Positions 1 to 39,112 of a stretch of 39,112 bases of DNA are shown piece after piece; within the stretch, counting starts at the first letter, position 1; each line of letters starts with the position of its first letter. The DNA is from Magnetococcales bacterium (GTDB lineage: Bacteria > Pseudomonadota > Magnetococcia > Magnetococcales > JADFZT01). Under the pieces are notes generated by a model, which worked only from the letters and a program-made list of their open reading frames with translations, was not told where the DNA came from and ran no database searches. A program made the translations under genes and the position numbers. Location: positions 1-39,112 of the forward strand of contig JADFZT010000045.1 of assembly GCA_015232395.1 (NCBI GenBank), written 5' to 3'.

Positions 1-87
1 GAAGCAGTCAGCCAAGCCCAGATCCAGATGTTGGATGACAAGCTCAATACCCTGCGGGAAAAACTACAGCACTCCCGGCGGCGGTAA
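1..87 (+). CDS. C-terminal end of an upstream phage gene (partial)
   Basis: Frame 1 is open from the window edge to a TAA at 85-87. It encodes 28 residues ending LNTLREKLQHSRRR, a charged helical tail that could be the end of a coiled-coil phage protein. It overlaps the earliest possible start of the tail-tube gene that follows. With so little sequence no function can be given, and it may simply be an open frame. Confidence 0.3.
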   Translation, partial: EAVSQAQIQMLDDKLNTLREKLQHSRRR

Positions 88-664
88 CGCCGATACCGTG
101 AGCCTCATCACCGATGTGCAACTGGTGATCACCGCCCACGGCTTCGACGCCAAGGCGCTGGCCATGGCCACCTTTGGGGAATCCGGCGCCATCACCGGCG
201 CATCGGTCACCGATGAATCCCATACCGCCTATCTCGGCGGGTATCTCCGGGCGGTTGAAGGAGTAAGCCTCACCGCCGTCTCCATCACCCAGGGCGTCAC
301 CCCCCTGGTGGAAGGGACCGACTTCGAGATCAAAGGCGGCGGCGTGCGTATTCTGCCGGGAGCGACCAACGTAACCGACGGCGACACCGTGCTCATGAGC
401 TACACCCACGCCAATTCCACCACCGTGGAGGCGATCCTGAACGCCGGCAAGGAGTATCGATTCGCCTTCGACGGCTTCAACCAGGCCAACGACAACACCC
501 CGGTGGTGCTCGATGTCTGGCGGGCGAAAAATACTCCGTCCTCCATTGGTCTCGTCACCGACGACTTCGGCAACATCGAGTTCACCTTTGATGTGCTGAA
601 AGATGACTCCAAAACCGGGGCCAACATTTCCAAGTTCTTCAAGCTGAACCAGGTGGAGGCGTAG
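35..664 (+). CDS. Putative phage major tail (tube) protein
   Basis: Up to 209 residues, rich in Gly, Thr, Asp and Val with alternating beta-type segments, which suits a tail-tube subunit. The assignment rests mainly on position: it is followed at once by a tail assembly chaperone with a frameshift extension and then a tape measure protein, the standard siphophage order. The start is uncertain. ATG at 35 lies inside the end of the preceding open frame and has no clear Shine-Dalgarno sequence, whereas GTG at 98 (starting VSLITDVQL) follows the preceding stop and gives 188 residues. Only the position supports the function, since I recognise no diagnostic motif. Confidence 0.6.
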   Translation: MTSSIPCGKNYSTPGGGNADTVSLITDVQLVITAHGFDAKALAMATFGESGAITGASVTDESHTAYLGGYLRAVEGVSLTAVSITQGVTPLVEGTDFEIKGGGVRILPGATNVTDGDTVLMSYTHANSTTVEAILNAGKEYRFAFDGFNQANDNTPVVLDVWRAKNTPSSIGLVTDDFGNIEFTFDVLKDDSKTGANISKFFKLNQVEA

Positions 665-667
665 ATC

Positions 668-1051
668 ATGTCCATGCTGATCGCCAAAGAAGTCAACGGC
701 ATCAACTATCACGTCCAGCGCATGACGGTCCGGGAGATTTACGATCTTTTTGATCAGGCCGTTCGGAAGCCGGATGACGATGCCTCAGTCGAGCCAGAGT
801 CCCCGGATTGGATCGGCAATACCCTGTTTGAGGAGGTGACCATCCGGGACATTCTCACCTTCACCGACCTCGTCCGTGAGCAACTCATGGAGATGTATCC
901 GGTTGATGTGGAGGGGATCATCGCCGAGGTGAAAAAGGAAAACCCCCATTTTTTCGCCGCGTGCGGTCGCCTGGAGAAAGCCGGGAAGCAGTTGGATCGG
1001 GTGCTGATCGAATCCGCTTCAAACGCTTCCGGTCCGCCATCTTTACCTTGA
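668..1051 (+). CDS. Phage tail assembly chaperone (G-type product)
   Basis: 127 residues, acidic and mostly helical, three bases after the tail-tube gene and just before the tape measure gene. This is where siphophages encode the chaperone that coats the tape measure protein during tail polymerisation. A second open frame in the -1 register runs past this stop to 1146, and its end resembles the T part of G/GT chaperones. The terminal residues of the zero frame (ASGPPSLP) look non-conserved, as expected if much of the functional product continues in the other frame. The function comes from synteny and the overlapping-frame architecture, not from a sequence motif. Confidence 0.65.
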   Translation: MSMLIAKEVNGINYHVQRMTVREIYDLFDQAVRKPDDDASVEPESPDWIGNTLFEEVTIRDILTFTDLVREQLMEMYPVDVEGIIAEVKKENPHFFAACGRLEKAGKQLDRVLIESASNASGPPSLP

Positions 1052-1146
1052 CCCGTCTCGGTCATTCCGGCGTCTGGGATTACCCCTGGGGGGTGTTCCT
1101 GGACGCTCTGGAATTCGAACACGATCTCGCCAAGGAAACCGACTGA
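961..1146 (+). CDS. Tail assembly chaperone -1 frame extension (GT-type product)
   Basis: This is open in the -1 frame relative to the chaperone gene and ends three bases before the tape measure ATG. The part beyond the zero-frame stop (about residues 30-61, including HSGVWDYPWGVFLDALEF) looks like real protein, with a DYPW motif and a hydrophobic segment. The GTG at 961 is only where the frame becomes open and is probably not a real start. Expression is expected by -1 slippage from the upstream gene. A possible site is T TCA AAC at 1018-1024, where the A-site AAC codon can re-pair as AAA. It is not a canonical X XXY YYZ heptamer, so the exact site is a guess. Confidence 0.55.
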   Translation: MRSPGESREAVGSGADRIRFKRFRSAIFTLTRLGHSGVWDYPWGVFLDALEFEHDLAKETD

Positions 1147-1149
1147 ACC

Positions 1150-4100
1150 ATGGCCAGCACCCAGGCAGCGTTGGAATTCGTCATTCGCGCCAATGACGAC
1201 GAGTTGCGCTCCAGCATCACCCGTATGGAGTCCGACTTCCGGCGCGGCGTCCAGGGCATGGCCAGCGCTGCCCAGACCCAAGCCAGAAAAATCACCCAGG
1301 CGCTTTCCGACATCCAGGGATTCCGGGATCTGAAAAAGCAAATTCAGGAGACCGAAACCCAGTGGCGGGACGCCACCCGGGAGGTAGCCCGGCTTGCTCG
1401 TGGCATGCGCGAGACCGAAACCCCCACCCGCCAGATGACCCGTGAGTTCGAACGGGCCAAACGGCAGGCCAAGGGGCTCAAGGATCAGCTGGAGAGTCAG
1501 CGGGAATCCCTGCACCGGATGCGGGGCTCCCTGCGCGAGGTGGGCGTTGATACTGCTCGCCTTGGAGAGAGCCAAGATCGCCTCCAGCGGGAGATGCGCG
1601 AGGCCACCCGTGAGGTACAGGAACAGACCCGGGTGGCCCGGGCTTTTTCCACCATCGGCGTGCGATCCATGCGCGACGTGGAAAATGAGGTTCAGCGTTT
1701 GGAAGCTGCCTACCGGGAGCTTTCCCGCTCTGGGCGAGTCTCCGCCACCGATCTCAACCGGGCCCATCAGCAGATGCAGCGCCGGGTCCGTGACCTGCGC
1801 GGGGAAATGACTGGGCTCAACCGCTCCATGGGCGGCCTTGGTTCCACGGTCAAGGGGCTGGTGGCCGCCTATGTCGGGTTCGAGTCCATTCGCGCCGCCT
1901 CCGGCTTCATCAAGGATTCTATCCTCACCTACGCCAATTTCGATGATGTGATGCGGCAGGTGGGGGCCACATCCGGGGCCACCAAGGAAGAGCTTTCTGG
2001 ATTGACGGAGTTGGCCAAGGAGATGGGGGCATCGACCCGCTTTTCCGCCACCCAGGCGGCAGAGGGGTTGAAGTCCATGTCTCTGGCCGGGTTGTCGGCC
2101 AGTCAGCAAATGGCGGCCTTGCCCAAGGTGTTGGAACTGGCGGCCGCCGGATCGGTGGATCTGGAGACCGCCGCCGGTATCGCCACCACGGCGCTCGCCC
2201 AGTTTGGATTGGAGGCGTCGGATCTCTCCGAGGTCAACAACATCCTGGTCACCGCCTTCACCAATTCCGCCACCAACATTCAGGATTTGGGATTGGCCAT
2301 GCAGTATGCCGGTCCCGTGGCCAAAGCGGCCGGGGCCAATTTCAAGGAGACCGCTACCGTCCTGGCGCTCCTCGCCAAAAATGGTTTCTCGGGAGAAAAG
2401 GCCGGCACGGCTCTCCGGGCCGCCTATGCCCGCCTATTGAATCCAGTAACCAAGGCCAAGGAGGCTATCGCTCGCTTGGGCCTGAAAACCCGGGCCGCCT
2501 CCGGGCAGTTGCTGCCCATGACCCAGATCCTGCGCAACCTGAAATCGGTGGGAGCAGACGCCGCCGACATGATCCGGATCTTCGGGGTGGAGGCCGCGCC
2601 GGCGCTGACTTCTGCCGTAGGCATGAGTTCGACTGCCTTCGAGGAACTGGTCGCCAAATTTCAGGACATGGGCAACGTCGCCGGAGATGTGGCCCAACAG
2701 ATGGAAGCCGGTATGGGCGGTTCTCTCCGCTCCCTGGAGGCGGCCTGGGAAGGGGTCAAGATCTCTGTCGGCGAGGCCATCGATCAGCAGGGTTCTTTGA
2801 AACTGGACGAATTGGTCCAGGCCATCAACGAGAATAAGGACGCCATCGTCGAGTTGGCCCTGGCCGGGGTGGATCTGGCCGCCATGCTCGCCAAGGTGGC
2901 CCTGGAGGTCGGGCAGTTTCTTCTGGAATGGAAGGACGTGATCGCCGTCCTGGGCACTGTAGCCCTGACCGTGAAGGCGGTCACCACCGCCACCAAGGTG
3001 CTCACCGCCATCCGCACCGCCCAATGGTTTCTCACTGCTACCACGGCGGCCACCACCTTCACGGTGGCGGTGGGCGCGCAGGGATTGGCCGGGGCGTTGG
3101 TCCTGGCCCGAACCCGGCTTTTGGCTCTTGCCTCTGTCAACATGGCCTCCTTCTTTTTCTCCGGCGCCACTGGCATTCGAGGCATGGCCTTGGCGTTGGG
3201 AAAATTCGGGCTGGTGGGCGCTGCGGCCGCAGCAGTCGGGTCGCTCGGATATCTCGCCTACCAATGGTGGCAGACCAAAAAAGCCGAAGACGCCGCCGCC
3301 GAATCCACCAAACTGGCTGCCGATACCCAGGGACGGTTGGCCGCCAGATTGAAGGAAATCTCCACTCAACTCGGGATCTCCATCCCGGATATGGCGACTT
3401 TCAATCGCTTGCAGAAAGAAGGCGTCATCATCGCCGACGAAGCCGCCGGGGGTTGGCGCTTGGCCGCCAAGGCGGTCACCGATGGGCTGCGACAGCAAAG
3501 GCAGGACGCCCAACAGACCGCGCAGCAGCTCCAGGACCTGACCCGGCAGCGGGAATCCGCTGAGAGAAATCTTGTCACCCTGGAGCAACAATTGGCGGAG
3601 GAGAAAAAGCGCCTGGCCAGGGAGGTGTTGACCGAAAAGATCCGCGCCGCCGAGCAATCGGTTCAGGCCACCGAGCGTGCCGTCCAGCAGAGCCTGGAGG
3701 CGGAAAAGCGCCTAGCCGCCGAAATCCAGTCCCTGGAGGAGAAAAAGCGTTCTGCGCGCATGTCCACCGAGGACAAGGTCCGGGCGCTCTTGGAACGCAA
3801 CATGTCCGACCGGGAGAAGGAGGCCTCCCGTGCGGCGGCCGCCCTGCAAAAACTGGAAGAGGCCCGCAAGATCCTCTCCCAGGAGAACCTCTCCGAGAAG
3901 GACGCCAAATGGGCCGAAACCCTGGCCCGAGGAGCCCAGGACGCCTATTCAAATTTGACCGATACCAGCGTAGCGCTGCGAGGGGTGCAGGATGCCGGAG
4001 ACGTTCTCGAATCGCTCTACCAACGTCAGGAGCAATCTGCCCGCGAGGCGCTCTCCGCCCAACAGCAGGGTACCGCTTCTCTCACCCAGCAATTGGAACA

Positions 4101-4698
4101 GGCCAAGGCCACCGTGGCTGGCCTCAAGGCGGAGATGGACGCCATCCCGGAAACGAGCAAAAAAACGGTGGAGCTTCAGGCCCAGGTGGATCAGGCCCGT
4201 TCGGCTTTGGCCGAAATCGAAAACCAGATGGACGCCATCCGGGACAAGACCGTCACCGTGACGGTGCGCACGGTGGAGGCCAAGGCTGCTGGCGGCATGG
4301 TGGGCTTGGCCCGAGGCGGAAGGCTGCCCGGTTATGGCGGCGGCGACCGCATACCGGCCCTGCTTGAAGCCGGGGAGATCGTCATCCGCAAGGAGCGCTC
4401 CCGGGTGTTCCGGGATCTACTCTTGGCCATCAACTCCGCGCCCATGGATACGGTGCGCCGGCTCCTGCCGCAACTGCCGGGGTTCCAGAACGGCGGCATC
4501 GTCAACCACATCGCCATTCCACCGCTGCCGAGGCTGGCCCTGGCCGGCGGCGGGCAGGTCGCCAATCCCCCGGTGGAAGGCGTGGTACGGCTGGATCTAT
4601 CCATGAACGGACGGCCCGCCGCATCCATCACCAGTCCTCGGCAGCAGGTGCGGCAGCTGGTGGATGCTTTGAAAGAGCTTCAGCGCGGAACGTTCTGA
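1150..4698 (+). CDS. Phage tail tape measure protein, TP901 family
   Basis: 1182 residues, the longest gene of the module, as expected for a tape measure protein that sets tail length and passes through the tube during DNA ejection. The first 220 residues are heptad-rich coiled coil with many R, E, Q and K. Residues about 258-450 form the TP901 core, recognisable from the GATSGATKEEL, STRFSATQAAEGLKSM and NGFSGEKAGTALRAAY segments. Hydrophobic stretches at about 595-640 and 685-705 (GLVGAAAAAVGSLGYLAY) could be membrane-active during ejection. A second long coiled coil spans about 760-1060. The C-terminus is Gly-rich (GGGDRIPALLEAGEIVI), a common tape-measure ending. Three bases separate it from the chaperone extension. 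Confidence 0.93.
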   Translation: MASTQAALEFVIRANDDELRSSITRMESDFRRGVQGMASAAQTQARKITQALSDIQGFRDLKKQIQETETQWRDATREVARLARGMRETETPTRQMTREFERAKRQAKGLKDQLESQRESLHRMRGSLREVGVDTARLGESQDRLQREMREATREVQEQTRVARAFSTIGVRSMRDVENEVQRLEAAYRELSRSGRVSATDLNRAHQQMQRRVRDLRGEMTGLNRSMGGLGSTVKGLVAAYVGFESIRAASGFIKDSILTYANFDDVMRQVGATSGATKEELSGLTELAKEMGASTRFSATQAAEGLKSMSLAGLSASQQMAALPKVLELAAAGSVDLETAAGIATTALAQFGLEASDLSEVNNILVTAFTNSATNIQDLGLAMQYAGPVAKAAGANFKETATVLALLAKNGFSGEKAGTALRAAYARLLNPVTKAKEAIARLGLKTRAASGQLLPMTQILRNLKSVGADAADMIRIFGVEAAPALTSAVGMSSTAFEELVAKFQDMGNVAGDVAQQMEAGMGGSLRSLEAAWEGVKISVGEAIDQQGSLKLDELVQAINENKDAIVELALAGVDLAAMLAKVALEVGQFLLEWKDVIAVLGTVALTVKAVTTATKVLTAIRTAQWFLTATTAATTFTVAVGAQGLAGALVLARTRLLALASVNMASFFFSGATGIRGMALALGKFGLVGAAAAAVGSLGYLAYQWWQTKKAEDAAAESTKLAADTQGRLAARLKEISTQLGISIPDMATFNRLQKEGVIIADEAAGGWRLAAKAVTDGLRQQRQDAQQTAQQLQDLTRQRESAERNLVTLEQQLAEEKKRLAREVLTEKIRAAEQSVQATERAVQQSLEAEKRLAAEIQSLEEKKRSARMSTEDKVRALLERNMSDREKEASRAAAALQKLEEARKILSQENLSEKDAKWAETLARGAQDAYSNLTDTSVALRGVQDAGDVLESLYQRQEQSAREALSAQQQGTASLTQQLEQAKATVAGLKAEMDAIPETSKKTVELQAQVDQARSALAEIENQMDAIRDKTVTVTVRTVEAKAAGGMVGLARGGRLPGYGGGDRIPALLEAGEIVIRKERSRVFRDLLLAINSAPMDTVRRLLPQLPGFQNGGIVNHIAIPPLPRLALAGGGQVANPPVEGVVRLDLSMNGRPAASITSPRQQVRQLVDALKELQRGTF

Positions 4699-4761
4699 TC
4701 ATCCCATGAAGACGAATTCCATGGCCGCCTTGAGCGGCTTTTTTAATGCCCGGAGCCCGCC

Positions 4762-5130
4762 ATGAAGAAACTCGGAGATTTGGTTCTGCCGGACTCCATC
4801 CAGTGGACTGATCGCCATGACTGGTCCCCGGTGGCCATGGAGACGGCCCGAGCACTGGGGGGAACGCCCGTGGTCTGGTCCCAGCCATTTTCCGGTGGCC
4901 AGCCCATCACCCTGGAGGCAACGGAAGATGTGACCTGGCTGGACCGGGCGACGGTGGACGCCATCCGCGCCATGGCCGCCCAGGCCGGGGCCTCTTTCAT
5001 CCTGATCTGGGAAGCTGAAATCTACACCGTCATGTTTCGCCACGACGACCCGCCAGCGGTCTCATTCCAACCGCTTTGGCCGCACTACGACCTTTTTACC
5101 GGAACCCTGAAACTGATGACCGTCTTATAA
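4762..5130 (+). CDS. Putative tail-tip protein, unknown function
   Basis: 122 residues, not recognised. It lies between the tape measure gene and a series of tail-tip genes, so a role in the distal tail is likely from position. The sequence has conserved-looking aromatic segments (DSIQWTDRHDWSPV, EDVTWLDRATVDAIRAMA, AEIYTVMFRHDDPPAV). It shows no signal peptide or membrane segment. It starts at ATG and ends 13 bases before the next gene, in the same transcription unit. Confidence 0.6.
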   Translation: MKKLGDLVLPDSIQWTDRHDWSPVAMETARALGGTPVVWSQPFSGGQPITLEATEDVTWLDRATVDAIRAMAAQAGASFILIWEAEIYTVMFRHDDPPAVSFQPLWPHYDLFTGTLKLMTVL

Positions 5131-5143
5131 CGGAGGACGCCCG

Positions 5144-6178
5144 ATGCCTGTTCAAGCCTCAGAGTTGAAGTTCTACAAAGCCGCCACCGTCGGCGATACC
5201 AGCAGCAACGGCGGCCGCATGTCCGCCAACGAGATCGCCGATGGGGTCAAAAACAACGTCTGGCCCGATGTGCCCCAGGGGGAGCGTTTGGCCGGCTCCA
5301 CCAAATACCGCAAGGTGTTTTTCAAGGTGGCCAATGATGACGACACCAAACTGATCAACCCGCGTTTGTTTGTGGAAACGCCGACCCCGGGCGACGACCG
5401 GGTGTTGATTTTCCCGGGCACCCAGACCGATACCCAGGGGGATCTCACCGGAACCGTGCGCCAATACGGTGGTGGCTGGTTGGATGTGGACGTCTCCATC
5501 GGGGCCACCAGTATCGATGTCAACGTCGAGGCGGCTGCTGATGCAGTCTTCCAAAACGGCGACCTCGTCCGCATCTCCGACAAGGACGGGGTGGATGACG
5601 CTTCCGGCAACGTCGAGTTTGTCCGCCTGGATGCCACCACCGGCGTCACCTGGAACGGCGACAAGGCGACCCTCACGTTTGAGTCCGGCCAGTCCCTGCA
5701 GAGCGGCTATACCGCCGCCGGAACCCGAGTCTCCTCGGTGATCGAACCGGCGGACGTGGAAAGTTGGTGGGACAACTGGTCCGGTTCCACCGTGGCCGGG
5801 ACCTATGACGGCAATGCTCCGACCACGCCGCCCGCCACCAACGTGCCCGTCACCGACTCCATCGGCTCCATCGAGCAGACATGGACCATCACCTTTTCCG
5901 ACGCCAATAATTTTACTTGTGTCGGCGATACCGTTGGGTCTGTGGGTGGCTCATCTATCGTCAGCGGGGATTTCGCACCCAACAATGCGGATTTCGACAA
6001 GCCCTATTTTACGCTCCCCTCCATTGGCTGGGGTGGAACCTGGGCTTCGGGAGAGACCATTACCTTCCGCACCCATCCCGCCGCTGTGCCGGTCTGGTGG
6101 AAGCGCATCGTGCCCGCCGGAGCCAACAGCCTGTCGGCGGATAAAGTCGTCGTGGCCATCACCGGTGAATCCGCCTGA
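5144..6178 (+). CDS. Putative tail structural protein, unknown function
   Basis: 344 residues with high Asp, Gly, Thr and Val and few charged helices, suggesting an all-beta structural protein. A good Shine-Dalgarno sequence (GGAGGA) lies about 10 bases before the ATG. Its stop overlaps the next start (TGATG at 6176-6180), so the two genes are probably translationally coupled. No enzymatic motif is visible. The C-terminal segment (FRTHPAAVPVWWKRIVPAGA) holds the most distinctive residues. The tail assignment is from context. Confidence 0.6.
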   Translation: MPVQASELKFYKAATVGDTSSNGGRMSANEIADGVKNNVWPDVPQGERLAGSTKYRKVFFKVANDDDTKLINPRLFVETPTPGDDRVLIFPGTQTDTQGDLTGTVRQYGGGWLDVDVSIGATSIDVNVEAAADAVFQNGDLVRISDKDGVDDASGNVEFVRLDATTGVTWNGDKATLTFESGQSLQSGYTAAGTRVSSVIEPADVESWWDNWSGSTVAGTYDGNAPTTPPATNVPVTDSIGSIEQTWTITFSDANNFTCVGDTVGSVGGSSIVSGDFAPNNADFDKPYFTLPSIGWGGTWASGETITFRTHPAAVPVWWKRIVPAGANSLSADKVVVAITGESA

Positions 6179-7131
6179 TGAGCGAGATTTCCACCTCGCT
6201 CACCATCCAATTCAACGCCAGGGAGATCGACGAGCCCTTTGAACTGGTGGTGGACGATGACGACCAGAGCGGTTCCGCCCCGGTGCAAGTGGCCTACAGC
6301 CAGTTAACCTCCACCGTCTGCGGTTGGGGGCGGATCTGCTACGGCATGACCGAGATCACCCCCTTGTCAGTGGTGGAACCGGGGAAAAAACGCATCAAGC
6401 TCTACTGCTCCGAGCGGGTGGCCGGCACGGCCCGCCTCATGGTGGACGGCGGAACCGTCACCCTGGTGGGCCGCCGTTCCGAAGAGGTGATCGAAACCCT
6501 CACCTTCACTCGGGAGAACCGCAAGCGGCTGCGCTATTTCCATGACAGCCCCGACGTGGAGGTGATCGAACAGACCACCTTCCGGGATCTGGCCGGCAAC
6601 ACGGTGGATGCGCCCCGGTATGACCAGTCCCTGGGAGAGTTCTACGCGCCCCAGGGAGTAATCGGCGCGCTGGTGGTCCGTTTTGATTCTGGATACTCCC
6701 TGTTCGAGGTCACCTACGACAGTGGTCAATCCGTGGCCTCCGCCGCCCAGTTTGCCGAAATGCAGAGCGCTTGGCAGTCCGGCAACGTGGAGACTGCTGA
6801 AATCCCACCGGTCAGGGTTATCGCGCTTTCCGACTGGCATGCCGCCCAGGGGTCCTTTGAAAGAAAATTCTGGCCATCCGGAGCGCCGAGCATCTCGTTT
6901 CGGTCCAGTTCCTCTTCCAGAGACGATCAGTCCGAGGAGGAGGAAGAGGAAGCCGTGGAGGGTTTCTACCAGGAGGTTCCCGGCACCCGCCAGACCGTCG
7001 AGGAGCGGATCTACCATCCCGAGGATCCGGAGCAGTTCATCGACGTGGAAAAGACCATTTATCTGGAGGCCCGGGATTCCACCACCGGGCGGGTTTTCAA
7101 GCTCAGGCTCCTGAACAATGCCTCCGTTTGA
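6178..7131 (+). CDS. Putative tail protein with acidic linker
   Basis: 317 residues. The N-terminal 200 residues look like mixed beta structure. Residues about 240-262 form a low-complexity linker of serines followed by glutamates (SSSSSRDDQSEEEEEE). A C-terminal segment of about 50 residues carries several E and R and ends KLRLLNNASV. The start overlaps the stop of the preceding gene and the end overlaps the next ATG at 7118, so it belongs to the same operon. I do not recognise the family. Baseplate or tail tip is inferred from position only. Confidence 0.55.
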   Translation: MSEISTSLTIQFNAREIDEPFELVVDDDDQSGSAPVQVAYSQLTSTVCGWGRICYGMTEITPLSVVEPGKKRIKLYCSERVAGTARLMVDGGTVTLVGRRSEEVIETLTFTRENRKRLRYFHDSPDVEVIEQTTFRDLAGNTVDAPRYDQSLGEFYAPQGVIGALVVRFDSGYSLFEVTYDSGQSVASAAQFAEMQSAWQSGNVETAEIPPVRVIALSDWHAAQGSFERKFWPSGAPSISFRSSSSSRDDQSEEEEEEAVEGFYQEVPGTRQTVEERIYHPEDPEQFIDVEKTIYLEARDSTTGRVFKLRLLNNASV

Positions 7132-7522
7132 TATCGGGCCGTTCGACGCCATTACCGGTTTTCAGCTTCGGCCCACCATCCGGGGCTCCATCGAGATCGA
7201 GGGGTGGCAGCACAAGACTTATCAGTGGTGCTACGCCTTGTTCGTCACCGACAGCCCTATTGAGTGGAACGGGCGGCGGGTGCGGGTGAAAGGGTTGGTT
7301 TCTGGCGTTCAGCAGGAAGTGACCGCCCAGATTGGTGCCATGAGCGCCGGTTTGTCCGGTCTGCCGCCGCCCAGGTATTTCTTTTCGATTCAGGTGCTCA
7401 GCCAATACCCAAAACCGGGGGGTGGCGATGTGCCGACCCCTGGCACCTACCACGATTCGCCATGCCGTCAATTTTTTCCTTGGGCGGATGGTGAGGAAGC
7501 CGTGGCCACCCTGTTGGATTGA
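7118..7522 (+). CDS. Small putative tail protein
   Basis: 134 residues beginning MPPFDIGPFDAITGFQLRP. It overlaps the preceding gene by 14 bases and ends 9 bases before the beta-propeller gene. It has no recognised domain. The C-terminal region is rich in Pro and Gly (QYPKPGGGDVPTPGT) and ends with CRQFFPWADGEEAVATLLD. Its position and tight overlap make it part of the tail-tip operon. No specific role can be supported. Confidence 0.55.
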   Translation: MPPFDIGPFDAITGFQLRPTIRGSIEIEGWQHKTYQWCYALFVTDSPIEWNGRRVRVKGLVSGVQQEVTAQIGAMSAGLSGLPPPRYFFSIQVLSQYPKPGGGDVPTPGTYHDSPCRQFFPWADGEEAVATLLD

Positions 7523-7531
7523 AGGCATGTC

Positions 7532-8434
7532 ATGACACTTATCAAAGAACCGTTCTGCCTGGATCCGGAGACCATCGGCGCGTTCGCGGTCAATACCCCG
7601 TTTCTGATTGAGCACGAAGGCGTGGTGAAAATGCTCTTCATCGCCTCACTCAATGGCGATGACCACGAACGCAATTACGATCTCTGGCTCATGCCGAGCA
7701 AGAATGCCCAGCCCAGAAAGGTCTTGAGCTTCCATGACTGCGTCCACAACCCATGGGTGGTGCGGGAGAACGGCTTTTACAGACTCTACATCACGGTAAT
7801 GGAGAATGCCTACGACCCGGCGCGGTACCGCAGCAGCATCCGCACGTTCACATCCACCGATCTGGTCAACTGGCGGCACGAGTCGGAGGTGATCGCCGGC
7901 AACGATACATTCCCCGAGGTGGAGGGGGTATCGGTAATCAAAGGCGAGGATGGCCGCTATGTGGGCTATTTCACCGTGGCCGCTGCTGGAGACAAAGGCC
8001 ATCCGCGATTCTCCGAGAACTATACCGTCTTTTACGCTTACTCCGATGACGGCATCCGCTTCGGCGAATGGCACTGGCCCGAAGGGATGGACCCAGTTCC
8101 CAATGAGTCGGACCGTGGACTCTACAAACCCAATATCTACCGTGTCGGCCCATCGGACTACGCATGTTTCGTCTCGGTGGTTCCCTGGCTGCACCGGTTT
8201 CACCTGATGGTCTACCGCAGCCGGGATCTAAAATCCTGGGAAAAACTCGGTCCGTGGTTGCCGCCCAATCCGGAGCCGGGAACCACCCATGCGCTGAAGG
8301 CAACGCTGTTCCGGGGCCATCTCACCTATGCGCTCCGGGACCAGCGGTTCCGAACCTGGATCCGCACCGTGCCGGTAAATCTCACTGCTCTCTGCCCTGA
8401 CTGGAAGCGGTATCACACGCCGTTTCGTCTCTGA
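7532..8434 (+). CDS. Five-bladed beta-propeller protein resembling glycosidases (GH43/GH32-like fold)
   Basis: 300 residues. Repeated units of the type seen in GH43/GH32-clan propellers are visible: NTPFLIEHEGVVKMLFIA, HNPWVVRENGFYRLYIT, RTFTSTDLVNWRHESEVI, VFYAYSDDGIRFGEWHWP and MVYRSRDLKSWEKLGPWL. The 'S.DL..W' signature that ends blades in this superfamily occurs several times. Candidate catalytic acids cannot be assigned from sequence alone. It sits inside the tail-tip operon, 9 bases after one tail gene and 27 before the next. This suggests a receptor-binding or surface-glycan-processing tail component, though it could be a cargo (moron) gene. There is no signal peptide, consistent with a virion protein. 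Confidence 0.6.
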   Translation: MTLIKEPFCLDPETIGAFAVNTPFLIEHEGVVKMLFIASLNGDDHERNYDLWLMPSKNAQPRKVLSFHDCVHNPWVVRENGFYRLYITVMENAYDPARYRSSIRTFTSTDLVNWRHESEVIAGNDTFPEVEGVSVIKGEDGRYVGYFTVAAAGDKGHPRFSENYTVFYAYSDDGIRFGEWHWPEGMDPVPNESDRGLYKPNIYRVGPSDYACFVSVVPWLHRFHLMVYRSRDLKSWEKLGPWLPPNPEPGTTHALKATLFRGHLTYALRDQRFRTWIRTVPVNLTALCPDWKRYHTPFRL

Positions 8435-8461
8435 TCTCGATCTTTTTGAGGAATTTGCGCC

Positions 8462-8851
8462 ATGGCTTTGCACTTTAACGATACCCTGCGGAATATCATT
8501 CTCAACAACATGCGCAGCTATATTGATGGATACTGCTACGTTTACAGCGGAACCCGACCGATCGGGCCGGATTACCCTCTGGCCGATGGCGTGCTTCTGG
8601 TCCAGTTCAATATTTCCTTCAATGGCGCCTCCGGCGGCAAGATCACCCTCTACAACGCTCCCATCGCCAGTGAGGTGGTGGCCACCGGCACCGCCACTTG
8701 GTTTCGGCTGATAGACGGCAGCTACAAAATGGATGGCGACATCTCCATTGAGGGTGGCGGCGGAGACGCCATTTTGGATAATGTCAACCTCACCGACGGG
8801 GAGATGGTCACCCTGAAGAAAATGGATTTCTCCGTGCCCAATCCCGCCTGA
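8462..8851 (+). CDS. Small tail-associated protein, unknown function
   Basis: 129 residues starting MALHFNDTLRNIILNNMRSYID, with AGGAA about 10 bases before the ATG. The middle is beta-type and Gly-rich (FNISFNGASGGKITLYNAP), with GDISIEGGGGDAIL near the C-terminus, which could be a short beta-helix or a jelly-roll element. It lies directly before the Trp-repeat protein, in the same orientation. I do not recognise the family. Confidence 0.5.
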   Translation: MALHFNDTLRNIILNNMRSYIDGYCYVYSGTRPIGPDYPLADGVLLVQFNISFNGASGGKITLYNAPIASEVVATGTATWFRLIDGSYKMDGDISIEGGGGDAILDNVNLTDGEMVTLKKMDFSVPNPA

Positions 8852-8872
8852 TTTTTCCAAAGGCGCTGATCG

Positions 8873-9388
8873 ATGGCCATCTCCAGACAGGTGAATTGCG
8901 CCTGGGCGCTTCGGACCGCTGGTGGGATCTCTGCGCCCTGGTCCGTCCGGGTTGATCGGGAAACATCAGCCCCCTGGTCGATCCGGGCGGGGACAGAATT
9001 GTCCGCCATCTGGTCACCCCTCCTGACCAGGGCCCTCACCACCCCCTGGAACCTGGAAGTTTCCCGTGAACTGGACAGTCCCTCGTCACTTCGTGTCAGC
9101 AACGGGGTGGATGCGCCATGGGGTGTTCATGTCGCTGGGGAGAGCATTGTTCCCTGGTCTCTGGGCGTTTCTCAGCAATTGGGCACGCCATGGGGAATCC
9201 AGGTTTCCCAGGATCATTCATCAAATTGGTCTTTGGGGGCTGGCCGATCTTTGACCGCTCGCCATGATCTGGGAGAGTTCGCCCAGGCTGGTCTTGTTGC
9301 CGACTGGTCCATAAGCGCCGCCCGGAAACTATCTGCTTCCTGGAGCATGGGGCTTGGCGTCACCCTGGTCTGTTCAATCATCCCGTAA
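8873..9388 (+). CDS. Trp-repeat tail protein, 5' part (frameshifted)
   Basis: 171 residues made almost entirely of 12-residue units of the form P-W-S-x-x-V-S-x-x-L-x-A. Tryptophan recurs every 12 residues from residue 11 onward (APWSVRVDRETSAPWSIRAG). The reading frame runs off the repeat after LSASWSMGLG and ends at 9388 with an unrelated tail (VTLVCSIIP). The repeat resumes in the +1 frame from 9354 as LASPWSVQSSRKL, so this is the N-terminal half of one broken gene. The interval between the two tryptophan codons across the break is 25 bp instead of 36, which points to an 11-bp deletion. The function is probably as a fibre or tail-tip adhesin. That is inferred from repeat architecture and position. 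Confidence 0.6.
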   Translation: MAISRQVNCAWALRTAGGISAPWSVRVDRETSAPWSIRAGTELSAIWSPLLTRALTTPWNLEVSRELDSPSSLRVSNGVDAPWGVHVAGESIVPWSLGVSQQLGTPWGIQVSQDHSSNWSLGAGRSLTARHDLGEFAQAGLVADWSISAARKLSASWSMGLGVTLVCSIIP

Positions 9389-9680
9389 ACTGACCGCGCC
9401 ATGGGCCCTGGCTGTTGCGCGTGGGATTGCCGATTCCTGGTCCATGGAATGCGGACGCAACCTTCGGGCAACCTTCGACCTCGGGGAGTTCGCCCGAGCC
9501 GGGGTCACAACGCCGTGGGCTGTGGATGTGGCTGGCGGGATCGTTTCCCCATGGTCGCTGAGCGTATCCAACACCCGGGTCGACTCCTGGTCCATCCAGG
9601 TCGATGGTTCCCTCGTCGCGCCCACAGCCATCCAGGTTTCCCAAAATCTCACCGCCCCCTGGCCAATTCAGGTGGCCGCC
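8903..9680 (+). repeat. Array of 12-residue (36-bp) tryptophan repeats
   Basis: Each unit encodes a Trp followed by a small residue, a hydrophobic residue, then V-S/A, a polar pair, a leucine and A/S-P before the next Trp. More than fifteen units can be counted, mostly exactly 12 codons apart. The phase is broken where RHDLGEFAQAG (5' part) and TFDLGEFARAG (3' part) occur. These two near-identical insertions divide the array into larger blocks, so the array itself seems to have grown by duplication of multi-unit segments. Confidence 0.8.
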
Positions 9681-10820
9681 CGTCTTTCCGGATTTCCGGC
9701 ACTGCTGGTCTCTGGCCAGCTTTCCGGAACCTTCGACTACCTGCCGCCTGAGCTTTCCTTTGAGAAAAACCTGCCACTGGCCTTTATCGCTGATCTGGCC
9801 GGATCCCACCTGCTGACCCAGGAATCGACGATTTCGTTTGCCTGCCAGGCGGAACTGAACGCCCGGGCCTGGGTGGTCTCGTTCGACCGGTCTTTGCCTC
9901 TGGCGCTGAATGCCCAATTTCAGGCCGACGCGAAACAACTGACCCTCTCCAACACCATCCCGGTGGGGTTTGATGCCGTTCTGGCCGCCGGAGCCCGGGA
10001 GATGGTGGCGGACAATCCGCTTCCTCTGGCTTTTGAAGCCGCCATGGATGAAGGGAACCGGTCGGTCCATGCGGATTTTGCTCTCTCGCTGACGATTGAG
10101 GCGAATCTGGCTGAAGGAAGCCGGTCGATCCATGCGGACATGGTTGTCCCGCTCGTATTGGAGACCAATCTGGTCAGGGGTGCCAAAAGCGCAACTGCAC
10201 CGGATCTGCAATTGCCGTTTTCCATCGATGCGAAAATCCAGGGCATCTCCGGAGAGATCCAATTTGATCAATCCATTCCCATCACCCTGGATGCCCACGT
10301 CTCCCTGTTTCCCCGATCCCGGCAGCTTGCCGCCGAATACGACATCCGCTTTCCCGCCGAGAGGGATCTGGATGCCGGCTACGCCTTCGGGGATTTCGCC
10401 AACCGGTGGCTGGAGACCCCATGGGCCCAGGAAGTCTCTCAGGTCATCGCCGCCCCGTTCAACATCGGCACATTCGTCGCTCCCACGGGTCTGGGCGCCT
10501 CCTGGAACATCCAGGTGGGCCGGGATCTCTCCGCCCGCTTTGGAACTCCCATCGAGCGAGCCCTGGTTGCGCCGTTCCATGGAACCATCGCCAACGACCT
10601 GGCCACCCGATTTGCCATCATGGGCCCAGTGGCCGGGGATCTCCTGGCCGCCTATAGCCAATCCGAGCCCACGCGGGCCGACATCGGCGCCGCTTACGCC
10701 ATGCTGGATCTGAATCCGGTGGAGGAGGATCTCACCGGGTTCTGGGATCTGCTGGCGGAGGTCTCGCCGGTCCTGCCGTCGTCCGGGGTCAAGGCGATCC
10801 ATTTCGGGGTACCGTTGTGA
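9354..10820 (+). CDS. Trp-repeat tail protein, 3' part (frameshifted)
   Basis: 488 residues in the frame that continues the repeat protein begun at 8873. The TTG at 9354 is where the repeat becomes readable and is not a convincing start, so this part may be untranslated or need a new start. Residues 1-125 continue the 12-residue Trp array. Residues about 134-330 form a second array with a 21-residue period (LPLAF.A.L..G.R....AD). The C-terminal 160 residues have further scattered PWAQEVS-like units and a DIGAAYAMLDLN segment. The end overlaps the next gene by 4 bases. Joined with the 5' part, the ancestral protein would be about 650 residues. Confidence 0.6.
   Translation: MASPWSVQSSRKLTAPWALAVARGIADSWSMECGRNLRATFDLGEFARAGVTTPWAVDVAGGIVSPWSLSVSNTRVDSWSIQVDGSLVAPTAIQVSQNLTAPWPIQVAARLSGFPALLVSGQLSGTFDYLPPELSFEKNLPLAFIADLAGSHLLTQESTISFACQAELNARAWVVSFDRSLPLALNAQFQADAKQLTLSNTIPVGFDAVLAAGAREMVADNPLPLAFEAAMDEGNRSVHADFALSLTIEANLAEGSRSIHADMVVPLVLETNLVRGAKSATAPDLQLPFSIDAKIQGISGEIQFDQSIPITLDAHVSLFPRSRQLAAEYDIRFPAERDLDAGYAFGDFANRWLETPWAQEVSQVIAAPFNIGTFVAPTGLGASWNIQVGRDLSARFGTPIERALVAPFHGTIANDLATRFAIMGPVAGDLLAAYSQSEPTRADIGAAYAMLDLNPVEEDLTGFWDLLAEVSPVLPSSGVKAIHFGVPL
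9752..10345 (+). repeat. Array of 21-residue (63-bp) repeats
   Basis: About nine consecutive units of 21 residues (one of 22) can be aligned. Each begins with a hydrophobic P-L/I-x-L/F core, then A/E-A-x-L, a small-residue turn and a polar end such as RSVHADF, RSIHADM or REMVADN. The regular alternation of hydrophobic and polar positions suggests a beta-solenoid or beta-prism shaft. Confidence 0.7.
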
Positions 10821-12190
10821 TCCTGTCCGCGAACATCGCCATGGCCGAGGGCGATTACGCCTGGACCGGAACCATGGAACTGGAGGATCCGGCTTCCTAC
10901 CAACGTATCCGGGTGGATGATCCCTTCACCCTGGAACTGGGAGGCGAGTCGTTCGCCATGATGGTGGACAACAAGACCCTGACCAGAGATGGCATCAGCC
11001 GCCCACAACTTGTCGTCTCCATTATCAGTCCCACGGCCCGTTTCGCCTTTCCCCGGGCTGAACCCATGGAGCGAACCTGGGAGACGGCCATCCAGGCCCG
11101 GGACGCCGCCGAAGAGGCAGTGGGCGAAGAGATCCAGTGGAATCTGGTGGATTGGCTTATTCCCGGCGGCCGCCTTGCGGTTTATGACGCCGCTCCCATC
11201 GACGTGGTCCGAACTATCGCCGAGGCCGCCGGTGGGATGGTGGAAACAACCCCCGGAGGGATACTCCGAGTCCGCCATCGTTTTTCGGTGGCAGTACCTG
11301 ATTGGCGGCGTGTATCGGTGGATCATGTCCTGACCGACGCCGCCGACAACCTCTCCAGCCGGGAATCCCATCGCGCCCAGAGCAGGGTGAATCGGGTCGT
11401 TGTGCGGGGATATCTGCCTTCGAGCGGCAACCTGTCCGCCGAGATCGATGGCCGCATTGATGGCCTGAACGCGGGCCGCACCGCCTTCTACAGCGGGGAG
11501 ACGGCCCATCTCCTGGTCCATGCCGGCGCGGAGGTGGACGATATCAGCGTGGCGGCATCCACAGGAACGCTCTCCGCCAACGCCGATCAATCCTACCAGG
11601 TCACCCAGGACGTCTCCTTTGACGGGTCCAACAGCGCCTCCCTGAACCAACCGGCTGTTTCCATCGATTCGGTGATCTGGCTGGGCGCCGATCTGGGGGA
11701 GATTTCCCTGGAGACCGACGGTATGACCGTGACGGCCGCAAACTCGGGCGTCGCCATCGCCCGTATCACCTGTACCATCCAGGCAAAGTCATGGGGACTC
11801 TCCGCGCCATCTGAGGTGGCTGATCTGGATTCCTTCCCGGTCCAAGTCAACATTACTGGAACCGCAGGTGATGCGGTTGGAGACTGTGAGATTGTTTGCC
11901 AACGAGGCAACGGAGAGTTTTCCGGCGAAGACATCTCCGACCCGCTTCTTTCCACCACCGAGGCCATGCGATCCCGAGGGCGGGCCGAGATTGACTCCGG
12001 CGAAGATCTTCAGGAGGTTTCTCTCACCTGCGTTCATCGTCCTGGAATCATGCCTTGGCAGGTCGTTGAGGTCCATGACGCCCTGATGGGTCGTTCCTGG
12101 CGGGGCAAGCTGACCTCAGTTTCTCATGAGGCCACAGGTGGCCGCATCACCACATCTTTGGAGATTCTCCGTGTCCACCCCTCTGCATGA
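10817..12190 (+). CDS. Putative tail hub / baseplate protein
   Basis: 457 residues, starting at a GTG four bases inside the end of the Trp-repeat gene. The segment IDVVRTIAEAAGGMVETTPGGILRV, followed by RHRF and a later RVNRVVVRGYL, resembles the central part of gp27-like hub proteins, in which a helix and a 'G.l.v.' hairpin recur. The middle region (about 250-350) is Ser/Thr/Val-rich and may be an Ig-like insertion. The C-terminus (PWQVVEVHDALMGRSWRGKLTSVSHE) resembles the closing beta-domain of hub proteins. The assignment is by these similarities and by position near the end of the tail module. I cannot exclude another tail-tip role. Confidence 0.5.
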   Translation: MILSANIAMAEGDYAWTGTMELEDPASYQRIRVDDPFTLELGGESFAMMVDNKTLTRDGISRPQLVVSIISPTARFAFPRAEPMERTWETAIQARDAAEEAVGEEIQWNLVDWLIPGGRLAVYDAAPIDVVRTIAEAAGGMVETTPGGILRVRHRFSVAVPDWRRVSVDHVLTDAADNLSSRESHRAQSRVNRVVVRGYLPSSGNLSAEIDGRIDGLNAGRTAFYSGETAHLLVHAGAEVDDISVAASTGTLSANADQSYQVTQDVSFDGSNSASLNQPAVSIDSVIWLGADLGEISLETDGMTVTAANSGVAIARITCTIQAKSWGLSAPSEVADLDSFPVQVNITGTAGDAVGDCEIVCQRGNGEFSGEDISDPLLSTTEAMRSRGRAEIDSGEDLQEVSLTCVHRPGIMPWQVVEVHDALMGRSWRGKLTSVSHEATGGRITTSLEILRVHPSA

Positions 12191-12395
12191 TCTGCAACGC
12201 CTCGTCGCCAGCCGGAAGGCCATATCCGGACGGGTGGTGGCCGTCACCGGCGGCATGGTCCGCGTGGCCACGGCTCAGGGGGTTGTTGAGGTTGCTGGCA
12301 ACGCCACCCTCCATGTGAGCGAGTCGGTGACGGTGCGGGATGGAGTGGCGTTCCGTACAGCCGAAAAGGAACATGCCCCGGTCCATTTTGTTTGA
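12171..12395 (+). CDS. Small beta-barrel tail protein, last gene of the phage module
   Basis: 74 residues from GTG at 12171 with GGAG eight bases upstream, overlapping the hub-like gene by 20 bases. The sequence ISGRVVAVTGGMVRVATAQGVVEVAGNATLHVSESVTVRDGVAF looks like a small OB-type or SH3-like barrel, as found in short spike and baseplate-associated proteins. An upstream in-frame ATG at 12126 exists but would overlap the previous gene by 65 bases. No tail gene is seen after it, so the prophage module appears to stop here. Confidence 0.5.
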   Translation: MSTPLHDLQRLVASRKAISGRVVAVTGGMVRVATAQGVVEVAGNATLHVSESVTVRDGVAFRTAEKEHAPVHFV

Positions 12396-12483
12396 ACGCA
12401 CGCTACCGACGGACCGCGAGTTCAACCCAGCAGGGGAACTCAAGCAGTCCGAAGGATCCTCTTCCTCAGTTTTCAAAGATCAG

Positions 12484-12504
12484 AAGGAGCCTCGGTGGTT
12501 CCTT
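12484..12504 (+). terminator. Hairpin after the tail module
   Basis: AAGGAGCC, loop TCGGT and GGTTCCTT form an 8-bp stem with one G-T pair, 89 bases after the last tail gene. It is followed by TTGG and not a clear T-run, so termination is only possible. The rest of 12396-12660 shows no coding potential. Confidence 0.3.
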
Positions 12505-12666
12505 TGGTCGTGCTACGTCAGCCTTTAATCAACGCTATCATTGTTCGAGAGAAAAAAACCTGTATTTTCAATGCGGACGGAATTTACATGCGGGACAGGA
12601 TTCATCGAGAAGATCTGAGATGTTACGACTTCTCCTAAAACAAAAATTTTCACAATCGACTCTTTG

Positions 12667-12709
12667 TGTTCAAAATTGAACAGTTTCATTATTAACAAAT
12701 GAGCATTAT
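12667..12709 (+). promoter_or_regulatory. 16-bp palindromic operator plus candidate -10, copy A
   Basis: TGTTCAAAATTGAACA at 12667-12682 is a perfect 7-bp inverted repeat around AA. The first 24 bases of this region recur exactly at 19656-19679, and weaker similarity continues for about 35 more. A possible -10 element (CATTAT, 12704-12709) would put the palindrome centre about 41 bases before transcription start, the usual place for a class II activator of the Crp/Fnr family. It lies upstream of the DUF3494 gene. Confidence 0.55.
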
Positions 12710-12728
12710 GCCCTGAGCATGCAAAGAG

Positions 12729-12750
12729 ATGCGGCCCATCCGGGCGGCAT
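12729..12750 (+). repeat. Leader hairpin upstream of the DUF3494 gene
   Basis: ATGCGGCCC, loop ATCC and GGGCGGCAT form 9-bp arms with one G-G mismatch, followed by GTTTATT. It sits between the palindromic operator and the ribosome-binding site. It could be an attenuator or a mRNA-stability element. Nothing similar is seen after copy B of the operator. Confidence 0.35.
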
Positions 12751-12852
12751 GTTTATTAATGGAATGGGTAATCAGTTGTGTCGCCACTCATCCAAATCGG
12801 CAAAATTTTGCTTTTAAACAAAGAAGTTCGTCCTCATGGAGGGGACACATTC

Positions 12853-13590
12853 ATGAAAAATTTCAAGATATTAATGCTGGCAGCGATGTTCGGTAGTTTT
12901 GTAGTGGTGAGCGCAAGCGCTGTTGCCGGCGAAGGCCCTGCGCCAATAGACCTGGGTAAGGCTGGAAACTTTGCCATTCTGAGCCAAACTGGAATTACCG
13001 ACGTTTATCGATCCGCTGTTGTTGGGGATGTTGGAACGAGCCCGATCACCGGCGCCGCTCTCCTTCTCTCCTGCGGGGAAGTAGTAGGGAAGGTCTACAC
13101 GGTCGATTCGGCTGGCCCTTCCCCCTGTGCGATTAATGACGCCAACTTCCTGACCGGGGCTATAGCCGACATGGGATACGCTTACGGCGACGCCAAAGCG
13201 CGACTTTCACCTAAGGCCATTGAACTGGGCGCTGGAGAGATTGGCGGACTGACCATCACCCCTGGCCTCTACAAATGGAGTTCGCCAGTTTCGATTTCCA
13301 CCGATGTCACGCTCTCCGGCGGCCCGGACGATGTCTGGATCTTACAGGTGGCGGGAAACTTAACTCAGGCCGGCGCGACACGAGTAACGCTGGCCGGCGG
13401 GGCCAAGGCCAAAAACATCTTCTGGCAGGTCGCCGGCGCTGTGGCTCTCGGGGCCAACGCGCACTTTGAAGGCATCATCCTTGGTAAAACCTTGATCGCC
13501 GTGAACACTAAAGCATCGGTTAACGGCAGACTGTTGGCGCAGACTGCGGTGACGCTTCAGATGAATGCGGTTTCCGAGCCTGCCAATTAA
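12853..13590 (+). CDS. DUF3494 (ice-binding-like) secreted protein
   Basis: 245 residues from ATG at 12853, chosen because GGAGGGG precedes it and a signal peptide follows at once (MKNFKILMLAAMFGSFVVVSASAVAG). The mature part matches DUF3494: IDLGKAGNFAILSQTGITDV near the start, VVGDVGTSPITG, LTPGLYKW-type turn (TITPGLYKWSSPVSIS), PDDVWILQVAGNL, KNIFWQVAGAVALGANAHFEGIILG and NGRLLAQTAVTL. Members form a discontinuous beta-solenoid. Some bind ice, while many others occur in non-cold bacteria as secreted or adhesive proteins. Two cysteines (SCGEVVG and SPCAIND) may pair. It has its own promoter region with the palindrome described above. Confidence 0.85.
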   Translation: MKNFKILMLAAMFGSFVVVSASAVAGEGPAPIDLGKAGNFAILSQTGITDVYRSAVVGDVGTSPITGAALLLSCGEVVGKVYTVDSAGPSPCAINDANFLTGAIADMGYAYGDAKARLSPKAIELGAGEIGGLTITPGLYKWSSPVSISTDVTLSGGPDDVWILQVAGNLTQAGATRVTLAGGAKAKNIFWQVAGAVALGANAHFEGIILGKTLIAVNTKASVNGRLLAQTAVTLQMNAVSEPAN

Positions 13591-13850
13591 AGGCGCATAC
13601 CTCCTCATGTGGGCTTGATCCCCACCCACACCGACAATAGTAGAGAGTTATCCTCTGGAGTTTAGGGCCAAGGTCGTGATTGCAACATTTCGGCGGGACG
13701 CGATTACGGCCCTACTCTTCATCCGGAACAATTAAATGGCCCGACCCACTCCCAAACGGCCTCACGATGGGCCATGACGGAGTTTTCAAACAACCATCAA
13801 TTCAGAGCCGAAGCGGACCATGGCCAAAATGAACTGCGAAGGTTGAGATC

Positions 13851-15689
13851 ATGAGCAAACGGGCAGGCATCGGACTCCTTGCGGCGCTTCTCCTGTTCGT
13901 GTGGTCATCAAACTCCAGTTACGCCGCTGGGATCCCTTGGAAACCGGGATCCTTCACAAAAAGACTCTACAAAAATGATGTGAAGGTAGTCTTGAAGGAG
14001 ATCCTGGCCCTGAATGGCGTTAAGGAGTTGATTCAGCCTGATGTCCAAGGGACTGTGACAGCAACCTTCGATAAAGTCCCGTTGCAGACCGCTTTCGAAC
14101 GAATGATGGACGAGTTCAAATTGGTGGCGAGTTATGCCCCCGCCACCAATACTGTCACCATCTCCACAGTCGCCAGTTCTACGCTCAAAATGGAATCCAT
14201 CTTTACTCCGAAATCGGGCAGTCTGGACGATATCATGGGCGCCATGCGGCGGTTTCGACTCCTGAACGATGATGTAACACTCCGCTCCGATTCGATCACG
14301 GACTCCATCTTTCTCCAGGGGCCCCAAAACCGCACCACTGGCCTGATCAAGTTGATGGGGCAGATTGACGCCTCCTTCGGCAGCCGCCAGGCTCGCCTGG
14401 AGCAACAGAGCCAGAAAAATATCGATCGCCAGGGACAAGCCCTGAGAGAGCGTCAGATGGAACAGGCCATGGAAGACACGCGCCCAATGGTCAAAGTCAT
14501 CGCCTTGCGTTATGCCAGCGTGGGCAGCACGTCAACCTCCTTTCAGGGGAAAACGGTCACCATTCCCGGGATCATTGAATCCCTGAATGCCTTCCTGAGC
14601 GGCAATTCCTTCCGGGACGCATCTCAGGCAACCACTGCGCCGACGGGTACGGGGACCATTCTTCACCCCATCAACCCACCGATACTCACCTCCGATTCCC
14701 GGACCAACTCCATTATCATTCAGGGGACTGTGGAACAAATTTCCCGCATTGAAAGGATCCTTGAGGAACTGGACAAACCGGTCCCCCTTGTTGAAATCGA
14801 AGTGATCATCATTAATGGTAGCGATTCTCTGTCAAGGACGCTTGGGGCCCAGTTGGGGGGCAATGCAACCGTGGGGAACGCAGAAGCGGGAACATCCCTG
14901 GTGACGACGACATACGCCAGACCCGCCCTGGAAACGGTCAGCAATGCCGCGTTGAACAACTCAGGCATCGCCTCTTTGGCGTCGACCGCTAGTGGCGGCG
15001 GTCTTGGAGCGTTTATTTTTCGGGGATCACGAGGGCTTCTGGATGCCACCTTGACGGCCCTGATCACCCAAAACGACGTGCAAACCATCGCCTCCCCGCG
15101 TTTGGTAACATTGAATCATCAGGCCGCGCAAATCACCAACTCCCTGCACCAGTCTTTTGCCGTTTCCAATGGTGACGAGACCCAGATCGGCCTGGAGACG
15201 GTCTCCAGCGGCGTCTCCCTACAGATCACCCCATCGGTCATTGCCGGAAAAGACCCCGGAGACATCGCACTGGTGCGCCTGGAAATCACCGCACAAAATT
15301 CCAGCCCTTCAAATACCGGGTCCGGTGTGGTCAATCTGAACGACCAAGAAGTTCAGACCAGCGTCATCATTCCCAGTTCGGCCACTTTCATCATGGGCGG
15401 GTTATTCAATACCAGCCGCTCGGAGACGGACACAGGGACGCCTTTTTTTAAGGATATTCCGCTGCTCGGGGCTCTTTTTCAGACGCGCACATCGGGCAAT
15501 ACCAAAAACGAAACCGTTTTTCTGATCACTCCCCGGGTGTTCAGTACCAACGACATCGATCCCAACCAGGGACGACCCACCCGGGAATATGTACAGCGGG
15601 AACGCTATCTGCTGAAGCGCAGCAGCCTCCGCATCCAAGACGAAAGCCACCTGCTTGACCTCAACCAGGAGGTGGATGCGGATGAATAG
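13851..15689 (+). CDS. Orphan secretin (outer-membrane type II/III secretin family)
   Basis: 612 residues. A signal peptide (about residues 1-25, ending SSYAA) is followed by N-terminal ring domains: an N0-like segment (YKNDVKVVLKEILALNG... VTATFDKVPLQTAFERMM) and an N3-like one (TSDSRTNSIIIQGTVEQISRIERILEELDKPVPLVEIEVIIIN). The C-terminal secretin domain (about 385-565) shows QTIASPRLVTLNH, SATFIMGGLF and the family signature IPLLGALFQTR. These proteins form multimeric channels in the outer membrane. No pseudopilin, ATPase or inner-membrane platform genes are nearby, so the partner machinery is unknown. A putative lipoprotein gene follows and could encode a pilotin-like partner, although it is larger than usual pilotins. 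Confidence 0.85.
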   Translation: MSKRAGIGLLAALLLFVWSSNSSYAAGIPWKPGSFTKRLYKNDVKVVLKEILALNGVKELIQPDVQGTVTATFDKVPLQTAFERMMDEFKLVASYAPATNTVTISTVASSTLKMESIFTPKSGSLDDIMGAMRRFRLLNDDVTLRSDSITDSIFLQGPQNRTTGLIKLMGQIDASFGSRQARLEQQSQKNIDRQGQALRERQMEQAMEDTRPMVKVIALRYASVGSTSTSFQGKTVTIPGIIESLNAFLSGNSFRDASQATTAPTGTGTILHPINPPILTSDSRTNSIIIQGTVEQISRIERILEELDKPVPLVEIEVIIINGSDSLSRTLGAQLGGNATVGNAEAGTSLVTTTYARPALETVSNAALNNSGIASLASTASGGGLGAFIFRGSRGLLDATLTALITQNDVQTIASPRLVTLNHQAAQITNSLHQSFAVSNGDETQIGLETVSSGVSLQITPSVIAGKDPGDIALVRLEITAQNSSPSNTGSGVVNLNDQEVQTSVIIPSSATFIMGGLFNTSRSETDTGTPFFKDIPLLGALFQTRTSGNTKNETVFLITPRVFSTNDIDPNQGRPTREYVQRERYLLKRSSLRIQDESHLLDLNQEVDADE

Positions 15690-15799
15690 AGACCGCTATG
15701 TTCCGAACAATCACTTCATTGAACTGGACCTTTGGCGCGCCATCCCGCCGGTTCAAGATTGGCTCCCCTGGAATCTCAAGCAAGGGGAGGAATAGAGTG

Positions 15800-16483
15800 A
15801 TGCCAACCAATAAAACAGGTCAATTGTCTGCCGCACGCGCCCTTGTGCGGGGCTTGGCTTTGACTCTGGTAACACTGCTTCTGGCGAGTTGCGCCTCTGC
15901 CAACATTTTTCCGACGGAACCAGTTGCCACGGAACCCGTTACCACGGAAACATCGGGTCCTCCCGTTATCGACTCCGGCCCGCCACTATGGCGATTGGGA
16001 GACACTTGGTCCTATAGCGATGGTTATGGACTCAAAGTGACCGATATTGATGATGAGGGGGTCGCCACTCTGACCAGGACTGACATCCCCGACTATTGGA
16101 TCAAACGGCGCGGACTCTTCAAAACCGAGTCCCTGTCTGGCAAGAATCACCGTCAAGTTATCTTTCGCTCCACCCCCCCGGATGTTCTCTTTCCTCTGGA
16201 ATCAGGTAAAGTGGTCGAATTTGTCCGGGAATTCACCAGAAATAAGCAACTGCGGAAGCACAAAACCCTGTGGCGGGTGGCGGGCAAAGAGATCATCGAA
16301 GTGCCTGCGGGCCGGTTTGAGTGCTGGGTCCTCGACTGGCACACCAAAAGCCTCATATCCGAATGGGAAGGCAAGGAGCGTTGGTGGTATGTCCCGAGGA
16401 TTAAAAATTTCATCCGTCTGGAATATCGCTACGGAGATACCCCTGCCGGATCACGGGTCTTGATGAACTATCAGGTTGATTGA
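15800..16483 (+). CDS. Putative outer-membrane lipoprotein downstream of the secretin
   Basis: 227 residues from ATG at 15800, preceded by AAGGGGAGG. The N-terminus has a long basic region, a hydrophobic core and the lipobox LLASC (LTLVTLLLASCASA), so it should be lipidated at that cysteine. A Thr/Pro/Glu-rich linker follows (PTEPVATEPVTTE). The globular part has several aromatic motifs (WRLGDTWSYSDGYGLKV, KTLWRVAGKEIIEVPAGRFECWVLDW, ERWWYVPRIKNFIRLEYRYG) that resemble small DUF3108-like or beta-sandwich domains acting on the envelope. It lies 110 bases after the secretin on the same strand. I do not recognise a specific function. Confidence 0.75.
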   Translation: MPTNKTGQLSAARALVRGLALTLVTLLLASCASANIFPTEPVATEPVTTETSGPPVIDSGPPLWRLGDTWSYSDGYGLKVTDIDDEGVATLTRTDIPDYWIKRRGLFKTESLSGKNHRQVIFRSTPPDVLFPLESGKVVEFVREFTRNKQLRKHKTLWRVAGKEIIEVPAGRFECWVLDWHTKSLISEWEGKERWWYVPRIKNFIRLEYRYGDTPAGSRVLMNYQVD

Positions 16484-16506
16484 CGAATGGGACGAGATAG
16501 GGATAT

Positions 16507-17594
16507 TTAATAATGCCAGGTAAAATTGATAATACCAAATGAACTAGGTCTCGGCTGGCTTTGGAACTCTATACTTCTAAATACTTTGGTCAATGATGCC
16601 CGCCACCTCTCTCCAGAAAAGACAAAGCCGACCATCGCCTCTCCAAGCAAAGGTTCCTTTTTGACGCTGTGGCTTGAGACGAAGGTATTTCCATCCAGAA
16701 AAATGTTTCGCCCAACTGCGCGGCCTTCCACACCGCTAAAAACATAACAATCAAACGCGCTGCCTAGCCCTAAACAGCGGAGACCATCTTTTTTGGGACG
16801 AAAAAAGCCGGAGCCTGGAGGGCCAGGTGGTATGCTTGGCGGACCATAATCGCGATCCAAACCTGAGCCGACTCTCAGAACAAGGCCGGCAGTTAAATGA
16901 TCATAGACATTGCCGACGGAAAATCCCATGGAGGGCAAAATATCAAAATATCTGGAACTATCGATGTGCTGCCACTGGCGACGGTAAGAAAGAACGACTC
17001 CAGGTTCATTGTGCAGTTGGTGGCGCCAACCTTTGGGTTCTGGCGAGGAGGTAACATTTTCATGTATCCAGGTTTGAATGTGGTCAACCTGGGAGACCTC
17101 GCCAACCATGCCTATCTGAAGTTCCAAAGTATCTAGAAAACTGCTTGAGTTAAATGTTCTTTTTAAACTGCGATGGTCGGCTACAAAACCAAAGCCTAGA
17201 TAGGCCCAGCCCGCCCATGGGCGGTCATCATTTTGCAGTTGGCTATTGCTGATGTTAGCAGGAGTGAACATCTTCTGACCAAAAGAGATCGTCCCTCGCA
17301 TATCTGTATCATGCTCTTTAAACCATGGAGTGCGCTGTCCCAACCATCGCAATCCCCTGTAAGGCATCCAATCGTCGTATTTTGCGCCAGTCAGGCAAGA
17401 GAGCTGGTGACCATGACTGTAATAGCGATCAAAACCATCTCCGATCATGTCGTTTTCATAGGTGACGCCACAACTCACTTTTCCTTTTCGGTTCCTTTGT
17501 TTGTGCTGCCATAAGCTTGAAAATGGGCGCTTAAGGTGAAAAAAAGGATGAAGGAGAATGTAGGCAGGAAAATACGACAAATAGGCATATACAT
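16507..17594 (-). CDS. lpxR: LpxR-like lipid A 3'-O-deacylase (DUF2219), frameshifted near the N-terminus
   Basis: The main frame (stop at 16507, open back to 17580) carries DUF2219 hallmarks: GVTYENDMIGDGFDRYYSHGHQLS at the start of the barrel, HQLHNEPGVVLSYRRQW in the middle, RAVGRNIFLDGNTF later and a C-terminal aromatic ending (INFTWHY) typical of outer-membrane barrels. The family removes the 3' acyloxyacyl chain of lipid A. A signal peptide (MPICRIFLPTFSFILFFTLSAHFQAYG) exists only in another frame, from ATG at 17588 or 17594. The two frames join perfectly if one A is added to the AAAA run opposite 17479-17482 (GTEKEK then VSCGVTYEND). The gene is therefore probably inactive, phase-variable, or affected by a base-calling error. 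Confidence 0.75.
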
Positions 17595-17599
17595 ATTAT

Positions 17600-17761
17600 C
17601 CTAAATTCGGCAGTTGAACGCGCATGTTACCGCAACCTCTTAATCCGCCAAGCAAATCTTACGAAGATCTTATCACCAACAAGGTGACTGCGACTTCGCA
17701 AAATTCACTATGCGAATCAATATGCTACCCCAAGCAGGCGCGTTCAACTGCCGAATTTAGG
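17600..17761. mobile_element. 162-bp MITE with 24-bp terminal inverted repeats
   Basis: Perfect 24-bp inverted repeats occupy 17600-17623 and 17738-17761, beginning CCTAAATTCGGC and ending in CGCGC inside. They are flanked by identical 5-bp direct repeats ATTAT at 17595-17599 and 17762-17766, the expected target-site duplication. The interior has no coding capacity. Ends starting CCT and a duplication of about 5 bp resemble IS1380-type elements, so a transposase of that group is a plausible driver. It is inserted immediately upstream of the lpxR start codon. Confidence 0.85.
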
Positions 17762-17795
17762 ATTATCGGTCAGATTTTGCTGATCTTTTGCGTTC

Positions 17796-17904
17796 GGCTC
17801 TTTTCGAACGACTCCTGTTCATGACGCTTGCCTCATTGGCGTGTTCTCATGGTGTGACGAGCGGTTACGATGACACGACACTATATTATCGTTCGAAAAG
17901 AGCC
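17796..17904. repeat. 109-bp element with 16-bp inverted repeats
   Basis: GGCTCTTTTCGAACGA at 17796-17811 recurs as its exact reverse complement at 17889-17904. The 77 bases between have no coding capacity. I see no clear target duplication. It may be a second miniature element beside the MITE, or a large hairpin at the 3' side of the small gene at 17940-18191. Confidence 0.6.
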
Positions 17905-17939
17905 ATAAACCAATAAAATCTTAACTCTCCAAGCTGTTC

Positions 17940-18191
17940 TTATGCTGCGGTTTTTTTAGCTGCATCCTTCGCCTTATCGACCAGTTTGACGCCTTTCTTT
18001 TTCAAACCATCAATATCAACATTTTTTACGGCCTTTATAGCGGAATCAGCTAAATCACCAGTTTGTGCTTTAAGTTTACCAATATCAATTTCTGTAGCTT
18101 TCTTCTTGGCTTCGTCAGCCAAATCTGTAGCACACTCTTTTACTCTGGCTGCCGCTTTTGTAGAATTATTTGAAAAGTCATTAAAAGTCAT
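17940..18191 (-). CDS. Small Ala/Lys-rich amphipathic-helix protein
   Basis: 83 residues from the internal ATG (MTFNDFSNN), preceded by GAGAGG. An upstream start would add 12 residues without a better ribosome-binding site. After a short N-terminus the protein is one long amphipathic helix rich in A, K and D, with two related segments (EIDIGKLKAQTGDLADSAIKAV and NVDIDGLKKKGVKLVDKAKDAA). This resembles LEA- or apolipoprotein-like stress proteins that coat membranes or remain disordered until dried. There is no signal peptide. It lies near stress-related genes and is transcribed alone. The function is inferred from composition only. Confidence 0.6.
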   Translation of the reverse strand: MTFNDFSNNSTKAAARVKECATDLADEAKKKATEIDIGKLKAQTGDLADSAIKAVKNVDIDGLKKKGVKLVDKAKDAAKKTAA

Positions 18192-18441
18192 GATGAAACC
18201 TCTCTGTATGTTGATGTGGTGTGACATAACCTAACTGAACACCACGAATCTAAAAAGAGACCATTCTCTCAGTGATTGTGATGAACCATGGAATGATAAA
18301 AAAATCCAATCCATATAACCGTTTCCAACAATTACTGTACAAAGAATTTTTGTTCCCTTATTCACGAGGCGTGAATGACGGGGTAGTGTCAAATTTTCAA
18401 TTGGAACGACTACACTCTTTCCATGACAAGGATGAGTATGG

Positions 18442-18606
18442 ATGACGAAAAGAGAGCGCCTGGACTACAAACCGGAATTCAAGGGCAAGGTTGCCCTGGC
18501 AGTTCTCAAAGGAGAAGTGACCGTTGCTCAGTTATCGAGTGAATTCAATGCTCACCCAACGATGATTCTTATCTGGAAGAAAATGCTACCTGTCGTTCGT
18601 TTCTGA
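18442..18606 (+). pseudogene. Truncated IS3-family transposase OrfA
   Basis: 54 residues (MTKRERLDYKPEFKGKVALA...LSSEFNAHPTMILIWKKML) match the N-terminal helix-turn-helix of IS3-family OrfA proteins, which are normally about 90-100 residues. The frame ends with VVRF and a stop inside the 3' end of the convergent Crp/Fnr gene, so the rest of the element, including OrfB, has been lost. An inverted repeat ATTCACG-AGG-CGTGAAT lies about 80 bases upstream (18360-18376) and may be near the original end of the element. Confidence 0.8.
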
Positions 18607-19299
18607 ATCGGCGCGTCCAGAATCATTTAACTCATGGATGATTATGTTCAACAGGGCCGAATGCACCTTCAGACCACCATTGTATTCGATCAGGCCGAGC
18701 TTCCGGAATTTGTTCATGAAAAAATTAACCCGGGCCCTTGTTGTGCCAACTTGCGCCGCCAGCATCTCCTGACTGACCTTTGGGATCACCGCCTCCATCT
18801 TTCCGTCCTTGCCGAAGTTGGCAAGAAGCAGGAGCACGCGGGCAAGCCGCTTCTCGCTTGAGTTGAACAGCTGGTCAACCAGGTCGGCCTCAATCCGGAT
18901 GTTACGCAAAAGCAGGAACGCCGTGAACATTTCTGACAACTCCGGCTGTTCGCGCAGCAAGCGAATCATCGCCGCCTTGTCGATGCTGACGGCGGTCGTC
19001 GATGTGATTGCCGTGGCTGAGGAGAGGTAGAGTTCCTGGCCGGCAAGGCACCCCTCACCTAAGAACTCACCATCCCCAAGTCTTGCGATCATGCCCTCCT
19101 TGCCCTGATCAGAAACGACTGTGATCTGCACGGCGCCCCGCTTGATAAAGAAGACGGTATCGGCGGCGTCTCCTTGCCGGAAAATGGTCTCCTTTGCGCG
19201 GTACTTGACGTTACGCCGCCCGGTCTCAACCAAGGAGAGGAAAGCCTGAGCGTCAAAATCCGGCGCCTTCCCGACTTTTTTAGGTAGCTTGGACATCAT
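18586..19299 (-). CDS. Crp/Fnr-family transcriptional regulator
   Basis: 237 residues. The N-terminal cyclic-nucleotide-binding-type beta-roll runs from about residue 25 to 125 (YRAKETIFRQGDAADTVFFIKRGAVQITVVS, GDGEFLGEGCLAG). A long dimerisation helix follows, then a winged helix (about 165-225: VSQEMLAAQVGTTRARVNFFMNKFRKLGLIEYNGGLKVHSALL). The recognition helix TTRARVNFFMNKFRK differs from those of CRP and FNR, so a different half-site is expected. No N-terminal Fe-S cysteine cluster is seen. Its last 21 bases overlap the IS3 remnant, so the C-terminus may have been altered. It is divergent from the DUF3185/DUF3309 genes and may act at the palindromes at 12667 and 19656. Confidence 0.88.
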   Translation of the reverse strand: MMSKLPKKVGKAPDFDAQAFLSLVETGRRNVKYRAKETIFRQGDAADTVFFIKRGAVQITVVSDQGKEGMIARLGDGEFLGEGCLAGQELYLSSATAITSTTAVSIDKAAMIRLLREQPELSEMFTAFLLLRNIRIEADLVDQLFNSSEKRLARVLLLLANFGKDGKMEAVIPKVSQEMLAAQVGTTRARVNFFMNKFRKLGLIEYNGGLKVHSALLNIIIHELNDSGRADSETNDR

Positions 19300-19655
19300 G
19301 CGCCTCTAAGCAACAGTGGTGTTGGTAGAAGAGTTCGCAGGCAGGTTCGGACACGCTTCCAGATAAATTGTGGCATCAGACTCAAGCCGAGCCATTTTGA
19401 TTTGATTTTTTACGCATCCAGACAACCCATTATAGCATTTCGCCCCCCCAATATGACAAATTCCGAACGCCGACCGGCCTGCAAGGCGCACCATAGCGCG
19501 CAACACCGGCCCCGTATTGTCGTCATCGCTCATCCCTGGAAATACTGTTATCTGGCTGGTTTTCCAGACGATGCCGTCTTGAAGCCGCTCCCGGGGACGT
19601 CACTAGGGAACCCGGTAAAAATATATACTAACATATCATAAAATAAGATTATTTA

Positions 19656-19698
19656 TGTTCAAAATTGAACAGTTTCATTCTTAAAAAATGGTCACTAT
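19656..19698 (+). promoter_or_regulatory. 16-bp palindromic operator plus candidate -10, copy B
   Basis: TGTTCAAAATTGAACA at 19656-19671 is identical to copy A at 12667, followed by the same AGTTTCATT and a closely related TTAA-AAATG stretch. The possible -10 (CACTAT, 19693-19698) is at the same distance. It lies about 180 bases before the DUF3185 gene and about 360 bases from the Crp/Fnr start. The remaining part of the gap 19300-19852 holds no convincing gene. Confidence 0.55.
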
Positions 19699-19852
19699 GG
19701 CGGTAACCTGCGTAGAGCACAGTTCACCCAGACAGTACCGTCAAGGCGCACAGGTCAAGGCCATGGTCGACTGACATCGCGCGCAGGGTTTCCGGCGTCA
19801 AGCATGCGCAGAATGATCTTGTGGTCCGTTGACCACGCATAGGAGATTTCAA

Positions 19853-20062
19853 ATGACAATGAAAAAGACCATTGGCATCGCCGTTTTCGCAGTCGGGGCG
19901 CTCATCCTGTGGTTCGCATACAACGCCTCGCAGGCGCCGGCGGAGGAACTCGCCAACACGATTACCGGCCGCTACAGCGACGAAACGATGTTGTACTTCG
20001 TTGTCGGCATTGCTGCTACCGTCGTTGGCGGCCTGCTCGCCGGTTTTGGCGCGCGCAGATAA
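19853..20062 (+). CDS. DUF3185 family small membrane protein
   Basis: 69 residues from ATG at 19853, with AGGAG seven bases upstream. An earlier ATG at 19829 lacks such a site. Two hydrophobic helices (TIGIAVFAVGALILWFAYNAS and MLYFVVGIAATVVGGLLAGFGAR) are separated by a short polar loop containing NTITGRYSDET, the arrangement typical of DUF3185. Family members are found in many Pseudomonadota near DUF3309 and envelope-stress genes. Their biochemical role is unknown. Confidence 0.8.
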   Translation: MTMKKTIGIAVFAVGALILWFAYNASQAPAEELANTITGRYSDETMLYFVVGIAATVVGGLLAGFGARR

Positions 20063-20099
20063 TGCAATGTAGGCGCGCCGCCACTGTTTGGAGAAGACA

Positions 20100-20258
20100 A
20101 TGAGCCTCGGAACCATTCTGATCATCATACTGCTACTCATGGTGCTCGGCGTTCTGCCGACATGGCCGCATAGCCGCAGTTGGGGAAAAGCTCCAAGCGG
20201 CGTGTTGGGCCTCATTCTAATCATCGTGATCGTACTGCTGTTGCTGGGACGAATCTAG
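20100..20258 (+). CDS. DUF3309 family small membrane protein
   Basis: 52 residues. GGAG lies seven bases before the ATG. The protein is two hydrophobic segments around the invariant motif LPTWPHSRSWG and ends LLLLGRI, which is diagnostic of DUF3309. It is 37 bases after the DUF3185 gene and probably shares its transcript from the palindrome-bearing promoter. The function of the family is unknown. Its frequent company with stress regulators suggests an envelope role. Confidence 0.88.
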   Translation: MSLGTILIIILLLMVLGVLPTWPHSRSWGKAPSGVLGLILIIVIVLLLLGRI

Positions 20259-20330
20259 ACGCTGGCGCGCCAAGGGTCCTGTCACCAACCTGGCGGAGTC
20301 CTGGTGGAGATCTTGGTCTGCCACGATTGA

Positions 20331-20356
20331 GTGATGGTGGATCGATCCAATATCAC
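20331..20356. repeat. 26-bp near-perfect palindrome between DUF3309 and PA2779 genes
   Basis: A perfect 12-bp core TGGATCGATCCA (20338-20349) is flanked by GTGAT and ATCAC arms separated by two unpaired bases on each side. It lies 73 bases after the DUF3309 stop and about 105 before the next start. It could be an operator for the next gene pair or a transcript hairpin. No T-run follows. Confidence 0.5.
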
Positions 20357-20461
20357 CCGGACCCATCTATGTAGACAACAGAAAAGCTGTGATGTGATAC
20401 CCACTGGGTTGGTTCATCGTGAATGAGCCCTAACATTTCATCTACGAAGGAAAATTATACA

Positions 20462-20869
20462 ATGCAAGCGAATATCAACCTAAATCGACTCATAGCCATA
20501 CCTCTGACGGTGGCCATGATCTTCTTTACTATGCCTTACCACTGGGCTCAAGCTGGGATAATCGGCACTGACGCCCTCCTTAACCAGGAACAGAGGCCTA
20601 CTTCAGACCGGGACCAGGTGACGGCCTACTTGGCTCGCCAAGAGGTCCAGAACCAGCTGTCCGCCTGGGGAGTCGATCCCGCCGAGGCTACTGAGCGGGT
20701 CCGCTCCATGAGCGACTCTAATCTGACTATGCTGGCCAAAGGGATCGCCAACGAACCGGCCGGCCAAGGCGCCGTCGGAGGGATAATCGGTGCGTTCGTG
20801 CTCGTGTTCCTAGTGTTGCTCTTCACCGACATTGTCGGATTTACCAATGTTTTCAATTTCACAAGATAA
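20462..20869 (+). CDS. PA2779 family protein
   Basis: 135 residues from ATG at 20462, preceded by GAAGGA. A signal-like hydrophobic N-terminus (LIAIPLTVAMIFFTMPYHWAQA) is followed by a polar domain with the family features RDQVTAYLARQEVQNQLSAWGVDPAEATERVRSMSDSNL. A C-terminal membrane segment follows (GGIIGAFVLVFLVLLFTDIVG). Its 3' end overlaps the start of the PA2778-type gene, the arrangement seen in Pseudomonas and other genomes where the two families are paired. The role is unknown, but both products should be in the cell envelope. Confidence 0.85.
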   Translation: MQANINLNRLIAIPLTVAMIFFTMPYHWAQAGIIGTDALLNQEQRPTSDRDQVTAYLARQEVQNQLSAWGVDPAEATERVRSMSDSNLTMLAKGIANEPAGQGAVGGIIGAFVLVFLVLLFTDIVGFTNVFNFTR

Positions 20870-21833
20870 ATCACAAGTTGGCTGGCAGTCGATCCGGCTT
20901 GGGTTGGCGGTCCTGCTGACGGCAGGGTTCGCCGCCTGCGCCCATCCGCCCCAGACCAACGCCCTTCTGGAGAGCGTTGACACGGCGGACCTGCCCAGAC
21001 GTGTAATGCTGGAGTCAGTACCTTTCATCCCGCAGGAGAAGAATTGGTGTGGGCCGGCGGCCCTGGCCATGGCGCTACAATGGTCTGGAGTACCTGCCAC
21101 TCAGGAGGCGATCGCCAAGATGGTTTATACGCCGGGCCTGGAGGGGGCTTTGCGCCACGACATGGTTACCGGGGCCAGACGCCACGCAAGGTTGGTGACT
21201 CCAGTACAAACTCTACAAGAGATCACTCGTGAACTGGCCGCTGGCCATCCAGTGCTGGTATTTCAAAACCTGAGCTTCAACGCGCTGCCATTCTGGCATT
21301 ATGCCGTGGCCATCGGCTACGACCTGGACCAAGGTGAGTTGATGTTTCACTCAGGGACAACCGAGGTCCTGACCACGCATATGGGTCTCTTTGAACGAAC
21401 CTGGAAGCGCGGCGACTACTGGGGACAGGTTGTTCTGCCACCCGGTCGTCTGCCGGCCAGCGCCACGTCGATGCAGGTGATTGAATCGGCAAGAGCCTTG
21501 GAGAGGGCGGGATGGGCCGAGGAGTCCATCACCATCTACCGCCTTGTAGTGACCCGCTGGCCGGAGCAATACCTCGGCTGGATGGCTTTGGGCAACGCCC
21601 ACATGGCGCAAGAGGTCTGGACTGAGGCAACGACCGCCTTTCATAAAGCCGTGAAAATTGCGCCTGAGAAACCGGCTGGATGGAACAACTTGGCCTTCGC
21701 CCTGGCCCATCAGGAGCGGTGGGACGAATCAGAGACCGCAGTGGATCAGGCGGTGCGTGTAGGTGGCGAACTCGGGGAGATCTTTAAGCGCAGCCAGGAG
21801 GAGATCAGGGCCAAGCGGCGAATGCGGCATTGA
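20847..21833 (+). CDS. PA2778 family C39-like cysteine peptidase lipoprotein with TPR repeats
   Basis: 328 residues from ATG at 20847, overlapping PA2779 by 23 bases. A lipobox (LLTAGFAACAH) places a lipidated cysteine near residue 31. The papain-like C39 peptidase domain shows the catalytic Cys in QEKNWCGPAALAMAL and the His in FWHYAVAIGYD. A TPR-like C-terminal half follows (ALERAGWAEESITIYRLVVTRWPEQYLGWMALGNAHM, AFHKAVKIAPEKPAGWNNLAFAL). The family resembles bacteriocin-processing peptidases but is not fused to an ABC transporter. Its substrate is unknown, and the paired PA2779 product is a plausible candidate. Confidence 0.88.
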   Translation: MFSISQDKSQVGWQSIRLGLAVLLTAGFAACAHPPQTNALLESVDTADLPRRVMLESVPFIPQEKNWCGPAALAMALQWSGVPATQEAIAKMVYTPGLEGALRHDMVTGARRHARLVTPVQTLQEITRELAAGHPVLVFQNLSFNALPFWHYAVAIGYDLDQGELMFHSGTTEVLTTHMGLFERTWKRGDYWGQVVLPPGRLPASATSMQVIESARALERAGWAEESITIYRLVVTRWPEQYLGWMALGNAHMAQEVWTEATTAFHKAVKIAPEKPAGWNNLAFALAHQERWDESETAVDQAVRVGGELGEIFKRSQEEIRAKRRMRH

Positions 21834-21868
21834 CCACTCCTGTCCATCCTCAAAACCTTGTCTGCTTT

Positions 21869-21908
21869 GAAAAAGCGAACAGTTCTTGAAAGTGCGTGGC
21901 GCTTTTTC
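21869..21908. terminator. Inverted-repeat terminator after the PA2778 gene
   Basis: GAAAAAGCG (21869-21877) and CGCTTTTTC (21900-21908) form a perfect 9-bp stem with a 22-base loop. The T-run lies in the distal arm. The position 36 bases after the PA2778 stop fits a terminator separating it from the OmpA-type gene. Confidence 0.5.
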
Positions 21909-22005
21909 CAATACGTTTAAATGTAAGGGCGCCGTTTTCAGAGAGTTATTTTTGACAGGTGGAGAATGAGATCTAGATGACAACCCGAGAATTGGAGTAT
22001 TAGAC

Positions 22006-22677
22006 GTGAAAAAAGCTAACATATCATCGGTATATGGTCTTATCTTGGCCGCGTTGGTGGCAGGATGTACCGTCAACCCCTATTCCGGCGAGAAACAGGT
22101 TGGCAAGGCGGCGTATGGCGCGGGTATTGGGGCGGCCAGCGGCGCTCTTATCGGCATGTTGACCGGTGATGATAGTCGAGAGAAACGCAACCACGCCTTG
22201 ATCGGCGCCGGCGTTGGCGCCTTGGCCGGGGCCGGGGCCGGATATTACATGGATGTGCAAGAGGCCAAACTTCGTCAACGCCTGCAAGCCTCAGGGGTGG
22301 GCGTAACGCGAGTCGGCGATGAAATAGTCCTGAATATGCCGGGAAACATCACCTTTGATTCCGGCTCAGCTTCCGTCAAATCAAACTTCTATGAAGTGTT
22401 GAACTCGGTCGTTTTGGTGTTTAAGGAGTATCCCAAAAGCTTGGTGGATATCTTTGGGCACACCGACAGTACCGGTTCAAGTCAGATGAACCAGCAACTC
22501 TCTGAAAATCGAGCCGCCAGTGTTGGTCAATATTTCATCACTCAAGGCGTGATCAACAGACGGATTGCCACCAAGGGATTTGGCGAAAGATACCCTGTGA
22601 CCACTAACGATACCCCCGAAGGCCGCAGCGCCAATCGAAGGGTTGAAATCCGCATCAGTCCTCTCACTTCCACATAA
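22006..22677 (+). CDS. OmpA-family lipoprotein (YiaD-like)
   Basis: 223 residues from a GTG preceded by GGAG. The signal peptide ends with a lipobox (LAALVAGCTVNP). A glycine-zipper region follows (about 33-75: AAYGAGIGAASGALIGM, HALIGAGVGALAGAGAGYYMD), able to insert in or lie along a membrane. The C-terminal OmpA/Pal domain (about 110-220) shows FDSGSASVKSNFYEVL, VDIFGHTDSTGSSQMNQQLSENRA and GFGERYPVTTNDTPEGRSANRRVEI, which bind peptidoglycan. The order lipobox, glycine zipper, OmpA matches YiaD-type proteins. It is the first of three short envelope genes on this strand. Confidence 0.92.
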   Translation: MKKANISSVYGLILAALVAGCTVNPYSGEKQVGKAAYGAGIGAASGALIGMLTGDDSREKRNHALIGAGVGALAGAGAGYYMDVQEAKLRQRLQASGVGVTRVGDEIVLNMPGNITFDSGSASVKSNFYEVLNSVVLVFKEYPKSLVDIFGHTDSTGSSQMNQQLSENRAASVGQYFITQGVINRRIATKGFGERYPVTTNDTPEGRSANRRVEIRISPLTST

Positions 22678-22685
22678 AACCCGGC

Positions 22686-22707
22686 TTTTTGAAATGCAGT
22701 TCAAAAA
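22686..22707. repeat. AT-rich inverted repeat after the OmpA-like gene
   Basis: TTTTTGAA, six bases and TTCAAAAA form a perfect 8-bp inverted repeat beginning nine bases after the stop codon and ending 28 bases before the next ATG. It has low GC, so it is a weak terminator at best. It could be an operator for the following gene. Confidence 0.4.
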
Positions 22708-22735
22708 TGCGCTGACTCTTGTCCAAGGTGAACAG

Positions 22736-23062
22736 ATGAATTTTATTCGAGTGCTGTTGTTAATTCTCCTTGCCGGTCTCTATCTATCCTCTCCGGTTTA
22801 TGCTGACCCGAGTTGGTCGGAACGGATGCGCGGGGCTTGGGAGCGGATTAAGAATATCGGCGATGGAGGCGTGGGCGCCGCTGAAGTGGTTTCCGGGGAA
22901 AAAAACTTCCCTGCCAACTCTGAAGAGTCAGGTAAAAACGGCCATGGAAACAATAATCGCGGTAAAGGCTGGGAGCGGGCCAAAGAGGTTGGCGGCAAGG
23001 CCAGGGGCAGTGAACGGTCCCGACATAGTCGTGAAAATGGTGAGAAAAGCTGGAAAAAATAG
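22736..23062 (+). CDS. Small secreted basic protein, unknown function
   Basis: 108 residues from ATG at 22736, chosen because AAGGTG precedes it and a clean signal peptide follows (MNFIRVLLLILLAGLYLSSPVYADPS). The mature part is hydrophilic, rich in G, N, K, R, S and E (GKNGHGNNNRGKGWERAKEVGGKARGSERSRHSRENGEKSWKK) and probably disordered. It lies between two OmpA-family genes, so a periplasmic or surface role is likely. No family is recognised. Confidence 0.6.
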   Translation: MNFIRVLLLILLAGLYLSSPVYADPSWSERMRGAWERIKNIGDGGVGAAEVVSGEKNFPANSEESGKNGHGNNNRGKGWERAKEVGGKARGSERSRHSRENGEKSWKK

Positions 23063-23128
23063 AAACAACATTAACGATAGATGACCATTTGAAGCTTCTC
23101 AATCAACCAGAACATACAAGGACAAAAA

Positions 23129-24094
23129 ATGAAACTATTGAAGCTATCGGGAGTCGCCTTGTTAGCATTGACTCTTGGCGGGTGCGTTCTTTCCACTCCG
23201 AGAGAAAACCATGGCGAATACAAAGGTTATGTGCAGTGGCATCCACAGTCCGGCAAGCACTCTGTCGCCAGCGCCGGCACCCAATGTTACTTCTGCCCAG
23301 TCAGCGTAAAGGTTATGGACAGCGATGGCGACGGCGTATTGGACCCGGATGATCGATGCCCCGACACGCCCAGGGGCGTAAAAGTATCGCCCGACGGATG
23401 CCCGCTCGATTCCGATGGCGACGGGGTTCACGATGGGATTGACCGTTGTCCAGATACGCCCAGTGGCATCACAGTTGACGCCAAAGGGTGTCAACTCGAT
23501 TCCGATGGCGATGGCGTCTTTGACGTCAATGACCGGTGTCCCAATACGCCCAGTGGCGCCGAAGTAGACCGCAACGGCTGTATTCCGGACGAAGATGGCG
23601 ATGGCGTTCCAAACAACAAGGACCGCTGCCCGGGAACGCCGCCAAACCTGAAAGTCAATCCTGACGGCTGTCCGCTGGATACCGATGGCGACGGCGTGAT
23701 TGACGCCAATGACAAATGTCCGGGAACGCCAAGTGGAGCCACTGTCGATGTCCAGGGGTGCTGGGTGCTCAAGGATCTCAATTTTGACGTCAGTCGCGCT
23801 ACGATCAAGGGTGGAGGGAGAGAGATTCTTGACAACGCCGCAAACGTTCTCAGAAAAAATCCTCAACTCAAGGTGGAAATTCTGGGACATACCGACTCCA
23901 CCGGATCTGACGCCTTCAATCAGAGGCTTTCGGAGCAACGGGCCAAAACGGTCTTTAATGCTCTGGTAGCACGAGGCGTTTCCCCTGATCGCCTGGTTAC
24001 CAGGGGGTATAGCGAAAGCAAGCCGATTACCAGCAACAAAACCCGAAGCGGTCGCGCCATAAACCGTCGGGTTCAGATGAATCTTATACCGTAA
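23129..24094 (+). CDS. OmpA-family lipoprotein with thrombospondin type 3 repeats
   Basis: 321 residues. The lipobox LGGC (cysteine 19) follows a short hydrophobic signal. Residues about 65-205 contain five calcium-binding TSP3 units of the type DSDGDGV-D--DRCPDTP, each closing with a G-C pair. The OmpA/Pal domain (about 212-321) includes ILGHTDSTGSDAFNQRLSEQRA and RGYSESKPITSNKTRSGRAINRRVQM, which bind peptidoglycan. Such proteins link outer membrane and cell wall. Near the N-terminus a CYFCPVSVKVMD segment leads into the repeats. The gene is followed by a strong terminator. Confidence 0.93.
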   Translation: MKLLKLSGVALLALTLGGCVLSTPRENHGEYKGYVQWHPQSGKHSVASAGTQCYFCPVSVKVMDSDGDGVLDPDDRCPDTPRGVKVSPDGCPLDSDGDGVHDGIDRCPDTPSGITVDAKGCQLDSDGDGVFDVNDRCPNTPSGAEVDRNGCIPDEDGDGVPNNKDRCPGTPPNLKVNPDGCPLDTDGDGVIDANDKCPGTPSGATVDVQGCWVLKDLNFDVSRATIKGGGREILDNAANVLRKNPQLKVEILGHTDSTGSDAFNQRLSEQRAKTVFNALVARGVSPDRLVTRGYSESKPITSNKTRSGRAINRRVQMNLIP

Positions 24095-24115
24095 GGTTGA
24101 GGTTTGGTTGAATTT

Positions 24116-24151
24116 GGGGGCGTCGTTTCCATCGAGACGGCGCCCCCTTTT
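24116..24151 (+). terminator. Rho-independent terminator after the TSP3-OmpA gene
   Basis: GGGGGCG and CGCCCCC form the outer stem, with an inner GTTTC/GAGAC stem, followed by TTTT at 24148-24151. It lies 22 bases after the stop codon. The 180 bases that follow hold a TATAAT at 24220-24225 that may be the -10 element of the diguanylate cyclase gene. Confidence 0.8.
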
Positions 24152-24335
24152 GAGACATGTAAATCAGGGACCAGACAGGTAGGCGGTTATGAATGGCGAA
24201 CTGACTCTTCAAATCCAATTATAATATGTCCGTCTCCCAAGAGCGTTACGATGCCATGCGGTATTGCGATGTTGTCCGAGTCGTTATACGGAATCTCGAT
24301 TCCAGCCAAGACAACCCCATAAGGAGAGTAAAAAT

Positions 24336-25235
24336 ATGCCAATCAAAATCGAAGGTCCTGGAACCACGGAAACCTTAGCCACTGAAACGGATGTTTTGAT
24401 TGATTTTGTCAGTGAACTCGCACGGTCAAACCGCCGATATTCCGAGTGGTGGGCTGATCTCAACAAGTTAATTATTTTTGGCGAAGAGAAATGCGGCGTT
24501 TCCCAAAAACACGCTGACAAATGCGATCTCTGCCGGTTTCTTGCTGAGGTGACTGATTCCGATATCAGAGACTCCATCCCTTTCAAGAGACTCTGTGCCC
24601 AACACAAGAGGGTTCACGACATGGCGGCGGATTTTTTGCGGCGCCGTGAGACGGGCGTTGTAACGGTCGCTGATTATGAACGCCTGAAAAATATCGGCAT
24701 GAAACATCTGTACAACATGGACCAGATCAAGCACTCCAGCTTTTTTTCCATCGCGCATACGGATAACCTGACGGGGCTTTTAACCCGGGACGTGATGGAA
24801 GACGCCCTTAAGGAACAGGACGATCGGGGGAGACGGTTAGGCCAGCGTTTCTGCGTCGCTCTGGCCGATCTCGACCATTTCAAAAGGATCAATGATACAT
24901 ACGGGCATCAAGTCGGGGACACCGTCCTGGTAGAGATTGCGCGAATTTTCGAGGTTTTCCTCCGACCCTATGACGATGCGTTTCGGTATGGTGGCGAGGA
25001 GTTTCTGGTCCTGCTTCCCGAAACCACTATTAATAAGGCGGTCAACGTGATGGATCGTCTACGTGAAGAGGTGAAAACGAAGGTGATATGCGCAGATGAA
25101 CACAAGATCTCAATGACAATTTCGGTTGGAATTTCGGAGTCTTCTCCCGGCCAGGATATTGAAGCCTTGATTAGCACAGCGGATGAAAACCTCTACAAGG
25201 CAAAGTCGGGAGGGAGAGATCGAGTTGTTTGTTAA
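24336..25235 (+). CDS. Diguanylate cyclase with N-terminal CZB-like zinc domain
   Basis: 299 residues from ATG at 24336 with AAGGAGAG upstream. The N-terminal region (about 18-110) has the helical pattern and His/Cys residues of chemoreceptor zinc-binding (CZB) domains (KHADKCDLCRFL, CAQHKRVHDMAADFL). The GGDEF domain (about 140-299) has DNLTGLLTRDVMEDAL, FCVALADLDHFKRINDTYGHQVGDTVL, the catalytic GGEEF at residues 219-223 and an intact RPYD inhibitory site at 210-213, five residues upstream of it. It should make cyclic di-GMP under zinc control, as in E. coli DgcZ. It is the last host gene before the defence island. Confidence 0.9.
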   Translation: MPIKIEGPGTTETLATETDVLIDFVSELARSNRRYSEWWADLNKLIIFGEEKCGVSQKHADKCDLCRFLAEVTDSDIRDSIPFKRLCAQHKRVHDMAADFLRRRETGVVTVADYERLKNIGMKHLYNMDQIKHSSFFSIAHTDNLTGLLTRDVMEDALKEQDDRGRRLGQRFCVALADLDHFKRINDTYGHQVGDTVLVEIARIFEVFLRPYDDAFRYGGEEFLVLLPETTINKAVNVMDRLREEVKTKVICADEHKISMTISVGISESSPGQDIEALISTADENLYKAKSGGRDRVVC

Positions 25236-25324
25236 GCCATTGGCCTGCGCCAAAACATAGGGACACGATTTCATTTTGATTTTCAATGGTATGGTGTCCG
25301 ATCTGCGAAGCGTTAAAAAGCGGC

Positions 25325-25476
25325 TCAGGCTGCTTCCCGGTAGTACGGTCTGATGATTCCGCCGAGGGATTCTTTGCTTTGGATTGGACCATCTCGTTTG
25401 GGTTTGAAGTTGATGTCAGTACGTTGTTCCTGATGCCCTGATCATGATGGGATTCTTCCATACCATGATGCTGTAC
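25325..25476 (-). pseudogene. C-terminal remnant of a DDE (integrase-core) transposase
   Basis: Read on the minus strand, one frame gives VQHHGMEESHHDQGIRNNVL and the next gives INFKPKRDGPIQSKESLGGII then RPYYREAA and a stop at 25325. Joined with a frameshift they match the C-terminus of the transposase at the right window edge (HQGHGIGNNVL, KTGPVRSKEALGGIIRSYYREAA). DNA identity is only moderate, so it is a related, older copy. The rest of the gene is missing. The remaining stretch 25477-25680 shows nothing recognisable. Confidence 0.8.
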
Positions 25477-25680
25477 TCGGGGTCACCGGCTTCCCCTCAC
25501 CATGAACAATCAGTTTTTCGGTCTCTTTCCCATGCTCCCGGGGTTTGTAAGGATTCCGGCTCCCGTCAGCATTTCACACGTCATTCTATCCTACCCGTAA
25601 GTTGCTCGCCACAGACTCAAGACTTCCAAAGCACAACGGGAAACCATGTGCATTCCCCACAAAAGTCGGGTATGTTGGCT

Positions 25681-25696
25681 CATGTTATGTAACATG
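25681..25696. promoter_or_regulatory. Palindromic operator candidate upstream of the RHH-ssp operon
   Basis: CATGTTATGTAACATG is a perfect 7-bp inverted repeat with a 2-base centre. It ends four bases before the GGAGGAGG ribosome-binding site of the ribbon-helix-helix gene. This position suits autorepression by that gene's product. No clear sigma-70 promoter could be assigned around it. Confidence 0.55.
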
Positions 25697-25718
25697 GATC
25701 GGAGGAGGTGTGGTTGGC

Positions 25719-25958
25719 ATGGCTAGAGGATCCAGTGGTAGGATCGTCATCGAGCTTGATCCTGCATTGAAGGGCAGGCTTTATCACGAGCTTGAGCGCG
25801 ACGGACTGACGCTTAAGGATTGGTTTGTGCTTCAAACGCAGGAGTACCTTCAACAACGTGATCCCCAACGAATTCTTCAATTGGGCGGGCCCACGCAGGG
25901 GCAACAGGGGCGGACAAATGAATCGTTCCGCTCTACTGGTATCCGCTTTCGAGCCTAG
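25719..25958 (+). CDS. Small ribbon-helix-helix (Arc/CopG-like) protein, first gene of the ssp operon
   Basis: 79 residues from ATG at 25719, preceded by GGAGGAGG ten bases upstream. The sequence GRIVIELDPALKGRLYHELERDGLTLKDWFVLQTQEYL has the ribbon-helix-helix pattern: a short beta strand, then two helices with a conserved G-T/S turn. A Gln-rich and Arg-rich tail follows. Such proteins bind palindromic operators as dimers of dimers, and a perfect palindrome lies just upstream. The 3' end overlaps the sspB start by 41 bases, and the sspB ribosome-binding site lies inside this gene, so the two are co-transcribed. A role as operon regulator is inferred. An antitoxin-like role is an alternative but no toxin gene is seen. 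Confidence 0.65.
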   Translation: MARGSSGRIVIELDPALKGRLYHELERDGLTLKDWFVLQTQEYLQQRDPQRILQLGGPTQGQQGRTNESFRSTGIRFRA

Positions 25959-26856
25959 CCGGATCGCATTTGGCCGGCATGAGACATTCCCTCTTCGCTA
26001 CAGTTGGCTGACCAAAGGGTTTCAGGCCCTGCTCGAGGATCCGGGCGTGTTCTCATCAGACGAGGCCACGGTAACCCTGGGTGTGGGGAAGAACATGGTC
26101 AACTCGATCCGCTACTGGTTGCGCGCCATGCGGATGATGGATGCCAAGGACAACGCCCCCACGTCTCTCGGCCGGAAGCTCCTTGCTGAGGATGGATATG
26201 ATCCCTACCTCGAAGATGAGGCAACGATCTGGCTGTTGCACTGGCTGCACGCCACCAATCCTGAGCAAGCAACCACCGCCTACTGGCTCTTCAACCGCTT
26301 CCACAAGCCCACATTTGCCTCAGAAGAGGCCGTGAGCGCCTTGGTGACGTTCGTGAAGGAGAACGTCACCGGGAAATACTCAATCAATACCGTGAAACAG
26401 GATATCGCGGTTATTCTGCGGATGTATGCGCCAAGCCGGAAGGCGACCAAGGTCGCCATGGAAGATGCCCTTGACTCTCCACTGGCTGCGCTGCGCCTGA
26501 TCACGAGACAGGAGATTCAAAGGGGCTTCATTTCGTATCCAGAAGCACGATCCAGCCTGCCAGTCGAGATTGTCGGTTATGCGATCACAGAGCTGCTTCG
26601 ATTCCATGGAGAACGGGCCATCCAGTTCCAGGAACTGATGTATGGCAGATTCGGACAGCTGGCGCTGGGCAGCATTTTTCGCCTGAGTGAAACCGCGTTG
26701 TTGACCATTCTGGAACAGCTGGTCGTCAAGTACCACAAGCACTACGAGATCCGTGAAACAGCTGGCGTTCATCAACTGTATCAGCTTGATGATGTGAACC
26801 CAGGCATGTTCCTGGACCGTCATTTCGGGCAACATGCCGGGAAGGTCGCGGCATGA
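25918..26856 (+). CDS. sspB: SspB-like DUF4007 protein (DNA phosphorothioation nickase)
   Basis: 312 residues from ATG at 25918 with GGGGCGG upstream. An upstream ATG at 25825 would lie inside the RHH gene and adds unrelated residues. The N-terminal FGRHETFPLRYSWLTKGFQAL and GVGKNMVNSIRYWLRAMRMM are the signature of DUF4007, with a winged-helix look. This family is the SspB component of the single-strand phosphorothioation system, reported to nick DNA so that sulfur can be introduced. The end overlaps sspC by four bases (ATGA), so translation is coupled. The family assignment is firm. The catalytic role is by analogy with characterised SspB. Confidence 0.85.
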   Translation: MNRSALLVSAFEPSRIAFGRHETFPLRYSWLTKGFQALLEDPGVFSSDEATVTLGVGKNMVNSIRYWLRAMRMMDAKDNAPTSLGRKLLAEDGYDPYLEDEATIWLLHWLHATNPEQATTAYWLFNRFHKPTFASEEAVSALVTFVKENVTGKYSINTVKQDIAVILRMYAPSRKATKVAMEDALDSPLAALRLITRQEIQRGFISYPEARSSLPVEIVGYAITELLRFHGERAIQFQELMYGRFGQLALGSIFRLSETALLTILEQLVVKYHKHYEIRETAGVHQLYQLDDVNPGMFLDRHFGQHAGKVAA

Positions 26857-29800
26857 GCATTTCCCACCTCATCCATATCGATACGCACTACACCCGCTCA
26901 ATCAATCTTGAGCGGGATGCCCGCTCAGCCGTAACTGTTGACTCCTATATTCCGACACCCCGGGCCAAACAAGCTCTCGAACGAATCGGTGATGCCCTCC
27001 GTGACGGGGAATCACAACGGGCCTGGGCCCTGACGGGCCCGTATGGGTCCGGCAAGTCGATATTCGCCATATTCTGCGCCCACCTGCTCGGTGATCCAAG
27101 CGAGGAAACGACCCAGACCGCCTTGGGAGTCTTGGATGAAGAGCCAGAGTTGGCGAAGGTGTTCCGCGATCATGCCAAAGCTGGAAAGGGATTTTGCCCG
27201 GTGCTGATCACCGGCGCCCCGGAGCCATTGGGGAGCCGCTATTTGAATGCGCTCGCGGACTCGGCTGAGCGGTACTGGAGCAATCGCAGGGGTCGACTGC
27301 CACGGATCGTGACCGAGCTGAAAGAGCTTGCTGATGGAAGTGCCGAAATCGGCATCAGCCAGCTTGTTTCCCTGACATCTCAGCTGCAGAACGCTGTGGC
27401 GAACAGCGGAGGGCATGGCCTCCTGGTCGTTTTCGATGAGCTGGGCAAGTTCCTGGAGTACGAGGCCCGGCACTATGGAGCCAATGACATCTATTTGCTC
27501 CAGGCCCTGGCCGAGCACGCTTATGCAGGCGGCAAAGGGAAATTGCTGCTCATGGCGCTGCTCCACCAGGCGTTTGACCAGTATGCGCGCGGCCTTGGAG
27601 ACAAGCTGCGGAACGAGTGGGCCAAGGTTCAAGGGCGGTATGAGAGCATTCCCTTTCTGGAGCCTGCTGAACAGGTTATGCGGGTTGCAGCGCTGGCCTT
27701 CGAGCCGAAACTGCAAAATGCTGACAAGAAACAAATTGAGAAGGCCGTAAAGGCATTCATTGTCTCAGCAGCCAAAGACAAATGCCTGCCTGGCGGGCTT
27801 GACGAAAAAGACGCTGAGAAGCTCTTTGCCCGCTGTTATCCGTTACATCCGCTTGCCCTCATGCTTCTGCCCGTGCTGTGCCAGAAAGTCGCCCAGAACG
27901 AACGTACGCTGTTCAGCTACCTTGGCAGCCAGGAACCCCATGGTCTCAGGCAGAGTATTGAGCGCCTCACCGCCGTTGGGGAGTGGGTCTATCCGGCAGA
28001 AGTCTACGACTATTTTATCCAGAACCAATCCTCTTCAATCTTCGATCATGTGACACACCGGCGCTGGGCAGAGGTGGTGACGGCGCTCGACCGTCTTGGC
28101 GATGCCTCCGAAGATGAGGTTTGCCTCGTCAAGACCATCGGGCTGCTCAATATCATTGGAGCCCACGGTGCGCTGAAGGCATCCAAAGGGCTTCTTTCTC
28201 ACTGTTTGCCGACACCTGAACGGGTACAGGAAGCCTTGGCAGTTCTGGAGGCCAAAGCGATCATCCAGTTTCGCCACTATAGCGGCGAGTACCGGGTATG
28301 GCAGGGTAGCGATTTTGACCTGGAAGGCGCGCTTGAGGATGCCCGGAATCAGGTTGGACGGATTGAACTGGCAGAGTCCCTCAACAAGCGTCGCGCCGTG
28401 CCGCCGGTAATTGCGCGGCGGCATTCCATACAATCAGGCACGGTCCGCTTCTTTCAACCGGTCTTTGTGGATTCTGATTCTTACCAGAACCAAGAATCAC
28501 ATGTCCAATCTCCTCGGATCGTTTTCTATCTGTCCGAGGGTGAAGAGGTCGGTTCACCTTTGGAGCAGACTGTTGCCCGGCACTTCCCAGGCCATGACCT
28601 GGTTGCCATTTGCCCTATTGGCGCACGGCTCCGTGAGGCTGTGACGGATGTCATCGCCCTGGTCCGTGTGCGCTCGGAGCGCCAGGAGTTGAATTCAGAC
28701 CCGGTGGCAAGCCGTGAGGTCAAGGACTCATTGGCCGCTGCTCAACGTATTGAAGAGCAATTGGTCGATTCGCTGCTTGAGCACCCCGAAGATTGCCGTT
28801 GGTACTGGGGCGGGAAGCTCCAGGAAATTGGCGGCAAACGGGATCTGCAGCAGTGCCTGTCAGCAGTTATGGGAGAGCTGTACCATGCATCCCCAGTGGT
28901 AAAAAACGAGCTGATCAATCGTGACAAGATATCCAGCCAGGCAGCGGCGGCTCGCAACAAGTTGCTCAACGCGCTGCTGTCAAACGCCGACCAGGAAGAC
29001 CTTGGGATTGAGAAGTACCCCCCCGAGAAGGCCATTTACCGCTCTCTGTTCCTTGCAACGGGGATGCATGGTCAAGACGCTGACGGCTCCTGGAGGCTGT
29101 CGCCTCCGAGTGCCGACGATCCTTATCGCTTCAGCCCTGTGTGGAAACGCATCGATGAGTTCTATTCAGAGAGCGAGTCAACCCCGACGTCGTTTGATGA
29201 CCTTGGCAAAGCTCTGACTGCGCCGCCATTCGGCCTGAAACAAGGCGTCCTGCCTGTTCTGTATATCGCATCGTATCTGACGCGACAGCATGAGGTGGCG
29301 CTGTATGAGGAACGGGGCTATATCCCTTATCTGACCGAGGATCTTCTGGAGCGCTTCGTTAGACGCCCAGAGGCGTTCCAGGTGCAACTATTCCGCATCA
29401 CCGGCATGCGGGCATCCATCTACCAGGAGTACGGCAAGGCGTTATGGGGTACTGCGGAGCATGGCCGGTCCATACTGGCGATCGCAAAACCGTTGATGCA
29501 ATTCATGCAGGACCTGCCCCTGTATGTTCAAACCACGAAGCGACTTTCTGACGTGACGTTGAAGGTGCGGAAGGCTTTCCAACTCAAAAAGTCACCGGAG
29601 GAGATGTTGTTCGAGTTGTTGCCGGCGGCCTGTGGCTATCCTCCTCTCGATCCAGATGATGATACCCAGGGGGAGCGTCTCTCGGACTTCGCCGTTGCTC
29701 TCACGGAGGCATTGCGGGAACTCAAGGGGGCCCTGCCGGCTCTTCTGGAGGAGCAACACAGGCTTTTGGCGAATGCTTTCAAACTTAACAAGGATTCGGA

Positions 29801-30356
29801 CCTGGAATCTATGCGCGCCACGTTGCGGGCTCGTAGCGAGGGGCTGGAAAACTTCACCGTTGATACTGATGGGTTGCGGGCGTTCATCATGCGGTTGATC
29901 AACCGCAAAGGCAGCGATGCCGAATGGCTGAACGGCCTCCTGCTTTTCCTCGGGCGAAAACCTGTCGAGAAGTGGACAGATGCTGACCGTACAAACGCTG
30001 AGTACCGGTTAAGTGAGTTCAGTGGACGCTGGCGTGACCTGGAGATGCTTCGTGTTCAGTACGACAGGAACGCGCCGAAGAAGGATGGCGATTTTGAAGT
30101 GGCCCTGCTGCGCATGGTGCGGCAAGGGGTGGGCGAACAGGATCGTGTTGTGGTGGTCACTCCTGGCGCCAAGCAGGCTACAGCGGCTGCGACGGAACAG
30201 TTGGCTAAAGTCCTGGGCGAACTAGATGAAGAACTCCGGATTGTGGCTCTGGCCGAAGTCCTTAACGGCGAACTCTTCTCTGATGACCTTTGTGGTGATA
30301 TTCTCGACCCTACGGAAAAACCTCATGTCAAGAAGACGGGCAAGAAATCATCGTGA
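26853..30356 (+). CDS. sspC: SspC-like large ATPase of the phosphorothioation system
   Basis: 1167 residues. A Walker A motif GPYGSGKS is at residues 62-69 and a Walker B segment LLVVFDELGKF is near 190, in an N-terminal AAA/STAND-type ATPase domain. The long remainder has no recognised catalytic motif and is largely helical. The gene sits between the DUF4007 protein and the PAPS-reductase-like protein with four-base overlaps at both ends. This is the sspBCD order, in which SspC is the ATPase required for modification. It could be involved in remodelling DNA around the nick, but that is inference. Confidence 0.8.
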   Translation: MSISHLIHIDTHYTRSINLERDARSAVTVDSYIPTPRAKQALERIGDALRDGESQRAWALTGPYGSGKSIFAIFCAHLLGDPSEETTQTALGVLDEEPELAKVFRDHAKAGKGFCPVLITGAPEPLGSRYLNALADSAERYWSNRRGRLPRIVTELKELADGSAEIGISQLVSLTSQLQNAVANSGGHGLLVVFDELGKFLEYEARHYGANDIYLLQALAEHAYAGGKGKLLLMALLHQAFDQYARGLGDKLRNEWAKVQGRYESIPFLEPAEQVMRVAALAFEPKLQNADKKQIEKAVKAFIVSAAKDKCLPGGLDEKDAEKLFARCYPLHPLALMLLPVLCQKVAQNERTLFSYLGSQEPHGLRQSIERLTAVGEWVYPAEVYDYFIQNQSSSIFDHVTHRRWAEVVTALDRLGDASEDEVCLVKTIGLLNIIGAHGALKASKGLLSHCLPTPERVQEALAVLEAKAIIQFRHYSGEYRVWQGSDFDLEGALEDARNQVGRIELAESLNKRRAVPPVIARRHSIQSGTVRFFQPVFVDSDSYQNQESHVQSPRIVFYLSEGEEVGSPLEQTVARHFPGHDLVAICPIGARLREAVTDVIALVRVRSERQELNSDPVASREVKDSLAAAQRIEEQLVDSLLEHPEDCRWYWGGKLQEIGGKRDLQQCLSAVMGELYHASPVVKNELINRDKISSQAAAARNKLLNALLSNADQEDLGIEKYPPEKAIYRSLFLATGMHGQDADGSWRLSPPSADDPYRFSPVWKRIDEFYSESESTPTSFDDLGKALTAPPFGLKQGVLPVLYIASYLTRQHEVALYEERGYIPYLTEDLLERFVRRPEAFQVQLFRITGMRASIYQEYGKALWGTAEHGRSILAIAKPLMQFMQDLPLYVQTTKRLSDVTLKVRKAFQLKKSPEEMLFELLPAACGYPPLDPDDDTQGERLSDFAVALTEALRELKGALPALLEEQHRLLANAFKLNKDSDLESMRATLRARSEGLENFTVDTDGLRAFIMRLINRKGSDAEWLNGLLLFLGRKPVEKWTDADRTNAEYRLSEFSGRWRDLEMLRVQYDRNAPKKDGDFEVALLRMVRQGVGEQDRVVVVTPGAKQATAAATEQLAKVLGELDEELRIVALAEVLNGELFSDDLCGDILDPTEKPHVKKTGKKSS

Positions 30357-31111
30357 GACACGTTTTGGGCATATCCGGGGGCAAAGATAGCGCAGCCCTG
30401 GCGATCTACCTGAAAGAGCAGGGCCGCGTGCCGGAGATGGAATATTTTTTCACCGACACTGGCGCAGAGCTGCAAGAGGTCTATGACTTCGTTGACCGTC
30501 TCGAAGCCTATCTGGGCCAGGAGATCGTTCGACTGAACAGTGGATCAGATTTTGATCATTTCTTAAAGGTCTATGGCGGTTTCCTGCCATCGGCAAGGCA
30601 GCGCTGGTGTACGCGCAAGATGAAGTTGGAACCGTTTGAGCGCTTCGTTGGAGACGATCCCGTCACTTCCTATATCGGCATCCGAGCTGACGAGGACCGG
30701 CAGGGTTACCTGAGCCACAAACCAACCATCAAGGCCGTATTCCCGTTCATTGAGGATGGCATCGTACGCGAGGACGTGTTCCGGATTCTTAAAGAAACTG
30801 TAGGCATCCCTGAGTACTACCAGTGGCGTAGTCGTTCAGGCTGCTATTTCTGCTTCTTCCAACGCCGGGATGAGTGGATAGGTCTCCATGACAGGCATCC
30901 GGACTTGTTCCGGAGAGCCATGGAGTATGAGAAGTTTAATGAGATCACTGGCGAACGCTATACCTGGATCCAGGGGCTCTCACTGGAGGAACTTGTCGAG
31001 AACCGGTCACGCATCACTTCAAAAGCCGACTGCCAGACTACGAGGTCGTGGGAAAAGAGGCTGCTTGAGGATGATGATGAAGATCAGGCGTGCCTGATCT
31101 GTAGCCTTTGA
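30353..31111 (+). CDS. sspD: SspD-like PAPS-reductase-family sulfurtransferase
   Basis: 252 residues from GTG, overlapping sspC by four bases. The ATP pyrophosphatase PP-loop SGGKDS is at residues 8-13. Cysteines are arranged as in DndC-type proteins: RQRWCTRKMK (C86), RSGCYFCFFQRRDEW (C164, C167) and a C-terminal ACLICSL pair (C247, C250), able to hold an iron-sulfur cluster. The role is to activate the DNA phosphate and transfer sulfur from a cysteine desulfurase. DndC proteins are roughly twice as long. The short form and the DUF4007 and ATPase neighbours identify SspD and not DndC. Confidence 0.85.
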   Translation: MRHVLGISGGKDSAALAIYLKEQGRVPEMEYFFTDTGAELQEVYDFVDRLEAYLGQEIVRLNSGSDFDHFLKVYGGFLPSARQRWCTRKMKLEPFERFVGDDPVTSYIGIRADEDRQGYLSHKPTIKAVFPFIEDGIVREDVFRILKETVGIPEYYQWRSRSGCYFCFFQRRDEWIGLHDRHPDLFRRAMEYEKFNEITGERYTWIQGLSLEELVENRSRITSKADCQTTRSWEKRLLEDDDEDQACLICSL

Positions 31112-31173
31112 TCGGGAGCGTACCGCAAACCGCGTAGTGAGGTTTTAGGAGTCGATTCACGTAGTTCAGGGGG

Positions 31174-32844
31174 TTGGGGCAAGAGGCATTGGAAACTTCC
31201 ATAAAATCCTTTGCGGGGAGTAGTCCGGGCCAGAGCCTCGAACAACTCGTCCAGCACATCAGCCTGGACAATCTTGGTGTTGTTCTCGGAAAGGATGTTC
31301 TGGAATTAGTTGATGCTTTGACTGGACAGTCCGACAAGCAGGCCATCGTTCGTCGCATTGCGGTAACGTTCCTCCGTGATCAAGCAGATGAGACGATGGT
31401 CAGGCCGGAAGTCCGAGCGATCTGTCTCGACGCAATATCGAAAGACAAGCTCATCGAACTCACTAAACGTATGGGCAGTTCCAGCGAGGAGGCCTTGCGT
31501 GGGCTAGATCCGTCTCTGGATGAAGAAACATGGCGTTCATTCCTGGGCTTTTTCGGGATTGATGCCCGAGCGGCGGTACCATTTGCGGCAGCATTGGATC
31601 GGGAAACAGTCCGCTCAGACTTTGGCCTTTTCCCGCATCAGCGCAAGGCAGCTGACAGTATCCTTAACGCAATCCGTGGTGGGCATGGCCGTGTGGTGCT
31701 TCACATGCCCACGGGTGCGGGCAAGACCAGAACAGCGATGCATGTGGTCAGCCGTTTCCTTGGGACCATGGAGTCCTGTGTAGTGATCTGGCTCGCCAAC
31801 AGTGCAGAACTGTTGGATCAGGCCGCTGATGCGTTCAAGGTGGCCTGGGCGCATTTGGGCAATCGGGATGTGGGGCTGTTGCGTTTATGGGGGGATCACG
31901 CGCCTGACCTGTCGGCTTTCTCTGACGGACTGGTTATTGCTGGCCTGCAGAAAATGCACGCCTTCAATACGAAGGATCCCATCGGGATCCTTCGTCTCGC
32001 AAGATCTGTCGCTCTCGTGGTCGTGGATGAAGCCCACCAGTCCATCGCACCCACCTATCGCGAGGTTATTGAGACCTTGAGCGAAACAGGTGCTCACAAT
32101 GCCCTGGTTGGATTAACTGCGACGCCAGGGCGGACATGGTCAGATATTTCGGCTGATGAGCGACTATCGGAGTTCTTTCATGGGCGCAAGGTTATGCTCG
32201 AGGTCGAGGGCTGGGACGATCCAGTCTCCTACCTCATGGCCGAAGGTTATCTCGCTCGTCCTACCTTTCACCGGCTTGAAGTCAAAGCGTCTTCCGAACT
32301 CAAGCCCCGCTTGAAGGCAGAAGCGGGTAAGGGAGATGATTACGCTACCATTTTGCTCGATAATCTGTCCGATCAGGTGGACCGCAATATCGCCATTATC
32401 GACGAGGCCCGCCGGTTGATTGCTGCGGGCCATAAGCGGATTCTTCTTTTCGGAGCGTCGGTCCGACATGCTGAAGTCCTGGCGGCGGCGTTTTCTGCGC
32501 TTGGGATTGACAGTCGCGTCGTTACAGGGAAGTCGGCGGCAAGCGCTCGCGAACGGGCCATCAAGGCTTTCCGAAAGTCTTCATCCACGCCAATAATCCT
32601 GTGTAATTTCGGGGTATTGACCACTGGCTTCGATGCGCCGAACACAAGTGCCGCTATTATTGCCCGCCCGACGCGATCATTGGTCCTGTTCAGCCAGATG
32701 GTGGGACGCGCCACACGGGGTCCAAAAGCCGGAGGCAATGAGACCTGCGAAATTTCAACGGTGGTAGATATCGATTTGCCAGGATTTGGCGATGTCGCCG
32801 ACGCGTTTACGAACTGGGAGGATGTGTGGCATGACCCAAGCTGA
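31174..32844 (+). CDS. sspF: SspF-like superfamily 2 helicase
   Basis: 556 residues. The start is uncertain: TTG at 31174 follows AGGGGG, but a later TTG at 31189 is possible. The first 140 residues have no recognised motif. The helicase core has Walker A (HMPTGAGKTRTAM, about 177-188), a DEAH box (VVDEAHQS, about 283), motif III (LTATPGRTW), and motifs V-VI near the end (TTGFDAPNTSAAIIARPTRS, MVGRATRG). Its place after sspBCD and before a GHKL ATPase and a PLD protein matches the sspFGH restriction module. SspF would drive translocation on, or unwinding of, unmodified DNA. The end overlaps sspG by 14 bases. Confidence 0.8.
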   Translation: MGQEALETSIKSFAGSSPGQSLEQLVQHISLDNLGVVLGKDVLELVDALTGQSDKQAIVRRIAVTFLRDQADETMVRPEVRAICLDAISKDKLIELTKRMGSSSEEALRGLDPSLDEETWRSFLGFFGIDARAAVPFAAALDRETVRSDFGLFPHQRKAADSILNAIRGGHGRVVLHMPTGAGKTRTAMHVVSRFLGTMESCVVIWLANSAELLDQAADAFKVAWAHLGNRDVGLLRLWGDHAPDLSAFSDGLVIAGLQKMHAFNTKDPIGILRLARSVALVVVDEAHQSIAPTYREVIETLSETGAHNALVGLTATPGRTWSDISADERLSEFFHGRKVMLEVEGWDDPVSYLMAEGYLARPTFHRLEVKASSELKPRLKAEAGKGDDYATILLDNLSDQVDRNIAIIDEARRLIAAGHKRILLFGASVRHAEVLAAAFSALGIDSRVVTGKSAASARERAIKAFRKSSSTPIILCNFGVLTTGFDAPNTSAAIIARPTRSLVLFSQMVGRATRGPKAGGNETCEISTVVDIDLPGFGDVADAFTNWEDVWHDPS

Positions 32845-34687
32845 ACAGCATGAACTCGAAGATATTGTCAGCGCCGAGATCATCCCCCTTCGTCTTGCCA
32901 TCACAGCAATGCGGGACTCCGGCTATAAAAATACTGCCTACGCCCTCGCCGAACTGATCGACAATGCGATCCAAGCGAACGCAACGACAGTCGAGGTGTT
33001 GTGCATTGAACGGAAAGAGCTTGTCTCGACGCGGGAACGGCGTCGTCTTTACAGAATGGCCGTTTTGGACAATGGCTCTGGCATGGATGCACTAACGCTT
33101 CGTAAGGCGTTGCAGTTTGGAAATGGAACTCGACTAAACGACCGCTCTGGCATCGGACGGTTCGGCATGGGTTTGCCCAATGCGTCAATCTCGCAAACAC
33201 GGAGGGTAGACGTGTGGAGTTGGCAGAACGGGCCGACCAATGCCATCCACACCTATATTGATTTAGGAGAGATTGGAAAAGGTTCAATGCGGGATGTGCC
33301 GGAACCGCAACATGAATCCGTTCCTGACGATTGGGGCCATCTATCTCAGGGGCTTGGCCAAAGCGGTACCCTTGTTGTCTGGTCTGACCTCGATCTGGAT
33401 CGGCTGACCTGGAAGAGCGCAACTCACACCCTGCACAACACGGAAAGACTTGTTGGACGGATCTATCGGCGATTCATCATGGAAGGAGTGGTTACGATCC
33501 GTCTCTTTGCCAAAGAGGAAGGAAGCGATAAGCAGCTGCATGATCGGGAAGCTGTATTTGACGATCCATTATATCTAACCTCGTCACCCGCAGTGCCTGC
33601 CCCATTCAACGATAAACCAATGTTCGAACATGTGTTCGATGACCCGCAAAAGATTGAATATGGCGGTCACGAGCATACCGTCAATATTCGCTACTCCGTC
33701 GCAACACAGGACACCATCAAAGAAGCAGGAACTCAGGACCGTGGTCGCACCAATTACGGGAAGCATGCCGCTGGCAATATCGGAGTATCCGTTCTTCGTG
33801 CAGGACGTGAGATAATGCTGGATCAGGGTTGGTGCATTGGGTATGACCCGCGCGAGCGATGGTGGGGTGCTGAAGTCGAGTTCCCACCCGCTTTGGACGA
33901 GCTTTTCGGCGTGACGAACAATAAGCAGGCAGCCACGCACTTCTCTGAGCTGGCAACGACGGAATGGGAGCAGCTTGCTGAAGAAGGTGAACAGTTCATC
34001 GACGTCGTGAACAGGCTTAAGGAAGATGGCGATCCTCGTGGCTGGCTCCTGACTGTAGCAGACAGCATCAAGCGCAACCTGGAACAGATCCGCAAAGCAC
34101 TGAAAGCACAAGGCGCGGGTCGTCGTTCAACAAGACGGAACCGGCACGGTGAAGCTGATGACGTGACGACCACTGTCAACAAAGGGTGGAAGGAACGCTC
34201 AAAGGAAAAGCCTATCGAAGGTGAGGACCAGCCGACGACAGAGCAGGACCTTGAGGAAATCCGCTCTGACCTCACAGAGAACAAGAACTATGATGAGACC
34301 GACGCCGAAGATTTGGTGTCACTGATCCAAGATGCTGATCTAAGGGTTATATTCCTCGAGGCTGATTTCACAAACGCTTATGAGTTGTTCAATGTCGAGA
34401 TGAAGGGCAATGTGACGGAGGTAACCTTCAACCGGCAGCACCCCGTCTTTGACGACATATTTGGAACAGTGGCGACGGTTGATGAGGATGTCGCCGACCT
34501 GTCCAATGAAGAGATTCTACAGCGGCTTTTAAGGGCCGTTAATGCAGCGAAGATTACCTTTGCAGCTTGGGCTCGCTATGAACGGGAGGCAGGGATTAGT
34601 CGCGCGCAGGCCTTGCAGAAGGTTCGGTTCGATTGGGGGCAGATTGCAGCGAAATTTCTCCAGCCAGAAGATGATCTCGACTTGTAG
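32831..34687 (+). CDS. sspG: SspG-like GHKL/MORC-type ATPase
   Basis: 618 residues from ATG at 32831. GHKL (HSP90, histidine kinase, MutL) motifs are clear: the N box ELIDNAIQAN (41-50), DNGSGMD (80-86) and the G2 box GIGRFGMGLPNAS (107-119). These place it with HSP90/MORC-type ATP clamps. The middle (about 250-400) includes the segment GKHAAGNIGVSVLRAGREI, as in the transducer part of such enzymes. The C-terminal third is acidic and polar (KEKPIEGEDQPTTEQDLEEI). ATP-driven clamping on DNA is plausible. The function follows from the sspFGH context. Confidence 0.8.
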   Translation: MTQAEQHELEDIVSAEIIPLRLAITAMRDSGYKNTAYALAELIDNAIQANATTVEVLCIERKELVSTRERRRLYRMAVLDNGSGMDALTLRKALQFGNGTRLNDRSGIGRFGMGLPNASISQTRRVDVWSWQNGPTNAIHTYIDLGEIGKGSMRDVPEPQHESVPDDWGHLSQGLGQSGTLVVWSDLDLDRLTWKSATHTLHNTERLVGRIYRRFIMEGVVTIRLFAKEEGSDKQLHDREAVFDDPLYLTSSPAVPAPFNDKPMFEHVFDDPQKIEYGGHEHTVNIRYSVATQDTIKEAGTQDRGRTNYGKHAAGNIGVSVLRAGREIMLDQGWCIGYDPRERWWGAEVEFPPALDELFGVTNNKQAATHFSELATTEWEQLAEEGEQFIDVVNRLKEDGDPRGWLLTVADSIKRNLEQIRKALKAQGAGRRSTRRNRHGEADDVTTTVNKGWKERSKEKPIEGEDQPTTEQDLEEIRSDLTENKNYDETDAEDLVSLIQDADLRVIFLEADFTNAYELFNVEMKGNVTEVTFNRQHPVFDDIFGTVATVDEDVADLSNEEILQRLLRAVNAAKITFAAWARYEREAGISRAQALQKVRFDWGQIAAKFLQPEDDLDL

Positions 34688-34707
34688 CGCGATCGGAGAC
34701 GCAGATC

Positions 34708-35622
34708 ATGGTTGTGGATGGAGAACGTCTGAAGACTCTCGTGAAAGGCGCACAACAGCAAGTTCTGCTCTGTGCGCCATTTATCAAGGTGGGAGCATTA
34801 CGCATGGTGCTCTCTTCAGTTGATGAAGGGGTTCAAGTTCGTATTGTCACGAGGTGGCGGGCGGCAGAAGTTGCCTCAGGTGTCAGCGACCTGGAGGTTT
34901 TTGAACTTGCCAATGAGCGCATGAACACCGAGCTGGCATTGCTCGATGATCTGCATGCCAAGCTTTATTTGGCCGATGATGAGGGCTTGGCAGGTTCCGC
35001 CAACTTGACTGCGGCCGCACTGGGTTGGGCGGAGAAGAGCAATGTCGAACTCCTCTTGCGGGTTGTTCGATCGGACGATGAGGTTGCCCGGTTATTGCGG
35101 CGTTTGAAACGTGCAGAGCCCGCCACCTACGCCATTCGCTCCGAAATTGAAGCAGCAGCAATTGCGCTCAGCGCTGCAAAACTCGATGAAGGCCAGGATA
35201 TCTCTGACGATATGGAGATCCTCCAGAACTCTGCTTGGCTCCCGAGATGTGCGGCGCCAGGACGGATCTGCGCAATTTATGAGGACTCGCAGACGACATC
35301 GGTGGTAGAGGGTACCAGAGAGGATGGGCTTGCCGACATCCGAGACCTACATATACCGGATGGTTTATCACCAACGGAATTTGCAGAGGCTGTACGCGAT
35401 ACGCTTTTATTGATGCCAGCGTTTAAACACATCATTGACCGCATCCCCCAGGGGCTAACAGACTCTGCTGGCACTACGCTTGTCACAGAAATACGCCCTG
35501 ACCTAAATCAGTCCAATGCTGCCCTTCAATGGCGCATCGTCAGGGACTGGATTTCGGTGTTTTTCCAGAGAGACTTTGAAGTCGCGCCGGACTCTTTTGT
35601 AACACGCTTACGTTCTCGATAA
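34708..35622 (+). CDS. sspH: SspH-like phospholipase D-family nuclease
   Basis: 304 residues, 20 bases after sspG. A single HKD motif of the form H-x-K-x4-D is present (H83, K85, D90 in DDLHAKLYLADDEG), followed by GSANLT. A single motif per chain means that two subunits would have to form the active site, as in Nuc or BfiI nucleases. The N-terminal half (LVKGAQQQVLLCAPFI, VQVRIVTRWRAAEV) is the usual PLD fold start. The C-terminal 150 residues show no motif. As last gene of the sspFGH module it is the best candidate for the DNA-cleaving subunit. It ends 36 bases from the convergent methyltransferase gene. Confidence 0.8.
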   Translation: MVVDGERLKTLVKGAQQQVLLCAPFIKVGALRMVLSSVDEGVQVRIVTRWRAAEVASGVSDLEVFELANERMNTELALLDDLHAKLYLADDEGLAGSANLTAAALGWAEKSNVELLLRVVRSDDEVARLLRRLKRAEPATYAIRSEIEAAAIALSAAKLDEGQDISDDMEILQNSAWLPRCAAPGRICAIYEDSQTTSVVEGTREDGLADIRDLHIPDGLSPTEFAEAVRDTLLLMPAFKHIIDRIPQGLTDSAGTTLVTEIRPDLNQSNAALQWRIVRDWISVFFQRDFEVAPDSFVTRLRSR

Positions 35623-35658
35623 TGGACAGTGAAGTTTCGCGTATCGGCTGGCGCTCAT

Positions 35659-38229
35659 TTATTCCAACCTTGTAAATCTGTCGATACTCACCACCTTTGG
35701 CACCATTCGTCCAGAGTTCCCTTGAAGCATCAATACAATCTGCCGGTCATGGTTTGGGCCGTAGCTGACATGAAATGATTGATGGTCTTCTCCGTAGAAA
35801 TATAACCGATCAAACGGAGTATTTCTCACCACCCACTGAGCTACTTCCAACAAGCTTTCATCCTCAACGAAAAAATCGCATGCAGCACCTAGTCGCGGAC
35901 AGATTGGATTTCCTAACCGATTGAGTTCATGAGCTGCATGTTGATCCCGCTTTGGATCAATGCGTCCTGGAATTTTTCTGGCCAACTCTGGAGAGCAGAA
36001 GCCATAGGTCAACTGAATCATCCCGAAATAATCGATCACGGGATCCAGAATATTGACTGCAAGATCATAGAGAGCGTTGTAGCTCTCCGGCTGTAATGGC
36101 AGGTTGGCAAGTCCGGTGGACGCCTGGGTCTCACCGCATTCAATAAGCTGACGGAAAGTGAGGAATTGGCCGCATGGATCGTCCAGGTCTGGAACGCTGC
36201 GTGAACGGGCCAACTCAAATCCTTCAATCATCCAGCGATGGCGCGCCAGTTGACTCAGAAAGGCGTCGGGCGCTGGCCCATATCCGGACAGGTTAATCGT
36301 TCCCAACGATTCTAACGCCTCTTCGAAAGCCAGTTGCTCTGGATAGTTCGGAAACTCCTCATTGATGTAGCGGGACTTGCGGAACAGGAATGGCGGTGCG
36401 TATGCATCACCATAGGCAAAATATTCGATATCCTGCTCCCGGAGTTTTATTTTGACCCTTTCGACCATTCGAGGAAGTGGCATTCCCTCGAAGTCGTCAT
36501 AGCGCATCAGGCTCACCTTGCCAGAGCGGATGTGAATTTTTACCAATTCAGCGTTCCGATAGTCGCCATAGAGTAAAGCAGCACACCCAACATAGACCCG
36601 TAATAGTGGTTGGAGTTGCTCTACCATGCTCACATGAAGTTGCAGTGACTCCCCTGGCTCCAACCAGCCCAGGCCACGTTCCGCCGCTTCCTCGCATGCC
36701 TGTGCGATGGCGTTGACATCTGCAATCTGAAACAATAAGGCTCGAGACTGAGCTTGGGCCGTTCCGTAGTCTCCAAAGAACTGCTTGATGTCTCGTTGTA
36801 AGCCGCGCTCCAAATGCTTGTAAGGTCGACGACGTTCAAACTGGTTCAACGCAAAATATACTTCCAAATCCGCAACCCGCATCTCAGCGGCGCACTTGAC
36901 CTCAGCACAATCTTTCCGCCCCTCCAAAAAACGTAGGGCTTTCGGGAGAGATCCAAACGCCTCCGTCAGCGCTAACAAGTCTTTCACCTCCGACTTGTCC
37001 GGTTTGCGACCAAGCGCAAGCCAATGAGTCCAAAGGCGCTCAAGCGGTTCTCGGTGGGCTTCGTATCGTTCTGCTGAGCGGTCACGACGCGGTTTCTTTA
37101 CTGTTTCCCGGGGTCGATGTGATGGAGATTGAAGCCGGTTGTGCTTGCTCCGATACCGATCCATCAGAAAGCGCTGTTCAGAATCCTTGTCACGGAATAC
37201 AAAAAGAACTCCAGGCGCTACTGGGATAGGTTCTTCATCAAGAACCTTCTCCAAAAACGCTTTAATCTCGGATTGGGTGAAGTATTTCTGGAAGGTTCCG
37301 CGTGAGGTCATCACGCCATCACGAAACCTCTCGCCACGAGGATCGTTCTGATTTGCCAGCATTACGGACACCACCAGCAGACGTTCTGCCAACGACCATG
37401 CTCTGGTCAGCGCCTCAACGCGTTCATCAAAGTCTTCAATGACGTTGATCACGAATCCCAGGTTGACTATGTCCGCTGACGCAACAGGGTTGTCCGGCGC
37501 GAAATAGGGATCCCATCCTACCGCCGATAAACCGTTCTCGATCAACCCGCGTACATCATCCCCACGCCCACAACCGTAATCAAATAACCGGTGGCGACCA
37601 TCCAAAAAACCATAGCGCGCCAGCGACTGTATTGGGGCTGAAAAACCGTAACGCACCAGGGCCGTCAGGTGTCGAGACGCCTCCCAATCGGAGTGGAGCA
37701 CTGTTGGCTCTTGTTCACATCCTTCAGTCGACTCATCGTTTCCAATCGGAACCAGAGAGTAGTCTTCGATTCTGTATCCTTTTTCACGGACCAACGCCAT
37801 CCATTGGCGGCGGTAACCAATACGCTTTGGCTCGTCGAACAACCCGATGGATTCAGCGGTACTGGTCAATTCCTCGCATCTCTGCCGAAGCGGATCACTT
37901 GGCAAAAGGAGTAACTCTTTGCGATGCAGGATTGGGGGGTTCAGAGAATCGGCATAGGTACGGTATCCCACTGTTGAACGGTCAAAATCTACCAACCAAC
38001 TTTCACGCAGCGAAGGGAACGGATCGTCGGAAAATTCTGGATAATTGAGCAGAGCAATGGAAAGGCCATCCTCATCAAATCGCACCAGATTAAAGTTCTT
38101 GTGCGGCTTGATGTTGGCCAGCCGCTCTGCTTCAGACACACGCGCCATCCACTTGGCGTCCAGCTTGGGTAAAGCATCGACATGCAAATATGTCTGACCG
38201 CCAACGACCTTTCTCGGAGCTGACTCCAT
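35659..38229 (-). CDS. DNA phosphorothioation-associated putative methyltransferase
   Basis: 856 residues. A SAM-binding motif (LFDYGCGRGDDVRGL, about residues 213-226) and DIVNLGFVINVIEDFDERVEALTRAW form a Rossmann methyltransferase domain. A long C-terminal part is unrelated to known target-recognition domains that I can name. The whole sequence matches the type annotated as phosphorothioation-associated methyltransferase, found with dnd clusters. Its substrate (DNA, RNA or protein) is unknown. It is convergent with the ssp operon, so it must have its own promoter, probably in 38230-38330. No NPPY-type amino-methyltransferase motif was found by eye. Confidence 0.78.
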   Translation of the reverse strand: MESAPRKVVGGQTYLHVDALPKLDAKWMARVSEAERLANIKPHKNFNLVRFDEDGLSIALLNYPEFSDDPFPSLRESWLVDFDRSTVGYRTYADSLNPPILHRKELLLLPSDPLRQRCEELTSTAESIGLFDEPKRIGYRRQWMALVREKGYRIEDYSLVPIGNDESTEGCEQEPTVLHSDWEASRHLTALVRYGFSAPIQSLARYGFLDGRHRLFDYGCGRGDDVRGLIENGLSAVGWDPYFAPDNPVASADIVNLGFVINVIEDFDERVEALTRAWSLAERLLVVSVMLANQNDPRGERFRDGVMTSRGTFQKYFTQSEIKAFLEKVLDEEPIPVAPGVLFVFRDKDSEQRFLMDRYRSKHNRLQSPSHRPRETVKKPRRDRSAERYEAHREPLERLWTHWLALGRKPDKSEVKDLLALTEAFGSLPKALRFLEGRKDCAEVKCAAEMRVADLEVYFALNQFERRRPYKHLERGLQRDIKQFFGDYGTAQAQSRALLFQIADVNAIAQACEEAAERGLGWLEPGESLQLHVSMVEQLQPLLRVYVGCAALLYGDYRNAELVKIHIRSGKVSLMRYDDFEGMPLPRMVERVKIKLREQDIEYFAYGDAYAPPFLFRKSRYINEEFPNYPEQLAFEEALESLGTINLSGYGPAPDAFLSQLARHRWMIEGFELARSRSVPDLDDPCGQFLTFRQLIECGETQASTGLANLPLQPESYNALYDLAVNILDPVIDYFGMIQLTYGFCSPELARKIPGRIDPKRDQHAAHELNRLGNPICPRLGAACDFFVEDESLLEVAQWVVRNTPFDRLYFYGEDHQSFHVSYGPNHDRQIVLMLQGNSGRMVPKVVSIDRFTRLE

Positions 38230-38330
38230 AAAATCCTGACCCTATTCTTGACGTCCGTCCACGCTTCACTCAACCATCAAGGCAAACAAGTTCCTCTGCT
38301 CTGGCCATAGAAGCCAGTGTTTATGCTATC

Positions 38331-38350
38331 TTTCACGCATAGTCGTGAAA
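38331..38350. repeat. Inverted repeat between the methyltransferase and transposase genes
   Basis: TTTCACG, six bases and CGTGAAA are a perfect 7-bp inverted repeat, seven bases beyond the transposase stop and about 100 bases upstream of the methyltransferase start. It may be a transposase-gene terminator or an operator of the methyltransferase gene. Confidence 0.45.
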
Positions 38351-38356
38351 AGGATC

Positions 38357-39112
38357 TTAAGCCGCCTCCCGGTAATAGGATCGGATAATCCCCCCGAGAG
38401 CCTCCTTGCTCCGGACCGGGCCTGTCTTTTGCGGCCTGAAATCCACGTTCAGGACGTTGTTGCCGATGCCATGGCCCTGATGCGGGCGTTCATCATGATA
38501 ATGGCGCACCCAACTCCGAGTAATGTAATCCAACTGCCTTCGGCTGAAACAGACAAAGAAATCAAGCGCTTCTCTCTTTATGGATGCCACGAAACTTTCG
38601 GAAAATGAATTCGCTTGGGGGGCTCGATGGGGGATCTGGATGATCCGGGCTCCTTCGGTTTTCCAGACCTCATCGAATGTTCCGGAGAACTTGGTGTCGG
38701 CGTCCCTGATCAGAAATCGTGGATTGATTCCCAGGTCACCGCACCACATGGCGGCATTGCGGGCCTGTTGGGTCACCCAGGCGCTGTCCGGGGAATAGGT
38801 CGATGAGCTGCAGTAGACCCGCCGGCTGCCCAGGTGGATGAAGACCAGGATGTAGGCCGTCATCTTCCCGGAGAAGGTGAAGACGTCCTTGGTGAAAAAA
38901 TCGCATGCGATGACCGATTCCAGATGAGCATGGATGAAGGTCATCCAGTCCAAAGGCGGCTTCTTCTTTTCCTTTTCAGGGCTGGGGTGGATGCCGGCCT
39001 CGGTGAGGATCCGCTTGGCGGACGTAACGCCAAGACCTGGGTTTCTGACGGGTAGACACGGAAATTTGTAAAATCCCGTTTTATAACGGGATGTTGTGCA
39101 GGTTATCCCCAC
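38357..39112 (-). CDS. Integrase-core (DDE) transposase, partial at window edge
   Basis: At least 251 residues, running off the right edge. The rve/DDE core is visible: the first Asp in VIACDFFTKDVFTF, the second in FLIRDADTKFSGTF and the Glu in NSFSESFVASIKREALDF. It ends HQGHGIGNNVLNVDFRPQ, then SKEALGGIIRSYYREAA. The part before KRILTEAGIHPSPEKEKKKP (positions 39030-39112) does not resemble a transposase N-terminus and contains a hairpin, so the 5' end may be interrupted. It belongs to the same family as the remnant at 25325 and marks the right border of the island. Confidence 0.85.
   Translation of the reverse strand: MGITCTTSRYKTGFYKFPCLPVRNPGLGVTSAKRILTEAGIHPSPEKEKKKPPLDWMTFIHAHLESVIACDFFTKDVFTFSGKMTAYILVFIHLGSRRVYCSSSTYSPDSAWVTQQARNAAMWCGDLGINPRFLIRDADTKFSGTFDEVWKTEGARIIQIPHRAPQANSFSESFVASIKREALDFFVCFSRRQLDYITRSWVRHYHDERPHQGHGIGNNVLNVDFRPQKTGPVRSKEALGGIIRSYYREAA
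39073..39092. repeat. Hairpin near the right edge, inside the transposase frame
   Basis: ATCCCGTT, loop TTAT and AACGGGAT form a perfect 8-bp stem within the region where the transposase sequence stops looking like its family. It may be the end of another element inserted there. Confidence 0.4.

Follow-up and report, generated by a model that had tools for sequence, protein, structure and literature searches.

Which restriction genes accompany a phosphorothioation (PT) module when neither sspE nor sspFGH stands beside it is the question raised by the 39,112-nucleotide stretch of Magnetococcales DNA analyzed here (the window), in which sspB, sspC and sspD are followed by three further genes on the same strand. 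Wang et al. found in 2021 neither sspE nor sspFGH beside 2,211 of 2,678 sspBCD modules and asked if the restriction partners are more diverse (PMC8092258), and the Ssp effectors named in recent papers are SspE and SspFGH only (PMC13251355, PMC12421847). We propose, with moderate confidence, that the locus encodes a PT-based restriction-modification system whose modification genes, sspBCD, are partnered by an unnamed set of three restriction genes in place of SspE or SspFGH. Our search of open-access papers found no description or name for these three genes together with SspBCD, and the locus represents a concrete and repeatedly conserved candidate partner for the sspBCD modules that lack sspE and sspFGH.

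Organization of the ssp locus

Six intact open reading frames occupy the forward strand between positions 25918 and 35622, where a complete sspBCD-sspFGH cassette had been predicted from the sequence, and the overlaps given in that prediction agree with ours. The sspBCD half of it holds, as PADLOC profile searches assign the DUF4007, ATPase and PAPS-reductase-like proteins to SspB, SspC and SspD (1e-87, 0, and 1e-104, respectively), while the sspFGH half does not, the remaining genes encoding a helicase (eHel), a GHKL ATPase (eGHKL) and a phospholipase D-like (PLD) protein (ePLD), referred to below as the triad. Two linked genes were absent from the original prediction, namely an RHH-like ORF and a convergent gene of the TIGR04096 family. 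The features of the locus are as follows.

25719-25958, + strand: RHH-like ORF, 79 aa, overlapping the start of sspB; homologues upstream of sspB elsewhere
25918-26856, + strand: sspB (DUF4007); PADLOC SspB 1.2e-87, Pfam DUF4007 1.6e-78
26853-30356, + strand: sspC (P-loop ATPase); PADLOC SspC E=0, 1363 bits
30353-31111, + strand: sspD (PAPS-reductase-like sulfurtransferase); PADLOC SspD 1.4e-104
31103-31188, no strand: putative cassette-exchange junction between modification and restriction modules, where DNA similarity to a related locus (L115) ends
31174 or 31189 (TTG starts) to 32844, + strand: eHel, SF2 helicase, 556 aa; Pfam ResIII/DEAD/Helicase_C
32831-34687, + strand: eGHKL, MORC/SMCHD1-like GHKL ATPase, 618 aa; HATPase_c_3 7.7e-20
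34708-35622, + strand: ePLD, single-HKD PLD nuclease by family, 304 aa; Pfam PLDc_2
35659-38229, - strand: TIGR04096, "DNA phosphorothioation-associated putative methyltransferase"; 585 bits against a cut-off of 150

Consecutive genes of the modification module overlap by 4 bp (sspB/sspC and sspC/sspD), the helicase and ATPase genes by 14 bp, with the ATPase ATG at 32831, and a gap of 20 bp separates the ATPase gene from the PLD gene. A search for repeats around the locus returned only chance-like matches. With SspB, SspC and SspD together in one operon, a Walker A motif (GPYGSGKS) at residue 62 of SspC, and an SspD in which the SGGKDS loop and Cys86, 164, 167, 247 and 250 are at least 97% conserved among 65 homologues, the sspBCD genes of the window are, judged by sequence, a genuine PT module. 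Homologues of the RHH-like ORF (33-54% identity) lie directly 5' of sspB in five distant genomes (L115, L114, L061, L096, and L128), whichever effector comes next, and although the protein has no match in Pfam, it is probably a regulator carried with the sspBCD subclade to which the window belongs. The TIGR04096 gene is likewise found near sspBCD whether the effector is the triad, SspFGH or SspE, and also where there is none, and would be an accessory gene, a putative methyltransferase by the title of its family only. Because both genes occur with varied effectors, they appear to be linked to the modification module and not to the triad.

As had been predicted, the window contains no sspA-like gene and no SspE. 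SspA, IscS and IscU are also missing from the assembly (99% complete, 170 contigs), and its sole desulfurase-like protein is a CsdA/SufS-like one on contig C112, below the family cut-offs; this strong class-V aminotransferase was considered as a candidate IscS and rejected on those grounds. In the search among relatives, IscS was found above cut-off in 34 of 41 genomes. An unusual Fe-S metabolism could account for the joint absence of IscS and IscU, but that the two are missing together suggests a gap in the assembly. True SspE is absent from the rest of the assembly as well, where the only GmrSD homologue found, at positions 16103-16453 of contig C28, was rejected as SspE because it is of the HEC-06/Orf5 type; it is a second putative defence gene of this genome.

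The locus might instead be a modification-only system or an inactive relic, in which the PT marks serve regulation and the triad is vestigial. The missing isc genes would fit such a state, as would the IS481-like transposase (38357-39112, - strand) that abuts the locus past the TIGR04096 gene and continues beyond the right edge of the window. Yet every reading frame is intact and all catalytic residues are present, and the isc genes being lost jointly points to the assembly instead, so that we regard a relic as very improbable.

Identity of the genes downstream of sspD

The SspFGH set of Vibrio anguillarum FF-93 is made up of a Walker-A protein, one that lacks homology to others and the FtsK/SpoIIIE-like SspH (PMC8092258), and published SspH proteins measure approximately 1,250-1,840 aa. 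That three same-strand genes follow sspBCD in the window, as the three-gene sspFGH stands beside sspBCD in FF-93, is what favors reading the locus as a canonical sspBCD-sspFGH cassette. The PADLOC models of SspF, SspG and SspH, however, match no gene of the window, even though the same models recognize their targets in the cassette of an Agrobacterium plasmid (L013) at 1e-237, 1e-219, and 0. In nine profile-profile comparisons of the triad with genuine SspF, SspG and SspH (hhalign), the probability was at most 2.8%. Sizes and domains differ as well, the third protein being a 304-aa PLD protein in which an FtsK/SpoIIIE-like C-terminus is absent. Finally, in L013 true SspFGH adjoins a helicase-GHKL pair related to that of the window, which indicates two separate modules. 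On these combined grounds we reject the canonical SspFGH identity of genes four to six, and the reading of the locus as such a cassette is hardly tenable.

The solved structures nearest to eHel are those of RadD (8e-42) and SauUSI (9e-17), and its helicase motifs are invariant in 30 of 30 homologues; a match to PbeA is weak (4e-20). eGHKL matches MORC2 in sequence (3.7e-7), and its AlphaFold model (pLDDT 85) finds SMCHD1 and MORC2 as best PDB matches, with MutL also matched. Residues E41, D44, N45, D80, G84, G109 and K365 are invariant in all 44 homologues compared, and the protein belongs with the MORC/paraMORC ATPases at the level of its GHKL motifs and of an S5-like domain with a conserved basic residue, K365. 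In the case of ePLD, modeled with a pLDDT of 93 and best matched in the PDB by SauUSI, an N-terminal single-HKD domain is followed by a helical C-terminal domain. The HxK(x)4D...GSxN motif that defines PLD/HKD nucleases is present, with H83, K85, S97, N99 and E114 invariant in 47 of 47 homologues and D90 of the HKD motif kept in 36 of the 47.

Linkage to sspBCD and exchange of restriction cassettes

When 84,980 species genomes were scanned with an alignment of the GHKL protein, 268 relatives were obtained, and the best 80 loci were fetched and scanned with HMMs built from reference loci, linkage meaning a distance within about 10 kb. Among these best 80 of 268, a helicase gene accompanied the ATPase in 77 and a PLD gene in 60, whereas genuine SspF, SspG or SspH was seen in none. 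At least one ssp gene lay within about 10 kb in 67 of the 80, in at least nine phyla, and in 45 of the 49 loci with full flanks ssp genes were near the GHKL gene. In 41 of the best 80 loci SspBCD preceded the set on the same strand; on the opposite strand it lay downstream in 21 and upstream in 5, and ssp genes and triad form downstream, convergent or divergent blocks. The gene order of the window recurs identically in Accumulibacter (L061) and in a Comamonadaceae genome (L096). Relatives on plasmids of Alphaproteobacteria, Cyanobacteria, Bacteroidota and Spirochaetota also carry helicase, ATP-binding and phospholipase D genes beside those for DUF4007, ATPase and PAPS reductase, except that in the Spirochaetota locus no PAPS-reductase gene is annotated at that place.

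An independent sample was drawn from the side of SspD, using Pseudomonadota-level relatives (398 genomes from the whole phylum and 369 from a single class within it, with some overlap), and about 20 kb were read around each of 19 SspD loci, that of the genome under study included. The triad was present in 6 of these loci (in one of them, L114, together with SspE) and SspFGH in 7, which in this small sample makes the triad about as frequent as SspFGH. The others carried PbeA/PbeC (1), SspE alone (1), or no recognized effector (4). In one of the loci examined (L111, 10330-14801), SspBCD is followed by PbeA and PbeC, a combination of ssp modification with Pbe-type genes, and in another (L109, 4705-9225) SspBCD, without a known effector, faces a convergent ORF of 1506 aa with an SspC-like N-terminal part.

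Of the 60 sets with a PLD gene, 57 had SspBCD at the same locus or SspD elsewhere in the genome, against 13 of the 20 sets without one (p=0.0018, a value that ignores relatedness). This association is supportive only, since relatedness makes the genomes non-independent and several of them are metagenome-assembled genomes (MAGs). Three PLD-bearing loci, titled as MAGs (L042, L045, and L065), have no SspD in the assembly and speak against our proposal, as do some Chloroflexi that carry a helicase-GHKL pair without ssp genes and without PLD; in that group, the genomes of L076, L078, L080 and L090 lack SspD, and the neighbors of the pair in L080 are ordinary metabolic genes. A solitary function of these pairs is possible.

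Such pairs would fit the alternative that the triad is a defence system in its own right, found beside sspBCD only because both reside in defence islands. Its occurrence in any orientation relative to sspBCD would also agree with this alternative, as would the presence of similar domains in several defence families, reflected in weak PADLOC matches of window genes to MzaB, DrmC and ZacB. Chance clustering, on the other hand, would not be expected to produce the frequencies found in full-flank and SspD loci, nor does the close, unidirectional packing of the window genes or the identical order in Accumulibacter and Comamonadaceae speak for independence, and we therefore find this alternative improbable.

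The history of the locus is one of exchange. The sspBCD genes closest to those of the window belong to L115, in the same order and with SspB, SspC and SspD 69, 68, and 85% identical, and yet the genes directly after them in L115 are true sspFGH. DNA similarity between window and L115 is 70-76% up to position 31102, at the end of sspD, and there is none beyond. The triad has its nearest relatives elsewhere: helicase, ATPase and PLD protein are 64, 68, and 57% identical to those of L017, and helicase and ATPase about 65% identical to those of L018, while SspC of L017 and L018 is only 26% identical to that of the window. Restriction cassettes have thus been exchanged downstream of one modification module. 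A quick SspC tree (86 sequences, LG+G4) requires at least six switches between triad and SspFGH, and places two pairs with different effectors as direct sisters (window/L115 and L028/L123).

The nuclease, too, appears to be exchangeable. In L047 and L070, which lack PLD, an HNH_4 protein occupies the slot before the helicase, and the helicase is short at its N-terminus (about 365 vs 540 aa); that the HNH gene directly precedes a short helicase suggests that it stands in for the N-domain of the helicase as well as for the PLD protein. A genuine SspE is found between sspD and the helicase in L054, again without PLD, and L013 carries a different predicted endonuclease. Helicase and ATPase would thus be the core of the system, and the nuclease slot its replaceable part. 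We lean slightly toward the broader view that the triad represents an undescribed and widespread class of PT-guided effectors, composed of a MORC-like clamp, a separate SF2 translocase and a nuclease that can be exchanged. Beside sspBCD this class would match SspFGH in frequency, would replace it by cassette exchange and would explain many of the "orphan" sspBCD loci.

Proposed mechanism and relation to known systems

Based on what is known of its family, SspBCD would write single-stranded PT marks on host DNA, predicted at 5'-CCA, with sulfur supplied by a desulfurase encoded elsewhere; the absence of such a donor from the assembly counts against the model. In view of the folds and motifs, the SF2 helicase may move along DNA at the expense of ATP, the MORC-like ATPase (GHKL+S5) may form dimers that clamp or loop the DNA, and cutting would fall to the single-HKD PLD protein, the putative endonuclease. 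The three proteins might form a complex that most likely destroys DNA devoid of PT, the mark on self DNA restraining it. The model is weakest on which DNA is cut and which is spared, a point drawn from analogy with SspFGH and DndFGH.

The opposite direction, in which PT marks activate the triad, as they do SspE, and the triad then degrades incoming DNA, is in our opinion unlikely. In its favor, SauUSI, the closest enzyme that combines helicase and PLD domains, is an ATP-dependent restriction enzyme that cuts modified DNA, and both the helicase and the PLD protein of the window resemble it. Furthermore, PT-activated SspE can share a locus with the triad, as in L114. Against PT-sensing, PLD-bearing sets are seldom without SspD, as expected if self-protection needs PT, and on the SspC tree the triad repeatedly replaces SspFGH, which attacks unmarked DNA (PMC8092258).

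Among known systems, SspABCD-SspFGH of V. anguillarum FF-93 (PMC8092258) has the same SspBCD, a three-gene restriction module and, probably, a shared logic of destroying DNA without the mark. None of SspF, SspG and SspH is related in sequence to the triad proteins, and the FtsK-like SspH exceeds the PLD protein four- to sixfold in length. SspABCD-SspE has the same modification module and coexists with the triad in L114, but its effector, a one-protein NTPase/HNH nickase of the GmrSD type, is activated by PT and has no counterpart in the window. The PbeABCD/CxC-DndE systems (PMC6459918, PMC10853773) also associate an HKD nuclease and an SF2 helicase with PT; in these, PbeA fuses nuclease and helicase, and the partners are an ABC ATPase and DndE instead of a MORC-like ATPase. 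Neither PbeC nor DndE was matched among the window genes scanned. SauUSI (PDB 7clg), the best solved-structure match of the PLD protein, which the helicase matches too, differs from the triad in being one polypeptide without a GHKL ATPase.

A precedent for the triad itself is the prediction by Iyer et al. in 2008 of restriction-modification operons containing MORC/paraMORC ATPases, SF2 helicases and nucleases (PMC2292703). These operons share with the window the GHKL+S5 ATPase, the SF2 helicase and a nuclease (of the HKD type in a few), and a DNA-looping model was put forward for them; they differ in being associated with DNA methylases, and neither PAPS reductases nor Dnd nor phosphorothioation come up in the text. 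The paper does name Nitrococcus mobilis and Anabaena variabilis, and loci of both carry the triad (L028 being that of N. mobilis Nb-231). A MORC-like ATPase next to a PT module makes the 2008 idea of MORC proteins as restriction factors testable in bacteria, and places a close structural relative of the eukaryotic MORC/SMCHD1 silencing ATPases beside an epigenetic mark of the DNA backbone. Given that related sspBCD modules carry SspFGH in one genome and the triad in another, one mark seems to be read by several unrelated readers, and such related modules with different restriction genes amount to a natural experiment.

As for the rest of the window, the genes that separate its left end from the ssp locus, between 12778 and 25235, include those for an ice-binding protein (12778-13590), a secretin (13851-15689), LpxR (16507-17580, - strand), OmpA-like lipoproteins (22006-24094), and a diguanylate cyclase (24264-25235). 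To their left, a phage tail tape-measure protein (1150-4698) lies among unannotated ORFs (about 1-12.7 kb) that probably represent a prophage or phage-like tail genes.
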